Assembly: GCA_013112545.1 (NCBI GenBank)
Contig: JABFGJ010000002.1
Location: 248,001-312,000, forward strand
Length of the DNA: 64,000 bases
Source of the DNA: Bacteroidota bacterium
Lineage (GTDB): Bacteria; Bacteroidota; Bacteroidia; Flavobacteriales_E; Vicingaceae
Direction of reading: 5' to 3'
Part shown: positions 1 to 64,000 of the stretch, one piece after another
Layout of the letters: each line of letters begins with the position of its first letter
How positions within the stretch are numbered: the stretch's first letter is position 1
The notes under the pieces: generated by a model
What the model was told of the DNA's origin: nothing
The model's database searches: none
The model's input: the letters and a program-made list of their open reading frames with translations, nothing else
Made by a program: the position numbers and the translations under genes

Positions 1-1
1 G

Positions 2-1198
2 CAACCAGAAATAGTTTTTGAATGGAAAGATTCTGAGACTGAAGCAGAAGGCTGGGTAGTGATAAACTCATTGAGAGGTGGAGCTGCAGGCGGAGGGACA
101 AGAATGAGGAAAGGCTTAGATAAACACGAAGTAACTTCTTTAGCCAAAACCATGGAAGTAAAATTTACGGTATCAGGGCCAGAAATCGGTGGAGCTAAAT
201 CTGGCATAAACTTCGATCCGAAAGACCCTAGAAAGAAAGGAGTTTTAGAAAGATGGTTTAATGCAGTCACTCCTTTATTAAAAAGTTACTATGGAACTGG
301 TGGTGATTTAAACGTCGATGAGATACATGAGGTTATTCCTATTACAGAAAGCACAGGAGTTTGGCACCCTCAAGAAGGAGTCTTAAACGGACACTTCAAA
401 CCGACTGAAGCAGGGAAAATTAGTCGAATTGGTCAACTTCGATATGGAGTTTTAAAAGCGATAGGTGACACTAAATATTCACCAGACCCAAATAGAAAAT
501 ACGTTGTTGCAGATATGATTACTGGTTTTGGAGTAGCAGAATCTGTAAAACATTTTTATGATATCTATGGCGGAATTATAGAAGGTAAACGAGTTATCGT
601 TCAAGGATGGGGCAATGTTGGTTCAGCTGGAGCGTATTACTTGTCACAAAGCGGAGCAAAGATTGTGGGAATAATAGACCGTGATGGAGGGTTGATGAAT
701 AAAGAAGGATTTAGCTTTAGTGAAATTAAAGAGTTGTTTTTAAAGAAAAAAGGAAATACTTTATATGCTGAAAACATGATTCCATTTGAAGAAATAAATT
801 CTAAAATATGGGATATGAATGCAGAAGTATTCATTCCATGTGCGGCTTCTAGATTAATAACAAGAGATCAAGTTGACCGAATGGTAAAGTCAGGAATGGA
901 AGTAATTGCTGCAGGTGCAAATGTGCCTTTTGCAGATCCTGAAATATTCTTTGGGCCAATTGCTGATTATACAGATAATAAAATTTCAGTTATTCCAGAT
1001 TTTATTTCAAACTGCGGCATGGCTCGAGTATTTGCTTATTTGATGACAAATACAGTTTCAATGACTGATGAAGCAATTTTTTCTGATACTTCTAATGTGA
1101 TTAAAAATGCATTAGTTGAAGTTCACTCAGCAAACTCTAATAAAACCGGCATTGCAAAAAATGCATTTAGTATTGCGCTTAAAAAACTTTTAAAATAA
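2..1198 (+). CDS. Glu/Leu/Phe/Val dehydrogenase, 5' end outside window
   Basis: This is an amino-acid dehydrogenase of the glutamate dehydrogenase family, which oxidatively deaminates an amino acid (probably glutamate) with NAD(P). The frame is open from base 2, so the true start lies upstream; about 398 residues are visible. Near the visible N-terminus is the glycine-rich stretch GGAAGGGTRM, then PEIGGAKSGI, the equivalent of the family PxGGxKGGI substrate-binding segment. In the middle is the Rossmann motif VQGWGNVGSAG, followed by an acidic residue near IIDRD. The family is usually 410-450 residues, so little is missing. nhaD follows after 4 bases and may be co-transcribed. Substrate specificity cannot be told from what is visible. 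Confidence 0.9.
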   Translation, partial: QPEIVFEWKDSETEAEGWVVINSLRGGAAGGGTRMRKGLDKHEVTSLAKTMEVKFTVSGPEIGGAKSGINFDPKDPRKKGVLERWFNAVTPLLKSYYGTGGDLNVDEIHEVIPITESTGVWHPQEGVLNGHFKPTEAGKISRIGQLRYGVLKAIGDTKYSPDPNRKYVVADMITGFGVAESVKHFYDIYGGIIEGKRVIVQGWGNVGSAGAYYLSQSGAKIVGIIDRDGGLMNKEGFSFSEIKELFLKKKGNTLYAENMIPFEEINSKIWDMNAEVFIPCAASRLITRDQVDRMVKSGMEVIAAGANVPFADPEIFFGPIADYTDNKISVIPDFISNCGMARVFAYLMTNTVSMTDEAIFSDTSNVIKNALVEVHSANSNKTGIAKNAFSIALKKLLK

Positions 1199-1202
1199 GA
1201 AT

Positions 1203-2591
1203 ATGTACACATTAATGGTTGTCATTTTTATTCTAGGTTATGTAATGATAGCCTTTGAACATCCTTTAAAAATTGACAAAGCAGCTCCGGCTCTTCTCAT
1301 TGCAGTCCTTGGTTGGACTGCTTATGTTTTTGGAGCAGAGGAAATATTGGCAAATAATTCCAATTATTTAAAATACATAAGCGAGTTTCCTTCAGGAGAT
1401 TACAATCATTTTATAGTGCATGAATTATCTCATCATTTAACTCATCATGCAGAAATTATATTTTTCCTTATTGGCGCAATGACCATAGTGGAACTAATTG
1501 ATGCACATGAAGGTTTTGCGGTTATTACAGATCGAATTAAGACTAAGAATAAAGTTAAATTATTTTGGATTATCTGTTTTCTAACATTTTTCTTTTCAGC
1601 TGCTTTAGATAACCTTACAACTTCTATTGTGATGATATCATTACTTAGAAAACTAATTGCAGATAAAAAAGAACGTTGGTTTTTTGCAGGTATAGTGATA
1701 GTAGCTGCCAATGCAGGTGGAGCATGGTCGCCAATTGGAGATGTTACTACAACTATGCTTTGGATTGGGAAGCAAATAACAGCTGCTAACATAATTACAG
1801 AATTGTTTTTCCCAAGTTTGGTGTGTATTTTAGTTCCACTTTTGTATCTAACATTTACTCAAAAAGGAGATGTCCAAAGTCCTGAACCTAGCCAAGAAAA
1901 TGAACATGTAATAAATAAAACAACTCCATTTGAACGTAATCTAATTTTCTTTTTGGGAGTTGGTTTGTTGTTATTTGTGCCTGTATTTAAAACCATAACA
2001 CATTTACCTCCTTACATGGGCATGATGTTCGGATTAGGGGTTTTATGGGTGGTAACAGAAATTATACATAGAGCTAAAAACCATGAATTAAAATCTGAAT
2101 TATCAGTAATTGGAGTATTGAGAAAAATTGATATTGTTAGTGTGTTATTTTTCTTAGGTATTTTAATTGCCATCTCTAGTTTGCAATCTGCTGGTCATTT
2201 AACAGCTATGGCTAAAATTCTTGAAGATAACATTGGTAATATTTATGTAGTGAATATAATTATTGGACTTACAAGTGCGGTAGTAGATAATGTGCCATTG
2301 GTTGCTGCTTCTATGGGAATGTACCCAATTGTTTCACCAGAAATGCTAGCTTCGTTTAGCCCTGAAGATGCAGAATATTACAGGCATTTTGTGGTTGATG
2401 GAAACTTTTGGGAATTTCTAGCTTATTGTGCCGGAACAGGAGGGAGTGCTCTAATTATTGGTTCAGCAGCAGGTGTTGCTGTTATGGGTATGGAGCGAAT
2501 AGACTTTATCTGGTATTTAAAGAAAATTAGTCTATTAGCAATTCTAGGATACTTGGCAGGTGCGGCAGTTTTTATGCTTTTCTACGCCTAA
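1203..2591 (+). CDS. nhaD: NhaD-type Na+/H+ antiporter
   Basis: This is a 462-residue inner-membrane protein with roughly eleven to twelve hydrophobic segments, of the ion transporter superfamily that includes NhaD. It should exchange Na+ (or Li+) for protons in pH and salt homeostasis. Visible family features are the paired re-entrant-type regions SAALDNLTTSIVMI and SAVVDNVPLVAASM, each with an acidic residue and an Asn, plus GGAWSPIGDVTTTMLW. A His-rich loop (HELSHHLTHHAE, about residues 72-83) precedes the third segment. Length is normal. It starts 4 bases after the dehydrogenase stop, which suggests one transcript. The name rests on overall resemblance to Bacteroidota NhaD proteins. Confidence 0.88.
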   Translation: MYTLMVVIFILGYVMIAFEHPLKIDKAAPALLIAVLGWTAYVFGAEEILANNSNYLKYISEFPSGDYNHFIVHELSHHLTHHAEIIFFLIGAMTIVELIDAHEGFAVITDRIKTKNKVKLFWIICFLTFFFSAALDNLTTSIVMISLLRKLIADKKERWFFAGIVIVAANAGGAWSPIGDVTTTMLWIGKQITAANIITELFFPSLVCILVPLLYLTFTQKGDVQSPEPSQENEHVINKTTPFERNLIFFLGVGLLLFVPVFKTITHLPPYMGMMFGLGVLWVVTEIIHRAKNHELKSELSVIGVLRKIDIVSVLFFLGILIAISSLQSAGHLTAMAKILEDNIGNIYVVNIIIGLTSAVVDNVPLVAASMGMYPIVSPEMLASFSPEDAEYYRHFVVDGNFWEFLAYCAGTGGSALIIGSAAGVAVMGMERIDFIWYLKKISLLAILGYLAGAAVFMLFYA

Positions 2592-2704
2592 AACCATTCA
2601 GACAATAAAAACTAACATTGAACTGTTTACAAGTTAGATAATTCTAAATTACATAGGCTTGCTTATGCTATAATTTAGTAAAATATTATCAAATAAAATA
2701 TTTC

Positions 2705-3424
2705 ATGTTAACATACGTATTTTCTCAAATAAATTTATCAGAACCAGCTGTTGATAGTTTGGCTAAAGCTAGCGATATTCCAGCCGAAAAAACACTATCA
2801 ATCATAGAGTTAACAACTTCCGGTGGTGTTGGGGGCATTATTATAATGCTCAGTTTGTTTGTATTGTCTATCATTACAGTGTATATTTTTATTGAAAGGT
2901 ATATCACAATTAAAAGAGCAGCACAAGAAGATTTAAACTTTATGAATGAGATAAAAGATTTTATTCATGACGGGAAACTTGAAGCAGCGAGGTCTTTATG
3001 TAAAAGCACTCCAACTCCTATTTCAAGAATGATAGAAAAGGGTGTAAATCGAATTGGAAAACCACTCAATGATATTGCTGCTGCAATAGAAAACACAGGT
3101 AAATTAGAGCTATTTAAACTAGAAAAGAACTTAGCTACTTTAGCAACGATATCAGGTGCCGCCCCAATGATTGGGTTTTTAGGTACTGTAATTGGAATGA
3201 TACTCGCTTTTCATCAAATGGCTTCGGCAGGTGGAAATATTGATGTAGAAATGTTGTCTGAAGGGATATATACTGCAATGGTTACAACAGTTGCAGGTTT
3301 GATAGTTGGTATTGTTGCATTTATTGGTTATAACTTATTGGTAGCTAAAGTAGAAAAAGTAGTTTTTAAAATGGAAGCAAGAACTACTGAATTTTTAGAT
3401 ATCCTAAATGAACCTGTAAAATAA
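2705..3424 (+). CDS. exbB: MotA/TolQ/ExbB proton channel protein
   Basis: This inner-membrane subunit forms, with ExbD, the proton channel that energises TonB-dependent outer-membrane transport. The 239 residues hold an N-terminal periplasmic stretch, a first transmembrane segment (about 44-65), a cytoplasmic domain, then two C-terminal segments (about 142-165 and 188-212). The family signature region is seen as ATISGAAPMIGFLGTVIGMI. The stop codon overlaps the next start by one base (TAATG), so exbB, exbD and the TonB-like gene are probably translationally coupled. A Tol-type role (TolQ) is the alternative, but the neighbouring TonB-like gene favours ExbB. Confidence 0.9.
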   Translation: MLTYVFSQINLSEPAVDSLAKASDIPAEKTLSIIELTTSGGVGGIIIMLSLFVLSIITVYIFIERYITIKRAAQEDLNFMNEIKDFIHDGKLEAARSLCKSTPTPISRMIEKGVNRIGKPLNDIAAAIENTGKLELFKLEKNLATLATISGAAPMIGFLGTVIGMILAFHQMASAGGNIDVEMLSEGIYTAMVTTVAGLIVGIVAFIGYNLLVAKVEKVVFKMEARTTEFLDILNEPVK

Positions 3425-3816
3425 TGGCACTACGTTCAAGAAATAAAGTAAGCCCTAATTTTAACATGTCGTCTATGACTGACATCGTTTTCTTACTGTT
3501 AATTTTTTTCATGCTTACATCAACTTTAGTTAGTCCAAATGCTTTGAAACTATTGCTTCCAAGTAGTTCAAGTCAAACTTTAGCAAGGCAAACGGTTTCG
3601 GTATCCATAACACCGGATCTAAAATATTATATAAACGATCAACAAATTGAGTTTGAATTTATGGAGCCTATGCTAATTAAAAAAATGGCTGGCAATCCTG
3701 ATAATTCAATCGTCTTGCATGTTGACAAATCAATTGCTGTTGAAGAAGCAGTAAAAGTGATGGATATTGCAAGTAGAAATAAATTTAGAATGGTATTAGC
3801 GACAAACCCAAAATAA
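3424..3816 (+). CDS. exbD: ExbD/TolR-family biopolymer transport protein
   Basis: The 130-residue protein has one N-terminal transmembrane segment (about residues 17-37, beginning MTDIVFLLLIFFML) and a periplasmic domain. The Asp at the start of that segment is the proton-carrying residue of the family, in the expected place. It works with ExbB to couple the proton gradient to TonB. The start codon shares one base with the exbB stop, and the TonB-like gene starts two bases after its own stop. Length is normal for ExbD. No second exbD paralogue is present here, although many Bacteroidota operons carry two. Confidence 0.9.
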   Translation: MALRSRNKVSPNFNMSSMTDIVFLLLIFFMLTSTLVSPNALKLLLPSSSSQTLARQTVSVSITPDLKYYINDQQIEFEFMEPMLIKKMAGNPDNSIVLHVDKSIAVEEAVKVMDIASRNKFRMVLATNPK

Positions 3817-3817
3817 G

Positions 3818-4609
3818 GTGAATATTTTTAAGGAAAAAGAGAAACGAAAAGGATTGATAGTAACGGTAATAGTACATGTTACCCTATTAATTCTATTCAG
3901 CCTTTTTGGACTTAATTACATGGTTCCTCCACCTGAAGAGGAGGGCATTACCATCAATTTTGGAACCTCTGATGCGGGTATGAATGATATTCAGAATGAG
4001 ACACCAGCAGAGAACAATGAAAATGCACCAACAGAGCAAGAAGTTGCTGAACAAGAACCTGTTGAGCAAGTAGAGGAAGAAATTATTACTCAAAATACAG
4101 AAGAAGCTCCTTCTATTGATAAGAAGAAAGAGAAACCTAAAGAAGAAGTAAAACCTATTGAAAAACCAAAGGATGAGCCCAAGCCAGATAAAAAAATGAG
4201 CGAAGCCTTGAATAAATGGAAGACCAATAAAAAAGAGCAAGGTGGGGGTGATGGCAATTCGAATCAAGTTGGCGATCAAGGAGCATTAGATGGAGATAAG
4301 AATAGTAAAAACTATGAAGGAGGTGGTTCTGGAGATGGAACGAGTTTTAATCTTTCTGGTAGGAGCATGCTAAGCCATCCAAAAATTCAAGACAATTCAC
4401 AAGAAGAAGGGCGTGTAGTGGTTGATATTATTGTGGACCGATATGGGAAAGTTTTAAGGGCTACTCCTGGAGCTAGAGGTTCAAATACAACAAGCTCTGT
4501 TTTGTATAAAAAGGCAACTGAAGCCGCATTAAAAACTAAATTTAATGCTAACCCAGATGCAGCTGAAGAGCAAAAAGGTCAAATGACTTTTATTTTTATT
4601 CTAAATTAA
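3818..4609 (+). CDS. TonB-like energy transducer
   Basis: The 263-residue protein has a single N-terminal transmembrane anchor (about residues 13-33), a long low-complexity Glu/Pro/Lys-rich spacer (about 60-135), a Gly/Asn-rich link, and a C-terminal domain with the TonB-type pattern VVVDIIVDRYGKVLRA. The architecture is that of a periplasm-spanning TonB, which passes energy from ExbBD to outer-membrane receptors. The start is GTG at 3818; no ATG fits the anchor. It is the third gene of a tightly packed exbB-exbD-tonB unit, and its stop overlaps the folC start by one base. Which receptors it serves cannot be told. Confidence 0.85.
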   Translation: MNIFKEKEKRKGLIVTVIVHVTLLILFSLFGLNYMVPPPEEEGITINFGTSDAGMNDIQNETPAENNENAPTEQEVAEQEPVEQVEEEIITQNTEEAPSIDKKKEKPKEEVKPIEKPKDEPKPDKKMSEALNKWKTNKKEQGGGDGNSNQVGDQGALDGDKNSKNYEGGGSGDGTSFNLSGRSMLSHPKIQDNSQEEGRVVVDIIVDRYGKVLRATPGARGSNTTSSVLYKKATEAALKTKFNANPDAAEEQKGQMTFIFILN

Positions 4610-5826
4610 TGACTTATCAGGAGACGCTAGACTTTTTGTTTAAGCAGCTTCCAATGTATCAACGGGAAGGTAAGTCAGCATTTAAAAAAGACCTGACCAA
4701 TATTATTGCAGTTTGCAATGAATTAGGCAATCCCGAAAAGAAGATAAAAACAGTACACATTGCTGGAACAAACGGAAAAGGTTCTACAGCGCACATGTTG
4801 AGCTCTATTTTTCAAGAAGCTGGATATAAAACTGGATTATACACGAGCCCACATCTCAAAGATTTTAGGGAAAGAATAAAGATAAATGGAGAATTGATTT
4901 CAGAAAATGAAGTCGTAAGCTTCGTTCAAAATTACACTCCATTGTTTGCCAAAATTCAACCTTCCTTTTTTGAATGGACTGTTGCATTAGCATTTCATTA
5001 TTTTGAAAAAGAAAAAGTAGATGTCGCCATAATTGAAACTGGATTGGGTGGCCGATTAGATTCTACAAACATTATTAGCCCTGAACTTTCTATAATTACC
5101 AACATTAGTTTAGACCATGTTGACATGTTAGGGAATACTTTGGCTGAAATAGCTGCCGAAAAAGCAGGAATTATTAAAAAAGGTATTCCAGTTATTGTCG
5201 GCAATCATTCTGGCCAACGAAAAGTGTTCGAAACGAAGTCGAAAGCTTACAATTCTCCAATTTCATTTGTAAGTGAATTACAAGACAAAGAAAACTATCA
5301 ATCGGATTTAAAAGGAAATTATCAAGTTGAAAACATAAAGACTGTACTTTATTCCATTCAAAAATTAAAGGAGTTGGATTGGAAAATTTCTGACAAAGCC
5401 ATAGAATTAGGTCTGAGAAACGTAATTAAAAATACAAAGCTACAAGGTCGATGGCAAGTACTTCAAGTTAAACCTAAATTAATATTAGACACGGCACACA
5501 ATGAAGATGGCTTTTCGCATACCATGAAGCAATTATTACAAGAAGAATATCAAACATTACATCTGGTAATTGGCTTTGTCAAAGATAAAGCAATCGATAA
5601 GTTGTTGGACTTATTACCAAAACCTGCTCAGTATTATTTTTGCCAAGCTCAAATTCCTCGGAGTTTAGATGCAAAAGAATTGGCCAATCAAGCACAAAAT
5701 AAAGGGCTAATAGGATTGACTTATCCAACTGTTTTGGAAGCCTTAAATGCTGCAAAAAAGGCAGCAAATAAAAAAGATGTAATCTATGTTGGTGGGAGCA
5801 ATTTTGTAGTGGCAGAAGCTTTATAA
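4609..5826 (+). CDS. folC: Bifunctional folylpolyglutamate/dihydrofolate synthase
   Basis: This is a Mur-ligase-family enzyme that adds glutamate to folates (and dihydropteroate) using ATP, in folate metabolism in the cytoplasm. The 405 residues carry the P-loop HIAGTNGKGSTAHML (about 49-63), the segment YTSPHLKDFRERIKING, and the metal/substrate region ETGLGGRLDSTN with ITNISLDHVDMLG. A C-terminal ligase motif region LDTAHNEDGF is also present. Length matches the family. The start overlaps the TonB-like stop by one base, so it is read with the exb operon, an arrangement with no obvious functional logic. Confidence 0.93.
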   Translation: MTYQETLDFLFKQLPMYQREGKSAFKKDLTNIIAVCNELGNPEKKIKTVHIAGTNGKGSTAHMLSSIFQEAGYKTGLYTSPHLKDFRERIKINGELISENEVVSFVQNYTPLFAKIQPSFFEWTVALAFHYFEKEKVDVAIIETGLGGRLDSTNIISPELSIITNISLDHVDMLGNTLAEIAAEKAGIIKKGIPVIVGNHSGQRKVFETKSKAYNSPISFVSELQDKENYQSDLKGNYQVENIKTVLYSIQKLKELDWKISDKAIELGLRNVIKNTKLQGRWQVLQVKPKLILDTAHNEDGFSHTMKQLLQEEYQTLHLVIGFVKDKAIDKLLDLLPKPAQYYFCQAQIPRSLDAKELANQAQNKGLIGLTYPTVLEALNAAKKAANKKDVIYVGGSNFVVAEAL

Positions 5827-5843
5827 AATTTTTTTAAAAAAGA

Positions 5844-5873
5844 TTGCAGGAATTAGGAATTCGTGTATATTTG
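5844..5873 (+). promoter_or_regulatory. Bacteroidota promoter for tRNA-Val(TAC)
   Basis: A TATATTTG element (5866-5873) matches the Bacteroidota -7 consensus TANNTTTG, with TTGCAG (5844-5849) at about the right distance for the -33 element. The tRNA begins 15 bases downstream. The match is seen by eye; the start site is inferred. Confidence 0.65.
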
Positions 5874-5887
5874 CACACCTTAAAAAA

Positions 5888-5962
5888 GGGCGATTAGCTC
5901 AGTTGGTTCAGAGCACCTCGTTTACACCGAGGGGGTCGGGAGTTCGAATCTCTCATCGCCCA
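5888..5962 (+). tRNA. tRNA-Val (anticodon TAC)
   Basis: A complete 75-base cloverleaf is seen. The 7-bp acceptor stem is GGGCGAT/ATCGCCC with discriminator A. The D arm has TAGCTCAGTTGGTTCAGAGC, the anticodon arm CCTCG-TTTACAC-CGAGG gives anticodon TAC, and the T arm contains GTTCGAATC. CCA is not encoded. A terminator hairpin follows directly, so this tRNA is probably a single-gene transcript. Confidence 0.95.
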
Positions 5963-5963
5963 C

Positions 5964-5994
5964 AAAACCTTGATAAATCTATCAAGGTTTTTTT
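5964..5994 (+). terminator. Rho-independent terminator after tRNA-Val
   Basis: The 11-bp perfect stem AAAACCTTGAT / ATCAAGGTTTT (5964-5974 with 5981-5991) has a 6-base loop and is followed by a T run. It starts two bases after the tRNA discriminator base. Confidence 0.85.
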
Positions 5995-6051
5995 ATGCTC
6001 AAAAAAATAATGCATTGGTTTTTTTGATTTTATTTGCATGAGTATAATTAT

Positions 6052-6153
6052 GGCATTAGCTTCCGCCTTAGGCGAGACAGGCAGTTCGCTAATGCCTAAT
6101 AGAATTGAAGCATTAGCTTCCGCCTGAGGCGGGACAGGCACTTCGCTAATGCC
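6052..6153. repeat. Two tandem hairpin repeats (57-bp period) leading into the next tRNA
   Basis: Two near-identical units (6052-6096 and 6109-6153) each have 9-bp outer arms, GGCATTAGC / GCTAATGCC in the first copy (the second begins AGCATTAGC), around a GC-rich inner part containing CCGCCT...AGGCG...GACAGGC. Each is followed by TAATAGAATTGA. The period is 57 bp, and the next expected repeat start (6166) is exactly where GGCATTAGC recurs inside the following tRNA. The outer arm is therefore the same sequence as the tRNA 5' end. Confidence 0.8.
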
Positions 6154-6163
6154 TAATAGAATT

Positions 6164-6238
6164 GAGGCATTAGCTCAGTTGGTTCAGAGCACTACCTTGA
6201 CAGGGTAGGGGTCACTGGTTCGAATCCAGTATGCCTCA
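6164..6238 (+). tRNA. tRNA-Val (anticodon GAC)
   Basis: A complete 75-base cloverleaf is seen. The acceptor stem is GAGGCAT/ATGCCTC with discriminator A. The anticodon arm CTACC-TTGACAG-GGTAG gives anticodon GAC, and the T arm has GGTTCGAATCC. CCA is not encoded. It is the second valine isoacceptor within 300 bp. Its first bases equal the outer arm of the preceding hairpin repeats. No clear terminator follows. Confidence 0.93.
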
Positions 6239-6442
6239 CAAACAAAAGCTAGACACGATAGTTTGATTTTTACATTTTAACCCGGATTATTAAAATGCAT
6301 ATCCAGGTTAAACATTAAACGCAGTCAATGAAAATGTAAGCCTGCTCTAATTAATCTTTATAACAATTTGATTTATGTTGTGTATTTCAAGTTGCTACGA
6401 ATACTCGTATGGATTTGTAGTGGATTTGCATAGTAAATCGCG

Positions 6443-9400
6443 TTAGTGTTTAACTACTTTCTTTATTATGTTTTCTTTATTATTTAGAATTAATCGCACA
6501 AAGTATAATCCTTTTACACCTTCAATGTTTAAATTGAAATTAGATTTATTATCAAATTTAGAGCGAGAAACAATTGAACCACTTATGTTTAAAACATAAA
6601 CTTCTATTGAGTGATATTCTTTATTTAATGAGAAATTCAATTCATTAGTTGTTGGATTAGGATAGATATCAACTGTTGGAACATCTAAATTGTCATTCTC
6701 AATACCTACCAAGCAATCGGCATATAAAGGAATTGCAGTTCTATTAGTCCTACAAACTTCTTCAGTTTTCCAATTGGCATTATAAGAAAATCTAGATGTA
6801 ATTATCATACTGCTGTCATAATGAATCATTGGATTTACAGGATGGCTATAAGTATAAACATTTTTGATTGAACTTAACGACTTCATATAGGTTAGGGCGT
6901 ACGAACCTGGCGAAAAACTTAAATCTAAAACTAATTCCTCCCATCGATCAGTTGGACTTGCTGGAAGGTTATAAACTTTATTAAATATTATATTATTTAT
7001 TGAAAGATCAACAATTTGAATAACGCCTGTGCCCGCAGTGGCAGAATTATATTCCATTTCAATCGAATAAAATACTAAAGGGTTGTTAATCTGGAATCTA
7101 ACCTCGTGATCACTATTTAAAATAACTTTAGAATGTATATTAGGGTTAATAGTATAGGAGCCAACTTTTATGTAGGATTTTAAAAGCCCTTCTACATAAA
7201 TTGTATCGGTTGTATTCGAATTTACTGGACTATTCCTTTTCTTAAAAACGGTGTCGCCAACAAAAAATGGAGTTGTACTAGTTGGGCTATTATACCAGTA
7301 TAAGCTATCCATCGAAGAATTTATAGGGTAAACCTTAAATTCAGCAGTATCCCCACAATTAACAACAATACTATCTCCAGCCAATTGGCTTAGACTTACC
7401 ATTCCCGATATAAAAACTGAATCTGAAATAATTTGATTACATAAATTTGCACGATAAAATCCTTCGTTTTGAACTGATACAACCAATACTGTATCTGTTT
7501 CTCCCGATAAATCAATCCAAGTGCCATTTTGATAGAACTGCCATTGTGGTATTCCTATTACATCATGTAAGTATATATAAGCGTTTCTAGTATCACAATT
7601 ATTATTTTGTTGTGTTTTTTTATAAGTAACAGATATGGAGCCTAGTCGATTTGGTTTAATTTTAAAAAACTGTGATTTATAATTATCAGAAGGGTTAAAG
7701 TCATTATTAATAAGGATAGTAGATGAAATAAAATAGTCTCCAGAAATATTCATGTTAATGGTATCAATTAAAACATCCATTGAATCTCCAGGTAATAAAG
7801 GTAAACCTTGATTGAATTGATTATTGGCTATCGTATCTAAATAATTTTGTGTAATTACCCCTGTAAGGTTTACTACCAAGCGACACATATTTTGAGTAAA
7901 ATCAATTGTGTCTAACCCAACATTTTTTATATTCACAATTAGAGGGACACTGGTAGATTTGCAATTATTGGTAACAGGGCTTGTTAAATTACTTAAAGTT
8001 AAATCGTATTTAAATCCTTCATTAACACTCATATCATCAATAGAAATAGGGGAATGATCAACCATACCACTAAAACGAATAGAAACTACTTTGCCGATGA
8101 AACTAGTGTCTTTTAAAGAAATAACCTTTAGCTTCCAAGGTTCTTGATAAGAAGTTTGCAATCGATTTACAACTGAATCTACTCTTAAATGCCAATTTTG
8201 ACCATCAAAAACATCAATATATAATTTTTCGTGGTTCGTTTTATGAACCCAAAAGCTTAAAAAAGGCTCTATTGAATTGGTTAAATCAACGCAGGGAAGA
8301 GTAAAACTAGAAGTAGATCTAGTACTAAAACTTGCTTGTGATAAAATTAAATATTTACCAAGGCTTGTTGAGGTTGTATGGTCAGTTGAAGGTCCTCTAC
8401 CTCTCCGTACAATAGCGCCATTTGTGACATACCATCTTGAATTATTAGCGGCTTTTAAAGTAATACCCGATTTTAATGGAGTCTTAAGTTTATTATCATA
8501 CCGATTGTATTCAAGAATCTCATTTTCAAAATCTTCAAAATAGTACAATCCATTCATTTCTAAAGAATCTGAAGTAATGGTGTCATTTGAAATTATACAA
8601 TCTGAAAATAAATTTATGATTGCTTCTGCTTTAACCTTTGTTCCCGATGCTGGTTGAATTAGTAATTCGTATTGCAAGGTATCGTCAATACCTATTGAGT
8701 CTGGGATAGTTTCAGTTTGTAGTGCACCACCATTATAATTATAGCTGATGTTAATTGAATTTGAATTAATAGAGGCTGAGCCTTCATTTATAATAGTGGC
8801 TACAACTTTTGTAGGTTGATTAAAGCATAGTTTTTTTTGCTCAAGAGCAATTATACCAACATCTTGTTTGATTTTATCATAAACTTTAATGTGATCAAAT
8901 ACAAAAGCATAATTAGGTGTGATTGTTGGGTATTTAAACCTAATTTTTATATGCTTCAATTTAAATGAATCTAAATCATAAAGATATTCATTCCACTCTT
9001 CTTTAAATACATTGGTTTTGTAATTCATAATAGGTAAAGCTTGATGCCAAGTATTAGTTTCTAATACAAATATTTCGATTCTCAAATAATAAGAACTATT
9101 AGCATTCCCAAGGTTAAAAAACCAAAATGAAAGTTGTGGATTATCTAGATTCTTTAGATCAATGATTGGACTTGTTAATTCACCAGCTGTTGTAGATGAA
9201 GGGTATAAATATTTACCAACATTTCCAAATCCACCAAATAGCTTTGAGGTATAACTAAAGCTAGAAGTAAAGTTAAAGGATTTAATAGAGCCAAGTGTAA
9301 AACCGATTCTTGACCAACCGTTGGGAGCAGCGTTATCAAAAGTTGTTAAGAAAGGTATTTGTGTGTTACCATATATCGAGTTATCTATTTTGTAGTTATA

Positions 9401-11146
9401 CAAGGTGTCATTTATCGTATTGTTGTCACCAACAGCATAAATCCAGAAGTCAAAAGAATTTATAGAATCTATTACTAAAGTATCACCTGTATTAAACGTA
9501 TAATTTGCAAGCCCATTTGGAGAGATTGTCGTATTCATTGTTTCAATAATTGGGCTGCCACCATTTAATGAATATGAAACTTGAATCGTGTTTATTGCAT
9601 TTCTACTGTTGTTTTTTATTGTTATTTCTGGGTTTGTAATGTAGTAGCCACAAAGGTTTTTTGCAACCCTATTGGGGTAATTAATTTTTACAAGCGAAAC
9701 ATCTGTATTTGAATTATCATTAATGCTTATTGCATCAATTCCTACACCAAAAGAATTTGCGGTAGTACCAGAAGTAAAAGCAAAACGGAAACGCACATTA
9801 TTATTCCCCACAAGGTTACTTAATACAATACTTGCACGCTTCCATCCTTCTGAATTCCCTGTCCAAGCTGTGGAAGCAGAATTATTATACCAGTTATAAG
9901 TGTTGCTTGTGCCGTTTAAAATTTGCCAAGAAGTCCCTGAATTTGTAGTATATTCTATGCGAATAGTGTCATTAATGGATGATAAATCATAATTCAACAA
10001 AAATTCTAATACTGGAGTTCCTGAATAACTTGAAAAATCAAAACAAGGAGAGGTATAAAAAGAGGCCTCGTTTGTATTATAAAACCCATTTGGGTTGGTG
10101 TATAGAGCTAATGACCCAGCATTTGTTGCAAATTCATTGTTTGTTGAACTTCCAATCTGCCAAGAACTATTTATGCCTGAAGATCTCCAATCATTCGCGT
10201 TTGCTTCAAATGAAGTAGAATATGAACTAGAATTTAAATTGCTTTTCGTTATTGTTTCTCTAATGGTGTCATTTAAATTGTCAGAATCTCCTGCTAGGCT
10301 ACAAAATGCTTTTAAATTATAATTTCCTAATGCTGACAAATTTATTAGTGGAGTAAACTGGTGATAAACAGAATCACCTGGGGCTATATATGGTATGGTT
10401 TCATTAACAACACTCTGTTGATCTAATTGATAGGAAACGCTAATGTTTTTAGCGGTATCTGCACCAGCATTTTTATACAGCACGCTCACTTGCTCCGAAG
10501 CATTTAGTCCACAGTCTGAATAAGGGGTTTCTATTTTGATACAAGCCATGTTATAAGCTACTTGTCCAAAAATTGTAACATTGTCAATTCCTACATACCA
10601 ACCCCAGTCATTTCCATCAAAATAGGTAAATCGCACCTTACAATTTGCATTTTTGAAAGCTGATATATCAATATTAGCATGAGGAAAACGAACCAAACAC
10701 ATACCAGTAAGGTAGTTTCCACAATCATCTCTAGTAACACTTTTTACCAAATGCCAATTCGAACCATCAAAAACTTCCACTTTAAATGAATCGACTAGAC
10801 CTGCGACATGTCTATAATTATAATCAAATTCTAGCGTTGATTTAAAAAACTGGGAATTATCAAAACTTGGGCTTGTTAAAACAGCTCTATTGTTGGTTGA
10901 AGTGCCTCCTAAAAAGTCATCATCAAAAAAAGCCATAGCTGTTCCATCGAGATTTTGACTGCCAGCATGAGTGCCTAAAGAACCATCTATACCAAAAGAC
11001 CATGCATGTGAGCCAGAGACCGCATTGTTTGACCAGCCTGTTGGTAAAGTTGCTGCATTAAAATTTTCTTGAAATAAAATTTGCTGAGAGAAGAGTAAGC
11101 TAAATGAAAGCAAAAATAGGCCAGTGCTTAGGATTGATTTTTTCAT
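6443..11146 (-). CDS. Very large secreted protein with T9SS type A sorting domain
   Basis: The 1567-residue protein starts with a clear signal peptide (MKKSILSTGLFLLSFSLLFS). It contains several repeats of a jelly-roll, MAM-like or choice-of-anchor-J-like module (recurring patterns such as W..R, FDG.NWH, I.IDD/DNVT) alternating with CARDB-like or Ig-like segments about residues 215-300, 490-570 and 790-850. It ends in a T9SS C-terminal sorting domain (about 1490-1567, beginning VDIYPNPTTNELNFS). It should be exported and attached to the surface or released; adhesion or polymer binding is plausible but unproven. No catalytic motif was recognised. It stands alone, with non-coding DNA on both sides. 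Confidence 0.85.
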   Translation of the reverse strand: MKKSILSTGLFLLSFSLLFSQQILFQENFNAATLPTGWSNNAVSGSHAWSFGIDGSLGTHAGSQNLDGTAMAFFDDDFLGGTSTNNRAVLTSPSFDNSQFFKSTLEFDYNYRHVAGLVDSFKVEVFDGSNWHLVKSVTRDDCGNYLTGMCLVRFPHANIDISAFKNANCKVRFTYFDGNDWGWYVGIDNVTIFGQVAYNMACIKIETPYSDCGLNASEQVSVLYKNAGADTAKNISVSYQLDQQSVVNETIPYIAPGDSVYHQFTPLINLSALGNYNLKAFCSLAGDSDNLNDTIRETITKSNLNSSSYSTSFEANANDWRSSGINSSWQIGSSTNNEFATNAGSLALYTNPNGFYNTNEASFYTSPCFDFSSYSGTPVLEFLLNYDLSSINDTIRIEYTTNSGTSWQILNGTSNTYNWYNNSASTAWTGNSEGWKRASIVLSNLVGNNNVRFRFAFTSGTTANSFGVGIDAISINDNSNTDVSLVKINYPNRVAKNLCGYYITNPEITIKNNSRNAINTIQVSYSLNGGSPIIETMNTTISPNGLANYTFNTGDTLVIDSINSFDFWIYAVGDNNTINDTLYNYKIDNSIYGNTQIPFLTTFDNAAPNGWSRIGFTLGSIKSFNFTSSFSYTSKLFGGFGNVGKYLYPSSTTAGELTSPIIDLKNLDNPQLSFWFFNLGNANSSYYLRIEIFVLETNTWHQALPIMNYKTNVFKEEWNEYLYDLDSFKLKHIKIRFKYPTITPNYAFVFDHIKVYDKIKQDVGIIALEQKKLCFNQPTKVVATIINEGSASINSNSINISYNYNGGALQTETIPDSIGIDDTLQYELLIQPASGTKVKAEAIINLFSDCIISNDTITSDSLEMNGLYYFEDFENEILEYNRYDNKLKTPLKSGITLKAANNSRWYVTNGAIVRRGRGPSTDHTTSTSLGKYLILSQASFSTRSTSSFTLPCVDLTNSIEPFLSFWVHKTNHEKLYIDVFDGQNWHLRVDSVVNRLQTSYQEPWKLKVISLKDTSFIGKVVSIRFSGMVDHSPISIDDMSVNEGFKYDLTLSNLTSPVTNNCKSTSVPLIVNIKNVGLDTIDFTQNMCRLVVNLTGVITQNYLDTIANNQFNQGLPLLPGDSMDVLIDTINMNISGDYFISSTILINNDFNPSDNYKSQFFKIKPNRLGSISVTYKKTQQNNNCDTRNAYIYLHDVIGIPQWQFYQNGTWIDLSGETDTVLVVSVQNEGFYRANLCNQIISDSVFISGMVSLSQLAGDSIVVNCGDTAEFKVYPINSSMDSLYWYNSPTSTTPFFVGDTVFKKRNSPVNSNTTDTIYVEGLLKSYIKVGSYTINPNIHSKVILNSDHEVRFQINNPLVFYSIEMEYNSATAGTGVIQIVDLSINNIIFNKVYNLPASPTDRWEELVLDLSFSPGSYALTYMKSLSSIKNVYTYSHPVNPMIHYDSSMIITSRFSYNANWKTEEVCRTNRTAIPLYADCLVGIENDNLDVPTVDIYPNPTTNELNFSLNKEYHSIEVYVLNISGSIVSRSKFDNKSNFNLNIEGVKGLYFVRLILNNKENIIKKVVKH

Positions 11147-11242
11147 TGATTTAATTTTGGTATAAGGTTCAAATTTAATAAACTATCTGAAAGTTTCGAC
11201 TCTTCATTTATTTATTTCTTCCTTCTCGAATGTTTGATGTTC

Positions 11243-11250
11243 CAAATATA
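11243..11250 (-). promoter_or_regulatory. Possible -7 element for the large T9SS gene
   Basis: On the minus strand TATATTTG matches TANNTTTG, about 95 bases upstream of the start codon at 11146. No convincing -33 element was seen, so this is tentative. Confidence 0.4.
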
Positions 11251-11272
11251 AATAAATACTTGATTTGTATAT

Positions 11273-11353
11273 GTTGCCGCAGGGTTGCACTTGTTCGCCG
11301 ATAGGAGGAAACCACTACGGAGCGTTTACTAATGAACATCCTTCGGTGCTAGT
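11273..11353. repeat. Island repeat unit, leftmost copy
   Basis: This ~80-bp unit begins GTTGCCGCAGGGTTG, contains GGAGGAAACCACT.CGGAGCG and ends CATCCTTCGGTGCTAGT. Near-identical copies lie at 12186-12265, 12658-12736 and 12878-12956. It is GC-richer than the flanking DNA. This copy sits between the promoter region of the T9SS gene and the end of yoeB, so it marks the left edge of the island. Confidence 0.8.
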
Positions 11354-11355
11354 TA

Positions 11356-11400
11356 TTATTTGCCGACGACCGAAGCCGGAACACTTATTTTCCTGATCCT
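11356..11400. repeat. 45-bp boundary sequence, copy A (abuts yoeB stop)
   Basis: The segment starts TTATTTGCCGACGACCG and ends TTTTCCTGATCCT one base before the yoeB stop codon. It matches 18182-18226 at 39 of 45 positions by eye; that copy overlaps the stop codon of an unrelated gene. Two different genes ending in the same sequence point to a cassette boundary or recombination site. It has not been tested as such. Confidence 0.75.
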
Positions 11401-11401
11401 T

Positions 11402-11656
11402 TCAATAATGATATCTACATTGAAGAACTCTTATTTGTCCTCCCTCCATTCGATAAACTAAACGATGTTCTAAAGTGATTCTTCTTGACCAATAACCTGA
11501 TAATTGATGTTTCAGTGGTTCTGGAGAACCTGTTCCCTTAAATGGATCACGGTCAATGTCTTTCAGTAAATTATTTATTTTCTTTAAAATTTTCTTGTCG
11601 TGATTTTGCCAATATAAATAATCATCCCATGCTTGATCTAAAAATACTACCTCCAT
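11402..11656 (-). CDS. yoeB: YoeB-type toxin (ribosome-dependent mRNA endonuclease)
   Basis: The 84-residue protein is the toxin of a type II toxin-antitoxin pair; YoeB cleaves mRNA in the ribosomal A site. Sequence and length match Escherichia coli YoeB closely, including DDYLYW, KPEPLKH-like SPEPLKH, SGYWSRRI, EHRLVY and the C-terminal CRYHY. The known catalytic residues fall at the same numbers: E46, R65, H83 and Y84. It is the second gene, with its start overlapping the yefM stop by one base (TAATG), which couples toxin translation to antitoxin. Its stop abuts the 45-bp boundary sequence shared with another cargo gene. Confidence 0.95.
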   Translation of the reverse strand: MEVVFLDQAWDDYLYWQNHDKKILKKINNLLKDIDRDPFKGTGSPEPLKHQLSGYWSRRITLEHRLVYRMEGGQIRVLQCRYHY

Positions 11657-11907
11657 TAATCTAATAAATCTTTGACTTCTCCTTTGCCGGCTTTATCCAT
11701 TTCAATGGCTTTTAATAAGCGTTCTGCATTTTTTGGACTACTCAATAAATGAAAGGTTTCTTGCATGCTGTTGTATTCACTTTTACTTATCAATACCATA
11801 TCGTTTCCTTTTGGTCTTTTGATAAATAAAGGTTTTCTCATACGAAGTACTTGCTCAAAATAGGCTTTCATATTTTGCCTAAAGTCGGTTAGTGTTGTTA
11901 TATCCAT
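11656..11907 (-). CDS. yefM: YefM-type antitoxin (Phd/YefM family)
   Basis: The 83-residue antitoxin neutralises YoeB and represses its own promoter. The N-terminal DNA-binding half is typical of the family (TTLTDFRQNMKAYFEQV, then KRPKGNDMVLISKSEYNSMQ), and the C-terminal half is the helical toxin-wrapping tail. It is upstream of and overlaps yoeB. A consensus -7 element and a TGTACA-type operator lie just upstream (11934-11967), the arrangement known for YefM autoregulation. The pair is carried as cargo beside remnants of a tyrosine recombinase. Confidence 0.93.
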   Translation of the reverse strand: MDITTLTDFRQNMKAYFEQVLRMRKPLFIKRPKGNDMVLISKSEYNSMQETFHLLSSPKNAERLLKAIEMDKAGKGEVKDLLD

Positions 11908-11933
11908 AACTATTTTTTTAAAACTCAGTTAAG

Positions 11934-11967
11934 CAAAGATAATCATAAATGTACAGGAGCTTGTACG
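11934..11967 (-). promoter_or_regulatory. yefM-yoeB promoter and TGTACA operator
   Basis: On the minus strand TATCTTTG (11941-11934) fits the -7 consensus. Just upstream lies TGTACA-N6-TGTACG read on the plus strand (11950-11967), an inverted repeat of hexamers. TGTACA is the known core recognised by E. coli YefM. The operator would overlap the -33 region. A second, perfect copy (TGTACA-N6-TGTACA) is at 12422-12439 with no toxin-antitoxin genes attached. Confidence 0.7.
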
Positions 11968-12265
11968 TTTATTAATTTTAATCTTTACTATTCTTTCTAA
12001 AACGGATAAAACTCATCGGTATCTTTCTGTAAATCTTCTGTATTATTCACTAATCCCAATTTAACGTTTAAATGAGCTAAAAACAAGAAACAAAAAAACT
12101 CAGCTCAGCAGGGTTAAACATGTTAGCCGCTAGGAGGAAGCCGCTGCGAAGCTCACGGTATTTTATGAAACTTCAGAGTTGACATGTTGCCGCAGGGTTG
12201 AACTTGTCCGCCGTTAGGAGGAAACCACTGCGGAGCGTTTACTAATGAACATCCTTCGGTGCTAG
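11939..12265. repeat. Long direct repeat, copy 1
   Basis: This ~327-bp segment is repeated nearly exactly at 12411-12736 (offset 472, later 471 after a one-base deletion). It contains, in order, the yefM operator, a recombinase 3' tail on the minus strand, and two GC-richer repeat units. In copy 1 it is joined to an intact yefM-yoeB pair; in copy 2 the pair is missing. Confidence 0.85.
11997..12053 (-). pseudogene. 3' remnant of a tyrosine recombinase, copy 1
   Basis: Read on the minus strand, this encodes LVNNTEDLQKDTDEFYPF and a stop. It matches the last 18 residues of the intact recombinase at 19741-20679 (LVNHTEDLQADIDQFYPF) at 14 of 18 positions. The match begins right after the position of the catalytic tyrosine. 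Upstream the frame becomes unrelated sequence. It is a gene end left behind by deletion or recombination. Confidence 0.8.
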
Positions 12266-12353
12266 TGAGCACATCCTACTTTTCAGAATAAAAGCGGTGT
12301 TCTATATGCTCTTGATAATCTACTTAGAGCTGCTAAACTTAAAATGATATAGA

Positions 12354-12410
12354 GTTGCCGCAGGGTTGCAAACCACTGCGGAGCTTTAAACTGAACATCC
12401 TGCGGAGCGC
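12354..12410. repeat. Short palindromic island repeat
   Basis: GCCGCAGGGTTGCAAACCACTGCGG is an imperfect hairpin here (arms CCGCAGGGTT and AACCACTGCGG around GCA). It is followed by GAGCTTTAAACTGAACATCCTGCGGAGCGC. Parts recur at 12739-12781, 12957-13001 and 13207-13275, and a perfected version at 14584-14606. Confidence 0.75.
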
Positions 12411-12736
12411 ATAATCATAAATGTACAGGAGGTTGTACATTTATTAATTTTAATCTTTACTATTCTTTCTAAAACGGATAAAACTCATCGGTATCTTTCT
12501 GTAAATCTTCTGTATTATTCACTAATCCCAATTTAACGTTTAAAGAGCTAAAAACATGAAACAAAAAAACTCAGCTCAGCAGGGTTAAACATGTTAGCCG
12601 CTAGGAGGAAGCCGCTGCGAAGCTCATGGTATTTTAAGAAACTTCAGAGCTGACATATTGCCGCAGGGTTGAACTTGTCCGCCGCTAGGAGGAAACCACT
12701 GCGGAGCGTTTACTAATGAACATCCTTCGGTGCTGG
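12411..12736. repeat. Long direct repeat, copy 2 (solo operator, no TA genes)
   Basis: This is the second copy of the 11939-12265 segment. Its left end joins a palindromic repeat at ATAATCATAA, where copy 1 continues into the yefM promoter. The operator TGTACA-N6-TGTACA is intact (12422-12439), but nothing of yefM or yoeB remains. Confidence 0.85.
12469..12525 (-). pseudogene. 3' remnant of a tyrosine recombinase, copy 2
   Basis: This is identical in translation to the remnant at 11997-12053 (LVNNTEDLQKDTDEFYPF, stop). Both lie in the same orientation as the intact gene at 19741-20679, with their 3' ends to the left. Confidence 0.8.
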
Positions 12737-13001
12737 TTGTAAACCACTGCGGAGCTTTAAACTGAACATCCTGCGGAGCGCAGTTGAACTTGTCCGCCGC
12801 AGGGTTAAACATGTTAGCCGCTAGGAGGAAGCCGCTGAGAAGCTCACGGTATTTTAAGAAACTTCAGAGCTGACATGTTGCCGCAGGGTTGAACTTGTCC
12901 GCCGATAGGAGGAAACCACTGCGGAGCGTTTACTAATGAACATCCTTCGGTGCTGGTTGTAAACCACTGCGGAGCTTTAAACTGAACATCCTGCGGAGCG
13001 C
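12581..13001. repeat. Tandem ~200-bp compound repeat, two copies
   Basis: Units 12581-12781 and 12801-13001 (period 220) are nearly identical. Each contains AGGGTTAAACATGTTAGCCG, a CTTCAGAGCTGAC segment, the ~80-bp island unit and a partial palindromic unit ending CTGCGGAGCGCA. The second copy runs straight into the coding tail at 13004. Open frames on the minus strand inside these units are by-products of the repeat. Confidence 0.8.
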
Positions 13002-13003
13002 AT

Positions 13004-13168
13004 GATATCCCCTCTGAAGTTTCTCTAAAAGAGGAATCTGCAATAGAACAAAACAGATTGTTTAATGAGTTGGACGAAGATGACCGACAAACGGTTCTAA
13101 CGATCGTTGATAAAATGCTGACCAATAAAAAGTTTAGCAACTTCTTTCAGGAAAATATTGCGAAATGA
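13004..13168 (+). pseudogene. C-terminal tail of an XRE-type regulator, copy 1
   Basis: A 54-codon coding remnant ends in TGA. It reads EVSLKEESAIEQNRLFNELD, then ...RQTVLTIVDKMLTNKKFSNF... This resembles the helical tail that follows the helix-turn-helix in many Bacteroidota XRE regulators. The DNA-binding domain is absent: the frame begins exactly where the preceding repeat unit ends. A terminator follows at once, so the 3' end is original and the 5' part has been replaced. Confidence 0.65.
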
Positions 13169-13198
13169 AAAAGCCAACTCATTGCTGAATTGGCTTTT
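13169..13198 (+). terminator. Terminator after XRE tail copy 1
   Basis: The stem AAAAGCCAA / TTGGCTTTT (13169-13177 with 13190-13198) encloses the loop CTCATTGCTGAA. It resembles the terminator at 13729-13754 in sequence as well as shape (both begin AAATGAAAAAGCC and contain CATTGCTG), which suggests a common origin. Confidence 0.75.
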
Positions 13199-13206
13199 CG
13201 TTTATT

Positions 13207-13267
13207 CTGCCGCAGGATTGCAAATCACTGCGGAACTCACGGTATTTTTAAACCCTTCGGAGCTGAA
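13207..13267. repeat. Palindromic island repeat, diverged copy
   Basis: It begins TGCCGCAGGATTGCAAATC and continues ACTGCGGAACTCACGGTATT, ending near CCTTCGGAGCTGAAC. It is a diverged copy of the island repeats and abuts the second XRE tail at its 3' side. Confidence 0.65.
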
Positions 13268-13453
13268 CTTTTTGCCACTTCTGAAGAACTCAAAGAAGTG
13301 AACTCACTCGATAAAACCATCATGGAAAAGGTTTCTTTGATTGAGCAGTTGAGCGAAGAAGAACGCCAAACACTTTACACCATGCTTGACGCTTTTGTAG
13401 GTAAGAAGAAGTTGAAAGACACTCTTTCAACTGTCCTAAATGATATGAAGTAA
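13268..13453 (+). pseudogene. C-terminal tail of an XRE-type regulator, copy 2
   Basis: About 61 codons from LFATSEELKEVNSLDKTIME to LKDTLSTVLNDMK and a stop form a helical tail of the same kind as 13004-13168 (compare DEDDRQTV with SEEERQTL). The helix-turn-helix domain is missing and the frame upstream (from 13190) runs through repeat DNA, so a start at 13190 is not trusted. A small intact gene follows 18 bases later, the same gene order as XRE plus small gene at 23389-24065. Confidence 0.6.
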
Positions 13454-13471
13454 AACTTAAAACGATTTGAT

Positions 13472-13723
13472 ATGAATGCTACTGTAAGAACTATTGTTGA
13501 CCAAAATGGAAAAGATTCAGGATCTATTATTCATGCTGACATTAGTCGGTCTACTACAGCTTTACAAAAAGCTCAGATTGAAGTTGACCTTATTGATTAT
13601 GCTTTCTCAACTCTCTACCCAAGAGAAGGTTTAAGTATTTACAGCAACATTCATTCTGACACTCCTTCCATTACTGTAATCCGAGATATTAATAAGCTAT
13701 CACAGCGAACAGTTGTTATCTAA
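13472..13723 (+). CDS. Small hypothetical protein downstream of XRE tail
   Basis: An 83-residue protein that I do not recognise. It has no signal peptide or membrane segment; it reads as a small mixed alpha/beta cytoplasmic protein (MNATVRTIVDQNGKDSG...). It follows a truncated XRE regulator by 18 bases and is closed by a good terminator. Its position parallels the 112-residue gene after the intact XRE gene at 23389, but the two proteins do not look alike by eye. It may no longer be expressed, since the upstream regulator gene has lost its 5' end. Confidence 0.55.
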   Translation: MNATVRTIVDQNGKDSGSIIHADISRSTTALQKAQIEVDLIDYAFSTLYPREGLSIYSNIHSDTPSITVIRDINKLSQRTVVI

Positions 13724-13728
13724 ATGAA

Positions 13729-13754
13729 AAAGCCCCACATTGCTGTGAGGCTTT
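13729..13754 (+). terminator. Terminator after the small gene
   Basis: The stem AAAGCCcCACA / TGTGaGGCTTT (13729-13739 with 13744-13754) has loop TTGC and is followed by GGATTTTTTAG. It also lies at the 3' end of the convergent lipoprotein gene. Confidence 0.7.
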
Positions 13755-13767
13755 GGATTTTTTAGAA

Positions 13768-14205
13768 TTACAGCTTAATGTGATTAATCACGTAATTATC
13801 TTTATCAGAGATAAATTTCGCATCGTTTCTTGAGAACTTTATTTGTTCTAAGAAACCGAAATCTTTTGAAATACTTCTTGGCACAAAGGTCTCTAACACG
13901 ACTTTCCCCTTATTCATAAAAATAAATAACGAGTATGATTCCGACCCAACAACACTTGTATTCGCTTCATCAGACCATTGAATCCCTAAACTTTCATTAA
14001 TCTTATTACCTGAAGTATATGGTCGAAATATGAATAGCTCATCCCAATCAAAATCAGTTATTTCGGCAATATCAATTACAATCTCCTTCTCTGTTTGAGA
14101 ACTTATGATTGACTTTAGCTTAGAATGGAATAATTTCTCTTCATTGCTTTCTTGTCCAAAACAAGAACTAAACATCAACACAGCTAAAAAAAACAAACAT
14201 CTCAT
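13768..14205 (-). CDS. Lipoprotein, candidate immunity protein
   Basis: The 145-residue protein starts MRCLFFLAVLMFSSCFGQES, a lipoprotein signal peptide with a plausible lipobox ending FSSC. The rest is soluble and of unknown family. It begins 2 bases after the stop of a truncated toxin-like gene (14208-14636), the usual place for an immunity gene in a polymorphic toxin locus. The immunity role is inferred from position and envelope location only. Confidence 0.6.
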   Translation of the reverse strand: MRCLFFLAVLMFSSCFGQESNEEKLFHSKLKSIISSQTEKEIVIDIAEITDFDWDELFIFRPYTSGNKINESLGIQWSDEANTSVVGSESYSLFIFMNKGKVVLETFVPRSISKDFGFLEQIKFSRNDAKFISDKDNYVINHIKL

Positions 14206-14207
14206 AA

Positions 14208-14636
14208 TTAACCTCCTGTAACTACTCTAGTATTGTCTTGTTTGACTTCAGGTGAAGGAATGGATAGTGGCTTCAACGTTGGCATAGGCTTCATAAATTG
14301 AGTTCCTTTTGTTGGGTTTAAGCCTTTGGTATTATCACGAGGATTATCAAATGCTTTTAACTTTCCACTCATTAAAGCCCCTAAAACTTTTGTCTGAGTT
14401 GTCTCAAATGAAGCATCAGGATTGTTCTCACCTATATCATGACCAACAGCATTATTATGCTTATCCATTTCTATCTCTCCTTTAACCGCAGCTTTTTCTA
14501 ATGGATCATCTATTGCTTCATGTGCATCACTTAATTCTTTCGCTAATTCTTTGCCTAGCGACTGAGTATTTAGGGCACCAGCTCCGCAGGGTTTGCAACC
14601 CTGCGGCACATTTACACTTTTACAATTTAAGTTCAT
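14208..14636 (-). CDS. DUF6973-like toxin-domain fragment with palindromic repeat in its coding sequence
   Basis: The 142-residue protein contains AHEAIDDPLEK...EMDKHNNAVGHDIG (about residues 38-70), the second half of the DUF6973 motif set seen whole in the secreted protein at 26751-27359. The first half (the FRHGMW-type segment) is missing. Residues ~11-19 (PQGCKPCGA) are the translation of a perfect palindromic repeat (14584-14606), so the current N-terminus was created by repeat insertion or recombination. A lipoprotein gene follows 2 bases later. It is likely a broken or displaced polymorphic-toxin C-terminus; activity is doubtful. Confidence 0.55.
   Translation of the reverse strand: MNLNCKSVNVPQGCKPCGAGALNTQSLGKELAKELSDAHEAIDDPLEKAAVKGEIEMDKHNNAVGHDIGENNPDASFETTQTKVLGALMSGKLKAFDNPRDNTKGLNPTKGTQFMKPMPTLKPLSIPSPEVKQDNTRVVTGG
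14584..14606. repeat. Perfect palindromic repeat inside a reading frame
   Basis: CCGCAGGGTT-TGC-AACCCTGCGG has 10-bp perfect arms and a 3-base loop. It is the strongest hairpin of the island repeat family. It lies in the 5' coding part of 14208-14636 and 31 bases from the transposase tail at 14637-14780. Confidence 0.85.
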
Positions 14637-14780
14637 TCATCGAATTTGTATGAAAATAGGAGTTAAGCATTCTACTTCTTTCAATAATATTATTTCTGTT
14701 TCAACATAATTTGAAGCTGATGAATATAACCACTCTTCTTGTTTTAAAACAAAGCCGTAATTACAAGCTCTATTAACTAT
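14637..14780 (-). pseudogene. C-terminal remnant of a REP-associated (RAYT/Y1) transposase
   Basis: On the minus strand a 47-residue remnant reads ...NRACNYGFVLKQEEWLYSS then ASNYVETEIILLKEVE... and ends in TGA. This resembles the tail of REP-associated tyrosine transposases (family pattern NPV.AG.V...E.W.YSSA.NY). The catalytic HUH and Tyr parts are gone. It directly follows, in the same frame, the stop codon of the lipoprotein gene 14781-15362. RAYT enzymes are known to move short palindromic repeats, which fits the neighbouring palindromes. Confidence 0.6.
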
Positions 14781-15362
14781 CTACCATATCATGGGCTTCT
14801 TTAAAGCGGGCATATTTTTTTCTCCTAATGCTTTACCTATTTGTAATAATAATTCATATTCTTCAACTGTGCTTGGAGGCACAGCCTTAGCACATAGTGC
14901 AATAGGGGTTAAATTATCTCCAAGCCCTGGTCTTACGCCCGTAACTACCTCCGAATTGTAAGTGTGAATAGAAACTTTGGTTTGATTTACATTTACAGAA
15001 TCTAAATGAATATGAAACTCGGCATTCATTTTTAACCGCCCCCACCAAGAATAATACATAGCTGATTTCCCGATAAACTCATAGGAATATAAATAAGCAT
15101 CGTCTTCGTTTCCAGGTTCATATAAAACTTCACGTTTATATTCTTTATCTCTTATATCCAAAATCATCCCTCTAAATTGTCTATTACCTAAGCTATCAAT
15201 AATCACTTTCCTAATATCTTGTGTTGATTCATTGAAAACATAGCTTGTTGGATTTACTTCCTTTAATCGCATAGCGAGTTTAAAACAACAACTATTTAAA
15301 AACAATATTATTATTAAAAAAACTATGAATAGTGATTTACTTATTAATTTGTCAATTATCAT
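14781..15362 (-). CDS. Lipoprotein, candidate immunity protein for the upstream Rhs toxin
   Basis: The 193-residue protein has a hydrophobic N-terminus (about residues 8-24) ending FLNSCC, a lipobox-like site. The family is not recognised; the mature part contains YEPGNEDDAYLYSYEFIGKS and reads as a beta-rich soluble domain. It starts 35 bases after the stop of the Rhs-core toxin gene 15398-16243 on the same strand. An envelope-anchored lipoprotein behind a phospholipase-like toxin is a sensible immunity arrangement, but that is inference. Its C-terminus (PMIW) may have been altered, because a transposase tail follows in frame. Confidence 0.6.
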   Translation of the reverse strand: MIIDKLISKSLFIVFLIIILFLNSCCFKLAMRLKEVNPTSYVFNESTQDIRKVIIDSLGNRQFRGMILDIRDKEYKREVLYEPGNEDDAYLYSYEFIGKSAMYYSWWGRLKMNAEFHIHLDSVNVNQTKVSIHTYNSEVVTGVRPGLGDNLTPIALCAKAVPPSTVEEYELLLQIGKALGEKNMPALKKPMIW

Positions 15363-15397
15363 TTTCCGGTTCTAATTATTACTAATATTAACACGCT

Positions 15398-16243
15398 TTA
15401 CTGTTCTTTTTTAGTAGTTGTATTTGCATCTTTTTTCGATTTCACTTTTTCATATTGTGTTCTCACTTTTTGAACAGCTTCATCAAATAATGCATTATAT
15501 TCTTGTGGATCAATATTTTTCTGTTTTTCTCCAGCAGCGTGTTTAAATGGTTTATGATATTCCAAAGGAGTATAAGTTCCATCATCATTTTTCTTTCCGT
15601 GTGTAGGTGAATTTTCATCCATAGTTGGATGTAGTGCCATTCCTAAACTAATTAATCCCTTTATTTCGTTATCAGAATTAACATACTCATCCTCCTTCTC
15701 AGTGACAAAATCTTTTTTAAGTTGAATAGCCTGCTCTACAGTCTTATTTGATGGTTTCATAGAGTGCATAAATTGATTTTTGTTCCATTGATTTCCTCGA
15801 AATGGATTATCTGCTCTTTTACTTCCTTTAATGATTGCCTTTACTTGTTTTTCTGTCATTGCTCCAGACTTTAGCTCTGGTTCAAATGCTTTTCTTATAA
15901 TTTGCTCATGTACTTTTGTTGGCCAATTTCCATCAACATCTACTTGTGAAATTGGGTTATTAAAAAATACTGAAAAAGGAGACCATTCGGGACCTTTTTT
16001 AAAGTCAGGATCAACATTCCATCTTCTACCTAACCTTGTGTCTAAACCATAATCTCCAAAAGAGTAATTATTTCCTGAACCACTTACTTCATCATTCCTC
16101 TCTTGTCCTTGGAAGCCATAGGTGTAAGCATTTAGGCAAAAAATTGACTCGATGTCATTCTTTTCTAGAGACTTACCAAAAAAATTGGCATTCACCTCTA
16201 AAGCTTCCTTTGGCTCGTAATATGTTAGTTTAAGGCATCCCAT
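15398..16243 (-). CDS. Orphan Rhs-core protein with metal-dependent phospholipase C-like C-terminus
   Basis: The start chosen is the ATG at 16243 (MGCLKLTYYEPKEA), an N-terminus that to my knowledge is common on orphan Rhs-core proteins of Bacteroidota; an ATG 12 bases upstream is possible. Residues ~38-105 are the Rhs-associated core (AYTYGFQGQE, DTRLGRRWNVDP, FFNNPI, DVDGNW). The C-terminal domain has H112, ADN about 144-146, HSM at 160-162 and H205-x3-D209-x5-H215, the order of Zn ligands in bacterial phospholipase C. A membrane-damaging effector is therefore likely. It has no signal peptide and no Rhs barrel, so it may be an unexpressed toxin cassette awaiting recombination. Confidence 0.65.
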   Translation of the reverse strand: MGCLKLTYYEPKEALEVNANFFGKSLEKNDIESIFCLNAYTYGFQGQERNDEVSGSGNNYSFGDYGLDTRLGRRWNVDPDFKKGPEWSPFSVFFNNPISQVDVDGNWPTKVHEQIIRKAFEPELKSGAMTEKQVKAIIKGSKRADNPFRGNQWNKNQFMHSMKPSNKTVEQAIQLKKDFVTEKEDEYVNSDNEIKGLISLGMALHPTMDENSPTHGKKNDDGTYTPLEYHKPFKHAAGEKQKNIDPQEYNALFDEAVQKVRTQYEKVKSKKDANTTTKKEQ

Positions 16244-16268
16244 TTCTATGTGCAAGATACTAATTTTC

Positions 16269-16520
16269 TCACTTTACAATCTGTTTAATAATCTCAATTA
16301 TTGAAATGTAATCTTTGTTGAAGTAACACATTGCCGTTATTAGTAGAACTATCATAACTTTCAAACTTGGCAACTTAAATTCTATTCCTTCAATTCTCTT
16401 AATTTTTATCATGTCTTTTATTTTCTCTTTATATACATTATGCCATTTTTTTCTCAGATTACCAAGGACTATTGATTTGCTTCCAAAGTTCCAATGAGTT
16501 CTTAAATGAAAATAGGACAA
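16269..16520 (-). CDS. Small putative membrane protein
   Basis: An 83-residue open frame with one hydrophobic segment near the C-terminus (about residues 53-68, KVMIVLLITAMCYF). No family recognised. An internal Met at about residue 37 could be the real start. It lies 13-25 bases upstream of the Rhs-core gene on the same strand and could be the leftover immunity gene of a lost toxin; this is a guess from position. It could also be non-coding. Confidence 0.3.
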   Translation of the reverse strand: MSYFHLRTHWNFGSKSIVLGNLRKKWHNVYKEKIKDMIKIKRIEGIEFKLPSLKVMIVLLITAMCYFNKDYISIIEIIKQIVK

Positions 16521-17024
16521 GAAAAAAGTTCTTTAATTCAGTTTAAATTAATATTAATTAGTAAGTTGATGAATAAAGTTAGATTAAAAGCGTTTGACAT
16601 AAAAAGCTATACTTTTTGAATTCAATTACTTAGAAGGAATGTAAGTCGGACAGATTTTTACAAATCTTTTTTTGTCCTATATCGCTTATTTAAACAGTTC
16701 AATTTAAATGCCTTACAAAGGTTCAATATGACATTAATATAAAGTACCCACAGCCAACAAAACCCAAGTTGTTTGCTAAGGCAAAAAATCCTTTGTGTTT
16801 TCTTGGCTTCCGCTTATCTTCCCAAGGCTTTTTAAACCCCATTTTTTGAGCAACCCAATAACAGCACTTGATTACAAAAGCTGTTCCTTGTCCAAGAAAA
16901 ATAAGGTTTAAAAAGCTGCCAAGCTAAGTAACATAATGTGCATTATAGAACTTCTCACGCCTTGTGATTTTTGATTTTGTTGTTCGGGTCAACTATAATG
17001 TACATTATGTAAAATAGCTCCCTT
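16521..17024. other. Non-coding stretch with inverted repeats
   Basis: No gene is supported. It contains AAGGCTTTTTAAACCCC (16824-16840), repeated in the same orientation at 17861-17876. Near the right end, a TAACATAATGTGCATTATAG block (about 16928-16947) and a CTATAATGTACATTATGTAA block (about 16994-17013) form an inverted pair, each half itself palindromic. The second block sits just beyond the stop of the 88-residue gene. Confidence 0.5.
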
Positions 17025-17291
17025 CTAACGCTCTTTTTTTAAGTGATATAAAATCTTAGAGACGATTATACTAAATTCCCTTTTGAAATGATCTGTATTA
17101 TATGATTCTTCATTATCATGTGTAAGATTTTCCAACTTGACAAAGTAATGCTTAAACCAATCACTATCAACAACAAAGCTTAGTTCTTTATTCTTATTAT
17201 CATCTAATATTTTAAATACTTCAAAAGCTGATTTATGATTCTCATTTCTTGCATGAGCTTCAATTTCATTAATAATTTCGTCAAGTTTCAT
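17025..17291 (-). CDS. Small hypothetical protein
   Basis: An 88-residue acidic, helical, cytoplasmic protein (MKLDEIINEIEAHARNENHK...). I do not recognise a family. It is bracketed by non-coding DNA with inverted repeats: a palindromic pair lies just past its stop codon, and a GC-richer non-coding block lies upstream. That makes it look like a single-gene cassette. The start at 17291 is the only good ATG. Confidence 0.5.
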   Translation of the reverse strand: MKLDEIINEIEAHARNENHKSAFEVFKILDDNKNKELSFVVDSDWFKHYFVKLENLTHDNEESYNTDHFKREFSIIVSKILYHLKKER

Positions 17292-18181
17292 AAAATATAT
17301 TTATTTATCAATCTATTTCTGTGTGATAACTCGCTCCATTCCTTGCTCCAACGCATTGGCAACGCAAAAGCAAGTCATATCCGTCTCTGATTATCACACC
17401 CAAATAGATTCTTTTTTTTGATAGTCCAAATGAAAGAAAAAATGTTGACTACTGAAAAAAACGAACTCCATTTTAATGTAGAAGCTTGGGAAGTGCGTGG
17501 ATTTGTGCGGATTCTATATTAAAATGGAGTAATCCAAACGTTGCACTTAATTCAATCGAAGCAAAACACTTAACAGAGTGCGGAAGGGTGCTCCGAACTC
17601 TCTTTTCTTTAAAAACGGATGTTCATTTTAAAACGAGATGCAAGGAAAAAGCGCCTGCGGCTAAAAAGGCTGGGCAGTGGCTGCAATGAGTGAAGTGCAA
17701 CGGAACGGATTGCGGACATTGACCAAGCTTCAGCGAGCCGCCTGCGAGTGGAACAAGGGTGGGGCAAAAGAATAGATTTGCCAACAGCAAAGATATTTTT
17801 GCCGCTATGTAGGGGTTTAAAAAAACGGAGATACAATTAAACAATAAACAGGAGGATCGAGGCTTTTTTAAACCCCGGACGAGGCTAACCGCTTTAATCG
17901 CTAGAGCGAAGCGGAGGCAAATAAACAAGGTCAGCCGAAGCCCGCAGAGACCCGCAGGCTCGCTAAATTATGGGCAAACGGTGGGTTTTTAGCTTTTGCA
18001 ATATCTTCGATTTGCAAGGGCTAAAAACACAGAGTAATTTGCCGTGACAACTGACCAAGGAACGCAATAAAAGTGACAAGCTGCGAAGTGCAACGAAGCA
18101 CCCGAAGGGTTTTGCAGCTTATTTTTTTTACCTTTAAAAAGTCAACACTTTCAAAAAATGGGCTGCAAAAGCTTGGCGGTT
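17292..18181. other. Long GC-richer non-coding block
   Basis: About 890 bp with no convincing gene, richer in GC than its flanks. It holds an inverted repeat GGGGTTTAAAAAAA (17812-17825) / TTTTTTAAACCCC (17864-17876), an ATTTTAATGT / TATTAAAATGGAG pair (about 17471 and 17516), and a partly palindromic segment near 18078-18122 (AAGCTGCGAAGTGC...TTGCAGCTT). It ends at the 45-bp boundary copy at 18182. The density of hairpin-forming segments without coding sense suggests a structured RNA or a recombination/transfer region. Confidence 0.45.
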
Positions 18182-18226
18182 TTATTTGCTGACGACCGAA
18201 GTTGGAACACCGATTTTCCTGATTCT
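18182..18226. repeat. 45-bp boundary sequence, copy B
   Basis: It starts TTATTTGCTGACGACCG and ends TTTTCCTGATTCT, overlapping the first two bases of the stop codon of 18225-19136. It matches copy A at 11356-11400 at 39 of 45 positions. Copy A ends one base from the yoeB stop. Confidence 0.75.
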
Positions 18227-19136
18227 ATGATTTCAATAATTTAGATGCTCCTTCAGATAATGTTTCAAGAATGTAAGATGCTGTTTCTTTATTTATTACT
18301 TGGTCTATCGCCAAATCAATAACCTTTCCTTTTAAAAGCTGAATCCAAGTTTTTTTCTTCAATTTCCCTGACAATGACTTAAGCTCTTCGATCTCTTCAA
18401 AAATGATCTCTTGACCATATCCGAGTTTTTGTAGCTTTTCAATTACGATATCTACCTTTTCATTCAGTTCCTTCTCATGTTTCAGAGCTCTCTTTTTCTC
18501 TGTGGATTTCTTTTTTCTTTCAACATATGAAGCTCCTTTAACGGTAAGTTGTATCATTTGCTTTTTGTTGTATTCATCTGCAACTGCTACATAACCTTTT
18601 TTATAAAGACTTTCAGCTAATTCAAACGGTTCTTTATTCCGATAAGAAATGTCGCCTAATTCAAGCAAATATTCAATCGAATAAAAATGGTCGTTAAAAA
18701 CAAGATAGAGTTTTGCTAAAATATAATCTGTTTTATCCTGAATTGTATTGATTTTATCTTGTGGTTTCTCATGATTGTTATTTAAAATCAAAAGATAATC
18801 CTGGAACCTTTGTAGTGATTGCAACTTGCTATTGATGATATCTTTGTACATTTCATCTTTATCATCCGTATTTTTTAACCAACCGTAGCTAAATTCAAGC
18901 CTATCACTCAAACGGGTTAATGAACTGTATTTAAAGTTATCTACTAAAAATTCTGGTATTGGCTTAAGGTGTTGTTTAATACATTTTTCTACTTTCTCTT
19001 CCCATTGATCAGTTAACTTAAAAATGTCATCTTCTGATTTTACATTGGGATATTTTAGAATGTCTCTACAATCAGACTTAAGCAACTCCAATTCCTTACA
19101 AATTGCTTCGTAACCTTGTGTAAACTGATACTTCAT
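18225..19136 (-). CDS. Hypothetical helical protein, cargo next to ORF6N gene
   Basis: A 303-residue soluble protein of unknown family. The N-terminal ~190 residues are helical (MKYQFTQGYEAICKELELLK...). A central part (about 165-210, including YKKGYVAVADEYNKKQMIQL then TVKGASYVERKKK) resembles a winged helix. Then comes a Lys-rich linker, a helical hairpin and a C-terminal segment (ASYILETLSEGASKLLKS). It follows the ORF6N gene by 3 bases on the same strand, so the two form an operon. Its stop codon overlaps the 45-bp boundary sequence. A regulatory or phage-conflict role is possible but unproven. Confidence 0.6.
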   Translation of the reverse strand: MKYQFTQGYEAICKELELLKSDCRDILKYPNVKSEDDIFKLTDQWEEKVEKCIKQHLKPIPEFLVDNFKYSSLTRLSDRLEFSYGWLKNTDDKDEMYKDIINSKLQSLQRFQDYLLILNNNHEKPQDKINTIQDKTDYILAKLYLVFNDHFYSIEYLLELGDISYRNKEPFELAESLYKKGYVAVADEYNKKQMIQLTVKGASYVERKKKSTEKKRALKHEKELNEKVDIVIEKLQKLGYGQEIIFEEIEELKSLSGKLKKKTWIQLLKGKVIDLAIDQVINKETASYILETLSEGASKLLKS

Positions 19137-19139
19137 TGT

Positions 19140-19685
19140 TTACTCCTCGTTTTTTCGTTTGTAACCAATTGCCTCTCTATTTTTTTGATCTAATTCCTGT
19201 TGTTTAACAGCTTCCAATTGCTTCAAGTATTTAAAAATTAACTCAATGTCCTTGCTATTGCTTCCTGTTTCTTTTCTAATCTTTTCCAACTCAGATAAAA
19301 TGTCCTTATGAGTTAAAAGCATTTCTCTCATTTTAGTAAAAGTCCTAACAATTCGAATATTCATTTCAATAGCTCGATCGCTATTTAAAACACATGAAAG
19401 CATTGTTAATCCTTGTTCAGTAAAACAAAAAGGAGCATATCTCAATCCTTTTCTATCTTCATTGGAGGTCACATTTTGTGATCTCCAATTTTCAAACTCT
19501 TCCTTATCCATTTCAAACATAAAGTCTTCTGGAAATCGTTTCATATTTCTTCGGACTGATTGTTTTAAAACTCTTGTTTCTACTTCGTAAAGCTCTGCTA
19601 AGTCTCTGTCAAGCATCACTTTTTGACCTCTTATTTCGTAGATTTTACTCAAAATAACTTCTTCTGGAATACTTACTTTACTCAT
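19140..19685 (-). CDS. ORF6N-domain DNA-binding protein
   Basis: The 181-residue protein has the ORF6N domain at residues ~10-95 (EVILSKIYEIRGQKVMLDRD, LAELYEVETRVLKQSVRRN, RFPEDFMFEM, then GLRYAPFCFTEQGLTMLS), followed by a coiled tail. ORF6N and the related KilA-N domains are found in phage and mobile-element proteins and are thought to bind DNA. Length is typical of stand-alone bacterial copies. It lies upstream of the 303-residue unknown gene (3-base gap) and downstream of the second recombinase, in the same transcription direction. Confidence 0.9.
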   Translation of the reverse strand: MSKVSIPEEVILSKIYEIRGQKVMLDRDLAELYEVETRVLKQSVRRNMKRFPEDFMFEMDKEEFENWRSQNVTSNEDRKGLRYAPFCFTEQGLTMLSCVLNSDRAIEMNIRIVRTFTKMREMLLTHKDILSELEKIRKETGSNSKDIELIFKYLKQLEAVKQQELDQKNREAIGYKRKNEE

Positions 19686-19740
19686 AATATTTTATTGTGT
19701 TTGCTAAATTAATGTTATAAATTGGAGATTACATCCACTT

Positions 19741-20679
19741 CTAAAACGGATAAAACTGGTCTATATCTGCCTGCAAATCTTCTGTATGATTTACCAAATA
19801 TCCTTCCGTTGAACTGACATATCGATGACCTGCAAAATATTGAACTTGCCTTAAATTAAATTGCTTCAACCAATGAGTAATGACAGAAGTCCGAACTTGT
19901 TTGAAGTTGATAAATTCTTTGTTTTGTTCTCTTATTTCTTGACTCAATCGCTTCCAAACCTCTTTACAATCTGTTCTTACATTGCATTTTCTACCAAATG
20001 GTGGTGAACTGATAAATAGGTTTTTAGTTTCTTCTTTGCAGAATTTCAACAGCTCATTTCTTGTTGTATATTGGTATTCCATCAACTCAATAATCTGGTT
20101 TGATTTCAATTCTAAAATTCGTTCATTGCTCTTTCTTCCTCCTCCAATAAATACTTTTCCCTCTTTCAATTTCAAATCATTTAGTTGCAAATTATTTACC
20201 TCAGGAGTTGTTAAACCTTGATTGATCATTAAACTTAAAATGGCTTTATTTCTCGCTTTTCCTATTCGATAACTTTCAAACCAATTTCGATTTGCTCGCT
20301 CATCTTTTTCATCAGGAACTTTGTAATCATTGTAGATTTTGTCCAACTGTTGTTTGTCTAAAATCGGATAAAGCTTTTTGGTTTTTGTTCCTCTAATTTT
20401 CAGATGTTGAACTGGATTTTCTGTTCGATGGCCACCATCAATTTGAAAGTTAAAAAACTGCTTGATTACATTCAATCTGATATTTCTGGTTTTATTCTCC
20501 TGTCCTCTTTTTTGTAAGTGGCCTAAATAACTCAAAACTTCTTTTGCTGTGGCATTTTCGATTGTAGTTCCATCTTTGTCCAACCAAGCTAAAAAATCAA
20601 GCGCATAAGTGTTGTAATGACTTACAGTTGACTTACTTTTTCCATGACTTTGCAAGTGTTCTTTAAAACTATTCGCCAT
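19741..20679 (-). CDS. Second tyrosine recombinase of the pair, catalytically degenerate
   Basis: The 312-residue protein has an N-terminal SAM-like core-binding domain (about 1-90) and a C-terminal phage-integrase fold. The box I arginine is replaced by threonine (GLTTPE, T157) and the box II histidine by lysine (FKQVRTSV, K260). R263, H285 and the nucleophile-position Y294 (TEGYLVN) remain. It may act only as a partner of the canonical recombinase, or be a structural subunit. It overlaps the upstream recombinase gene by 11 bases. Its last 18 codons occur twice more at 11997-12053 and 12469-12525. Confidence 0.85.
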   Translation of the reverse strand: MANSFKEHLQSHGKSKSTVSHYNTYALDFLAWLDKDGTTIENATAKEVLSYLGHLQKRGQENKTRNIRLNVIKQFFNFQIDGGHRTENPVQHLKIRGTKTKKLYPILDKQQLDKIYNDYKVPDEKDERANRNWFESYRIGKARNKAILSLMINQGLTTPEVNNLQLNDLKLKEGKVFIGGGRKSNERILELKSNQIIELMEYQYTTRNELLKFCKEETKNLFISSPPFGRKCNVRTDCKEVWKRLSQEIREQNKEFINFKQVRTSVITHWLKQFNLRQVQYFAGHRYVSSTEGYLVNHTEDLQADIDQFYPF

Positions 20680-21607
20680 TTTCTTTTGGAATTAAATGAG
20701 TATAAATTTGAGTTGATTCTAATGTTGAATGACCTAAAAACCGTTGAATTTTCTGCAATTCCATTCCATTCTGAAGTAAATGAGTAGCAATGGAATGCCG
20801 CAACGTATGTAAACCAACTTCTTTTTGCTGTAAACTGGTATTTTCAACCAATACAATCAATTTTTTTAATCTGCCATACAAGCTGGATCCTGCCATTGAT
20901 TTTCCAAACATTCCAATAAACAAACTACTTTCTTTTTGACTTTTAATTAACTGAGGTCGATAATCATAAATATATTCCTGTAAAATTTTAGAACTCGATT
21001 TGCTGAACGGAACTAATCTTTCCTTGTAGTTTTTCCCTTTCCGAACATGTAAAATTCTTCTGTCAAAATTCAAATCATCTAAGATCAAACTGCTTCCTTC
21101 TGTTCTTCGTAATCCACAACCATAGAAGACGACCAACATGGCTTTATCTCTGGCGTTAAATGCTTCTTGTTTGGGATGTGGGGTTTCTTGGTTGGTCACT
21201 TCAAAAAGCTGTTTGATTTCTTCCTGAGTTAATACCGTAAAATTTCCCTTGTCTAGTTTGAGTTGTTTTAATGTTACTGGTGGAATTCCTCTTGTTCCTT
21301 TATGAATTAAAAACTCATAAAACTTTTCTAAAGCTTGAATTTGCTGATTGATGTAAACATTTCCTAAACCACCACCACGCCTTTGATTTGGTCTTGAACT
21401 GATGTGATTGAAGTAATTTTTATAATCTTGGGTTTGGATTTGATTGATTTGGTTGCAGTCCTGCTGCTCTAAAAAGTGTAGAAATTCCCTGATGTTGTGC
21501 GGCATATTGTAAACCGTTTGAGGATTATAACCCAAGATGTCTAACCACTCTGTAAAAGCAATTTGCAAATGTTCAAAGCTTGCGTTTTTGAGGACTAAAA
21601 ATTTCAT
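20669..21607 (-). CDS. First tyrosine recombinase of the pair (XerC/D-like, canonical)
   Basis: The 312-residue site-specific recombinase/integrase cuts and rejoins DNA through a 3'-phosphotyrosyl link. All catalytic positions are seen: R167 (GLRRTE), a Lys in VRKGKN, HTLRH (H267, R270), LGH (H293) and Y302 (IYTHL). The N-terminal core-binding domain spans about residues 8-105. Its start follows the ATPase stop directly (TAAATG) and its end overlaps the second recombinase, so the three genes are translationally coupled. It is not the housekeeping XerC or XerD, given this context. Confidence 0.93.
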   Translation of the reverse strand: MKFLVLKNASFEHLQIAFTEWLDILGYNPQTVYNMPHNIREFLHFLEQQDCNQINQIQTQDYKNYFNHISSRPNQRRGGGLGNVYINQQIQALEKFYEFLIHKGTRGIPPVTLKQLKLDKGNFTVLTQEEIKQLFEVTNQETPHPKQEAFNARDKAMLVVFYGCGLRRTEGSSLILDDLNFDRRILHVRKGKNYKERLVPFSKSSSKILQEYIYDYRPQLIKSQKESSLFIGMFGKSMAGSSLYGRLKKLIVLVENTSLQQKEVGLHTLRHSIATHLLQNGMELQKIQRFLGHSTLESTQIYTHLIPKENGE

Positions 21608-23236
21608 TTACGATACCTTTTTAGCTTCTTCTGTGAACTTGTCCTTTATTTTGCTGATTCTCTTTTTCTTAAGTGGTTCATTCTCATTTTGAACTACTGG
21701 CGAACCTGTGAACCTCTCCAACTTTTTAAGGTTTTCATCTAATACATTACTTACATGGTTCTTAAGCTCTTGAAACTCTTTATAACTAACAATCTGATAA
21801 TTATAAGCTGTTCCCTTTTTGCCTTTCACTTTCTTAATGTAGAAATTACTTAACAGACTTAAATTGTATCTTTTCTGATTGCTTGGATTGACTTTAAACG
21901 CTCTTCTAATTTCTTGATTGGTAAACTCTTTTTTATTTTCTTGTTCCAAATAACTTTTAACAGCTTCTAAATAATCTCTGCAAGCTCCGCTCAATTCATC
22001 ACTTTTTCTTAGCAGTATTATTTTCATCAATTTGTTGGCTTCTTCTACATCTTCCAAAGTGGTTTCTATAAATACTTCTCCTGTTTCTTCATCTACTTTT
22101 TGTATTCTTTGATGTTGATGGTAAAAGGTAATGGCTTCAATAAATTGTAAATAATGGTTGTTGCTTCTCCTTGGTTTCAAAACTTCATCAGGTATATTCA
22201 ACAGCTCTGCAAATGGATTTACGATTGCAATGGGTTCTAGTATTCGTTGACAATTTTGCAATAATTCTTTAGCTTGATTTTCTGCTTCCTGGTTGATTTT
22301 TCTTGCACTAATTTTCCGCTGATAATCCATGATTCGTTTATCCTGTTCCTTGCTTTCATCGAGGTAAATTAAAAAGGATCTGTTGGCGTTATCTTCATAA
22401 ATCTGTTCTTTCGTTGTACATCCACTAACACTTACTGGACCTTCTACCACTAAATGAATGGTTCTAGTTTCTCCTTTGGTGTTCTTATGTGCAATGGTTT
22501 TCGAGATTCGTTTTTTAGATTGTAATTCTCGTAATGGATAAAGTACATTTTCAGCTCCATCTAAATCTTCAATTAATATGAGTTTGTGTTTCAGTTCTCT
22601 TTGTCCGAAGTAGTAAAAAGCATTCTCGCTTAAAGTTGTAATTTCTATTCTATCTTCATCAGGCATCAACTCTCCAACTTTTTCTTGCAAATGTGTTTTT
22701 CCTGTTCCGCTACTTCCTAAACTCACAATATGCAAAGGTTGCTGTCTCTTTCTGCTCGTAAAAATTAAAAACATAATCAAGCGATTAATCTCTTCTCCAA
22801 CAACGCCACTTTTTCCAATTAAATCATTTGTGTTTTCTAATAGTTTGGGAGTTTTTAAAAATACTTCTGCTGCTTTATGTTCCTCTGCTGTTAGCTTTGG
22901 ACTTTCATATTGTTGGCTTTCAGTTTCCTTTATTTGTTTGATTCTGTATTCTTCTAATGTTCCTGTTAGTTCAGCAATACTTGCAGCAATTATACTTGTT
23001 CCAATCTCCAACTTTTCGGCTGTTCTTCTGATCAGTTTCTCACAAGCTAAATCATTGTATAAATCCAAATTATGGCGAACTGGTGGAACACTACTATCAT
23101 TCAGCTCAATTTTTAATGTGCTTCGCATTCTGTCTAACCCATCCAATTTTATCCCACCCAAAACGGTTAGTTTTAAGATGTCGTTTTTGTAAATCAGATT
23201 TTCAGGATTATTGGTGTTGAAGTTTTTTGCTGTCAT
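21608..23236 (-). CDS. P-loop ATPase of the recombinase element
   Basis: A 542-residue protein with Walker A GSSGTGKT (174-181) and Walker B LILIEDLD (219-226), then a sensor-like region (VSGCTTKEQIYEDNANRSFL, about 276-296). The C-terminal third has a winged-helix-like region (FTNQEIRRAFKVNPSNQKRY). It resembles the ATPase half of primase/helicase-like proteins that I recall beside recombinase pairs in Bacteroidota, but no CHC2 zinc finger is present here. It is the first gene of the ATPase-recombinase-recombinase operon and probably prepares or holds DNA for recombination. Confidence 0.75.
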   Translation of the reverse strand: MTAKNFNTNNPENLIYKNDILKLTVLGGIKLDGLDRMRSTLKIELNDSSVPPVRHNLDLYNDLACEKLIRRTAEKLEIGTSIIAASIAELTGTLEEYRIKQIKETESQQYESPKLTAEEHKAAEVFLKTPKLLENTNDLIGKSGVVGEEINRLIMFLIFTSRKRQQPLHIVSLGSSGTGKTHLQEKVGELMPDEDRIEITTLSENAFYYFGQRELKHKLILIEDLDGAENVLYPLRELQSKKRISKTIAHKNTKGETRTIHLVVEGPVSVSGCTTKEQIYEDNANRSFLIYLDESKEQDKRIMDYQRKISARKINQEAENQAKELLQNCQRILEPIAIVNPFAELLNIPDEVLKPRRSNNHYLQFIEAITFYHQHQRIQKVDEETGEVFIETTLEDVEEANKLMKIILLRKSDELSGACRDYLEAVKSYLEQENKKEFTNQEIRRAFKVNPSNQKRYNLSLLSNFYIKKVKGKKGTAYNYQIVSYKEFQELKNHVSNVLDENLKKLERFTGSPVVQNENEPLKKKRISKIKDKFTEEAKKVS

Positions 23237-23332
23237 GTTGAAAAATATTTATATTCTCATATCTGTCCCAAAAGTAATTTATTTGAGATTAACAAGAAAG
23301 ACTATTGAGAGATATTTTTAAAATTTATTCCC

Positions 23333-23340
23333 TAAATTTG
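23333..23340 (+). promoter_or_regulatory. -7 element for the XRE gene
   Basis: TAAATTTG fits TANNTTTG and lies 49 bases upstream of the XRE start, in the divergent gap between the ATPase and XRE genes. The XRE protein may bind here and control both directions; that is inference. Confidence 0.45.
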
Positions 23341-23388
23341 TCCAACCAACCGCTTTTAGTAGGTTTTAACTGTTAATAATTCTCAAGT

Positions 23389-23724
23389 ATGACTATTTCT
23401 GAACGTATTCGATTAAGTAGGCAACAAAAAAATATCTCTCAAAAAGATTTAGCTGAACTTGCCGATGTAAATCTTAAAAGCCTTTCTCGTTATGAATTGG
23501 GAACTAGTATCCCTCCGGCTGATGTGATTAAGAAATTGGCGGATGCCTTAAAGGTTTCTACTGATACACTGCTTTCTGATGATAAAGTAGATATTCAAGA
23601 TATGGATTTATTGAAAAAGTTTGAAGTGATTCAAAACATGACTGGAGAAACGAAACAAACCGTCATCCATTTAATTGATCTAGCCATCAGAGATTTTAAA
23701 GCTAAACAAGCTTACGCTTCTTAA
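23389..23724 (+). CDS. XRE-family transcriptional regulator
   Basis: The 111-residue protein has a Cro/C1-type helix-turn-helix at residues ~3-60 (ISERIRLSRQQKNISQKDLA, ELADVNLKSLSRYELGTSIP), followed by a helical dimerisation tail. It is divergently oriented from the ATPase-recombinase operon, with a 152-bp gap, and is probably its repressor. A small gene follows 2 bases later. Similar C-terminal tails without the helix-turn-helix are left at 13004-13168 and 13268-13453. Confidence 0.88.
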   Translation: MTISERIRLSRQQKNISQKDLAELADVNLKSLSRYELGTSIPPADVIKKLADALKVSTDTLLSDDKVDIQDMDLLKKFEVIQNMTGETKQTVIHLIDLAIRDFKAKQAYAS

Positions 23725-23726
23725 AT

Positions 23727-24065
23727 ATGTCTTGGTACAACGGAGAATTTACTCAGCATCTAAGTGTTTCTATTAAAGCTAACGATCATAGCACCTGTTT
23801 AAGAGCTGCTAACTTCATTAAAAAGCAATGTGATGTTTGGGCCTTTAATGTAAGGTATGATGAACATAAATCCGTTCGAAAAGGTCCTGTTCTATCTAGA
23901 GATATTATGATTTATCAAGAAGCTCATGCTTCTGATATTTTAATCTTCAAAGAGGCTTTGAGAAGAGTTTGTAATCATATGATATTTCATCGAGATGATG
24001 TAGAAGTAAAATTTAATGATAAAGGAGCTGTACCCGTAAACAACCTTAGAAATCAACCAAATTAA
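23727..24065 (+). CDS. Small hypothetical protein of the recombinase element
   Basis: A 112-residue protein, unrecognised. It has no signal peptide or membrane segment; it contains SIKANDHSTCLRAANFIKKQ and IFKEALRRVCNHMIFHRDDV, suggesting a compact alpha/beta fold. It is co-oriented with the XRE gene with a 2-base gap, so the pair is one transcription unit. The same XRE-then-small-gene order occurs in the remnant at 13268-13723, with a different small protein. Confidence 0.6.
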   Translation: MSWYNGEFTQHLSVSIKANDHSTCLRAANFIKKQCDVWAFNVRYDEHKSVRKGPVLSRDIMIYQEAHASDILIFKEALRRVCNHMIFHRDDVEVKFNDKGAVPVNNLRNQPN

Positions 24066-24084
24066 AAGCTAATTTCCAAACTCC

Positions 24085-24113
24085 TTTAAATAACACCCTT
24101 CAGAGCTGATTTA
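24085..24113. repeat. Fragment of the island repeat at the right end of the element
   Basis: AAATAACACCCTTCAGAGCTGA resembles the CTTCAGAGCTGAC segment found in the 12581-13001 units and the CCTTCGGAGCTGAAC segment at about 13254. It sits 20-50 bases beyond the small gene, so island repeat DNA flanks both sides of the element. The match is short. Confidence 0.4.
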
Positions 24114-24157
24114 TTATGGAAGTTGCACATCCATACTTTTAACACACTACCTAAAAT

Positions 24158-24685
24158 TTAGTGGACAGCGAAGCGATAGTATTTCTTTTTTACCAACTCA
24201 TACTCCCTTTTATATTGAGTTACCTCTCCCAAGGAATCTAAAGTATAAACTAACTTTAAATTCAAATGTTTGTATTTTCTTAGCTTCTTTTTAAAATTGT
24301 CACAGGTGTAAAAGTCTGTCAAACACGGAATTTCTTTTCCATCTTTATCACGACAATTCTTTGAAATTGCAGGAGTCATCGGACGAGATTTTTTTTCTAA
24401 AATTGTTCCATCGGGAAAACTCAATTCTTGTTTAATAAAATTCACTTCAGAAATAGTGTCTTTTATCCACGTTGGGGCATTATATTTTGATAAACCACCT
24501 ATTTGCATCTCATTTCTATTTTGCGAAACCTTGACACTAATTGTGAACTGATTTTCCTTTAGTTCCATATATCTGTATGGCTTATTATTTTTACCATAAT
24601 CATATTCATAGAAGACAGATACAGCACAGCTATTTAATAAAATAGTAATTAAAATGATTGAAAATATTTTAATAAAGAGCTGCAT
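24158..24685 (-). CDS. Lipoprotein, candidate immunity protein for the adjacent Rhs toxin
   Basis: The 175-residue protein has an N-terminal signal ending LLNSC (about residues 15-19), a lipobox. The mature domain is not recognised; it contains two further Cys residues in DGKEIPCLTDFYTC. It starts immediately after the stop of the Rhs-core toxin gene (stop at 24686), which is the usual toxin-immunity order. This is the third toxin-like gene plus lipoprotein pair in the island. The immunity role is inferred from position. Confidence 0.6.
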   Translation of the reverse strand: MQLFIKIFSIILITILLNSCAVSVFYEYDYGKNNKPYRYMELKENQFTISVKVSQNRNEMQIGGLSKYNAPTWIKDTISEVNFIKQELSFPDGTILEKKSRPMTPAISKNCRDKDGKEIPCLTDFYTCDNFKKKLRKYKHLNLKLVYTLDSLGEVTQYKREYELVKKKYYRFAVH

Positions 24686-25978
24686 TTAACTTCCTTTTAG
24701 TGTTTTAGCTGCTTTATCAGTTGCTCCTTTAGACTTATCTTTATTCCCAAAAACATCACGCCATAAACTATGTCTTTTAGGGCTACCCATTTCTTTCGCA
24801 ATCTTTTTATGTTTTCGTCCCTCTGCCCATTTTCCTCCCTCATGAGCTTCTGCATCTTGAATAGTATGTAAAGCAACTCCAATCTCTTGTTTTTGGTCTT
24901 GTGTTAAATCATCTTCCTTAATACCTGATAATCGTTTTATTACTTTGTTAGCACCTTCTATTGGTGTTTCCTTTTCATTTTCATCAGTAAAAACACCACC
25001 ATTTAATGCTCTATCTACTGCCACATCTTCTGTAATGGTTTCAAAATAAGCCATCATTGAATGAATAGTAACTCCCGGGCCATTATCAGATTGAGATCCA
25101 TCCATTTCACTATTTTGATATTTCTTTTCATTTTTAGAAAATTGTGAAGGACTATATCCATTAAACATTCCTACTATTTTAGAAGCACTTCTAATTAAAA
25201 AATTAGGATTGTCGGCATATGTTGAAGCATAGTATGCAATATCTTTAGCGGTTTCTTTTTTAAAACCTGCTTTCATTAAGGCTTTTCGAGTCATTTTATA
25301 ATGAACCCAAACCGCCCATTCTCCATCAGGGTCAGAAAACGCAATTGGATTATTAAATGAATAACCATATGGTGAATACTGAGCCCCTCTTGCTGCTTGT
25401 GGGTCAACAGCAAACCATCTTCCTAAACGTGGGTCAAGCATTCTCGCCCCAAAATCATAGCTATTGCCCGAACCTTTGACTTCATCATCCCTTTCCATAC
25501 CGTTAAACCCATAGGTGTAAGCCGCTTCATCTCTTTTTGCTAGTGCAACTTGTGTGTTTGGGTATTTTCTAATTACCTTTATTTTCACAATTTGCAAATC
25601 AGAAGAGTAAGGTGTTTTTACAGCTTTGTTAAATCGAATATCCAATTTCAATTTTCCATTTACTGTCAAAGTTTGTATGGCAGCTCCGGTATAATCTACA
25701 AATTCAAAATATTTATCCGATGCACTTCTTATTTGCCCACTAGTAGTTCCATTTAGGCTAAGTGGCTTCACAATAGCACCATCAAAATAAGCAGCGCAGC
25801 TTCTATATTGCGTATTGTCTATATGCACTTCTATGGTATAAATTCCGTTGGCATCTAAATTAGGCATAATTTCAGATAATGGAGCAAACATTTCTACTCT
25901 AAAATATTCATTCTCCGTTTGGTTTACAAAAAACTCATCCATGTAATTTTGACCATAAATGTAGCTTAACCCTTCCAA
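24686..25978 (-). CDS. Truncated Rhs-family protein with phospholipase C-like C-terminal domain
   Basis: The 430-residue frame begins at a TTG lying inside a palindrome (25973-25995); the ATG at 25942 is an alternative. Either way the upstream Rhs repeat region is missing. Residues ~150-222 are the Rhs-associated core (AYTYGFNGME, DPRLGRWFAVDP, SFNNPI, DPDGEW). The C-terminal domain has H226, ADNP (D256), H306 (IHSM), H371-x3-D375-x3-H379, a metal-ligand order like zinc phospholipase C. The same domain type ends the Rhs gene at 15398-16243. A 5'-truncated or orphan toxin cassette is the best reading. Confidence 0.65.
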   Translation of the reverse strand: MEGLSYIYGQNYMDEFFVNQTENEYFRVEMFAPLSEIMPNLDANGIYTIEVHIDNTQYRSCAAYFDGAIVKPLSLNGTTSGQIRSASDKYFEFVDYTGAAIQTLTVNGKLKLDIRFNKAVKTPYSSDLQIVKIKVIRKYPNTQVALAKRDEAAYTYGFNGMERDDEVKGSGNSYDFGARMLDPRLGRWFAVDPQAARGAQYSPYGYSFNNPIAFSDPDGEWAVWVHYKMTRKALMKAGFKKETAKDIAYYASTYADNPNFLIRSASKIVGMFNGYSPSQFSKNEKKYQNSEMDGSQSDNGPGVTIHSMMAYFETITEDVAVDRALNGGVFTDENEKETPIEGANKVIKRLSGIKEDDLTQDQKQEIGVALHTIQDAEAHEGGKWAEGRKHKKIAKEMGSPKRHSLWRDVFGNKDKSKGATDKAAKTLKGS

Positions 25979-25995
25979 AGTTTCAAACTTTGGAA
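25973..25995. repeat. Perfect palindrome at the 5' edge of the Rhs fragment
   Basis: TTCCAAAGTTT-C-AAACTTTGGAA has 11-bp arms around one base. The open frame of the Rhs fragment starts within it, so it marks the truncation point and the right edge of the island. It is a different sequence from the CCGCAGGG palindromes. Confidence 0.8.
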
Positions 25996-26033
25996 AGTTT
26001 GATTAAACATCTTTTTTCATCTTAAAAAAGGGA

Positions 26034-26041
26034 TATTTTTG
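26034..26041 (+). promoter_or_regulatory. -7 element for the transglycosylase gene
   Basis: TATTTTTG fits TANNTTTG and lies 30 bases before the start codon at 26072. Confidence 0.5.
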
Positions 26042-26071
26042 TTTTTAAATAAGCACTACTTTTACGAATAG

Positions 26072-26758
26072 ATGATTAAGAAAATACTCAAAACTATTTT
26101 ATTCCTCCTAGTTTCATTTTTTGTGTTCAGCGCACTTTGGGTGTTCGTGTACAAGTATTTTAATCCGCCAATTACAACCATGATGCTTTATAAATACTTT
26201 ACTGAACAAGAATATAAAGTCAGCAAGAATTGGGTAGAGATAGAAGCTGTTAATCCCATGTTGCCATTAGCATTTATTGCATCTGAAGATCAGTTGTTTT
26301 TAGAACATTCTGGCTTTGATATCGTAGCGATAAAAAAGGCATTTGAGAAGAATAAAAAAAGCAAACGACAAGTGGGAGCAAGCACCATTAGTCAGCAAGT
26401 TGCCAAAAATGTTTTTTTAATTCCCAACAAGAGTTTTGTCAGAAAAGGAATTGAGGCCTATTTTACGGTCTTGATAGAAGCGATATGGGGCAAAAAAAGA
26501 ATCATGGAGGTCTATATTAACATCGTAGAATTAGGTGATGGAATCTATGGTGTGGACGCCGCAGCGGAAAAGTTTTTTAAAAAACCAGGAAAAAAAATAA
26601 GCTTAAATGAAGCTGCTTTGATGGCAGTTGCTTTACCAAATCCCATCATTTACAACCTAGGCAAACCAAGCCCTTATATGTATCGTCGAAAAAATTGGAT
26701 CATGCATCAAGTTAGTAATCTCGGTGGAGAACAATTAACTAAACAATGGTATGAGTAG
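26072..26758 (+). CDS. mtgA: Monofunctional peptidoglycan transglycosylase
   Basis: The 228-residue GT51 enzyme polymerises lipid II into glycan strands at the inner membrane. An N-terminal transmembrane anchor is at about residues 5-26. Motifs include EDQLFLEHSGFD (catalytic Glu), GASTISQQVAKNVFL, KKRIMEVYINIVELGDGIYG and EAALMAVALPNP. Length is normal for MtgA without a transpeptidase domain. The next gene overlaps its end by 8 bases. Confidence 0.92.
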   Translation: MIKKILKTILFLLVSFFVFSALWVFVYKYFNPPITTMMLYKYFTEQEYKVSKNWVEIEAVNPMLPLAFIASEDQLFLEHSGFDIVAIKKAFEKNKKSKRQVGASTISQQVAKNVFLIPNKSFVRKGIEAYFTVLIEAIWGKKRIMEVYINIVELGDGIYGVDAAAEKFFKKPGKKISLNEAALMAVALPNPIIYNLGKPSPYMYRRKNWIMHQVSNLGGEQLTKQWYE

Positions 26759-27359
26759 GCTTTTGCTATTTATATTATTAACCATGTTCATCGATAATTT
26801 ACATGCTCAAAAATTAAAAGACTTGGGTTGTGCAGAAAAAGTGTGGGTGCTAACTCATCCATTTTCGGCCAATAAAGCCAGAAAAACAAGCATAGAAACA
26901 AAACAATTGGTTGACAGTGTAGCCCAAACAAAAGATTGGTTGGCAATGGGCACAGGTGGCCAAAAAGATGCTTTCAGACATGGAATGTGGATGGCATTGT
27001 TGAGTTCAAGAATTGGACACAAACGGGCAATTTGGTTGGGCAAAGCACATGAGAAGAAAAACAAAAGAGACTTTAGAAAAGAACGATTAGAAGATGGTGC
27101 TTTACCAGATCAAGTGGCCATAGAAATGGACTTAATAAACAATAAAGTTGGTGCAGAGATTGGGAGAAATTGCAAAAAATGTTCAAGAGAAAACATCATA
27201 AATCAAGTATTGGATGCCCTAGATGCTGGGCAGCTTTCAATTATAAAGATGAATAAAAAGGGACAATTTTTGAATGAAGAAAATCAGATAATCCCTGAAG
27301 AAAATTGGCAAGGTAAATGGGAGAATGATCGAGTTTTAGCTCCTAGCAACAGTATTTAA
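26751..27359 (+). CDS. Secreted DUF6973-domain protein
   Basis: The 202-residue protein has a signal peptide (MSRLLLFILLTMFIDNLHAQ). Its domain has the motif set KDAFRHGMWMALLSSRIGHK (about residues 73-92), AHEKK, and EMDLINNKVGAEIGRN (about 125-140), which I recognise as DUF6973, a family found both alone and as a C-terminal domain of polymorphic toxins. It overlaps mtgA by 8 bases, so it may act on or near the cell wall. A truncated relative is at 14208-14636. The 3' end overlaps the convergent gene by 4 bases. Confidence 0.7.
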   Translation: MSRLLLFILLTMFIDNLHAQKLKDLGCAEKVWVLTHPFSANKARKTSIETKQLVDSVAQTKDWLAMGTGGQKDAFRHGMWMALLSSRIGHKRAIWLGKAHEKKNKRDFRKERLEDGALPDQVAIEMDLINNKVGAEIGRNCKKCSRENIINQVLDALDAGQLSIIKMNKKGQFLNEENQIIPEENWQGKWENDRVLAPSNSI

Positions 27360-27928
27360 TACAAGCCAATGCCAAAGCCAACTCGAATAATTGGGTTAGT
27401 GTATGGCGATTCAGCAGAATCATTTAGATTAAATAAAACTAGAATACTCGCATAGGAATTCCCACCTAGGGAAGAACGATAACCTCCTCCGACAAAAAAA
27501 CTGCTTAAATTAATTCGTTTATTGATGTTTATCGGGGAATCGAGGTTTAATAACTCATATTCAGCATGCGCTAAAAAATTTTCTAAAAAGAAGTATTGAT
27601 TAAAAATTCCTCCTCCATAAATGTTTGTTTTGTAAATAAAGGCTGGAGCATAAGTTCGGTCTTCGTAATACATATAACGCGCACTAATACCAACAAGGTA
27701 ATTGTCAGTCAGTAAGTAACCTACAGATGGTGCAACATCAATTAAGGTGACATTTCCAAATACTGCTCCCAAGCTTCCACCAATTACAAGATTATCTGGA
27801 TCGAATTCAAATTTTGTGTTTTTTGGTGGTTTTGTTTTACTTGGGGGATTAAAATCTCTAGCTTGACTCAACAATGAGAAGCTGATTAAGCTCACAAGAA
27901 TAAAACTGATTAATTTGTTGAAGTGCAT
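27356..27928 (-). CDS. Outer-membrane beta-barrel protein
   Basis: The 190-residue protein has a signal peptide (residues 1-22, ending LLSQA) and alternating amphipathic strands typical of a small outer-membrane barrel (for example LVIGGSLGAVFGNVTL, YLVGISARYMYYE, SFFVGGGYRSSLGG, NPIIRVGFGIGLY). It ends on an aromatic residue, as barrels often do. Function unknown; proteins of this kind are structural or small-molecule pores. The 3' end overlaps the convergent DUF6973 gene by 4 bases. Confidence 0.75.
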   Translation of the reverse strand: MHFNKLISFILVSLISFSLLSQARDFNPPSKTKPPKNTKFEFDPDNLVIGGSLGAVFGNVTLIDVAPSVGYLLTDNYLVGISARYMYYEDRTYAPAFIYKTNIYGGGIFNQYFFLENFLAHAEYELLNLDSPININKRINLSSFFVGGGYRSSLGGNSYASILVLFNLNDSAESPYTNPIIRVGFGIGLY

Positions 27929-28062
27929 TTTATTTTATTATTTTTTTCCTTTTGTAATTCCATTTTTCCTTTTGTGTAATTAGAAAAATGCAGCTTTCTA
28001 TTCTTAGTACATTAGTAATTGAATAACTACAGTAGCATGAGTTGTTTTATGTTAAACAGTTT

Positions 28063-28094
28063 AAGAAGGAGGTTCCAGCCTCCTTCTTTTTTAG
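28063..28094 (+). terminator. Orphan rho-independent terminator (possible small RNA)
   Basis: The 10-bp perfect stem AAGAAGGAGG / CCTCCTTCTT (28063-28072 with 28079-28088) has loop TTCCAG and a T run. No plus-strand gene precedes it in the gap from 27929, and the previous plus-strand gene ends at 27359. It may end a short RNA starting around 27960-28010, or be an attenuator for the kinase gene at 28211. Confidence 0.7.
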
Positions 28095-28210
28095 ACTATA
28101 AAAATAATGAAGAATAAGATAACTCAACATGCTGCCTTTTGGTATTCTAATTTAGAATACTTTTATAGTTATTCTAATTTTAAAAATTGAATTTTAAATA
28201 AAAACTGAGA

Positions 28211-29314
28211 ATGCTATCTAACTATACAAAACCAATCATGTCCAGGAGACGGCTTTATTGGACATCACAATTTGTTGGTTGGTCAATTTATGTAGCGTTA
28301 TTAATTGTTTTAAATAAATTGGAAGAGTTTCCAATAAGCGTAAAATTCATTTTAAATTTAATAACTACATTCATTTTAGGCATCTTATCCACTCATCTTT
28401 ATCGTGAGTTGATATTGCGATTAGATTGGTTAAGAATCAAGATAGTAGCCTTAATTCCTCGTCTAATAGGCGCATCGTTTGCATTTAGCACCATTTATAT
28501 AGTCGTGCATCGAATTATTTCGGATCTAATCATAGATGATTTCGGAATTGATTTCACAATTTTAGAATTGCTTCAGAGCGCATTAAGTGTATGGGTGGTT
28601 TTTATGTTTTGGTCATTATTTTATTTTTTATTTCATTTCATTCAGAATTATAGAATAGAAGAAATCAAGAATTTGAAATGGCAAGCCATGAAAAATGAAA
28701 TTGAGTTGAATAAACTAAAATCCCAGCTGAATCCCCATTTTATATTCAATTCGATGAATATTATTCGCGCTTTAGTTGAAGAAGATCCTAAAGTAGCCAA
28801 GGATTCAATCACCAGACTGTCTAATATCTTAAGAAGCTCGATGCTAATGGGTCGCAAACAAGTAATTACTTTATCTGAAGAATTGCAATTAGTTTATGAT
28901 TATTTAAATTTAGAGAAAACTAGATTTGAAGAGCGTCTAGAATTAAGTTTTGATATTGCTGAAGATACCATGAACTATCATTTGCCGCCAATGTTATTAC
29001 AAACATTAGTTGAAAACGGGATAAAACATGGGATTAGCAAATTGCAAGAGGGAGGAAAAATTCATGTAGAGGCAAAAACAAAAGACAATTTTTTATTATT
29101 AAAAATTATAAATAGTGGAACATTAGAGGCAGAAAAACAAGGAGATGAAGTGGGCTTTGGATTAATAAACACGAGACAAAGGCTGCAATTGCTTTACGGA
29201 GAAAAAGCAGAGTTTACAATCTCTAACCTTCCAAACAATCAAGTATTAGCCCAAGTAAAAATTCCCGATGAAACTTTAAAATATATTATTAAAGATGAAA
29301 GCACTAGTTATTGA
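28211..29314 (+). CDS. LytS/YehU-type sensor histidine kinase
   Basis: The 367-residue membrane kinase has four predicted N-terminal transmembrane segments (about residues 16-35, 43-62, 75-100, 115-140), then the His_kinase domain with phosphoacceptor NPHFIFNSMN and an HATPase domain (LVENGIKHG, GFGLINTRQRL). It should phosphorylate the LytTR regulator encoded next; the two genes overlap by 20 bases. The signal is unknown. A second Met at 28238 is a possible start. Confidence 0.9.
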   Translation: MLSNYTKPIMSRRRLYWTSQFVGWSIYVALLIVLNKLEEFPISVKFILNLITTFILGILSTHLYRELILRLDWLRIKIVALIPRLIGASFAFSTIYIVVHRIISDLIIDDFGIDFTILELLQSALSVWVVFMFWSLFYFLFHFIQNYRIEEIKNLKWQAMKNEIELNKLKSQLNPHFIFNSMNIIRALVEEDPKVAKDSITRLSNILRSSMLMGRKQVITLSEELQLVYDYLNLEKTRFEERLELSFDIAEDTMNYHLPPMLLQTLVENGIKHGISKLQEGGKIHVEAKTKDNFLLLKIINSGTLEAEKQGDEVGFGLINTRQRLQLLYGEKAEFTISNLPNNQVLAQVKIPDETLKYIIKDESTSY

Positions 29315-30032
29315 CGACGAAAGATTAGCGAGAAAAGAGCTAATGAATTTATTGGAAGCACATCCTGAAATTGAAGTAATAGGGGAGTGCAATAATGCCG
29401 ATAATGCGATAAAGAAAATTGAGGTATTAAAACCTGATTTAATTTTTCTTGACATACAAATGCCGGGGAAAGATGGCTTTGGCTTGCTAGAAGAGATTTC
29501 ATTTGTGCCTCATGTTATTTTCACAACCGCTTACGATGAATATGCCATAAAGGCATTTGAAGTGAACGCTTTTGATTATCTATTAAAACCGATTGAGCAA
29601 GAGCGCTTAGCAACAACGATTGACAAATTAAAACAGCTTAGAACAGAAGAAGAAGCTCAGATTGAACAACTAGAAAAACAAGACTCATTTGGAAGACTTG
29701 GAGAAATGGACCAAGTTTTTGTGAAAGATGGAGAAAAATGTTGGTTTGTTAAATTGAAAGATGTCAGCCTATTTGAATCTGAAGGGAATTATGTGCGAAT
29801 CTATTTTAAAGATTATAAGCCATTGATATTAAAGTCTTTAAATAGCTTAGAGCAGCGTCTTGATTCTAAAGTATTCTTTAGAGCCAATCGAAAATTTATA
29901 ATTAATTTAAATTGGGTAAATAAAATAGAAAACTGGTTTAATGGAGGCTTAAGAGTAAATCTTAATGATGGTAAGCAAGTTGAAATTTCGAGAAGGCAAG
30001 CAGCCAAATTAAAAGATATGATGAGTTTATAA
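29295..30032 (+). CDS. LytTR-family response regulator
   Basis: The 245-residue regulator has a receiver domain (acidic DDER at about 7-10, phosphoacceptor D in FLDIQMPGKDG, TTAYDEYA, LLKPI) and a C-terminal LytTR DNA-binding domain (about 143-245, FVKDGEKCWFVKLKDVSLFE, FRANRKFIINL). It overlaps the kinase gene by 20 bases and forms its two-component partner. Target genes are not evident. Confidence 0.92.
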   Translation: MKALVIDDERLARKELMNLLEAHPEIEVIGECNNADNAIKKIEVLKPDLIFLDIQMPGKDGFGLLEEISFVPHVIFTTAYDEYAIKAFEVNAFDYLLKPIEQERLATTIDKLKQLRTEEEAQIEQLEKQDSFGRLGEMDQVFVKDGEKCWFVKLKDVSLFESEGNYVRIYFKDYKPLILKSLNSLEQRLDSKVFFRANRKFIINLNWVNKIENWFNGGLRVNLNDGKQVEISRRQAAKLKDMMSL

Positions 30033-30139
30033 TTCACTTAATCGAAGGTTTTATTTCATTCATCTAAAAGCTAGTAAATAATGTATGAAACTTTTTATTT
30101 ATTAACTCAATTAAGCTAACTTAGTTTAAAATTCAAGGT

Positions 30140-30550
30140 ATGCAGCATATTGTTATAGAACCAACTTACAAATCTCCAAAAGTAGATTTCAACCCAAATA
30201 ATGGTGTGTTTAAGTTGGAAGGAAAATCTATTCTAGTAGATGTGGAAGAATTTTATAGACCACTATTAAATTGGATGGATAATTTCGCCGAGTCAACTAA
30301 GCTTGATAAAATCGAATTTAGTTTTGACATAGAATATTTTAACTTGGCATCAACGAAACGTTTCATGTTTTTCTTAATTAAATTGAAAGATTTGCAAGAA
30401 AAAGGAACTCAGGTTAATGTAAAATGGGCATACCCATCTAATGATGCAAATGTGTTAGAAATGGGACAAGACTTGTCTCAATTGTTAAATTTACCTTTTA
30501 CATTTATTGATTATGAGCGGGTTAAAGAACGGTTGTTTAATATTAACTAA
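30140..30550 (+). CDS. SiaC-family regulatory phosphoprotein (DUF1987)
   Basis: The 136-residue protein matches the SiaC/DUF1987 family, small proteins whose phosphorylation state controls diguanylate cyclase or biofilm pathways in Pseudomonas. Visible features are IEPTYKSPKVDFNPNNGVFK, the SFDIEYFNLAST segment with candidate phosphosites S71/T72, and RFMFFLIKL. No kinase SiaB, phosphatase SiaA or cyclase SiaD is nearby, so its partner is elsewhere or different. It stands between a LytTR regulator and a convergent gene, with a terminator just past its stop. Confidence 0.85.
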   Translation: MQHIVIEPTYKSPKVDFNPNNGVFKLEGKSILVDVEEFYRPLLNWMDNFAESTKLDKIEFSFDIEYFNLASTKRFMFFLIKLKDLQEKGTQVNVKWAYPSNDANVLEMGQDLSQLLNLPFTFIDYERVKERLFNIN

Positions 30551-30552
30551 GT

Positions 30553-31449
30553 TTATACTATAAACTTATACATGATAAAGCCCCAGGAAATGGGGCTTTT
30601 GTTTTTGTCATAACAGCAAACCATAACTGCATTTTCACCGATATGTTTTAATTTATTTTTAAGTTCAGAAAAAGTGATTAATTCATGTTCTTCACGAAAA
30701 GGAAAAATCCAATTTAGCCGATTAGGCATAATAGTAAAATAAGTAGCAAATTCGTTTAATTGACTTAAACCCTTTATTGGTATTGCCCAGTTGGTTTGGT
30801 TTAGCTGATTGTAATCAAAAATTTGACCTAAGACCAAAATTCGTTTTTGAAATTTAATTTTCTGAAACGCTAAAGGCAAAAGAGCCGTGTATTTATCGGT
30901 CAACTGAATTTGATGGTTTTTTAATTTCTTGATCTTGTTCAACCAATTGTCATTCATGTTAGGGCCTATATATGAAACAGTTTCATTTCTAACTATTTTT
31001 ACATAATATTTTAATGCAAATTCTAAGTGAATGAAATCTTCTGAATTTGATTGAATTAGAAAGTCAATCTCTCCAATTGTTTTTTTCTCTTCAATTAACT
31101 GGATGTTTTTACCTATAATCTGCTTATTGTCTATCTGTTCTAGGTAAATCTCAATTAGCTGCTCGGCATATTTTCCTAGTCTTTGCTTCGTGTTTAAGTT
31201 GCTTATGCAAGTTATGGGAAGTTGATTGATTTGCTCAATTAAATTTGTTTGATTATTGAGTGGGTAGTGAAATTCAGGAAGGAACGCTTTAGATAAAGTT
31301 TCAGAACTTATAAGCCAATACAGATCCTGAAAAGCATTTTCCGTAATGGAATTACAAAGTGTAATTCTTTCTATTTGTTCGTCCTTCATTTCTCGTTTAA
31401 TTATCGCAAATTTGTAGCCCAAAAAAAATGACAATTTACCATTATACAA
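30553..31449 (-). CDS. DUF1853 family protein
   Basis: The 298-residue cytoplasmic protein is of the DUF1853 family, whose function is unknown. The region about 95-165 (LGKYAEQLIEIYL, IGEIDFLI, IHLEFALKYYV) has the E-x-D...E-x-K-like pattern of a PD-(D/E)XK nuclease fold, which has been suggested for this family. Convergent to the SiaC-like gene; the terminator hairpin of that gene lies inside its 3' coding end. Start may be the Met about 20 residues downstream (MKDEQIERIT). Confidence 0.75.
   Translation of the reverse strand: MYNGKLSFFLGYKFAIIKREMKDEQIERITLCNSITENAFQDLYWLISSETLSKAFLPEFHYPLNNQTNLIEQINQLPITCISNLNTKQRLGKYAEQLIEIYLEQIDNKQIIGKNIQLIEEKKTIGEIDFLIQSNSEDFIHLEFALKYYVKIVRNETVSYIGPNMNDNWLNKIKKLKNHQIQLTDKYTALLPLAFQKIKFQKRILVLGQIFDYNQLNQTNWAIPIKGLSQLNEFATYFTIMPNRLNWIFPFREEHELITFSELKNKLKHIGENAVMVCCYDKNKSPISWGFIMYKFIV
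30578..30600 (+). terminator. Terminator of the SiaC-like gene, inside the convergent CDS
   Basis: The perfect 9-bp stem AAAGCCCCA / TGGGGCTTT has loop GGAAA and is followed by TTGTTTTTG. It lies within the last codons of the convergent DUF1853 gene. Confidence 0.75.
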
Positions 31450-31506
31450 ATTGGGTTTAAAACAGTGTGAATTGCATGTGTTAAAGGGATATTAAAATTA
31501 AAGATT

Positions 31507-32118
31507 ATGAAAAACGTACAGTGGGGAATCAACATCTTATTTGCTTTAATCATTGTTTATTTGTTAGTTGGGCAAACAAGCGGAGATACTCAAGAAATTG
31601 CAAAGGAAGAAAGCACAACAGCAGAAATGCCAAGGAATGAAAACAAAAGCAGTGATCAACTAGAAGTTAGATACATCAATAGTGATAGTATTTATACGCA
31701 TTATAAGATGGTTGATGATTTGCGTAAGGATTTAGAGGCTCGACAAAAACAATTTAGCAAAAGCCTTGAGAATAGGGTTAAAAAGTTTGAAGAAGAAGTG
31801 GGTCTTTTTCAACAAAACGCACCTACAATGAGCCAATTTGAAGGTCAACAAAAACAAAAAGAGCTGTTGGAAAAAGAACAAGAATTGGGACAAATGCAAC
31901 AAGAGTTAGCAGCACAATTAGCTGAAATGGAAAATGCTATGCAAATTAAAATTCGCAAAAACGTACTCGATCATATAGAAACTTACAAAAACAATGGAGT
32001 TGATTTAATTTTGGATTTTTCAAGCAATAGTAGTTTGTTAATGGCGCAAGATACTTTTGATATCACCCAAGAAGTAATCGAGTCTTTGAATAGTAAATAC
32101 GCCAATAAAAAAGATTAA
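31507..32118 (+). CDS. OmpH/Skp-family periplasmic chaperone-like protein
   Basis: The 203-residue protein has an N-terminal hydrophobic segment (about residues 7-22), a short acidic linker, then the OmpH pattern RYINSDSIYTHYKMV and a long helical coiled coil (about 75-145, rich in Gln, Glu and Lys), ending in IDLILDFSSNSSLLMAQDTF-like sequence. Skp-type proteins hold unfolded outer-membrane proteins. The spacing to the next gene is 3 bases, so the two form an operon. Confidence 0.82.
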   Translation: MKNVQWGINILFALIIVYLLVGQTSGDTQEIAKEESTTAEMPRNENKSSDQLEVRYINSDSIYTHYKMVDDLRKDLEARQKQFSKSLENRVKKFEEEVGLFQQNAPTMSQFEGQQKQKELLEKEQELGQMQQELAAQLAEMENAMQIKIRKNVLDHIETYKNNGVDLILDFSSNSSLLMAQDTFDITQEVIESLNSKYANKKD

Positions 32119-32121
32119 GAT

Positions 32122-32685
32122 ATGTTGATTGCCAAATTAAAAAAGGAGACAAATATCATTGAATATGTTTTGTACATGTTTCAAATTGAGGATATTGTAA
32201 GGTCTTTTAAATTTGATATGAATTTAATTAACCAGCATATTATTCAGCAATATGAGCAACCCGAGTCAGTTAAACTTGAAATAAAATCTTGGTATCAAAA
32301 CTTGATAGATACCATGAAAGCTGAGCAAATTGAACAAAGTGGCCACATGCAACGATTGAGCGAAACTATATCTGGTTTAGATATATTACACAACACATTA
32401 TTGACAACCATACAAGATAAAGAATATCAGAAATTGTATGAAATTGCAAAATCTCCCATGCAAGAACTTGTTCGGAAATCTGGAGGCAAGGGAACTAAGC
32501 ACGAAATTGAAATTGCTTTAAATGGATTATATGGTCTATTGGTACTTCGATTAAAAAAAGAAACTATTGGCAGTGAAACAGAGAAAGAAATGGCAAAAAT
32601 CACATCATTGTTGGCACATTTAAACCACCAATATTTTCAAATGAAAATGGGGAAATTATCTTTAAGCCAAGAAAAGCAGAACTAG
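32122..32685 (+). CDS. DUF4924 family protein
   Basis: The 187-residue, mainly helical cytoplasmic protein matches the Bacteroidota DUF4924 family (start MLIAKLKKETNIIEYVLYMF, middle LIDTMKAEQIEQSGHMQRL, end region LNGLYGLLVLRLKKE). Function unknown. It follows the OmpH-like gene by 3 bases and overlaps the convergent DUF4260 gene by 4 bases. Confidence 0.85.
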   Translation: MLIAKLKKETNIIEYVLYMFQIEDIVRSFKFDMNLINQHIIQQYEQPESVKLEIKSWYQNLIDTMKAEQIEQSGHMQRLSETISGLDILHNTLLTTIQDKEYQKLYEIAKSPMQELVRKSGGKGTKHEIEIALNGLYGLLVLRLKKETIGSETEKEMAKITSLLAHLNHQYFQMKMGKLSLSQEKQN

Positions 32686-33059
32686 GCGATTTTTCCTAAG
32701 TGGGTGTTTTTAAATCCATCGAAAAATTTAAGGCCATAACCAAAAATTCGGTCTAAGCTCGCATGGCCAAATAAGATTATTCCACACAAACTTACTATTG
32801 GGGCATTCGTTTGCCAGCCAATTATTAGAATAGCAATAGCCAATCCCCGATGATGAAAAATATTATAAGTAATAGCTCCTATTTTGGAGTTAACTAAATA
32901 AGCGATCATAGAAATATCGGGAGTGAAAATAAGTGCGATAAACCACCACCAAGCCAAATCTAGTTGGGTGAAGAGGAAAATTGAACCAATAAAAAATAGG
33001 ATTTCTTCGAGTTGAATTAATTGTTTCATGAGCTTAGATTTTTTGAAAATTAAATGCAT
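32682..33059 (-). CDS. DUF4260 family membrane protein
   Basis: The 125-residue protein has about four hydrophobic segments and matches the DUF4260 family (LEEILFFIGSIFLF, WWWFIALIFTPDISMIAYL, YNIFHHRGLAIAI, LFGHASLDRIFGYGLKFFDG). Conserved D, H and R residues lie at the membrane face. Function unknown. An internal Met (MKQLIQLEEI) is an alternative start. Confidence 0.82.
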   Translation of the reverse strand: MHLIFKKSKLMKQLIQLEEILFFIGSIFLFTQLDLAWWWFIALIFTPDISMIAYLVNSKIGAITYNIFHHRGLAIAILIIGWQTNAPIVSLCGIILFGHASLDRIFGYGLKFFDGFKNTHLGKIA

Positions 33060-33082
33060 ATTGTGATAGATACACCTATTTT

Positions 33083-34090
33083 TTAATTGTTTATTATTTC
33101 TTTAACTTTCATTTTTAGTTCATCTATTTCAGGTAAATAGAGTTGGTATTTAGAGACTATTAGCTTTGATTTGTCATTTAACATAGAGTATTCAACCATA
33201 ATATCATCTTTTTCTTCAGATAAAATTATACCAATTGGTTTGTTATCCTTATCATCACTTATTTCTTTTTCGTAGTAGCCTAAGTACAATTTCATTTGCC
33301 CGATGTGCTCATATTCACCCCCCCCTATTTTCAAGTCAATAAGTACATAACACTTCAGCTTTGTATGATAAAACACTAAATCAACGTAATAATGTTTATT
33401 GTTGAGGGTAATTCTCTGTTGTTGGCCTATGAAAGCAAAGCCTTTACCCAGTTCTAATAAAAATTTTTGTAAATTATTTATAATTGCCGTTTCAACATCA
33501 TTTTCTGAGTATTGCTTGTTTTCGGGAATACCAAGAAACTCAAATATATAAGGATCCTTCATTAAGCCTTTTTCAGATTTAACAAGGTGTCCTTTTATAG
33601 ATAATTCAAGAACCGCTTCTTTGTTTTGACTTAATGCTAGTCTATGGAATAAACCAGTTTTTTTCTGACGTTTTAGTTCACGAACTGTCCAATTTTCAAT
33701 TACTGCTTGGTTTTGATAGAACTCTCTTGCTAAGTCATCTTCAATTTTCAATAATTCATAATAATGTGACCAACCCAATTTGTGAGACACTGTCTCACAA
33801 ATTGGATATTTAATGTAAAAAAGGCGCATATAACTTAGATTACTCCTGCTAAATCCTTTACCATATTTCAAGTTCAAATCTTTAGATAAGTTTTCTAGAA
33901 GTCTTTTGCCATAAGTAGCCTTTTGATCTCCGTTTTGCTCAAATTCTATAATGCCCTTACCTATATTCCAATAAGCATTTAACATTTCAACATTAACTGC
34001 AGAAGCTACATTCTGCCTTGCAGATGTATATGCAATACTTATGTTTTCTATTAGTTTTTGATACTTATCGTTTTCTGGTTATTTATTCAT
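33083..34090 (-). pseudogene. YhcG/DUF1016 PDDEXK nuclease gene with nonsense codon 4
   Basis: The frame from the ATG at 34090 reads MNK, stop (34081-34079), then PENDKYQKLIENISIAYTSA and on without a break to 33083. Translation could restart at the ATG at 33985, giving a 300-residue protein lacking about 34 N-terminal residues. The body has the DUF1016 N domain (NAYWNIGKGIIEFEQNG, LGWSHYYELLKI) and the PD-(D/E)XK nuclease domain (FYHTKLKCYVLIDLKIGG, YLGYYEKEI). CAA to TAA is the simplest cause. A palindrome at 33775-33805 lies in the coding part and a similar one lies upstream of the start. Confidence 0.8.
33775..33805. repeat. 31-bp perfect palindrome inside the nuclease gene
   Basis: Two 15-bp arms (CCAATTTGTGAGACA and its complement TGTCTCACAAATTGG) flank one base. 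It encodes the PICETVSHKLGW segment. A second, imperfect copy (TTTGTGAGACA-C-TGTTTCACA) is at 34100-34120, about 10 bases upstream of the broken start codon. Confidence 0.85.
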
Positions 34091-34293
34091 ATCTAATAAT
34101 TTGTGAGACACTGTTTCACATATTAAACCAAAGATAATTAAATTCTTAGGTTTAACTTTCTCCAAAAAAAATTGAAGCGGGAAACAGAATGCTTTCGAGA
34201 AAATAATAAACCTGTTTTACCCATTTTTTTGTTTTAGGTAGTAGCATGGAAATATCGAGATTAGTCGGAGCTTTCTATTCGATTGAGTTTTCC

Positions 34294-34860
34294 TTATTCT
34301 TTTTTTCTTTTTCTCGTTTGTTTTGTTCTTCTAAATATGTTGTGTCATTCAGTTTTATCAATATTTTCTGCAATCATTACTGCGTATAGCTTCTCAAGGT
34401 TTGATAAAACTACTAATTCATTGAAGCTTGAAAAATCTCTAATATTCATACTCTTTTTGGCGTGTTTTTTATTTGCTTCTCGCCAATCTTTAGCTGTACA
34501 ATTGAACATTGCCATATTAAGTAAATCAGCCTCTTCTGCATAATCTAACCATTCTTTATCTTTTGAATAATTTTCTGTGGAATTATGTGTCCTTCGATGG
34601 CATCTGTTTGAATGTGATAATTTGTTTTACTCAAAATTCGTTTAACATTCCATTCAAGTTTGTATTGATTAGTTTCAATCTCCTTTAATCGGTGGAATTC
34701 TTTTATTAGAAGGAATTTAAACATTGGCTACAGTCCAAACACCAAATGCTTAAAAATCTTTATGAGCACAAGTTTCTCCATATCTTCCTGATATTGAAAC
34801 AATACCAATATCATTGATTGCCTCAACCCATTTTTTAGGAATTAGATTGAAATTGTTAAG
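34294..34860 (-). pseudogene. Decayed KilA-N domain gene
   Basis: On the minus strand several frames give pieces of one KilA-N protein in order: LIPKKWVEAINDIGIVSISG then RYGETCAHKDF; a piece with LLIKEFHRLKEIE and YHIQTDAIEGHIIP; and KDKEWLDYAEEADLLNMAMF then WREANKKHAKKSMNIRDFSS, ending at a premature TGA (34347-34345) with readable sequence beyond. At least one frameshift and two stops are present, so the gene is dead. KilA-N proteins belong to phages and mobile elements. No good start remains. Confidence 0.75.
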
Positions 34861-34873
34861 TCATGCTTTTATC

Positions 34874-34899
34874 TAAAGGTGTCGAATTCGACACCTTTA
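34874..34899. repeat. 26-bp perfect palindrome
   Basis: The arms TAAAGGTGTCGAA / TTCGACACCTTTA meet without a loop. It lies just upstream of the decayed KilA-N gene and is followed by AAAAATAGG. It could be an old operator or the remains of a coding palindrome like that in the nuclease gene. Confidence 0.8.
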
Positions 34900-35236
34900 A
34901 AAATAGGGTTGTGCAAAGTTTTCCAAAGCCCCACAAATTCAATGTTATTCTCCGAAGATTTAATGTCAAAAGTTAACTCCCTTCAATGAAGAAAAAAGAG
35001 GTAAGTCATGTTATAGGCCCGCATTTTTAGTACGGCTATAAATTTTATTTATTTTCAATTAATAAAGCTTCTTGGCTGAAGCGAAGCGGAACTGAAGTCA
35101 AGTCAAAATTTGTCAGTAATATTAATAGCTGAAGTTTTCTGTTTAAACTGGACGGTCTTTTAAATGCTACATAACAATCGAATATGACTCAATCTCACGT
35201 CACTCCCTCGCTATATTCAGTCCAAATTGATCTTTC
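34900..35236. other. Non-coding stretch
   Basis: No gene is supported between the KilA-N remnant and the glycosylase-like gene. It looks like eroded sequence continuous with the remnant; a short GAAGCGAAGCGGAACTGAAG segment near 35075-35095 is the only notable feature. Confidence 0.4.
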
Positions 35237-35815
35237 CTATTCAGCTTTTTTGTTTTTTGCAATGGTGTTTTTTAATTGAGGTAAAACAGTCAAGTCAAAC
35301 CATTCGTTTTTTCTCAACCATATATTATTTCTAGGTGAAGGATGTGGCAAAACAAAATACTTTGGGAGGTATTCTTGAAAGGATTTAACGGTTTCTGTTA
35401 AGGTCTTTTTTTCTTTCCCTTGTAGGTAGTAGTGTTGTGCGTAGGCTCCAATCAGAATAATGGTTTGCAGTTTGGGCATTAAGTTGAATAGTTTGGAATG
35501 CCATGCAGGAGCACATTCTTTTCGCGGCGGTAAGTCTCCTGATTTCCCTTTCCCTGGATAACAAAATCCCATCGGAATGAGTGCAAAAAGGGCTGGGTCA
35601 TAAAATTCATTTTTGCAAACTCCCAGCCAAGTTCTCAAACGCTCGCCGCTTTTGTCATCCCATGGAATTCCTGTTCTATCTACCACTTGGCCAGGTGCTT
35701 GTCCAACAATGGCAATCTTACTAGAAGCACTTGCCATTAGTATTGGGTTCGGTTGATTAGGTAAAAATTTTTCACAAATTCTACATGCTCTTATTTCTGC
35801 TAATAGCTTATCCAC
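35237..35815 (-). CDS. Uracil-DNA glycosylase superfamily protein
   Basis: The 192-residue protein has the UDG fold motifs GQAPGQVVDRTGIPWDD (about residues 37-53) and HPSPRN (about 157-162), and a central IILIGAYAQHYYL strand. It should remove uracil or related bases from DNA. CRIC at residues 11-14 is a partial version of the Cys pattern of iron-sulfur UDGs; the other Cys ligands are not obvious, so it may lack the cluster. It starts 3 bases from the neighbouring membrane-protein gene. Confidence 0.82.
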   Translation of the reverse strand: MDKLLAEIRACRICEKFLPNQPNPILMASASSKIAIVGQAPGQVVDRTGIPWDDKSGERLRTWLGVCKNEFYDPALFALIPMGFCYPGKGKSGDLPPRKECAPAWHSKLFNLMPKLQTIILIGAYAQHYYLQGKEKKTLTETVKSFQEYLPKYFVLPHPSPRNNIWLRKNEWFDLTVLPQLKNTIAKNKKAE

Positions 35816-35817
35816 GT

Positions 35818-36282
35818 TTAATATTTGATTTCTATGTCTAATTGATTGCCAGCATGTGCAGCTTTTCGGTCAAGTTTTAATCCAACCAACAAGCCTACTA
35901 TCATTCCAAAGGGCAAACCGATGGCAATTAAACCCATGTTCTTTGTCAACACCCCAAAGCTAGTACCTATAGGTACACCAATGGCTCCCATGCCTATCAT
36001 CATCCAAGTATTTCGATAATAGTTCTTTGTTACCAAGTTGTTTTCTTTAATGAGTAATTTCAATAATTCGTTTTGATTTTTTCTAAGCTCAGCCTTCAAT
36101 TTTTTATCGCTATCTTCTATTGCATTTATTTTATCAATATGTGTGTTGATTGATTGAACCACAGGTTCTGATAATTGCTTTTCTCGAATCAAATCGATAA
36201 AATGTACAAATTGAAGATAGTATTTAGATACACTCGTGTTTGCTTTTAAATCGGATCTCTTTTTTAAAACTGTTATTTCCAT
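35818..36282 (-). CDS. Hypothetical protein with two C-terminal membrane segments
   Basis: A 154-residue protein: helical cytoplasmic N-terminal part (about 1-85), then two hydrophobic glycine-rich segments (about 91-110 and 116-136). Family not recognised. It starts inside the end of the M1 peptidase gene (10-base overlap) and is followed 3 bases later by the glycosylase-like gene, so all three are likely one transcript. Confidence 0.65.
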   Translation of the reverse strand: MEITVLKKRSDLKANTSVSKYYLQFVHFIDLIREKQLSEPVVQSINTHIDKINAIEDSDKKLKAELRKNQNELLKLLIKENNLVTKNYYRNTWMMIGMGAIGVPIGTSFGVLTKNMGLIAIGLPFGMIVGLLVGLKLDRKAAHAGNQLDIEIKY

Positions 36283-37928
36283 TTTTCTATAAATACATAA
36301 TAATTGGGGTCAACTGAAATTTGATGTTTACCTGAGTTTAATTTGAAACTATTGAATTCTTGGTTTTTATTGAATTTTAAGGTCTGCTTTTCGCCATCTA
36401 TTATAACTTGCAAAGGCATATCAAAATCCTTATTGCAATTGGTCCATTTATACAGCAATTGATTGTTATTTTCAATTTTATAAGTAAAAGTTGGAATTCT
36501 AATATCCCTTAAATATTGATTGAAAAATGAGTTCAAATCTAAACCTAGAAATTGGGCAATGTATTCTTCTACTTCTTTGCTGCTAACTGTTTTATGATAA
36601 AATTCAGAATTCAAATTTCTAAGCAGATTTCTCCACATTTCATCATTGTTAAGCCACTGTCTAAGGGTGTGCAACATGCTGCTGCCTTTGTTGTAAATAT
36701 CGTTAGTTGGACTCTCATTTATTCCATAGTTGCTAATCATGGGCGATTTATTCTGTATGGTTTTTTGTTTGCCAATGATGTATGCTGCAGCCGCTTTTTT
36801 ACCGTAAAAATATTCGAGAAATAAAGCTTCAGAATAACTTGTAAAAGATTCATGAAGCCACATGTCGGCAATGTCTTTATAAGTTATGTTATTGGCAAAC
36901 CACTCGTGACCAGATTCGTGAATGATAATAAAATCAAATTTTTTGCCCCAGCCAGTTCCACTTAAATCTCTACCCAAATAACCATTTTGATAACCATTTC
37001 CGTAGGTTACAGAACTTTGATGTTCCATGCCTAAATAGGGGACTTCTACCAATTTATAACTGTCTTCGTAAAAAGGATATGGGCCAAACCAGTGTTCAAA
37101 TGCTTCCATCATTCTTTTAGCATCTTTAAACTGAACTTTAGCTTGATTTAAGTTTTGTTTCAAAACCCAATATTCCATATCTAACTCGCCTTTCTCGCCT
37201 TGATATTTTTCGCCAAAATGCACATAGTTACCAATGTTGAGGTTTACACCGTAATTGTTGATAGGATTGACCACCTTCCAGGTGTAGGTGTTTGTTTTGT
37301 CGTTGATTAACGAGTCCACTAATCGACCATTGCTCACAGCCATTAATCTTTTGGGAATAGTAGCGTGAATTGTCATGCCATTATCTGGTTCATCATACAT
37401 GTGATCTTTACATGGCCACCAAACACTTGCGCCCAATCCCTGACAAGAAGTGGCGATAAAATCGTTGTTTAATTCATCTTTTTTCCAAGAAAACCCACCA
37501 TCCCAAGGAGCCATCCTAGCTTCTCTAGGTTTTCCATTATAGGTAATGTGTATTTGATTTATTTCGCCAAGCGTTTGCTTTTTTTTGAGTTTAACAAAAT
37601 AGACGTTTCCTTCTCGATGGTACTTTAAGTTTTTTCCTTCTTGTGTTATTTTTTTAATTTTTAACGGTCTTTGCAAGTCAATTTGCATAAGAGTAGCCTC
37701 GGATATGACTTCATAAGTGATACTATTTCTACCTGAAATTGTTTTCTTAGTTGGATTTACCGAAACACTCAATTCATATTGCTTCAAATCCCACCAAGCC
37801 CTTTCTTTAGTGATGCTGCCTCTTAAAGTATCGGCTCTAGTCGTGTTTTTAGCATTCGGAAGGCTTTGCGTAAATGTAAAAAAGCTTAGCTGAATTAAAG
37901 TTAGGAGTATTAATAGTTGTTTCACCAT
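36273..37928 (-). CDS. M1-family zinc metallopeptidase
   Basis: The 551-residue secreted or periplasmic aminopeptidase has a signal peptide (residues 1-20), an N-terminal beta domain, the exopeptidase motif in YLGMEHQSSVTYGNGY, and the zinc site HESGHEWFANN with the third ligand Glu in WLHESFTSYSE. It removes N-terminal amino acids from peptides. It is shorter than classical M1 enzymes because it lacks the large C-terminal helical domain, which is common in Bacteroidota. It is the first gene of a three-gene run. Confidence 0.92.
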   Translation of the reverse strand: MVKQLLILLTLIQLSFFTFTQSLPNAKNTTRADTLRGSITKERAWWDLKQYELSVSVNPTKKTISGRNSITYEVISEATLMQIDLQRPLKIKKITQEGKNLKYHREGNVYFVKLKKKQTLGEINQIHITYNGKPREARMAPWDGGFSWKKDELNNDFIATSCQGLGASVWWPCKDHMYDEPDNGMTIHATIPKRLMAVSNGRLVDSLINDKTNTYTWKVVNPINNYGVNLNIGNYVHFGEKYQGEKGELDMEYWVLKQNLNQAKVQFKDAKRMMEAFEHWFGPYPFYEDSYKLVEVPYLGMEHQSSVTYGNGYQNGYLGRDLSGTGWGKKFDFIIIHESGHEWFANNITYKDIADMWLHESFTSYSEALFLEYFYGKKAAAAYIIGKQKTIQNKSPMISNYGINESPTNDIYNKGSSMLHTLRQWLNNDEMWRNLLRNLNSEFYHKTVSSKEVEEYIAQFLGLDLNSFFNQYLRDIRIPTFTYKIENNNQLLYKWTNCNKDFDMPLQVIIDGEKQTLKFNKNQEFNSFKLNSGKHQISVDPNYYVFIEKWK

Positions 37929-38038
37929 ATTCTTAAACGAAAATACTAAGGTAATACCGAAATGGAAACTTGATGGATTTTTTTTAAGAACGGTTTATAA
38001 TAGGCTTTATTTAAAACATAATTGAGAAAAAATGAAGC

Positions 38039-38056
38039 ATCCCTGATTTCAGGGAT
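38039..38056. repeat. Short palindrome upstream of the small secreted protein
   Basis: ATCCCTGA-TT-TCAGGGAT has perfect 8-bp arms around two bases. It lies between the divergent peptidase and the gene at 38148 and may be a stray repeat. Confidence 0.6.
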
Positions 38057-38147
38057 AAGCAAAAATCACGGAATTAGGCTAAGAAAACAGTTTTTAATGC
38101 GCTCATCTTTGGGGTGTTCAATTATTAAACAATTAAAAACAAAGATT

Positions 38148-38534
38148 ATGAAAACTTTAGCATTAACCTTTTTATTAGCAATCAATTCCATTCAGTTCAG
38201 CTTTGCACAAAATGATCCTAATATAAACCAAGTTGTTGTTAGCTCAGTTTATGAAGATGGAATAACCATTATCAATTGGGAGTCGAACCGAGAAGTAAAT
38301 ACCAGCTACTATTTGATTGAAAAATCTATTGATGGGCAGAATTTTGAAATAATCGGCAAAACAAAAGCAGGTAGTTCAACTTATAAAACTAAATCATATG
38401 AATTTGAAGACGTTGACTCTTTAAGCCAAAGAGCAAGCTATAGAATTACGTTAGTTTTGATGGATGGTAGTACAATTGCTACCCTTTTAAACACTTCAAG
38501 TGAAATGAATGTTGCAAATTCCATTAATAAATAA
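38148..38534 (+). CDS. Small secreted protein
   Basis: A 128-residue protein with a signal peptide (MKTLALTFLLAINSIQFSFA). The mature part reads ITIINWESNREVNTSYYLIE then ...SIDGQNFEIIGKTKAGS..., the fibronectin-like pattern common in Bacteroidota T9SS proteins just before the sorting domain, but here no sorting domain follows. The ATG at 38148 was chosen because it starts the signal peptide; the frame is open further upstream from 38022. It may be a truncated or stand-alone version of that module. Confidence 0.7.
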   Translation: MKTLALTFLLAINSIQFSFAQNDPNINQVVVSSVYEDGITIINWESNREVNTSYYLIEKSIDGQNFEIIGKTKAGSSTYKTKSYEFEDVDSLSQRASYRITLVLMDGSTIATLLNTSSEMNVANSINK

Positions 38535-38581
38535 TATTTATGTTGTAGGTTTGAAACTCTACTAATCTAATAAAAACTACT

Positions 38582-39250
38582 ATGTCAGAAATACAAGATG
38601 TCAGAACATTATTAATCAATCCAACGGGAAATAAGTCGATTAACTATTTTTTCTTTATGGTTGACTTGCCTTATTCCGATTCAATCGCAATAGAAAGCAG
38701 CAGTTGCATTGCACGCGAAGAAAATGAGAATGAATTTATTTTAACTATGGAATATGTTTTAGATGAAGCATCATTAGATTTAAATAAAACAAAAAGTTAT
38801 TTGCTGCCCTATTTTGTGCAAGAGAATGCTTCGAAAATAGTTGAAGTTATATTGACAGGTGTAGTAAATAATGAGCCTATCGCAAAATCTGGAGACGTTA
38901 AAACACCAACTATTAAATCAAGAGATGAAAGTTCAGAAGAATTAGATCATCCACGAATACTGGTTGTGAAAAGTCAAACTCATAATGATAATTTATACGT
39001 CATAGTTATGATTAAAACCCTAAATACTCATTCTAAAACATTGACGATTGAGGCAATAACAGGAGAAACAAACACCGATTTAAAGTGCACATACAATCCT
39101 CAAGATAATGACCCTTCAAAAGCAAGTGGGGAATACATAGTAGCAGCGAATTGTATTGATTCTACAGGGATACAATTTCATAAAGCCTATAAAAAAACGG
39201 ATGATAAAGTCTCAATAAAATATACAGATCCATCTCCAACAGTGATATAA
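38582..39250 (+). CDS. Hypothetical protein before the TPR kinase
   Basis: A 222-residue protein without signal peptide or membrane segment. No family recognised. It has a beta-rich pattern with two similar halves (NYFFFMVDLPYSDSI; LYVIVMIKTLNTHSK). Its stop is followed directly by the start codon of the histidine kinase gene, so it is probably translated with it and may belong to the same signalling unit. Confidence 0.6.
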   Translation: MSEIQDVRTLLINPTGNKSINYFFFMVDLPYSDSIAIESSSCIAREENENEFILTMEYVLDEASLDLNKTKSYLLPYFVQENASKIVEVILTGVVNNEPIAKSGDVKTPTIKSRDESSEELDHPRILVVKSQTHNDNLYVIVMIKTLNTHSKTLTIEAITGETNTDLKCTYNPQDNDPSKASGEYIVAANCIDSTGIQFHKAYKKTDDKVSIKYTDPSPTVI

Positions 39251-41170
39251 ATGCACAAAGCCAGACTAAGTTTTTTATTTTTATTTATATCAATTTTTGC
39301 TCTTGGCGAAAATCGAGACTCTGTCAGAATTGAGCGCATGGTTGATCTTGCTTTTCAATTGGAAGACCAATTCCCAGACTCAGCCTTCATTCTTTCTCGC
39401 CAAGTAATATTGGCAAGTAAAAAAATAGATTTTAAAATCGGCGAGAGTTATGGGTTTTTAAGATTAGGGTCTATTTATTATGGGAGAGGGACTTACGATT
39501 CTGCACTATATTATTCTAAAAAAGCGGCTCAGATAAGACAAGAAGAAAAAGATATAGTAGGCGCGTGTGGTGCACTAATTACGGTTAGTGATGTTTATCA
39601 AGCACAAGGAAAAATTGATTCTGCAATTTACACTATGCTCAATGCTTTGCAGTTGAGCTCTAAAGCTGATAATAATGCTTTAGAAATAAAGGTTTTGTTG
39701 CAGTTGGGTAACCTTTATCTGAAGTATAAACAAGAAAATGAGGCCTTAAAGTACTATTCGAAAGCAGAGAACAAGTTAACTGAAAGTTCAGCTGAAGACT
39801 TAAAATATTTAGTTAAGTCAGCATTTGGAGAGTTTTTTATTAGCAATAAAAAGTATGACGATGCCTTAAAAAAATACATCGAAGCACTGGAATACACAAA
39901 TGAAAACCTAGTGTATAAATCAAGTATTTATAATAATATGGCGGTTTGTTTCGAGAATCTTTCGAAATTAAAATTAGCCCAAGAGTTTTATACTAAAGCA
40001 TTAGAAATTCACAAACAATTGAATTTAGGGCCAGATATAGCACTCAGTTATTTTAATATTGGCAGTGTTTGCATCAATCGAGCTTTACCCGATAGTGCTA
40101 TTTTGTTTTTAAATAAATCATTGGGAATTGCAAAAATGATTGGCGACATAAATCGAGAAGCAAAAGTATTTGAACATTTGTCGGATGCCTTTAAGCTAAA
40201 AAAAGATTATTTAACTGCATATAATATGCACGTTAGGTATGTTCAACTAGCTGATTCTTTATTAAATATCGAAAAAATTCAGAGTATCTCTGAAATGCAA
40301 ACAAAATATGAAACGATACAAAAGGAGCAGCAAATCAAATTGTTAAATGAGCAAAATAAAACCAAAACGGCTCAACGGAATTTAATCATTGCAAGCTCTA
40401 CAGTATTGTTTTTGATATTGATTTTACTGAGTATTTATTTTATACAACGAAGTAGAATTGCCCAAAAAAATCAGTTAATCGCACAACAGCAACTAGAAAA
40501 CTTACTTGGAACTCAGGAAGCAAAAACATACAATGCCATGTTAGATGGACAAGCAGCCGAAAGAAATCGAATAGCAAATGATTTACACGATCGACTTGGC
40601 AGTATGTTGTCAACGATAAAGTTATTGTTTGGCTCTTTAGAAGAAAAAATTGATGCAGCTCAAGGCGAAAACAAAAATCAAATTTCAAGAGCGAACAATT
40701 TGATCGATGAAGCATGTGTAGAAGTAAGAAGAATTTCGCATAATTTAGGTTCAGGTATGGTTGCCGATTATGGCTTAGTTCACGCCTTAGACGATTTATG
40801 CATGAGTATTAATCAGACTAAAAAAATAAACTGTAAATTGCTGACATATAATGTTGAGGATGCTTTATCATTGAATATTGAAGTTGAATTATATCGAATA
40901 GTTCAAGAGGTTTTGAACAATGCATTAAAGCATGCTGAAGCCAAAAACATTACCGTGCAATTGAATCGATTGGATGAAGAATTAAGTTTGACAATAGAGG
41001 ATGATGGAAAAGGCTTTGATGTTAAAAGTAAAATGAAAAGTGGAGGAATGGGATTAGCAAATATTGAAATGAGAAGCAAAAAAATTAATGGCACTTTGCA
41101 CATTGATTCTGCATTGGGCAAAGGAACCACTACCATAATTGAAGTACCTTTAAATAACTCTCATGATTAG
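39251..41170 (+). CDS. TPR-containing sensor histidine kinase (HisKA_3 type)
   Basis: The 639-residue protein has a signal peptide, a periplasmic array of about six TPR repeats (residues ~40-335), a coiled segment, one transmembrane helix (about 377-396), a HisKA_3 domain (AERNRIANDLHDRLGSMLS) and an HATPase domain (EVLNNALKHA, DDGKGFD, GMGLANIEMR). It signals to the NarL-type regulator encoded next; the genes overlap by 8 bases. This architecture is common in Bacteroidota. The sensed ligand is unknown. Confidence 0.92.
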   Translation: MHKARLSFLFLFISIFALGENRDSVRIERMVDLAFQLEDQFPDSAFILSRQVILASKKIDFKIGESYGFLRLGSIYYGRGTYDSALYYSKKAAQIRQEEKDIVGACGALITVSDVYQAQGKIDSAIYTMLNALQLSSKADNNALEIKVLLQLGNLYLKYKQENEALKYYSKAENKLTESSAEDLKYLVKSAFGEFFISNKKYDDALKKYIEALEYTNENLVYKSSIYNNMAVCFENLSKLKLAQEFYTKALEIHKQLNLGPDIALSYFNIGSVCINRALPDSAILFLNKSLGIAKMIGDINREAKVFEHLSDAFKLKKDYLTAYNMHVRYVQLADSLLNIEKIQSISEMQTKYETIQKEQQIKLLNEQNKTKTAQRNLIIASSTVLFLILILLSIYFIQRSRIAQKNQLIAQQQLENLLGTQEAKTYNAMLDGQAAERNRIANDLHDRLGSMLSTIKLLFGSLEEKIDAAQGENKNQISRANNLIDEACVEVRRISHNLGSGMVADYGLVHALDDLCMSINQTKKINCKLLTYNVEDALSLNIEVELYRIVQEVLNNALKHAEAKNITVQLNRLDEELSLTIEDDGKGFDVKSKMKSGGMGLANIEMRSKKINGTLHIDSALGKGTTTIIEVPLNNSHD

Positions 41171-41801
41171 AATTGTAATAGTTGATGATCATCAGATATT
41201 TATTGATGGCGTAAAAGAATTGATGAATTCAATAGATGAAATTGAAGTTGTAGGAATAGCAAACAATGGTATCGACCTGATTGATTTATTAACTAAACAG
41301 GAGGCGGATGTTATTTTAATGGATGTAAACATGCCAAAAATGGATGGTATAGAAGCCACAAAATACGTTGTGAAGCATTACCCAGAAACGAAAGTTTTAA
41401 TGCTAACCATGCACGACTCTAGAATGTTTATCGAAAAGCTAATTCGCATTGGCGCGCATGGCTATGTTTTAAAAAATACTGGAAAGGCAGAACTAAAATT
41501 AGCCATTGAAACCGTTCAAAATGGCAAGAATTATTATAGCACAGAAGTAACACAACGCATTATTGAAGGCATGCAAATGAAAGAAAAAGCAATTAAAAAA
41601 ACTGGGAATGTTGAGTTAACTGAACGCGAGAAAGATGTTTTGAAATTAATTGCCCAAGAGCTAACAAGCAATGAAATCGCTGAAAAGCTATTTATAAGCC
41701 ACCATACGGTTGAATCTCATCGAAAAAACTTAATAGCAAAATTGGGCGTAAGAAGTGTAGCTGGCTTGGTAAAATACGCAGTGCAAATAGGTTTAATTTA
41801 A
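41163..41801 (+). CDS. NarL/FixJ-family response regulator
   Basis: The 212-residue regulator has a receiver domain (VDDHQIF, phosphoacceptor in VILMDVNMPKMDG, LTMHDS, VLKNTGK) and a LuxR-type helix-turn-helix (LTEREKDVLKLIAQELTSNE, then EKLFISHHTVESHRKNLIAK). It overlaps the kinase gene by 8 bases and is its cognate partner. Confidence 0.93.
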   Translation: MIRIVIVDDHQIFIDGVKELMNSIDEIEVVGIANNGIDLIDLLTKQEADVILMDVNMPKMDGIEATKYVVKHYPETKVLMLTMHDSRMFIEKLIRIGAHGYVLKNTGKAELKLAIETVQNGKNYYSTEVTQRIIEGMQMKEKAIKKTGNVELTEREKDVLKLIAQELTSNEIAEKLFISHHTVESHRKNLIAKLGVRSVAGLVKYAVQIGLI

Positions 41802-41856
41802 AGCGTAAATTCTTTCTTATGTAACTTCGTTTACAAAACAATAAGCATAAGTAATT

Positions 41857-41864
41857 TACTTTTG
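41857..41864 (+). promoter_or_regulatory. -7 element for the rhodanese gene
   Basis: TACTTTTG fits TANNTTTG and lies 16 bases upstream of the start codon at 41881, so the transcript would have a very short leader. Confidence 0.55.
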
Positions 41865-41880
41865 CCAAAAAATATACATC

Positions 41881-42195
41881 ATGTTTGATAATTTGAAATC
41901 AATGTTTGGAATGGGTACGCCTGTTGATTATAAAACATTAGTAAAAGAAGGAGCCATAATAATAGACGTACGCTCACCAATGGAGTTTCAATGTGGACAC
42001 ATAAAAGGGTCTAAGAATATACCATTAGATCAATTAGAAAGAAAGTTGGCAACATTAAAAAATAAAAATCAAGTTGTGATAACTTGTTGTGCTTCAGGTA
42101 TGCGAAGTGCATCTGCAAAAGGCATTTTAAAATCAAAAGGATATGCAGTTGTACACAATGGCGGTGGCTGGTCTAGCCTGAACAACAAGATATAA
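41881..42195 (+). CDS. Rhodanese-like domain protein
   Basis: The 104-residue single-domain protein has IIDVRSPMEFQCGHIKGSKN (about 29-48) and the active-site loop CCASGMRSASAKG with Cys in the persulfide position. It moves sulfane sulfur between acceptors in the cytoplasm. Length is normal for a stand-alone rhodanese. It has its own promoter. Confidence 0.9.
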   Translation: MFDNLKSMFGMGTPVDYKTLVKEGAIIIDVRSPMEFQCGHIKGSKNIPLDQLERKLATLKNKNQVVITCCASGMRSASAKGILKSKGYAVVHNGGGWSSLNNKI

Positions 42196-42291
42196 AGTTT
42201 AAGCAACTTAGCTTTAAATAATAGGTAAAATAGAAAATCTTCTCAGGTATATTAGATGCTGATATTCTAGAAACTGATTGAATTATGAGGT

Positions 42292-43107
42292 TTAGATTTG
42301 ATCTAGATTGTTAATATAATCATCAACCATTGCAACAGAAATGGCATCAAATACTTCATGATAAGATTCACGATGAATGTATCCTCTTTCTAAAAGGTCT
42401 TTAGCTGTAAAATAAGCTTCTTTTGCAAGTTTAGGAAACCCCAATTTTTGATATGTTAGCCCTTTATAAAAGTAAGCCATAGAACAATTAGGGTATATCT
42501 TAATTGCAACATCAAAATCTTCGATGGCCATTTTGTAGTTCTCTAATCTTAAATGGCTAATGCCTCTATATACGTAGCCATAAACATCTACATGCTCACC
42601 TTCATAGTTAATTAAAGTATTAAATTCATTGATGGCATTGTCGTAATCCTTCATTTGTTTATAGCACAGTCCTTTCAAAAAGTTAATGTGTTCTCCCCAG
42701 CAAAAGTCTGGTTCATTTGGGGTTAAATCGTCATATTCATTTAAGCGAGCAATTGCTCGTTCGTAATCTCGATAATAATACAATAAAAGCCATCCATAGT
42801 AATATCCAATTTCTTTTTTGTCTAAGGAGTATGCTTTTTCAAGCAATGGGAAAGCGATGTGATAGTCACCAATTTTGGTATGCGCCATGGATTTACCTTG
42901 ATAATACTCCGCATTTGTAGAATCAATCGAAATTAATTTGTCGCTGTATTCTTGACGATATCTAGAGCCTTGATAATAAGATTTACGCTGAGTTAAGAGC
43001 GTATTTTCATCCGCTTCTTGTTCTATTTTCTCAGCCTTTTTACAGTTAGAAAATAAAATGCATAAAAGTAAAATACTACTAAGGGAATATTTCAACAACT
43101 TGTCCAT
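42292..43107 (-). CDS. TPR lipoprotein
   Basis: The 271-residue protein has a lipoprotein signal (LLLCILFSNC, residues ~13-22) and about five TPR units (for example AEYYQGKSMAHTKIGDYHIA, YGYVYRGISHLRLENYKMAI). It is a scaffold-type protein in the envelope. The gene starts inside the end of the preceding lipoprotein gene (29-base overlap), so the pair is one operon. Confidence 0.8.
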   Translation of the reverse strand: MDKLLKYSLSSILLLCILFSNCKKAEKIEQEADENTLLTQRKSYYQGSRYRQEYSDKLISIDSTNAEYYQGKSMAHTKIGDYHIAFPLLEKAYSLDKKEIGYYYGWLLLYYYRDYERAIARLNEYDDLTPNEPDFCWGEHINFLKGLCYKQMKDYDNAINEFNTLINYEGEHVDVYGYVYRGISHLRLENYKMAIEDFDVAIKIYPNCSMAYFYKGLTYQKLGFPKLAKEAYFTAKDLLERGYIHRESYHEVFDAISVAMVDDYINNLDQI

Positions 43108-44140
43108 GCTTTATTCTAAAAGTTAAAAATCGATACGTGTCTATCGCTTCTTTTTTGTCGTTTTGTCCTGCATTCCAATCTTTTAAGGATTTGGTGAATT
43201 CAAATATTTGCTCGGATATTTCAGTAGAAAATTCTTTAAGTTGATAATCTTCATCGAATTGCATCATCGAAAATCGACCTGGAATTCCTTGGCAATTGAC
43301 AATAAACTCTATTTTAATTAATCCTGATTCTTTAGCGTTAAGAGGAACTTTATAAAACTGATTTAGCAACTTGTTAATTGTATAAATCCCTCCTTTATAA
43401 AAAGTGCCCTTATAATAATACCGATGCAAAGGATTGCCTCTATATAGGTAGGGATTGCATAGTTGAAAATCTTCTGATAAAAAATCAGAAGTAGTGCTTT
43501 TAACTTTATTATAAGTGATGGTTTTCCATGAATCATTTTGCCAACGCTTAACTTTAAACTGGGTTTCATCAGTTGAAATAACTAATTCAGGAAACCTATA
43601 ATTTCCTGTGCAATCAATGTGGTTTCCTTTTTTGATTAAGAAAGTATGACCTTCAGCTAATGTTATTCCCCAACAAGCTTTTTCAATATATCCCGTTTGT
43701 TTATTTTTAATGATGACATCTGTGTCTGATTTAAATTCAATTTGGTCGAATTCACTTTCCCAAGTATTTTGAATTAAATGTTGCTCGAATTGTTTAATGT
43801 CTATTGGTTTTGCTTGTGCTAAGCGCTGAAAAAACGCTTTGAAGGGGCCATTAAATGTAAAAGATTCTTGATCAAAGGAATAAAAGGCAGAATCAAACTT
43901 CGTAGTATCTATTTGTAATGTTTTGTTTTTAATTTCCCAATTAGTCCAATTCGAATCAGCTTGGTCAATCGTGTAAGCATTGAAGCTGCCATCTTTATTT
44001 GCTATCATTAATCGAGGAATAGGTACATAAACCTCTTTGTCCATTTCATAGGCATTTCCAAGCCAAATGCCTTCAAAACTGGGTTCGTTTTGACATGCTA
44101 CAAAGAGAATAATAAGAAAAAAGGGAAATATTTTTTTCAT
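43079..44140 (-). CDS. Lipoprotein of unknown function
   Basis: A 353-residue protein with lipoprotein signal ending IILFVAC (Cys16). The N-terminal ~120 residues resemble a lipocalin-like or META-like beta domain (FEGIWLGNAYEMD, WEIKNKTLQIDT); the C-terminal part contains a GLIKIEFIVNCQGIPGRFSM segment like TonB C-terminal-like domains. Specific function not recognised. It overlaps the TPR lipoprotein gene by 29 bases. Confidence 0.65.
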   Translation of the reverse strand: MKKIFPFFLIILFVACQNEPSFEGIWLGNAYEMDKEVYVPIPRLMIANKDGSFNAYTIDQADSNWTNWEIKNKTLQIDTTKFDSAFYSFDQESFTFNGPFKAFFQRLAQAKPIDIKQFEQHLIQNTWESEFDQIEFKSDTDVIIKNKQTGYIEKACWGITLAEGHTFLIKKGNHIDCTGNYRFPELVISTDETQFKVKRWQNDSWKTITYNKVKSTTSDFLSEDFQLCNPYLYRGNPLHRYYYKGTFYKGGIYTINKLLNQFYKVPLNAKESGLIKIEFIVNCQGIPGRFSMMQFDEDYQLKEFSTEISEQIFEFTKSLKDWNAGQNDKKEAIDTYRFLTFRIKHGQVVEIFP

Positions 44141-44296
44141 CTATAGAGCAATGATAACTAAAAAAATAATTGTAGTTTGTCAAAAAAGGTTAAAACAGAG
44201 ACTGATAGCTTCTTATAAAAGAATTGTCGAACTTTTTAAATATCCAGTATGTTTTAAAACACATGCTTGCTAATGTGCTAAAGGTATTCTTTGGAT

Positions 44297-46642
44297 TTAT
44301 ATAACGAAATATTTAGTTTTCACTGTTTTTCCTGCTTTTTTAACTTGAATGATGTAATTTCCTTTTTTTAAACTTAAACCATTAAGAATTTCGGTTTCGA
44401 AGCTTTTATTATCTAAACCCATGTGAATTTTTCTGTTTAGAATTACTTTACCTGATAAATCGATAAGTTCGATTAAATAATCGCCAGATGCGAAGTTTTC
44501 AAACAACAAGAAAATTAATTTCCCATCTCCTGGATTGGGAAAAATACTCAACGATTCAGTTGTAGAATAATTTGTCGATTTGTTTATTAAAACAGGATCA
44601 AAAGTCCGGCAACTTCCATCAAAATCAGTTTGTTTTAATCGATAATAACTTATGTCAGGATAAGGAGATTCGTCAATTGAGAAATATTTTAATGGTTTCG
44701 CAGAATTGCCAGCACCTTTGATTTCAGCAACAATTTTCCAATCTATACAATCTAATGATTTCTCAATGGTAAAGAAATGGTTGTTTATTTCAGACATGGT
44801 TTCCCAAGTTAATTCAACATGCTTGCTACTATTGAGTTCAGCGTTAAAGTGTTTGAGAATTATAGGTAAAGGTGTGTCGTCTTTGTCAGTAGAGCCAATA
44901 CTTAGGCCTTGGCTATTAAAAATTGAAACTCCAGTCCATTGAAAAATTTTACCGGATAAATTTACTGCTCCAGAAATGATTGATGTTCCAGGCTCATCAT
45001 TAAATTCTCCATCCCCATCTGCATCTATTAACAACCGAAGGTCAGCTGCATCTATCGATCCACCTATATTTGTCATGTCTATAATTATAGTCACAGTGCC
45101 TACATCTCCTGTTTCACTAAATCGCCATCTTCTTTCAACTCTAGATTCAATTCCAGTAGGTAAGTCAGTAACTAGATATGAATCAAGAGCCCCATTATCA
45201 TGCCCCCAAAACAAATATTCATTATTCCCTAAATTAGAGGGAGATTTTATCCGAATAATTCCAGTTCCTTGAGCGTCTTCATGTTTGCTACCATCTGCCG
45301 CTTGTCCAATTCCTGCAACATCGTAATCATAATCCCCATTTGCAGGGTTGTCTTCATCATATAAATCAGAATTTATACTTATACTTCCATATTTGGAACT
45401 CAAATAATTATCTACAATGTTTATTTGAGCAGCATTTAATTTATTTTCAAATAAAATCACTTCCATAATATCGCCACTTGCTTCATCTACAGTAGTTGAG
45501 TTTTCTCCTATTCGATCGTAGGGAATACCTGCAGCACTAGAGCCAACTCCAACATTGCTTTGTCCATTATTTACTCGTATAGTAATGTTGCTTGAGGCAC
45601 TTGTTTTGTGAAAACTATACAATGCTACACTTCCAAAAATGCTGCTGAGGCTAGAGGTGTAATCTGCAATGCCATATCTTGTGAAGCCAACTAGCCCAGT
45701 ATTCGAATATTGTTCTATTCTTAAAGAGTAAGTTGGATTGTCAAAAAGTAAGGCGTTTTGTCCCGGATCAACTGCTTTTGTAACAAAAAAAGCACTAGCA
45801 TCTGAATAACTGCCAGAAGATGCACCAATTAAATATTCAGCATTTGCAGAGGCCGCATTAAATTTAACAGCTTTATAAGTTCCTGAAGAATTATACGTTG
45901 GTCTGTTATTCCCTGTGTTGGTATAATTATTAGAATTACCACTATAATCAGCCCAAGTTGAAACCCTAGAATTGTTAGCTGGATTATCTGTAAAATCATT
46001 ATCTGCATCTAAGTCATCGGCTCTAAGCCACACTTTTAAATCTCCTGTTCCATCAATATCTCCAACACCCCCTGGTCCTAAATGTCCATTTGGAATTGGA
46101 GTTCCTTGGACTAGAATGTTGTCGAAAATAAGGCGTTCATTTCCAGAGTTATTTAATAATTTTACAACAATTATAAGACTTGTAGCATTTAGATTAGTTA
46201 TTGAATTAGTCACGGCATTAAAGTTTCCATCGCCATTTCCAGCTCCAAATTCTACATTTCCACTGCCGATATTATAATAAGTTTCAATATAGTCTCCTGC
46301 TTCACAGTTTACTTCTTTTAAACTTATAGAAATAGAAACATTTGTGTAGCCAGAAATTGTTATCGTTTCTGAAGTCCAAGTCATTATTCCATTTGTATTT
46401 CTACCTGACATGGAGTAGTTTCCAGAAAGCACGTTATCAGACTCTACGCGCCACCAATTAGATGGGCTACCAGTTTTAGTCCAATCTGCACCGCTGGGTA
46501 AATTGTTGTCTTGTGCGGTTTCATCATTATCAGAATACCCAGTTTCAAAATTCTCACTCCAGATTGTCGTTTGAGCTAAAAAATTTGAAATAAATAAAAG
46601 GTTGAAAAAAAGTAGAAAGATATATTGTAAAGGTAATTTCAT
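44297..46642 (-). CDS. Secreted protein with T9SS type A sorting domain
   Basis: The start at 46642 (MKLPLQYIFLLFF) is preferred because it begins the signal peptide; an ATG 24 bases upstream is less likely. The ~781-residue protein has an N-terminal jelly-roll domain (about 25-180), a concanavalin/LamG-like domain (about 195-420, LKVWLRADDLDAD...FTDNPANNSRVSTWADYSG), a domain with a D-rich metal site (LLIDADGDGEFNDEPG), a fibronectin-like module (ELTWETMSEINNHFFTIEKS) and a sorting domain (LSIFPNPGDGKLIF). It is exported and surface-bound; the ligand is unknown. Confidence 0.85.
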   Translation of the reverse strand: MKLPLQYIFLLFFNLLFISNFLAQTTIWSENFETGYSDNDETAQDNNLPSGADWTKTGSPSNWWRVESDNVLSGNYSMSGRNTNGIMTWTSETITISGYTNVSISISLKEVNCEAGDYIETYYNIGSGNVEFGAGNGDGNFNAVTNSITNLNATSLIIVVKLLNNSGNERLIFDNILVQGTPIPNGHLGPGGVGDIDGTGDLKVWLRADDLDADNDFTDNPANNSRVSTWADYSGNSNNYTNTGNNRPTYNSSGTYKAVKFNAASANAEYLIGASSGSYSDASAFFVTKAVDPGQNALLFDNPTYSLRIEQYSNTGLVGFTRYGIADYTSSLSSIFGSVALYSFHKTSASSNITIRVNNGQSNVGVGSSAAGIPYDRIGENSTTVDEASGDIMEVILFENKLNAAQINIVDNYLSSKYGSISINSDLYDEDNPANGDYDYDVAGIGQAADGSKHEDAQGTGIIRIKSPSNLGNNEYLFWGHDNGALDSYLVTDLPTGIESRVERRWRFSETGDVGTVTIIIDMTNIGGSIDAADLRLLIDADGDGEFNDEPGTSIISGAVNLSGKIFQWTGVSIFNSQGLSIGSTDKDDTPLPIILKHFNAELNSSKHVELTWETMSEINNHFFTIEKSLDCIDWKIVAEIKGAGNSAKPLKYFSIDESPYPDISYYRLKQTDFDGSCRTFDPVLINKSTNYSTTESLSIFPNPGDGKLIFLLFENFASGDYLIELIDLSGKVILNRKIHMGLDNKSFETEILNGLSLKKGNYIIQVKKAGKTVKTKYFVI

Positions 46643-46741
46643 TATATCATTGAAAATATAAGTCAATTAAATACATATCTATTTGATAAGTAGGCTTGCT
46701 TATTAAACTCCAAAATTATGTAATTATCTTCACATTTTATT

Positions 46742-46963
46742 CTATTCAATTTCTTCTACCTCATTGATTTCTATGTCATTTTTTCCTGTTTTGCATTTAG
46801 AAAGTTCAGCACTGACATTTAATAATTGAGCTTCTGTAGCTTCCAATTTTATTTTCATAGCTTCTATTTCTTTAGAGCTATCTTTAGTGCATTTATCTTT
46901 GCAATTGCTACTACATGACATTAATAATGCAATAGCTGGTAAAATTATAAGGTGCTTTTTCAT
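46742..46963 (-). CDS. Small lipoprotein
   Basis: The 73-residue protein has a signal ending IALLMSC (Cys17), then a Cys-rich start (SSNCKDKCTKDSSKE) and a heptad-like helix (about 33-58). It resembles a short Lpp-like coiled lipoprotein, but this is shape only. It overlaps the end of the patatin gene by 4 bases and is probably co-transcribed with it. Confidence 0.6.
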   Translation of the reverse strand: MKKHLIILPAIALLMSCSSNCKDKCTKDSSKEIEAMKIKLEATEAQLLNVSAELSKCKTGKNDIEINEVEEIE

Positions 46964-49206
46964 TGGAGTAATTCTTTTAATTTGTCTTCAACTTCTTTGT
47001 TTTGTGGCATTTGAATGCTAGAGAAAATGAGTCTTTTTTCTTTTGCAGTCAGGTGCCAACTTAATGAGATATTCTGTTTTTTGCTTTTGTTTAACTGATA
47101 ATTCAAAATTTCTACTGGGCCATTATACCAAGAAGTGGTGTATTCTAATAATTCATCATTATTGTAATCTTGAATTTGGAATAAATTACCATACAAACTT
47201 CCAAAAGGAGAAAGCATCTCACTAGCAATAGAGCGTTTAGTGTTGGTGTGTGCTATAGTGATGTCTTTCAAACCATCTCTTATTTGAAGGATGATGATTC
47301 CTGAAGTATTGATTTCTAACCAATCTTTCAATTCGTAAATAAATTTTACTGTTGTTTTTATTCCATAGTTATCTCTCATCCCTGAATCAAATATTTCAAG
47401 TTTTGGATCAGTTGGCAAACTAACCGTTGGCATGATATAAGGGAAAGAAGCATTTGCTCGTAATACACTTAAAAATCGAATATTCTCAGCTTGGTTTTTT
47501 TCAAATAAACTCAAATACTCAACATTTTCAGTGTCAAATATTTTGCTATGAGCAGCTTGGCAGATGTATGAAATTCGCTGAGAAGATATTAACATTCTTC
47601 TACCATCATTGATGATTGAAGGTGAAAAAATCATCATGGGAATAAGTCCCTCGCTTACTGGTTTATTATAATAACTAAGTGGCTTGTCTAATAATTTATT
47701 TGTGATTTGATTTAAGCTATTTTCAAAGGCATAACCTCGATCTTTCCAGTAAGTATCTGAGTTGTAATCAAACCTACCAGTTCTTATCAACATGTCGTTT
47801 ACGGCTAGTGTAAAAAACACAGGATTCAGTAAATCTCGCTCCATATTGGCAGCATATTTTTTTTGAAATCTATCTTGAGTTCCATTGATTTTATCTTGTA
47901 GTGCTAACTCTCGATAATACGCTGAACCAATCATACCTCCTGAAGAACCAGTGTTTAATAATGTGTGATTGTAAAGTTTTCCGGATGTGATGCTGTCTAA
48001 ATGTTGCAACGCAATCATTGACCATAACATAGCTCTAGAACCACCGCCACTAGTAGCAATAAATACAGCTTTAGGCTTTTTGTCTTTTGATTTTTTCCAA
48101 TTACTAAGTTGTTTTTTAGTGCTTTTAATATCTTGCTTAACTGCTTCATCAGAAACGATCAATTGCTCATTATCATAAGTCACAGGATTATCATATTTTA
48201 ATCCATATAGTCGGTTTTCAAAATAATAAGAGTCGTATTTAGATAATTGATTTAAACCTACAAAAAATACAAGAATCACTAAAAGCGTCCAACCTCTTAA
48301 CCACGACCTTAAAGCGCTGCTTGCCATTAAAGCCATTGTAATGACCATAATAATGGTTGAGCCTGCAGGAATAATAAAAGCATCAACCTCTCTAAACCAA
48401 CCCAAGGCTAGTATAGAAATAATAACAGCTATTTCAAAAAAAGAAGCGTTTACATGATTTTGACGAAACACTTTGGTCAACATTTCATAGTCGTAATGTG
48501 AAAAAGGACGAGTAGCTTTTAAGCGGAACCTTGAACCAATGTAGGATTCAACTCGCCATGTTTTTTCAAGAACTTCCTTGTTATACCAGTTTCTTTCTTT
48601 TTTATGTAGCAAAAGCCTTGCTGGTTCTTCTCCATCGGTATCAGAGCCCATTACTTTGGCCAATTCTTTTCCAAATAACTTTTCTAAATCTTTGTTGGTA
48701 GCCATAAAGTATAGCATGGATATAGAAACAAAAATGATGTAACCAGCAATAAATCCAGCCAAAAATTTAATTATTTCAGTTCTTGAATAACTTTCATATT
48801 GATCTAAGAAATTATAGGTGCAATACAAATATGTAAGAATAAATAAAAGTGGCAAAAAGGAATTGTTGATGCAGTACTTAAAAAATGGTTTTGATAATGT
48901 GGCTAAAAATGGAAACCGAAAACCATTCATGATATAACTCGAGATATTGAAAGCCATTACAAAACTGCCCAATGCAAAACCGACAATTCCATAACTCCAA
49001 ATGCTAAGCTCTCCTAGATATTCAGGCTCTAAGAAAAGCAAAGGGACTCCGTATTTATTGCCAATTTGCTGAAAAATGGTTAGAAATAAAAGCAACCAAA
49101 ACAAGAGTAATTGTTGGTTTTTTTTGAAGTGAACAAAAAGTAATTGTAGGGGAAAAAAATAGACCACCTTTAACAAGAAAGATTTAGTAAGGGGTCTTTT
49201 TTTCAT
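46960..49206 (-). CDS. Membrane-anchored patatin-like phospholipase
   Basis: The 748-residue protein has about seven transmembrane segments in two groups (residues ~15-165 and ~255-315) followed by a patatin domain. The oxyanion-hole loop is GGGSRAML, the nucleophile elbow GSSGG, and the catalytic Asp lies in DSGMRDNYG near residue 610. It should hydrolyse lipid acyl esters, with the catalytic part on one side of the inner membrane. Unusually long for a patatin because of the membrane half. A small lipoprotein gene overlaps its end. Confidence 0.85.
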   Translation of the reverse strand: MKKRPLTKSFLLKVVYFFPLQLLFVHFKKNQQLLLFWLLLFLTIFQQIGNKYGVPLLFLEPEYLGELSIWSYGIVGFALGSFVMAFNISSYIMNGFRFPFLATLSKPFFKYCINNSFLPLLFILTYLYCTYNFLDQYESYSRTEIIKFLAGFIAGYIIFVSISMLYFMATNKDLEKLFGKELAKVMGSDTDGEEPARLLLHKKERNWYNKEVLEKTWRVESYIGSRFRLKATRPFSHYDYEMLTKVFRQNHVNASFFEIAVIISILALGWFREVDAFIIPAGSTIIMVITMALMASSALRSWLRGWTLLVILVFFVGLNQLSKYDSYYFENRLYGLKYDNPVTYDNEQLIVSDEAVKQDIKSTKKQLSNWKKSKDKKPKAVFIATSGGGSRAMLWSMIALQHLDSITSGKLYNHTLLNTGSSGGMIGSAYYRELALQDKINGTQDRFQKKYAANMERDLLNPVFFTLAVNDMLIRTGRFDYNSDTYWKDRGYAFENSLNQITNKLLDKPLSYYNKPVSEGLIPMMIFSPSIINDGRRMLISSQRISYICQAAHSKIFDTENVEYLSLFEKNQAENIRFLSVLRANASFPYIMPTVSLPTDPKLEIFDSGMRDNYGIKTTVKFIYELKDWLEINTSGIIILQIRDGLKDITIAHTNTKRSIASEMLSPFGSLYGNLFQIQDYNNDELLEYTTSWYNGPVEILNYQLNKSKKQNISLSWHLTAKEKRLIFSSIQMPQNKEVEDKLKELLQ

Positions 49207-49211
49207 TTGTT

Positions 49212-50210
49212 TTAATCGTTAATTGCAAGTTCCAAGATACGTTTTTTCATGTCAAATTCTTCTAAACTAGCTAAACCAAGTTTTTGTATTGCATTTTTTA
49301 ATATTTCTTCTTCACTAGCTTTATTTTCAGGCCAGTAGAAATGCCCTGCTTCTAATAAGGTTCGTTTTGGTATCAAACCGATTAGCTCCGAACCCCTAAG
49401 TTCTAGCTTATAATTTAGGGCAATTTCTCTTGTTGTTTCATATACAACATGTATGGGCGTTATTTTATAATCAACTAAATTGATAGAGACCTGGGCTAAA
49501 TCAAATTCGGGAATGAACCAACCCAAAGCTTTTACTGCTTTTAGTTTTCCTGGTTTATAGATTGTTTTGCCATTTTCTTTACCAATCGGCCTACCGAGTT
49601 CACGAAGGTCATAGGCTATCTCTTGCGCTAATTTTGGGTCTTTGGTATTGAGGTTTATGTTGTAAGCAACCAATAAGTCTCTTGCTCCAGTAACTAATGC
49701 TCCAAATTTTGGATTGAATGTTTTGCCATAATCAGGAATTGATTTTTGGGTTAACATACGCTCTTCTAGTTTTTCGTAATTGCCAATTCGGTGGAACGCT
49801 AAATTTTTCCGCTTTGGACTTGATGCTGACTTTTCATATAAGTAAACTGGAATATCTAAAGTCTTATTGATTCTTTCAGCAAACTTTTTTGTTTCTTCAA
49901 TCAATTCTTCCATGCTTATTCCAGAAATAGGCACAAAAGGACAAACATCACAAGCGCCAATTCGAGGGTGTGTTCCCTTTTGGGTTCGCATGTCTATTAG
50001 CTGTTGAGCAACTTTGATAGCTTGAAATGCAGCTTCAAAAACCACCTCTAATTCTCCAATAAATGTAAATACAGTTCTATTGGCTGAAACTCCAGTACTT
50101 TGATGCAATAATTTTACTCCATGAATAGAAGAGATGCTAGCTGCAATGGCCTTTAATGTCGCATTGTTTTGCCCCTCACTAAAATTCGGAATACATTCGA
50201 TTATTTTCAT
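49212..50210 (-). CDS. ftcD: Glutamate formimidoyltransferase
   Basis: The 332-residue enzyme transfers the formimino group from N-formimidoyl-glutamate to tetrahydrofolate in histidine degradation. Family features are IECIPNFSEGQN at the start, GVKLLHQSTGVSANRTVFTF, HPRIGACDVCPFVPISG (substrate-binding His) and LGLASLEEFD near the end. It is the transferase domain alone, without cyclodeaminase. It follows hutI and hutG on the same strand but is separated from hutG by an 840-bp repeat-filled gap. hutH and hutU are not in the window. Confidence 0.92.
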   Translation of the reverse strand: MKIIECIPNFSEGQNNATLKAIAASISSIHGVKLLHQSTGVSANRTVFTFIGELEVVFEAAFQAIKVAQQLIDMRTQKGTHPRIGACDVCPFVPISGISMEELIEETKKFAERINKTLDIPVYLYEKSASSPKRKNLAFHRIGNYEKLEERMLTQKSIPDYGKTFNPKFGALVTGARDLLVAYNINLNTKDPKLAQEIAYDLRELGRPIGKENGKTIYKPGKLKAVKALGWFIPEFDLAQVSINLVDYKITPIHVVYETTREIALNYKLELRGSELIGLIPKRTLLEAGHFYWPENKASEEEILKNAIQKLGLASLEEFDMKKRILELAIND

Positions 50211-50299
50211 TTTTTGCTTCGATCACTAGTACTACAAATATGCGCAAATCTTTGTTGTTTTTTTAGTTTTATTCCCTTCATCGCCGTTAAACTCCCGTA

Positions 50300-51020
50300 A
50301 ATCTTAAGAGAGATATTTCGTATTCTTTCTGCGCTAATCAGCGTAATCTGCCGGAGAAATTTTATGAGTTGAATAATTCCCGCTAATCTCGCAAATCTTC
50401 GCGGATATTAAGAGTGATATTTCGTATTCTATCTGCGCTAATCAGTGCAATCTGCGGGAGAAATTTATGAGTTGAATAATTCCCGCTAATCTCGCAAATC
50501 TTCGCAGATATTAAGGGAGATTAATTTTGTATTCTTTCCGTGTATATCAGCGTAATCTGCGGGAGAAATTTTATGAGTTGAATAATTCCCGCTAATCTCA
50601 CAAACCTTCGCGGATATTAAGAGTGATATTTCGTATTCTTTCTGCGCTAATCAGCGTAATCTGCCGGAGAAATTTTATGAGTTGAATAATTCCCGCTAAT
50701 CTCGCAAATCTTCGCAGATATTAAGGGAGATTAATTTTATATTCTTTCCGTGTATATCAGCGTAATCTGCGGAAAAAATATTTATGGGCTTTATAATTCC
50801 AGAGTTGATTAATTCCCGCTGATCTCACAAATCTTCGCAGATATTAAGGGAGATTAATTTTGTATTCTTTCTGCGCTAATCAGTGCAATCTGCGGGAGAA
50901 ATTTTATGAGTTGATTAATTCCCGCTAATCTTGCAAATTTACGCAGATATTAAGAGAGATATTTCGTATTCTATCTGCGTTAATCAGTGCAATCTGCGGG
51001 AGAAATACTTTGAGTCTTAT
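50300..51020. repeat. Seven-copy degenerate tandem repeat (~104 bp)
   Basis: About seven copies of a ~104-bp unit fill the ftcD-hutG gap. Each contains TCTGCGCTAATCAGCGTAAT (variants), CTGCGGGAGAAATTTTATGA, TTCCCGCTAATCTCGCAAAT and CTTCGCAGATATTAAG. Two subtypes alternate in part: one with GATATTTCGTATTC, the other with GATTAATTTTGTATTC. A related single copy is at 55830-55920. The unit holds GC-rich complementary pieces (CTGCG.../...CGCAG) that can pair. Confidence 0.85.
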
Positions 51021-51052
51021 TTCTGCGGTGAATCTTAGGAATTTGAGTTTGT

Positions 51053-52039
51053 TTATTTTCTTGCTTTTATAAAATCACTAACTAAATAGGCCAATAACTT
51101 CCCTGCTTGCTCGGCTGATCCATCAACTAAACTAGGTGCTGCTTCTGGTAAATGCAAATAAATCGCATTTTTTGAACTCGCTAAATGATGCACAAAATAC
51201 CTTGCTTGTTGAGTTGTTGTACCACTTGGACTTTGTGCTGATGAAGGGAAGTTTTCGATGCTATCTAAATCCAATTCAATACCATAATCGGCATCTAAAA
51301 CAAAGGCAAAACTTTCGGAAACAGCATCGTTGAAACTGATTTCTTCACGTATAAAAATACGCTCAAAGGTATTAAAATGAACCCCATCTTGCTCCAATCT
51401 AGCCATCATTTCGGCAGAGTTATAATTTTCATGCAAACCCAAAATGCTGTATTTGTTTAAATATCCTTCTGCTTTGGCATAGGAAAAGCCATTGCCAGAA
51501 TGCCTGCCTTCCAAACTTCTATAATCGGCATGAGGATCTAAGTTGCACACATTAATTTTTTGTGCTTTTGCTTTTGAAATTCCTTTGATAATACCATAAC
51601 AGTTATTATGGCCACCGCCTATTACAATGGGGGTTTTTTCTGCTTTAACAACTTTTTCTATTAAATTGGAAACTAATTCATCCAATTGATTTACTAAATT
51701 TCTCAAGGTGTCTAGGTCATTTGAATTGTAACTAGCTGTGCTATTGAAGTCAAATGCTCCGAGTAACAAAATATCTTTTCCCTTGATGTGAGGTGTTTCT
51801 TGAATGTTTAAAAACTTGCCTAAAAAAGGAAGCCAAGCTGAGTCGGCGCCACCTCTGCCACAGTTAGCTCTTGGGCCAATATCTTCAGGAATTCCTATCA
51901 AAACAAAGGCTGCGGGACAATTGCTTAAATCGGCTAGATAATCACTGCCTGCTAAAATAGATTCACCTATTTTAACTTCGTTTGCACGCACACTCGTCAG
52001 TTTCTTAATCTCTTTTGCTTGAAATGCTTGAAATTCCAT
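51053..52039 (-). CDS. hutG: Formimidoylglutamase (arginase family)
   Basis: The 328-residue ureohydrolase-fold protein has the Mn site residues GGGHNN, NLDPHADYR and the DADYGIELDLDSI region. In this place it most likely converts N-formimidoyl-glutamate to glutamate and formamide. It lies 1 base after hutI, so they are coupled. Presence of ftcD as well means two alternative ways of handling formimidoyl-glutamate, or that this protein has a different ureohydrolase role; family members are often annotated only as arginase-like. Confidence 0.82.
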   Translation of the reverse strand: MEFQAFQAKEIKKLTSVRANEVKIGESILAGSDYLADLSNCPAAFVLIGIPEDIGPRANCGRGGADSAWLPFLGKFLNIQETPHIKGKDILLLGAFDFNSTASYNSNDLDTLRNLVNQLDELVSNLIEKVVKAEKTPIVIGGGHNNCYGIIKGISKAKAQKINVCNLDPHADYRSLEGRHSGNGFSYAKAEGYLNKYSILGLHENYNSAEMMARLEQDGVHFNTFERIFIREEISFNDAVSESFAFVLDADYGIELDLDSIENFPSSAQSPSGTTTQQARYFVHHLASSKNAIYLHLPEAAPSLVDGSAEQAGKLLAYLVSDFIKARK

Positions 52040-52040
52040 T

Positions 52041-53273
52041 TTACATTCGTTTTCCGTTAATGATTATCTCTTCAATTTGGTCAGAACCAAAAGAATATGG
52101 GATGAATCCATAGCTGTCTATTTCTTTAGAAATTATGAGGTTGGCTTTTTTGCCTACGGTAATGCTTCCCATTTCATCTTGCATCTCTAATGCAAAAGCT
52201 CCATTAATTGTAGCGGCGTTTATGGCTTCTTCTGGTGTCATTTTTAATTTTATACAAGCTAAAGATAAAACAAAACTCATTCTTCCAGAAGGGGTAGAAC
52301 CAGGGTTATAATCGCTCGCTAAAGCAACTGGAATTCCAGCATCTATAATCTCTCTAGCAGGTTGGTAAGGGTCGTTTAGAAAAAACGGAGCTGAAGGCAA
52401 CAGTGTCGCAATGGTGTTAGAGTTTTTCAAACAGTCAATTTCATCTTGATTTATGACTTCTAAATGGTCAACAGAAATGGCATTGTTGGCAACACTGACT
52501 TCAATTCCACCCATGCAATTAAATTGATTGGTATGTATTTTTGCTTTTAATCCGTGCTTTATTCCAGCTTTTATAATTCGATCTGTTTCTTCAGCCGAAA
52601 AGGCCACTTTTTCACAAAAAGCATCAATGTAATCTGCTAAATTCTCTTTGGAAATTATGGGTAGCATTTCATCGATAATTAGGCTAATGTAGCCTTCGTG
52701 GTTTTGTTTGTATTCTTTTGGATAAAAATGAGCACCCAAAAAACTAGCCTTAATTGGAATGGGACTGTACGCTTTCAGTTTTTGAATCACACGGAGCATT
52801 TTAATTTCGGCTTCTACCGTAAGTCCATAACCACTTTTTATTTCAATGGCGCCTGTGCCCATAGAAATAACCTCATGCAAGCGCTTTTTTGCAGTCTCAA
52901 AAAGCTCTTCTTCAGTTTTTGATTGCAATTTCTTGGCAGAATTCAAAATTCCACCTCCTGCTTCGGCAATTTCTTCATACGATTTACCATGTAATCGCAT
53001 CACAAATTCTTCTTCTCGGCTTCCGGCAAACACTAAATGCGTGTGTGAATCAACAAAACTTGGCATTACTATGCGGTTTTTTACATCGATGATTTCTTCA
53101 TCATCCACTGTTTTTAAATCGGCCATTAAGCCAAAAGAGTGAATACGATCTTTTTTTATTTTCAACCAAGCGCTTTCTAGGATTGGGAGTTCAGCAAGGT
53201 TTTTACCAGCAAGGGCTTTTTCTAATTTTGATTCTCTGATTTGTAAAAGTTGACGAATATTTATTAAGAGCAT
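52041..53273 (-). CDS. hutI: Imidazolonepropionase
   Basis: The 410-residue amidohydrolase opens the imidazolone ring in the third step of histidine degradation. Metal and substrate motifs are VMPSFVDSHTHLVFAG, IEIKSGYGLT, KIHTNQFNCMGG and ALASDYNPGSTPS. Length is normal. The hutG gene follows after 1 base. Confidence 0.93.
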   Translation of the reverse strand: MLLINIRQLLQIRESKLEKALAGKNLAELPILESAWLKIKKDRIHSFGLMADLKTVDDEEIIDVKNRIVMPSFVDSHTHLVFAGSREEEFVMRLHGKSYEEIAEAGGGILNSAKKLQSKTEEELFETAKKRLHEVISMGTGAIEIKSGYGLTVEAEIKMLRVIQKLKAYSPIPIKASFLGAHFYPKEYKQNHEGYISLIIDEMLPIISKENLADYIDAFCEKVAFSAEETDRIIKAGIKHGLKAKIHTNQFNCMGGIEVSVANNAISVDHLEVINQDEIDCLKNSNTIATLLPSAPFFLNDPYQPAREIIDAGIPVALASDYNPGSTPSGRMSFVLSLACIKLKMTPEEAINAATINGAFALEMQDEMGSITVGKKANLIISKEIDSYGFIPYSFGSDQIEEIIINGKRM

Positions 53274-53321
53274 AATTCTAAATATAATGAAGAATCAAAC
53301 TTACAAAATGAAACATAGCTC

Positions 53322-54491
53322 TCAATACAAAAAGCCAAATTGATACAAAGGAATTTGATTTTGATAAGCTGAGGTAATGTCGTCCTTGGCTAAAATTACT
53401 TTTGGAAGGTCTTTATAATTGCTCATTTTTTTATTTTGTCCGCCAATTTCAAAAATGGTATCTTCAATTAAAAAATCACCTTTTAGCGGAATGCTAATTT
53501 CTTTTTGAGTGCTGACCTGCGATACAAAAAAAGTTTCTCTCACATTTCCTATATCGCTGTTTTGTTCACCTACTAAGGTGTAAATCAGGCTTGTGTTATC
53601 TAAATAAACTTTTTCAGGTTTCGCTAAACCTTGAATTCCTTTGGCCGAAGAGGTCAATTGTTTTATTAATCCTGCTCTTTCCAAATAATTGAAATATTCC
53701 ACCATTAGATTTCTCGAAATATTTGTTTTTTCGGCCAACTTACTGATGTTGGGCTTGAAAGGTACACTTGCCGAAATTAGTTGAAGTAACTTTTTTAATT
53801 TGATGATGGTAGAAGGTTTTAAATCTAAATAATGTACCAGATCCACTTCCATAATTGCATTAATTACTTGGTGCATTTTCAACTCAAAGGACTTTTCTTT
53901 GTAAAAAGGATAGTAGCCTTTTTCTAAATAATTTTTAAAGTGAAAAAGCGGTTTCTCAATCTCAAGATTAAATTTTCCTTCGCAAATCGTTTTGAAATCA
54001 ACTTGTGGTAAATTCAATTTCAATTCAAAGTTTAAGTATTCTCTGAATGATAAACCATGTAAAATATAAGGCACAGCTCGGCGACTTATATCACCGTAGC
54101 CTTTCAAAATATCTAAAATAGAACTACCAGTGAACAAAACGTTAAGCTTTGGAATGCTATCGTAAATGTGTTTTATTTCTCCTGACCAGTTTTCGTATTT
54201 GTGGATTTCGTCGATGTATAAATATTCACCACCATTTTCATAGTGGTTAAGCGCAACTTCATGCAATTTTAAATTGTAAATAAACAAGCTATCTGCCGAT
54301 ACGTACAAATATTTTCCTGACGCTCTGTTTTCTTTAACTTTTTGTAAGAGCATTGTTGTTTTGCCAGTTCCTCGTTGTCCTGTAATTGCAATTAATTGTT
54401 GCTCAAAGTCCAAACTGTCAAATAAGTACCTTTTTTGATTTAAGGATGTTGATTCTAATATTCTGTCTTGGGCATTGATTAATCGTTGCAT
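53322..54491 (-). CDS. AAA-family ATPase with DUF4143 domain
   Basis: The 389-residue protein has Walker A GQRGTGKTTML (about 38-48), Walker B EYLYIDEIHKYENW, an arginine-containing GSSILDI...RR region, and a C-terminal winged-helix/DUF4143 part (LAEKTNISRNLMVEYFNYLE). Proteins of this type are widespread in Bacteroidota with unknown cellular role; some sit in defence or mobile contexts. It is a single gene between hutI and aroC. Confidence 0.85.
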   Translation of the reverse strand: MQRLINAQDRILESTSLNQKRYLFDSLDFEQQLIAITGQRGTGKTTMLLQKVKENRASGKYLYVSADSLFIYNLKLHEVALNHYENGGEYLYIDEIHKYENWSGEIKHIYDSIPKLNVLFTGSSILDILKGYGDISRRAVPYILHGLSFREYLNFELKLNLPQVDFKTICEGKFNLEIEKPLFHFKNYLEKGYYPFYKEKSFELKMHQVINAIMEVDLVHYLDLKPSTIIKLKKLLQLISASVPFKPNISKLAEKTNISRNLMVEYFNYLERAGLIKQLTSSAKGIQGLAKPEKVYLDNTSLIYTLVGEQNSDIGNVRETFFVSQVSTQKEISIPLKGDFLIEDTIFEIGGQNKKMSNYKDLPKVILAKDDITSAYQNQIPLYQFGFLY

Positions 54492-54684
54492 GGTTTTATT
54501 TATTAATAGTACAAATATAATAAAATGGTAAGTGTGCTGTGCATAAAGTAATAAAAATTGATAAGTTGACTTATCATTTTTCGAATTATAATGATAAGTT
54601 GACTTGTCAAAATGTAGTAAGGCTTATTATTAGACCAATCAAAATGAAACCTTTTGGAAAAGTTTAAAACCCGTTCAAAAAAAC

Positions 54685-54692
54685 TATTTTTG
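54685..54692 (+). promoter_or_regulatory. -7 element for aroC, near-leaderless
   Basis: TATTTTTG fits TANNTTTG and ends only 5 bases before the aroC ATG at 54698. If used, transcription would start at or next to the start codon. Confidence 0.5.
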
Positions 54693-54697
54693 TTTCT

Positions 54698-55780
54698 ATG
54701 GCGGGTAATAGTTTTGGCACTCTTTTTAAACTGACTAGTTATGGGGAATCTCATGGGGTTTCTATAGGCGGAATTATTGAGGGTTGCCCAGCAGGCTTGA
54801 AAATTGATTTTGATTTTATTCAATTGCAATTAGATAGGAGAAAGCCCGGACAATCAAACATTACAACCCAAAGAAAAGAAACCGATCAAGTAGTTTTTCT
54901 TTCAGGCATATTTGAAGGGAAAACCACTGGTACTCCAATTGCTTTTCAGATTATAAACGAAGACCATAAATCGAAAGATTATAGCCACATTCAAGATAAG
55001 TATAGACCCTCACATGCAGATTATGTTTACCAAGAAAAATATGGTAACCGAGATTATCGTGGAGGTGGTCGATCCTCAGCTAGAGAAACAGCTTGTAGGG
55101 TTGTGGCAGGAGCCATTGCTCAATTGCTGCTAAAACTAGAAGGCGTAGAAATTCATTCGTATGTTCAGCAAGTGGGAAAAATAGTGTTAGAACAACCTTA
55201 CCAAGAATTGGATTTAAGCCAAGTTTTTGCAAATAAGGTAAGGTGCCCAGATGAGCTTATGGCTCAAAAAATGATTGCTGAAATTGAGCAAGTAAAAAAA
55301 GAAGGCGATACCATTGGAGGAGTAGTTCAGGGAATGGCATTTAATGTGCCGGTTGGATTAGGAGAGCCAGTTTTTGATAAATTGCATGCCGATTTAGCGA
55401 AAGCCATGTTGAGCATAAATGCAGTTAAAGGTTTTGAATACGGCTCAGGATTTAATGCAGCAAATATGCGAGGTTCCGAACACAACGATGCGTTTATTAT
55501 AAAAGAAGGAAAGGTTAGAACAGAAAGTAATTTTTCAGGAGGAATTCAAGGGGGAATAAGTAATGGAGAAACGATTTACTTTCGAGTTGCTTTTAAGCCT
55601 GTTGCGACCTTAATTCAAGATCAAAAAAGTATAAATAAAAAAGGGGAAGAGGTTGTAATAGAAGGAAAAGGGAGACATGATCCTTGTGTAGTGCCGAGAG
55701 CAGTGCCAATAGTAACAGCAATGACAGCCTTGGTTTTAGCTGACCATTTTTTGCGAAATAAAATTTCAACTTTAAGCTAA
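54698..55780 (+). CDS. aroC: Chorismate synthase
   Basis: The 360-residue enzyme makes chorismate from EPSP, the last step of the shikimate pathway, using reduced FMN. Family motifs are [20 protein letters not shown] at the start, [35 protein letters not shown] and the C-terminal [14 protein letters not shown]. Length is normal. A TANNTTTG element lies so close upstream that the mRNA may be leaderless. Confidence 0.95.
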
Positions 55781-55829
55781 AGCGAAGAATTGTAAAAATT
55801 ATAAATAGGGAAAAAGAAATAATAATTAG

Positions 55830-55920
55830 AGTTTAATCAGCGGAAATCAGCGCAATTTGCGGGAGGAATTAAAAGTTTTATAGTTAATTGCCCGCAGAAA
55901 ACGCAGAACAACGCAGATAA
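55830..55920. repeat. Single diverged copy of the 50.3-51.0 kb repeat family
   Basis: TCAGCGGAAATCAGCGCAAT, TTGCGGGAGGAATT and CCCGCAGAAAACGCAGAACAA recall the unit between ftcD and hutG, in the gap between aroC and the symporter gene. Confidence 0.65.
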
Positions 55921-55984
55921 AGAGATTTAATTAAAGGAGGAATAGGTAGAAATATATAGAGTTAGTATAAAGAGAGATTAGAAC

Positions 55985-57286
55985 ATGAAAAAACTAGCAT
56001 TACACTGGCAAATAATAATAGGATTATTTTTAGGCTTAATCTACGGATTAATTGCCGCAAACTCAGGTTGGCAAGAGTTTACCGCAGACTGGATAGCACC
56101 ATGGGGAAAAATCTTCATCAGCATGTTAAAAATGATTGCTGTTCCATTGGTGCTTATTTCTTTAATAAATGGTGTATCGGGGCTGAAAGACATTTCACAA
56201 CTTTCTTCTATGGGAGGAAAAACCATTGGTATTTATTTAATTACAACAGTGATGGCTGTTACAATTGGATTGTTAGCAGTGAACCTAATAAAACCTGGAA
56301 AATCATTTTCCGAAGAAATTCGCCAAGAAATGGTTCAACAAAATGAAGCTAAAGTGAAATCGACAGAAGAGCAAGCGAATGCACAGAAAAGCTCTGGGCC
56401 TTTGCAATTTATTGTTGACATGGTGCCCGATAACTTTTTCTTTTCAGCAAGTGATAACCGAAACATGCTGCAGATTATCTTTTTCGCATTAATGTTTGGA
56501 ATTGCTTTAATTTTAGTTCCAGATCAAACCAAGGTTGACCCCATAAAGCACTTTTTTGACGGGGCTAATGAAGTCATACTAAAAATGGTTGACCTCATTA
56601 TGTATTTCGCACCAATTGGTGTTTTCGCCCTTTTGGGAAACATTATGGTTGAACTAGCAGGCGATGACCCAACGGCAGCATTAGAAATCTTAAAAGGTCT
56701 GGCTGTGTATTCTTTAACAGTATTGTTAGGTTTGTTGATTATGGTTGCTATTGTTTATCCGATGGCGCTGAAATTATTAGCCAATTATTCCTACAAGCGT
56801 TTCTTTAAAGGATTAGCTCCAGCACAATTGTTGGCATTTTCAACAAGTTCATCTGCTGCAACACTTCCTTTAACCATGGAGCGCTGCGAAGAAAAGCTAG
56901 GCGTTTCGAATAAAGTAGCTTCATTTGTTTTGCCACTTGGAGCAACCATAAACATGGATGGTACAAGTTGTTATCAAGCCGTTGCAGCTGTTTTTATTGC
57001 ACAAGTTTATGGCATGGATTTGGGTTTGTCCGAGCAGCTTACAATCGTGCTTACAGCCACTTTAGCTTCCATTGGCTCAGCGGCAGTTCCAGGAGCAGGC
57101 ATCATCATGTTGGCAATTGTTTTGGGTTCTGTTGGTGTTCCTCTTGAAGGAATTAGTTTGATATTTGCAGTTGACAGACCATTAGATATGTGTAGAACTG
57201 TAGTGAACGTTACTGGAGATGCAACAGTTGCCACAATTGTTGCTTATACAGAAGGTGAGTTAATTGCTCATCCGGTTGAGAAATAA
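55985..57286 (+). CDS. Dicarboxylate/amino acid:cation symporter (DAACS family)
   Basis: The 433-residue inner-membrane carrier takes up glutamate, aspartate or dicarboxylates with Na+ or H+. Family motifs are FSTSSSAATLPLTMERCEE (serine-rich hairpin), LPLGATINMDGTSCYQA and DRPLDMCRTVVNVTGDATVA. About eight transmembrane helices and two hairpins can be traced. A charged loop (about residues 115-140) follows the third segment. Substrate is not certain. Confidence 0.92.
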   Translation: MKKLALHWQIIIGLFLGLIYGLIAANSGWQEFTADWIAPWGKIFISMLKMIAVPLVLISLINGVSGLKDISQLSSMGGKTIGIYLITTVMAVTIGLLAVNLIKPGKSFSEEIRQEMVQQNEAKVKSTEEQANAQKSSGPLQFIVDMVPDNFFFSASDNRNMLQIIFFALMFGIALILVPDQTKVDPIKHFFDGANEVILKMVDLIMYFAPIGVFALLGNIMVELAGDDPTAALEILKGLAVYSLTVLLGLLIMVAIVYPMALKLLANYSYKRFFKGLAPAQLLAFSTSSSAATLPLTMERCEEKLGVSNKVASFVLPLGATINMDGTSCYQAVAAVFIAQVYGMDLGLSEQLTIVLTATLASIGSAAVPGAGIIMLAIVLGSVGVPLEGISLIFAVDRPLDMCRTVVNVTGDATVATIVAYTEGELIAHPVEK

Positions 57287-57313
57287 TAAATTTGACTTTA
57301 AATAATTAGGAAT

Positions 57314-60001
57314 ATGAAAACGATTTTAAAAATTCTAGGAGGCTTAGTTCTTTTGGTAATACTCGCTTTAATATTAATTCCAATCATCTTTAAAGATGAC
57401 ATTGTTAAAATGGTTAAAGATGAAACAAACGCTGCCTTAAATGCCACTGTTGATTTTGGTGATTTTGACCTTAGCCTTATTAAGAGTTTTCCTAATTTTT
57501 ATTTTACCATAGAAAATGTAAAAGTTACAGGAATTGGTGACTTTGAAGGTTTAGAATTGGCAGCCATTAAAGAGTTAAACTTAACGGTTGATTTAATGTC
57601 TGTAATTAACGGAGAAACCATTAATGTAAAAAACATCACCATTTTAGAACCCAACATTCATGCCAAAGTATTAGCTGACGGAAAAGCGAACTATGACATA
57701 GTAAAAGAGTCGGAAGAATCAGAAGTTGAAACAATTGAAGAAACTACAGAAGCAAGCGCCTTCAAAATGCAGCTTACAAAAGTTGAAATAATAAAAGGAG
57801 GAGTAATTTATGACGATGCAACTTTCCCAATGTATATGTCAATTGCTGACTTGAATTTAAACCTCTCTGGAGATTTAACTGAAGCTGTAACCACGATTAA
57901 AGCTTTAGGAGGAGTCGGAGCGCTTAACCTTACTTATGATGGTGTAAAGTTCATGAACGCCGCTAAAATCACTTTGGATGCAGCTATGGAAGCAGATATA
58001 GACAATTTTAAATTCACTTTTCATGAAAATGAAGTTAAAGTCAATGAATTGGGCTTAGGTTTTGACGGTTGGCTTGCAATGCCTAACGATCCGATTGATA
58101 TGGATATCACATTTTTAGCAAAGAAAGCAGACTTTAAAGAAATACTTTCCTTAGTGCCGGCAGAGTTCGCAAAAGATTTAGAAGGAGTGAAAACTTCAGG
58201 TTCTATGGCTTTAAACGGATACGCAAAAGGCACTTATGTTGATTCTACTTATCCGGCTTTTGGAATTTCATTAGAGGTTTTAGATGCCATGTTTAGCTAT
58301 CCAGATTTACCTAAATCGGTAGAGAATATTCAAATAAACGCAAGTGTTGAAAGTAAAGATGGCAATTTAGATCACACCATTGTTGATGTACCTAAGTTTC
58401 ACCTTTCTATTGCAGACAATCCTTTTGATTTAAACTTTTACTTAGCTACTCCAATGTCTGACCCATTTATTAGAGCAGGGCTAAATGGCAAAGTTGTTTT
58501 AGATAATTTAAAAGATGTTATTCCTTTGGAAAAAAGCGATAAATTAAATGGAACGATTACTTCAAACATTTCTATAGAAGGACATCTTTCAACATTGGAA
58601 AATGAGCAATACGAAGCATTTAAAGCAAACGGAACATTGTTGGTCGAAGGGATGCACTTTGAATCAGATTCTTTGGACTACCCAGTTGACTTATCAAGAG
58701 CCAGAATGACCTTCAGTCCAAAGTTTGTAGAATTAAATGAAATGAACATGCAATTGGGCAAAAGTGATTTAGATGCTCAAGGAAGATTAGAAAACTTTAT
58801 AGCTTATGCTCTAAAAGATAAACAAACGCTTAAAGGGGTCTTGAATGTTCAATCAAATTTGTTAGATATAAATGAATTAGCTGGCATCGATCCAAATGCA
58901 GCAGAGGAAGAAGCAAGTGCTGAAGCTTCTAGTGATTCTTCAGCAGCGCCTATGGAAGTCGTTTTGTTACCTAAATACATTGATTTTACAACAACTGCAA
59001 ACATTAAAAAATTAAGGTTTGACAATATCAACATCGAAGAAATTAACGGCGCGATTTTATTGAAAAACGAAAAAGTTAGTTTAGACAAAACGAGTATGAA
59101 AATGTTGGGTGGCAAAATGACCTTAGATGGATTTTATGAAACAACAGATTCGCTTAAACCGAGCTATAGTTTTGATATGAATATTATTGAATTTGATGTT
59201 CAGCAAACCGTTACAACTTTTAATAGTGTTGAGAAATTAGTGCCTATTGCCATGAAAACTGAAGGCGCATATTCTACAGGTATGAGTATAAAAGGTGCTT
59301 TAGATTCAAAGATGGAGCCCATTTATGAAACCATGTTTGGACAAGGAAAACTTAAAACCAAAAACATACAAATTCGAGATTATAAGCCATTGAAAAAAGT
59401 AGCAGATGCCATAAAATACGACAAACTAAATCCAATGGCGATAAATAACGTTGACATTAGTTTTAAAATAACTGAAGGAAAAGTATTTGTAGAACCATTC
59501 ACCAATAAAATTGGAAATTCAACGGTAACAATTGCTGGTAGTAATTCATTTGACCAAACGATAGACTATATTTTCAGTTTCGCAATTCCACGTTCTGAAT
59601 TTGGGGGCGCTGCAAATACCGCAATTGATGGTTTATTGGCTCAAGCTGCTGGCAAAGGTGTTGATTTAAAATTAGCCGAAACGATAAATATAGATGTGCG
59701 TTTATCAGGGCCAGCTACAGATCCTAAAATAACAACCGATTTTAAGAAAGCAAAAAGTGACGCCACGAACGCCATTAAAGAAAAGGCCAAGGAAGAGTTT
59801 AATAAAGCAAAAGAAGAATTAGAAGCTAAAGCAAGAGAAGAGCTCGAGAAAAAGAAAGCAGAAGCTGAAGCAGAAGCGAAACGAATAATTGAGGAGCAAA
59901 AGCAAAAAGCGAAAGAAGAGCTTGAAAAACAAAAAGAGGAAGCAAAAAAGAAGCTAGAAGAAGAAGCAAAGAAAAAGTTGAAAGGATTGTTCGGGAAATA
60001 A
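57314..60001 (+). CDS. AsmA-like protein with charged coiled-coil tail
   Basis: The 895-residue protein has an N-terminal membrane anchor (about residues 4-26) and the AsmA N-terminal pattern (LSLIKSFPNFYFTIENVKVT), then repeated beta segments like the bridge-type AsmA/TamB lipid-transport family, with a C-terminal AsmA_2-like region (about 650-800). The last ~80 residues are almost only Ala, Glu, Lys, Gln and Arg in a helical pattern. It probably works in the periplasm on outer-membrane lipid assembly. The charged tail is unusual and may be a cell-wall or protein contact. Confidence 0.85.
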   Translation: MKTILKILGGLVLLVILALILIPIIFKDDIVKMVKDETNAALNATVDFGDFDLSLIKSFPNFYFTIENVKVTGIGDFEGLELAAIKELNLTVDLMSVINGETINVKNITILEPNIHAKVLADGKANYDIVKESEESEVETIEETTEASAFKMQLTKVEIIKGGVIYDDATFPMYMSIADLNLNLSGDLTEAVTTIKALGGVGALNLTYDGVKFMNAAKITLDAAMEADIDNFKFTFHENEVKVNELGLGFDGWLAMPNDPIDMDITFLAKKADFKEILSLVPAEFAKDLEGVKTSGSMALNGYAKGTYVDSTYPAFGISLEVLDAMFSYPDLPKSVENIQINASVESKDGNLDHTIVDVPKFHLSIADNPFDLNFYLATPMSDPFIRAGLNGKVVLDNLKDVIPLEKSDKLNGTITSNISIEGHLSTLENEQYEAFKANGTLLVEGMHFESDSLDYPVDLSRARMTFSPKFVELNEMNMQLGKSDLDAQGRLENFIAYALKDKQTLKGVLNVQSNLLDINELAGIDPNAAEEEASAEASSDSSAAPMEVVLLPKYIDFTTTANIKKLRFDNINIEEINGAILLKNEKVSLDKTSMKMLGGKMTLDGFYETTDSLKPSYSFDMNIIEFDVQQTVTTFNSVEKLVPIAMKTEGAYSTGMSIKGALDSKMEPIYETMFGQGKLKTKNIQIRDYKPLKKVADAIKYDKLNPMAINNVDISFKITEGKVFVEPFTNKIGNSTVTIAGSNSFDQTIDYIFSFAIPRSEFGGAANTAIDGLLAQAAGKGVDLKLAETINIDVRLSGPATDPKITTDFKKAKSDATNAIKEKAKEEFNKAKEELEAKAREELEKKKAEAEAEAKRIIEEQKQKAKEELEKQKEEAKKKLEEEAKKKLKGLFGK

Positions 60002-60048
60002 ATTCAAATGGGTTTATTTGTTGAACTAAAGAGGAGTATTAAAAGGAG

Positions 60049-62043
60049 TTGAAGAATCAAATATATCATATCTTAAAAAGTAGCATGGCTGTCATGCTAC
60101 TTTTTGTATTTACAATTTCTGTAGCTCAGGAAGAGGATTGGGGGTGCAGCAAACCAAACAAAAAGGCAAAGAAAGAGTTTGATAAAGCCTATCAATTGCA
60201 TTTTAAGGGTTCAGCATCATATAAATTTTTGATTGATGCAGTTAATATAGATCCCGAATTTGTTGAAGCTTTATCGGCATTAGCATACATCAATAGTCAA
60301 AGAGACCAGAATAATGTGGAGTTTAAAAACAGGGCAATTTCATATTATGAAAAAACTCGAAATGCTTGTGCAGCATATCGGAACTATGAAGCGAGTTTTT
60401 ATTTGGCTAAAGTATATTACGAACAAAAGAAATACGATGCTTGTGAATCTATGCTTCAAGAATATATAGCTAATGCCAAAACCATTAGAGGAAATAAAAT
60501 TCAAGAAGCAAAAGAATTGAAAGAGCAAATAGATCAATATCAAAAATTGTTTGAAAATAAAATGCCATTCAATCCTAAGAAAGTGGAAGGTGCTTCTACT
60601 AGCTTCGATGAGTATTTGCCAATGCTTTCGCCAGACAATCAATATTTATTTTTCACTCGAAAAGCTGAAGTTGACTCTAGGTCTGTGATGGGAACACAAG
60701 AAAAGGAACTTTTTATACAAAGTAGAAGACAATATAATGGAAAGTATTCAGAGGGAATTCCAATGCCAACGCCGTTTAATCAGGGAGCTTATCAGGGTGG
60801 AGCCAGCATTTCGATAGACAACCGCTTGTTGTTTATAACCATAGTTGATCAAGTGGTAACGAGAGATGGGCGTGGTTTTTCGAATGGCGACATTTATTAT
60901 TCAGAATTTGAAGGAGGCAAATGGGGCATGTTAAAAAGCATTGGCGATCATATTAATGGCAGGTTTACTTGGGAAGGACAACCTTCAATTTCGGCAGATA
61001 ACAAAACCCTATATTTTGCTAGTGCAAGAGGTGAAGATAATTTTGGTGGAATGGACTTATATAAAACAGAGCGTCAGACCGATGGTTCTTGGGGGCCTCC
61101 AATAAATCTAGGACCTAAGATAAATACGAAAGGCAATGAAAAGTCTCCTTTCATGCACTCTGATTCTTATACCTTGTATTTTTCTTCAGACGGCCATCCA
61201 GGTGTTGGCGGGCAAGATATCTTTTTTGCAAGAACCAATAAGTTTGGGACTTTTGAAGCTCCTGTAAATCTAGGGGTTCCAATAAACACCGAAGAGGACG
61301 AGCATGGATTTATGGTAAGTACCGATGGTCATTATGGTTATTTTTCTTCAAACATGGGAGAGAAAGGTTTAGATATTTTTTACTTTGAATTGCCAGAAGA
61401 ATTTAGGCCAAAAGAAATTGTGTTTTTAAAAGGTAGTATTGCCAGTAAAGACCCAAACGCCGCAAAAGGTATGTCTATAGAGCTGAAAAATACAACTACC
61501 AATGAAGTGGTACAAGGAGTTGTTGATGAAGAAAATGGAGAATATGTTGCAGTAATTTCAGCAACTGAAGAGCAAGACGTCATGATGATGGCTAAGAAAA
61601 ATGGCTATGCTTTTACAAGTCAATACATAAAGTCAAAAAAGGATGTTGTGGGGAAACCAATGCGTACAGAACCTGTTGCATTTAATCCGATAGAAGAAGG
61701 TGAAACCTATGAAATTAACAACATCAATTTTGAAACCGACTCCTATGAATTAAATGAACAAGTAATAAATATATTAAGTGAATTCATTGTTTTTCTTCAA
61801 GAAAACCCTTCGATTAAAATCGCAATTAATGGACATACGGATAATGTTGGAGATCCAAAATCGAATCTAGACTTATCGACAAATCGTGCCAATGCGGTAA
61901 AGAATTTTTTAATTCTCGAAGGTATTTCTCCAGCTCGATTAAGTGCTAAAGGCTATGGTGAATCTAGTCCTATATCTTCGAATAGCACCGCAGAAGGAAG
62001 GGCAAAAAATAGACGTACTGAATTTGTAATTCTCTCAAAATAA
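60049..62043 (+). CDS. OmpA-family protein with TPR and PD40 repeats
   Basis: The start used is TTG at 60049, which gives a signal peptide with a basic N-terminus and lies behind GAGGAG; an ATG at 60085 is the alternative. The 664 residues hold an N-terminal TPR part (about 35-165), a beta-propeller of PD40/WD40-like repeats (NQYLFFTRK, KTLYFASARG, YTLYFSSDGHPGVGGQDIFF), a carboxypeptidase-like beta domain (about 465-525) and a C-terminal OmpA domain (ININGHTDN-type IAINGHTDNVGD, NRANAVKNFL, NRRTEFVI) that binds peptidoglycan. Proteins like this resemble the PorE component of T9SS. Confidence 0.85.
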   Translation: MKNQIYHILKSSMAVMLLFVFTISVAQEEDWGCSKPNKKAKKEFDKAYQLHFKGSASYKFLIDAVNIDPEFVEALSALAYINSQRDQNNVEFKNRAISYYEKTRNACAAYRNYEASFYLAKVYYEQKKYDACESMLQEYIANAKTIRGNKIQEAKELKEQIDQYQKLFENKMPFNPKKVEGASTSFDEYLPMLSPDNQYLFFTRKAEVDSRSVMGTQEKELFIQSRRQYNGKYSEGIPMPTPFNQGAYQGGASISIDNRLLFITIVDQVVTRDGRGFSNGDIYYSEFEGGKWGMLKSIGDHINGRFTWEGQPSISADNKTLYFASARGEDNFGGMDLYKTERQTDGSWGPPINLGPKINTKGNEKSPFMHSDSYTLYFSSDGHPGVGGQDIFFARTNKFGTFEAPVNLGVPINTEEDEHGFMVSTDGHYGYFSSNMGEKGLDIFYFELPEEFRPKEIVFLKGSIASKDPNAAKGMSIELKNTTTNEVVQGVVDEENGEYVAVISATEEQDVMMMAKKNGYAFTSQYIKSKKDVVGKPMRTEPVAFNPIEEGETYEINNINFETDSYELNEQVINILSEFIVFLQENPSIKIAINGHTDNVGDPKSNLDLSTNRANAVKNFLILEGISPARLSAKGYGESSPISSNSTAEGRAKNRRTEFVILSK

Positions 62044-62072
62044 CAAACCTGCATTTATTTTTAAAATTTAAA

Positions 62073-62080
62073 TATATTTG
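62073..62080 (+). promoter_or_regulatory. -7 element for the DUF4920 lipoprotein gene
   Basis: TATATTTG fits TANNTTTG, 14 bases before the start codon at 62095. Confidence 0.6.
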
Positions 62081-62094
62081 CAAAAATTTATAAA

Positions 62095-62622
62095 ATGAAA
62101 AAAAGCTATTTATTAATCGCAATTGCAGGATTTACATTTTCTTGCAGTCAACCTGCTAAAGAAGTTGAGGCAGAGCCTGTTGAAGAAATACAAGAACAAG
62201 TTGAAGCTACTGTGGAGATGGCAGCTGAAGGAGATAGCACTCACTTTGGTGCCTTAATCAATGATGAAGGTGCTGTATCTACAGATGAGTTTTTAGCCAT
62301 GATGGAAGGTAAAGACTCTTTAGAAATAAAATTAGCGGCTGTTGCAACAGAAGTTTGTCAAAAGAAAGGCTGCTGGATGAAGGTTGAAACTGCTGAGGGT
62401 GAAACCATGAGAATTAGATTTAAGGATTATGGCTTTTTTGTACCAAAAGACCTTGCTGGAAAAGAGGTTGTATTTAGCGGAAAAGCTTATAAAGAAACTG
62501 TATCTGTAGAAGATTTAAAACATTATGCTGAAGATGGCGGTGAGTCAGAAGAAGAAATTGCAGCGATTACAGAGCCTGAAACAAGCATTACCTTTATGGC
62601 TGACGGTGTTTTGATTAGATAA
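62095..62622 (+). CDS. DUF4920 lipoprotein
   Basis: The 175-residue protein has a lipoprotein signal ending GFTFSC, an acidic linker, and the DUF4920 domain (CQKKGCWMKVETAEGETMRI, RFKDYGFFVPKDLAGKEVVF, FSGKAYKE). The CxxxxC pair could bind metal or form a disulfide. Function unknown. It has its own promoter and terminator. Confidence 0.87.
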   Translation: MKKSYLLIAIAGFTFSCSQPAKEVEAEPVEEIQEQVEATVEMAAEGDSTHFGALINDEGAVSTDEFLAMMEGKDSLEIKLAAVATEVCQKKGCWMKVETAEGETMRIRFKDYGFFVPKDLAGKEVVFSGKAYKETVSVEDLKHYAEDGGESEEEIAAITEPETSITFMADGVLIR

Positions 62623-62643
62623 AACACCATCATAAAAGAATTG

Positions 62644-62673
62644 AAAACCTCGAGTATTGCTCGGGGTTTTTTT
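62644..62673 (+). terminator. Terminator after the DUF4920 gene
   Basis: The stem AAAACCTCGAG / CTCGGGGTTTT (one G-T pair) has loop TATTG and a T run. It also lies at the 3' end of the convergent glycosyltransferase gene. Confidence 0.8.
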
Positions 62674-63721
62674 ATACCATTTTTTGATAAAGTGCTATGT
62701 ACCTTGATATGCATTTTTCCCAATTAAACCCTTGGGCATAGTTCTTCGTCTCTTTTGAAAAATTGGGATTTTTTTCAACTTCCTTCAATTTAGTTTGAAT
62801 CAATTCTGCCATTTTTTCGGCTTCAAAACTTTCAAAATAAAACGCTTGTTTGCCACCAATCTCTGGCAGTGAGGTTTCTTGACTAAGAAAAACAGGTTTG
62901 CCCGCCATCATGGCTTCTATAGGAGGTATTCCAAAACCTTCGGCTAATGATGGAAACAAAAAGGCTTCACAATTAGCATATAGGCTGAGTTTTTCAGTTT
63001 CACTTACTTTACCTAGCAAATGAACCCGACTTTCTAAATGATGCCGCTTAATCTCTTTTTTTACAAATTCGCCATAAGCTGTTTCGTGATTTCCTGCAAG
63101 CACCAATTGAGTTTCTGGAAAGAAGTTTAAAACTGGAATTAGGCTGTGGAAATTCTTTTTAAAGTTGAAAATTCCGATCGAAAAGAAGTATTTCTTTCCA
63201 TTAAGAAAAGCAGGTTTATTGAGAACTTGGTCAAAATTGGCTTCAACTCCATTATAAATAACTTCAATTTTTTTATTTCCTAAATCAAAATTTTGCTCAA
63301 CCATTGTTTTGGTGAATTTTGAAATACAAGTTATTGCATCAGCTCTCCGAATATTTTTTTGCAAGCGATTGCGATATTTTGTTTTCTTAATATCATTTTT
63401 CTCAATTAAAAAATTAAGGTCGTGAATGGTCAGTATTTGTTTGCAGTTTTTAGGTGGTAGATGCGAGGGAAACTGATGCAAGCTATGCCATAAATCAAAC
63501 TTGTTAGGATAGTTTGATATAAATCTCCTAAGAGTATTGGCCTTGTGAAACTGAAAATTATCAGCGTTTAAATCAAATTCAGCGGATTGTTTATACAGTA
63601 AATGGATAGAAATATCCTGTGGATTTCGCTCTAAAATTGCTTTGGCAAAATTCAAGGAAAATTGACCTAATCCTGAATAAAGATTATTCGTTTTGTATAT
63701 GTCAATGAGGATATTTCTCAT
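62672..63721 (-). CDS. Glycosyltransferase family 4 protein
   Basis: The 349-residue GT-B-fold enzyme uses a nucleotide sugar. The C-terminal domain has FPSLAEGFGIPPIEAMMAGK with the E-x7-E motif, and SIGIFNFKKNFHSLIPVL before it. The N-terminal domain begins LIDIYKTNNLYSGLGQFSLN. It probably builds a surface polysaccharide or lipopolysaccharide part. The next gene upstream (window edge) is on the same strand, 25 bases away. Confidence 0.88.
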   Translation of the reverse strand: MRNILIDIYKTNNLYSGLGQFSLNFAKAILERNPQDISIHLLYKQSAEFDLNADNFQFHKANTLRRFISNYPNKFDLWHSLHQFPSHLPPKNCKQILTIHDLNFLIEKNDIKKTKYRNRLQKNIRRADAITCISKFTKTMVEQNFDLGNKKIEVIYNGVEANFDQVLNKPAFLNGKKYFFSIGIFNFKKNFHSLIPVLNFFPETQLVLAGNHETAYGEFVKKEIKRHHLESRVHLLGKVSETEKLSLYANCEAFLFPSLAEGFGIPPIEAMMAGKPVFLSQETSLPEIGGKQAFYFESFEAEKMAELIQTKLKEVEKNPNFSKETKNYAQGFNWEKCISRYIALYQKMV

Positions 63722-63746
63722 GCTGATTATAAGAATCTAAATTAAA

Positions 63747-64000
63747 TCATTTATCTGTTGTTGCTTCTTCAAAGAGCAAGTTATTCTTCAACAGGTATTG
63801 ATATACCTGCAAGTTGGCTTTGCCATAATTTTCCATTTCTTGCACTTTTTCTTTTTGCTCATTTGCGTAGTTTGTTTTGTCAAGCTTTGCATAGTTAAAA
63901 AGTAAAGGCTCTGAATTTTTTTCTTGCCTTAAAATCAGGAGCATGCTGGTATCTAATACACCTAACTTATCGTCGCCATTGATAAAAATATAAGGGCGCT
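63747..64000 (-). CDS. C-terminal part of an unrecognised protein, 5' end outside window
   Basis: The frame is open from the window edge through RPYIFINGDDKLGVLDTS and on to the stop at 63747, so about 83 C-terminal residues are seen. The end is helical and charged. No family recognised from this piece. It is co-directional with, and 25 bases upstream of, the glycosyltransferase gene, so it may belong to the same surface-polysaccharide operon. Confidence 0.6.
   Translation of the reverse strand, partial: RPYIFINGDDKLGVLDTSMLLILRQEKNSEPLLFNYAKLDKTNYANEQKEKVQEMENYGKANLQVYQYLLKNNLLFEEATTDK

What the first reader, a model, noticed from the sequence alone, without database searches (positions are those of the whole stretch)
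11356..11400. Two unrelated gene groups end in the same 45-bp sequence at the stop codon
Seen: 11356-11400 (one base from the yoeB stop) and 18182-18226 (overlapping the stop of the 303-residue unknown) agree at 39 of 45 positions, while the adjoining coding sequences differ completely. Both gene groups lie on the recombinase-tail side of the element. Inference: a recombination or attachment site bounding exchangeable cargo, in the manner of an integron attC but without integron features. It could also be a shared terminator.
Basis: partly seen in the sequence, partly recalled or inferred. Interest (0 to 1): 0.7.

Follow-up and report, generated by a model that had tools for sequence, protein, structure and literature searches.

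The report
Cargo-slot border in rhs-invading mobile element
The repeated 45-base sequence marks the edge of a swappable gene slot inside a mobile DNA element that seems to insert itself into rhs toxin genes and give them a new tip; one copy sits in an intact-looking element and the other in the relic of an older one.

Summary
11356-11400 and 18182-18226 agree at 39 of 45 positions between unrelated neighbours; about 8e-7 such pairs are expected by chance. The own genome has only these two copies. Relatives bring the total to eight, each 0-52 nt behind a stop codon and on that gene's strand; the genes belong to six different families. Seven of eight lie in an AAA-rec1-rec2 element or beside a leftover rec2 tail; one lies alone behind a toxin-antitoxin pair. 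It is not integron-like (one per element, no hairpin) and not a terminator. It is also not the element's integration end. It is the first conserved block of a hairpin-rich 3' noncoding region, and cargo sits between it and the rec2 stop codon. Copy 1 is the relic of an older element. The integration junctions lie elsewhere, inside rhs genes: two plasmids carry exact tandem copies of such elements, joined at 6 or 8 bp of rhs core codons, and the window has a 14-bp repeat at such codons. Not shown: any crossover at the 45-mer.

The parts
11356..11400 (-). 45-bp repeat, copy 1, one base behind the yoeB stop
18182..18226 (-). 45-bp repeat, copy 2, overlapping the stop of the 303-aa ORF; continues into the noncoding hairpin region
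11402..11656 (-). yoeB toxin gene (cargo of the relic element)
   Evidence: Pfam YoeB_toxin
11656..11907 (-). yefM antitoxin gene
   Evidence: Pfam PhdYeFM_antitox
11995..12053 (-). rec2 3' tail remnant, 62 of 65 identical to rec2 of G005, less to the window's own rec2
12467..12525 (-). second rec2 tail remnant (duplicate of the first within a 97% identical repeat)
18225..19136 (-). 303-aa protein of unknown family (cargo)
   Evidence: no hit in Pfam, PADLOC, NCBIfam, PHROGs:
19140..19685 (-). ORF6N protein (cargo; PADLOC candidate PDC-S05)
19741..20679 (-). rec2, XerC/D-like tyrosine recombinase
20669..21607 (-). rec1, XerC/D-like tyrosine recombinase
21608..23236 (-). 'AAA' P-loop protein; longer relatives carry CHC2/Toprim/DnaG_N primase domains
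23389..23724 (+). divergent HTH repressor (RstR family by NCBIfam)
24686..25978 (-). RHS core and C-terminal tip carried at the element's 5' end
   Evidence: TIGR03696
25509..25522 (-). 14-bp direct repeat GCTTACACCTATGG in RHS core codons (inferred left junction)
16116..16129 (-). same 14-bp repeat in the orphan RHS gene (inferred right junction)
15398..16255 (-). orphan RHS gene, start MGCLKLTY, inferred displaced tip
18110..18170 (-). first hairpin of the 3' noncoding region (CATTTTTT..AAAAATAAG boxes in pairing stems)
16827..16916 (+). same hairpin type in inverted orientation
16922..17019 (+). inverted pair of dif-like sites (16924-16947 and 16994-17017), hairpin

Best explanation
The 45-mer is the gene-side edge of the conserved 3' noncoding region of an integrative element made of a divergent HTH gene, a primase-helicase-type ATPase, two XerC/D-like recombinases (rec1, rec2), a slot for cargo, and a chain of hairpins that includes a folded pair of dif-like sites. 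Cargo sits between the rec2 stop codon and the 45-mer. Copy 2 belongs to the intact-looking element, inferred to span about 16.12-25.52 kb and to have entered an rhs gene, bringing its own RHS tip and pushing the older tip downstream. Copy 1 is what is left of an older element (rec2 tail, yefM-yoeB, 45-mer). Shown by sequence: the shared border, the exchanged cargo, the relic, the gene order, two exact tandem insertions in rhs genes on other plasmids, and covariation of the dif-like hairpin. Inferred: the element's ends in the window; that rec1/rec2 do the integration; that cargo is joined at the 45-mer by recombination. I put site-specific joining at the 45-mer at about 0.4. Homologous exchange between elements through rec2 and the noncoding region is about equally likely.
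For: Window and L038 (G005, another genus) are similar on both sides of their cargo (rec2 84% DNA; noncoding behind the 45-mer 82%) while the cargo has no similarity. Eight copies, each 0-52 nt behind a stop and on that gene's strand, behind six gene families. Copy 1 with its cassette recurs in L050 at an unrelated locus, again with a rec2 tail. A cargo-less element on an Aureibacter plasmid has an alignable sequence about 55 bp behind rec2 (score reached by 0 of 1000 shuffles). Exact tandem copies: Aureispira 7652 bp with a 6-bp junction, Aureibacter 8169 bp with an 8-bp junction, both in RHS core codons. In-window 14-bp repeat in the same kind of codons, also in L038. Dif-like hairpin: 97% of cells paired, covariation score 0.332 against 0.007-0.094 when slid.
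Against: No crossover at the 45-mer is seen directly. The R1 profile finds no counterpart in the Aureispira or Aureibacter elements, and the Aureispira alignment is no better than shuffles. The rec2 tails of the solo copies start at different points, which fits decay rather than precise excision. L089 has the core without rec2 or hairpins. The 45-mer is about as conserved as its element neighbours, so conservation alone does not prove function. The close-range sample is small (G000, G005).
Confidence: 0.7

Rival explanations
1. A site-specific cassette-joining site (works like attC): rec1/rec2 join incoming genes at the 45-mer, whose most conserved part is AGGAA-N8-TTC.
For: In win1 and L089 the core is an island between unrelated sequences on both sides; positions invariant in 7 copies cluster in AGGAA..TTC; L050 and L045 carry tandem CAGGAAAA duplications just there; among win1, win2, L038 and L050 sites resemble their genome-mate (39/46, 44/46) more than the site of the same cassette (35/46), although yefM-yoeB is 94% identical; but win2-L038 also agree at 42/46.
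Against: One copy per element; no partner site at the rec2 stop; only a few informative positions; the noncoding spacer evolves fast anyway; no experiment.
Confidence: 0.4
2. Cargo is exchanged by ordinary homologous recombination between elements, through rec2 on one side and the noncoding region on the other; the 45-mer is only where similarity resumes.
For: Both flanks are long and 72-84% alike between G000 and G005; elements can be tandem in one genome (L039, L006).
Against: Does not explain L089, where the core is there without either flank; does not explain first capture exactly at this border.
Confidence: 0.4
3. A shared transcription terminator or 3'-UTR element.
For: Always directly behind a stop codon, always on the gene's strand.
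Against: No terminator-like site at either copy; fold energies not unusual, z -1.43 to +0.82; no T run after a stem.
Confidence: 0.12
4. Ordinary dispersed repeat or chance.
For: None beyond its being short.
Against: Chance 8e-7; 2 copies in 3.27 Mb; 7 of 8 copies tied to the same recombinase family.
Confidence: 0.03

Closest known systems
[quoted passage not shown] PMC5385486, abstract and passages read)
   Same: Conserved recombinase operon at one end, cargo starting at the stop codon of its last gene, conserved 3' end; cargo rich in addiction modules; short direct repeats at the ends
   Different: Here two recombinases plus a primase-helicase-type protein and a divergent HTH gene instead of ginABCD; the target is the rhs core coding sequence; the element carries an RHS tip
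rAID clusters of Bacteroidales (PMC12247911, passages read)
   Same: Tyrosine recombinase, co-oriented genes, conserved intergenic sequence, interbacterial antagonism setting
   Different: Not an array of orphan immunity genes with a motif after each gene; two recombinases plus AAA protein
Integron cassettes and attC (recalled)
   Same: Oriented sequence behind the stop codon of unrelated genes near a tyrosine recombinase
   Different: No IntI, one copy per element, no hairpin in the 45-mer
CTX-phi attP(+) and dif-using elements (PMC3089051, passages read)
   Same: The nearby hairpin is an inverted pair of dif-like sites, 44 nt between the arms
   Different: Element carries its own Xer-like pair and sits in rhs loci, not at dif; it concerns the hairpin, not the 45-mer
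RHS C-terminal displacement (PMC5361080 and PMC3482391, passages read)
   Same: New tip plus immunity gene replaces the old tip, which stays as an orphan
   Different: PMC5361080 invokes homologous or illegitimate recombination and states there is no evidence for an integrase; PMC3482391 speaks of recombination with toxin cassettes

Membership tests
Integron | Integron-type integrase | tested here: not met
   NCBIfam integrase_gron 106 bits (rec1) and 30.6 (rec2) against a cut-off of 265
Integron | attC behind each cassette gene | tested here: not met
   one profile hit per element, none inside cargo
Integron | attC folds into a hairpin | tested here: not met
   45-mer folds like shuffles
GInt | ginABCD operon (three integrases plus ginD) | tested here: not met
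   two recombinases and a P-loop/primase-type protein
GInt | operon, cargo, conserved 3' end | tested here: met
GInt | 10-17 nt direct repeats at the ends | tested here: inconclusive
   14-bp repeat 25509-25522 / 16116-16129, but in conserved coding sequence and no empty site seen
rAID | array of co-oriented short orphan immunity genes with conserved intergenic motif | tested here: not met
   cargo is TA, DUF1016, ORF6N, RadC; one motif per element
Intrinsic terminator | GC-rich stem followed by T run | tested here: not met
Dif-using element (CTX-phi type) | two inverted dif-like sites able to fold | tested here: met
   16922-17019, covariation, match to the family dif
Dif-using element (CTX-phi type) | integrated at chromosomal dif | tested here: not met
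   presumptive dif is G000:C9:148186-148209, the element is on C2
Dif-using element (CTX-phi type) | recombination by XerC/XerD | not testable with these tools
   needs experiment

The most novel reading that the evidence does not exclude
The 45-mer is the cargo-joining site of an undescribed class of integrative elements that insert, by two Xer-like recombinases and a primase-helicase, into the core of rhs genes, give the toxin a new tip with its immunity gene, and carry swappable defence or toxin-antitoxin cargo; the folded dif-like hairpin would serve a single-stranded step.
Probability: 0.35. Interest if true: 0.88.

Novelty: new variant of a known kind. Interest (0 to 1): 0.72.

Why it matters
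How rhs and other polymorphic toxins get new tips is explained in the papers read by recombination without a named enzyme; one of them states that there is no evidence for an integrase (PMC5361080, passage read). The elements seen here carry recombinase genes inside the very unit that brings the new tip, with exact junctions in rhs codons, so integrase-driven tip replacement becomes directly testable. The 45-mer marks a second, independent cargo slot for toxin-antitoxin and candidate defence genes in the same element.

Tried and rejected
Terminator: no match at either copy, ordinary fold energies. Integron: see membership test. Second copy of the 45-mer at the element's 5' end or at the rec2 stop: none above chance. 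Viral origin: exact pattern scans of viral contigs found none, rec2 and AAA have no relatives there, no AAA match in the phage collection; four hits of an 18-mer are at about the number I expect by chance and were not followed. Rfam: four matches, all below gathering scores. Weak profile hits L080-L085: L080, L081 and L082 fall inside coding genes and were dropped; L083-L085 (E 0.07-0.1) were dropped without inspection. AAA against PDB sequences: none. By-eye resemblance in Aureispira: rejected after shuffles. Site-specific excision of solo cassettes with a fixed rec2-tail end: rejected, tails start at different points.

Full report
OBSERVATION. The two 45-base stretches agree at 39 of 45 positions without gaps; about 8e-7 such pairs are expected in the window. 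A 33-base core pattern derived from them finds two places in the window and in the 3.27-Mb genome, none for the reversed control.

OTHER COPIES. The pattern with up to 3 mismatches found one more copy, in 1 of 394 relatives besides the own genome (L003). A profile (R1, built from 7 copies that I had collected) over 46 family genomes gave E below 1e-3 at 8 places: G000 x2, G005 x3, G036 x2, and G026 x1. The G026 place (L080) and five weaker ones were dropped: L080, L081 and L082 lie in coding genes, L083-L085 were not inspected. A broader pattern gave 5 places in 46 genomes, all in G000 and G005, 0 in the control there. With L007 from a named MAG this makes eight copies; L045 and L046 are diverged and their distal half differs. 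All eight lie 0-52 nt behind a stop codon, on the gene's strand: behind the 303-aa ORF, DUF1016, YoeB (3 times), DUF3024, an HTH gene, and a HigA-like HTH antitoxin (the 303-aa ORF has no Pfam hit; 'HigA-like' is my reading of an HTH_3 protein next to a Gp49-family protein). Five of eight are in an element with AAA and/or recombinase genes (window copy 2, L038, L045, L046, and L007, whose contig starts inside rec2). Two of eight (copy 1, L050) are next to a rec2 tail. One of eight (L089) has neither: it follows a TA pair between citrate synthase and enolase (names by eye from the sequences), where four other genomes examined have only a short intergenic gap.

ANATOMY OF THE ELEMENT. Reading the minus strand: RHS tip and following gene, HTH (divergent), AAA, rec1, rec2, cargo, 45-mer, noncoding hairpins, orphan RHS gene. 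The AAA protein has relatives at E up to 1e-60 in 10 of 46 family genomes. Longer relatives have CHC2, Toprim and DnaG_N domains, so I call it primase-helicase-type; that is inference for the short form. Similar gene orders with one or two tyrosine recombinases occur on Aureispira, Aureibacter, Leptospira and Salmonella plasmids; 4 of 27 matching records were opened. G000 and G005 share DNA at this locus in element blocks; in the rest of 100 kb of G005:C14 the only other match is a 65% stretch of window 10570-11046. Cargo includes PADLOC candidates PDC-S02 (DUF1016) and PDC-S05 (ORF6N).

BORDERS. Between window and L038, rec2 is 84% and the noncoding stretch behind the 45-mer 82% identical at the DNA level, while the cargo has no similarity beyond 12 bases. 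In the Aureibacter element, which has no cargo, an alignable sequence lies about 55 bp behind the rec2 stop (0 of 1000 shuffles as good); for Aureispira the same test fails, L039 and L040 align partly, L041 not. So the 45-mer is best seen as the gene-side edge of a fixed 3' region, with cargo inserted before it. Copy 1 is a relic: rec2 tail, yefM-yoeB, 45-mer. The tail is 62 of 65 identical to rec2 of G005, less to the window's own rec2. L050 has the same cassette, 94% identical in the two genes, but its 45-mer resembles the other one of its own genome (44/46) more than copy 1 (35/46). This fits exchange at or near the border, but rests on few positions.

WHERE INTEGRATION HAPPENS. In Aureispira plasmid NZ_CP133672.1 a 7652-bp unit stands twice, identical to the base, with TACGAG at all three junctions, inside the codons of an RHS core motif. 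In Aureibacter pAT2 an 8169-bp unit stands twice with TATGGATT at the junctions, in the RHS codons YGF; beyond these 8 bp the displaced RHS gene is not similar enough for homologous exchange. In the window a 14-bp direct repeat in the RHS codons AYTYG lies at 25509-25522 and 16116-16129, and L038 has the same repeat at both ends. I infer that the window element spans about 9.4 kb between these and that the 45-mer is internal to it.

HAIRPINS. The noncoding region is a chain of long inverted repeats. One unit recurs in at least 8 places, in either orientation. Its last hairpin consists of two inverted dif-like sites. The presumptive chromosomal dif (TATAATTAATATTATGTTAAATAG or close) appears in most family genomes (37 of 46 have any match with up to 2 mismatches); of six further places with at most one mismatch, five are at these elements (my count of its list). 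The hairpin shows compensatory change: 21 cells with both sides changed against 8.0 in shuffles, covariation score 0.332 against at most 0.094 when slid; 8 sequences; the measure 'further pair types' did not exceed shuffles. It resembles the folded attP of CTX-phi (PMC3089051, passages).

MECHANISM. Most likely the element excises and re-enters rhs genes by rec1/rec2, and carries one variable cargo slot closed by the 45-mer. Whether the 45-mer is itself a recombination site (about 0.4) or only the point where shared sequence resumes is open.

NOVELTY. Searches and 127 of the held open-access library brought up no description of such an element among the titles and abstract beginnings listed; most subscription papers are not held. 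Nearest published kinds are listed with the parts read. PMC5361080 states that no evidence existed for an integrase in effector-module insertion.

Noticed in passing
window 16922-17019: Hairpin of two inverted dif-like sites with compensatory changes; similar units in L038, L039-L042, L045, elsewhere in inverted pairs flanking small ORFs
   Followed up: partly
L118 9582-24891 and L120 7826-24171: Exact tandem duplications of RHS-tip plus primase-helicase plus recombinase units with 6- and 8-bp junctions in rhs core codons
   Followed up: yes
window 11271-11354, 12108-13006: Family of dispersed repeats (..GCCGCAGGGTTG..GGAGCG..) that adjoin the relic element; origin unknown
   Followed up: no
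window 50301-51015: Tandem repeat array inside the window (self-matches at steps of about 100 bp)
   Followed up: no
L090 about 6.9-9.7 kb: About 2.8-kb insert between citrate synthase and enolase in G005 with a TA pair, the 45-mer core and other direct repeats; absent in 4 of 4 other genomes looked at
   Followed up: partly
window 15398-16255, L038, L006, L007, L041, L046: Orphan RHS genes start with MG[CG][LRQ]KL[TS]Y, apparently supplied by the element's 3' end as a new start for the displaced tip
   Followed up: partly

Follow-up and report, generated by a model that had tools for sequence, protein, structure and literature searches.

A probable collapsed unit in a tandem array of Rhs-tip mobile elements of Bacteroidota

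The 64,000-nucleotide stretch of a Bacteroidota genome analysed here (the window) contains a remnant that is probably what is left of one unit, after collapse of its core, in a tandem array of mobile elements carrying Rhs toxin tips; it would have arisen by an ordinary core deletion, the ends being kept by selection for addiction and immunity. The remnant is real, recurrent and explainable; it is less strange than was first thought, and the element family is more interesting.

Results

A complete and a core-less unit

Read along the minus strand, a complete unit extends from position 25978 to about 16261 and is followed by a core-less unit from 16255 to 11356 (Table 1). A complete unit is composed of an Rhs toxin tip, immunity-like gene(s), a small gene, a divergent XRE regulator gene, an ATPase gene, two tyrosine recombinase genes (recA and recB), cargo and a non-coding end; immunity roles were assigned throughout by gene position only. 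The middle of the core-less unit is lost (the ATPase, RecA, most of RecB and the DNA-binding half of the XRE gene(s)), both ends are kept, GC-rich repeats lie in the gap, and the order and orientation of the tails are those of the intact unit, all as claimed in a preliminary description made from the sequence alone. Since the ATPase and both recombinases are absent, the stretch 11356-16255 is a remnant and not a working member of the element family. The segment singled out in that description, 11939-13754, cuts a larger structure; the YefM/YoeB pair, the end motif at 11356-11400, the genes at 13768-15362 and the Rhs tip at 15398-16255 also belong to the remnant. In both units, immunity-like gene(s) and an Rhs tip precede the XRE gene (13768-16255 in the broken unit, 24158-25978 in the intact one), and both Rhs tips are located at the XRE-side end of the unit, on the strand of recB.

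The ORF6N protein of the intact-unit cargo (19140-19685) matches the PADLOC candidate defence model PDC-S05 (1.1e-61) and phage anti-repressor families. RecB seemingly has K for the usual H of the HxxR motif (KQVR), and RecA looks canonical; the two recombinases may have different roles. A comparison of the ATPase with solved structures gave no useful match. The non-coding end of the intact unit, about 2 kb long, is conserved block-wise with UBA5081 and has no Rfam match. There is no full-length Rhs gene at the right flank of the array, where mtgA is located at 26072; the array may once have lain behind a full-length toxin gene. The search for an empty site through mtgA synteny found none, the gene order around mtgA not being conserved in relatives. 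Elsewhere in the window, a tandem array of a 104-bp repeat (about 6.7 copies in two blocks) occupies 50304-51015.

Table 1. Features of the core-less unit and of the neighbouring intact unit (window coordinates)
Feature	Coordinates	Strand	Remarks
Dispersed GC-rich repeat, left junction	11271-11354	+	Abuts the element end motif; repeat family D2
Element end-region motif	11356-11400		Copy of 18182-18226 in the intact unit (family D11); also present in G005:C11
YoeB toxin, cargo of the core-less unit	11402-11656	-	TIGR02116 1.8e-36; PF06769
YefM antitoxin, cargo of the core-less unit	11656-11907	-	PF02604 9.6e-18
Palindrome with TGTAC arms, upstream of yefM	11945-11972		Second copy 12417-12444
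recB 3' tail, copy a	11995-12053	-	18 codons and stop; homology to recB ends
Tandem duplication, copy 2	12411-12881		472-bp; duplicates 11939-12410; holds recB tail copy b (12467-12525)
220-bp tandem repeat, GC-rich, in place of the lost core	12579-13002		1.9 copies; tandem-repeat detection
XRE tail 1	13004-13168	+	54 C-terminal codons; Salibacter-element type
GC-rich repeat between the XRE tails	13208-13266	+	Repeat families D3, D6
XRE tail 2	13268-13453	+	About 59 C-terminal codons; G071-element type
Small gene beside XRE	13472-13723	+	83 aa; relative in G024 element
Three genes behind Rhs tip B	13768-15362	-	145, 142 and 193 aa; immunity-like by position only
Orphan Rhs tip B, start of the core-less unit	15398-16255	-	Homology to UBA5081 orphan tip
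Non-coding end region of the intact unit	16261-18226		74-83% identical blocks in UBA5081
Intact-unit cargo: 303-aa protein and ORF6N protein	18225-19685	-	PADLOC PDC-S05
RecB tyrosine recombinase, intact	19741-20679	-	
RecA tyrosine recombinase, intact	20669-21607	-	Named as the first recombinase; not the DNA-repair RecA
ATPase	21608-23236	-	No Pfam family; G074 relative fused to CHC2/Toprim primase
XRE regulator, intact	23389-23724	+	RstR family
Small gene of the intact unit	23727-24065	+	112 aa
Immunity-like gene behind Rhs tip A	24158-24685	-	By position only
Orphan Rhs tip A, start of the intact unit	24686-25978	-	TIGR03696 4.3e-13

Recombinase tails and toxin-antitoxin cargo

The two short stretches on the left side of the remnant (copies a and b in Table 1), already noticed as recombinase ends, genuinely derive, judging from homology, from the 3' end of a RecB-type tyrosine recombinase gene. 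On the strand of the intact recB, they read LVNNTEDLQKDTDEFYPF-stop. Their DNA identity to the recB end of the window itself is 83% over 59 bp; for the same element in UBA5081 (G005), it is 95% over 65 bp to the end of its intact recB; the tblastn E-value for the 18 residues was 2.8e-6. Both tails are contained in a 472-bp tandem duplication, which is recent, its copies agreeing over the first ~330 bp, with the first 134 bp 99% identical. They thus record one junction and not two, and the proposal that the collapse had happened at least twice finds no support in the left-hand pair.

The curated YoeB model and the Phd/YefM Pfam model both scored above cut-off, which identifies the adjoining genes as a type II toxin-antitoxin pair. 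The end motif is also found behind the cargo of the intact element of the window, which marks the YefM/YoeB pair as cargo of the broken unit. The block 11356-12053, comprising the end motif, both genes, the palindrome and the recB tail, is 90.5% identical over 706 bp to a region of G005:C11, its closest relative, with a longer recB tail (35 codons) and neighbouring genes that differ from those of the window. The palindrome is presumably the YefM operator, by analogy with YefM of E. coli. It was ruled out as a core site of the recombinases, being located upstream of yefM, having arms that fit a YefM operator and being absent from the intact unit.

XRE tails, small gene, Rhs tip and repeats

The two C-terminal XRE tails reported on the right side proved real. 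Both lack the HTH half, and they represent two different subfamilies: tail 1 has 80% DNA identity to the intact XRE gene adjoining the ATPase gene of the Salibacter element, and for tail 2, the match is the XRE of the intact element in G071:C32 (52% identity). Units of G074 contain two adjacent XRE genes; the tails could derive from two units or from one unit with two XRE genes of this arrangement. The likening of the small gene after the tails to that of the intact unit holds in part: a relative occupies the same position in the G024 element (38%, 3e-11), but the gene belongs to another family than the 112-aa gene beside the intact element of the window. The 142-aa gene behind Rhs tip B matches DUF6973; the tip itself has an Rhs core scoring below the NCBIfam cut-off and, over 109 aa, 59.6% identity to the orphan tip that adjoins the element of UBA5081.

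The 220-bp tandem repeat is nested inside the 472-bp duplication, and the segment has 22 matches in its own genome, mostly dispersed GC-rich repeats. Folding of a 204-nt repeat as DNA was unremarkable (z=-1.55), and an Rfam scan gave no convincing RNA. REP and other intergenic repeats are moved by RAYT transposases. The repeats of the remnant resemble them in being short, GC-rich, dispersed and intergenic, and a Y1 transposase gene adjoins the G063 remnant described below; however, the only Y1 transposase of the window genome (IS200-like; L165, G000:C2 31429-31773) is flanked by different repeats, with the hairpin GACCCCTTCGGGGTC, and a RAYT was therefore rejected as the mover.

The element family in Bacteroidota

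The three-gene element (a primase-linked ATPase and two tyrosine recombinases, with a divergent XRE gene) occurs widely in Bacteroidota, and an orphan Rhs toxin tip is carried by it. ATPase homologues were found at 76 loci in genome contigs and in 20 of 100 relatives; the gene order is constant (Rhs, divergent XRE, ATPase, RecA, RecB, cargo, Rhs), and the units are often arranged in tandem, some being 98-99.5% identical. An Rhs core lies beside 62 of the 76 element loci, most of the others being short contigs; no Rhs core was found at the 27 control loci (173 kb). Some members have an ATPase joined in one protein to a DnaG-like zinc finger and a Toprim domain, and this primase fusion suggests that the element may replicate. 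The search of open-access papers found no published description of the family.

At flavobacterial loci and in G063, orphan tips behind recB begin at [Y/F]xFGM codons of Rhs (DYYPFGM in flavobacterial arrays); tips starting at DYYPFGM codons were found at L083, L106, L110 and L116, in the Flavivirga and Salegentibacter arrays and in G063:C115. A conserved A/T-rich element end precedes these starts; full-length Rhs genes continue upstream. The common start suggests a site-specific insertion at the DYYPFGM codons, which would displace the old tip, and these codons are a possible attachment site of the family; JAUIAB has a different Rhs boundary, and the tips of the window also start differently, without the DYYPFGM boundary. 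A bolder scheme, where DYYPFGM is the attachment site of the family, each insertion swaps the tip, displaced tips form a growing array and core-less units keep their Rhs boundaries and are mobilisable in trans, would make the array akin to an integron for toxin tips and addiction modules; we consider it speculative and doubtful.

Core-less units in other genomes

A search for recB C-tails in 46 and 247 genomes, with inspection of the surroundings of the matches, revealed about 30 orphan tails in all; N-terminal-only recB fragments numbered about 2 in the same 247 genomes, the N-terminal profile being less sensitive. The tails comprise 18 to 102 codons up to the stop and have no nucleotide boundary in common, and all 30 endpoints lie in the last third of the gene; a single fixed recB breakpoint is ruled out by the varying lengths. 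Three loci, in the window, G063:C115 (26324-26738) and G276:C35, pair an orphan recB tail with a divergent XRE C-tail facing it, so that a check set beforehand, the search for the same two-ended remnants elsewhere, had a positive outcome; in these three, the first XRE model position matched lies between 38 and 68 of 110. Units in G042 consist of an Rhs tip, an immunity-like gene, a recB tail and cargo, the core being gone. In the window and in G063 (34 matches), a dispersed repeat stands where the core was lost, and GC-rich repeat-like sequence is located just upstream of the recB tail of G023:C130; the G042 and G276 junctions showed no obvious repeat. No sister genome, with one genome per species, shows the uncollapsed state at the same place.

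A toxin-antitoxin pair follows 12 of 31 orphan recB tails compared with 1 of 30 intact recB genes in the searched genomes (p=7e-4) and 12 of 94 in a wider intact set (p=0.003), where tails and genes are not phylogenetically independent, the statistics carry no phylogenetic correction and the cargo was classed by homology to visually selected seeds. ORF6N or Fic genes take the place of the pair behind some orphan tails. A solo recB tail with a toxin-antitoxin pair lies between housekeeping genes, without Rhs or core, in G063:C110 (L206, 36423-37073), and L164 (G071:C32, 7097-9220) contains an intact recB, a ParE-type pair, a second recB tail (first 51 bp identical) and then ORF6N.

Discussion

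The likeliest history of the remnant, in our judgement, is the ordinary loss of the core of one unit. The core would have been deleted between dispersed copies of the GC-rich repeat or by illegitimate deletion, and the short tandem duplications would have followed. The deletions would stop at two blocks that are hard for cells to lose, the toxin-antitoxin operon, with its promoter directly behind recB, and the toxin-tip and immunity genes opposite; the mobility genes would have no such protection, and the core would be eroded up to its protected neighbours. With the mobility genes unprotected and the flanking blocks protected, the unit would be a fossil that addiction and immunity have preserved, rather than something that a dedicated excision had produced. 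The confinement of all recB endpoints to the last third of the gene argues against uniform single deletions and calls for either repeated erosion or a function of the recB 3' end; the skew fits repeated erosion up to a selected border, and a 3'-end function could also explain it. A repeat- or recombinase-mediated collapse had been proposed earlier; the dispersed repeats at the junction agree with the former, but the recB endpoints, which vary even between the window and G005:C11, speak against a recombinase.

If the recB 3' tail were a working attachment or cassette-boundary site, cargo would be captured together with a copy of the tail, and the tail-cargo units would be mobile cassettes and not fossils. 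The best case for this is L164, where the second tail comes after an intact recB and its toxin-antitoxin pair; arrays of the tail-cargo-tail-cargo type in G063, G112 and G042, the solo tail of G063:C110 and the position of all endpoints near the recB end are also in its favour. However, each integron cassette has one defined recombination boundary, whereas the tails vary in length and share none at the nucleotide level, and an Rhs tip and an immunity-like gene lie between successive G042 tails, as expected of whole core-less units; such cassettes seem unlikely. Removal of the core by site-specific recombination through the element's own recombinases would account for similar two-ended products in three lineages with XRE homology starting within the same model interval, but it appears very unlikely in view of endpoints that vary between loci in both genes, the dispersed repeats at the window and G063 junctions and a recombination boundary that intact arrays seem to place at a different point, in the Rhs DYYPFGM codons. 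It is harder still to believe that unrelated XRE and recB fragments were assembled by chance around repeat DNA: XRE genes are common and the two tails come from two subfamilies, but tail 1 closely matches an element XRE at the DNA level, tail 2 has an element relative, an adjacent XRE pair as in G074 could leave two tails from one unit, and the order, orientation, Rhs tip, small gene and cargo all fit a unit.

The preferred history, that of a core deletion with selected ends, has parallels in described systems, and the earlier statement that no described element family leaves such footprints was too strong. Tandem arrays with integrases contain displaced Rhs/CdiA toxin-immunity modules, which have been proposed to be fossils kept for immunity, and selection for immunity keeps such DNA of CDI systems in the population (Ruhe 2016, PMC4927057). 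Like these orphan CdiA-CT/CdiI and Rhs-CT/RhsI arrays, with displaced toxin-tip and immunity genes in one orientation and recombinase genes between them, the window has two tips on the same strand, each with genes that are immunity-like by position only. In contrast to them, the units described here all have the same core (ATPase, two tyrosine recombinases, divergent XRE); their cargo is of the toxin-antitoxin or ORF6N/Fic/DUF1016-like kind and, in flavobacteria, their boundary at the Rhs DYYPFGM codons is constant. The arrays of PMC4927057 sit behind a toxin gene, whereas no full-length Rhs gene lies at the right flank of that of the window. The rAID (recombinase-associated acquired interbacterial defence) arrays of Bacteroidales combine a predicted tyrosine recombinase with arrays of short orphan immunity genes and conserved intergenic motifs (PMC12247911); they share with the present arrays the occurrence in Bacteroidota, the tyrosine recombinase and the co-orientation of genes tied to interbacterial toxins and immunity, but their description sets them apart from an element with two recombinases, a primase-linked ATPase and toxin tips. 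As far as the outline of the Vibrio cholerae T6SS effector-immunity pairs goes, these are displaced sequentially, old pairs piling up behind new ones (PMC5361080), a likeness by description to the present arrays.

If this reading is right, it supplies for Bacteroidota a definite element by which Rhs toxin tips are carried and displaced; until now, the best descriptions of this process have come from the CDI/Rhs arrays of Proteobacteria. Through the remnants, one can ask which genes in a mobile element a cell is forced to keep, and the polar survival of recB ends beside toxin-antitoxin pairs would be a countable, testable trace of addiction.
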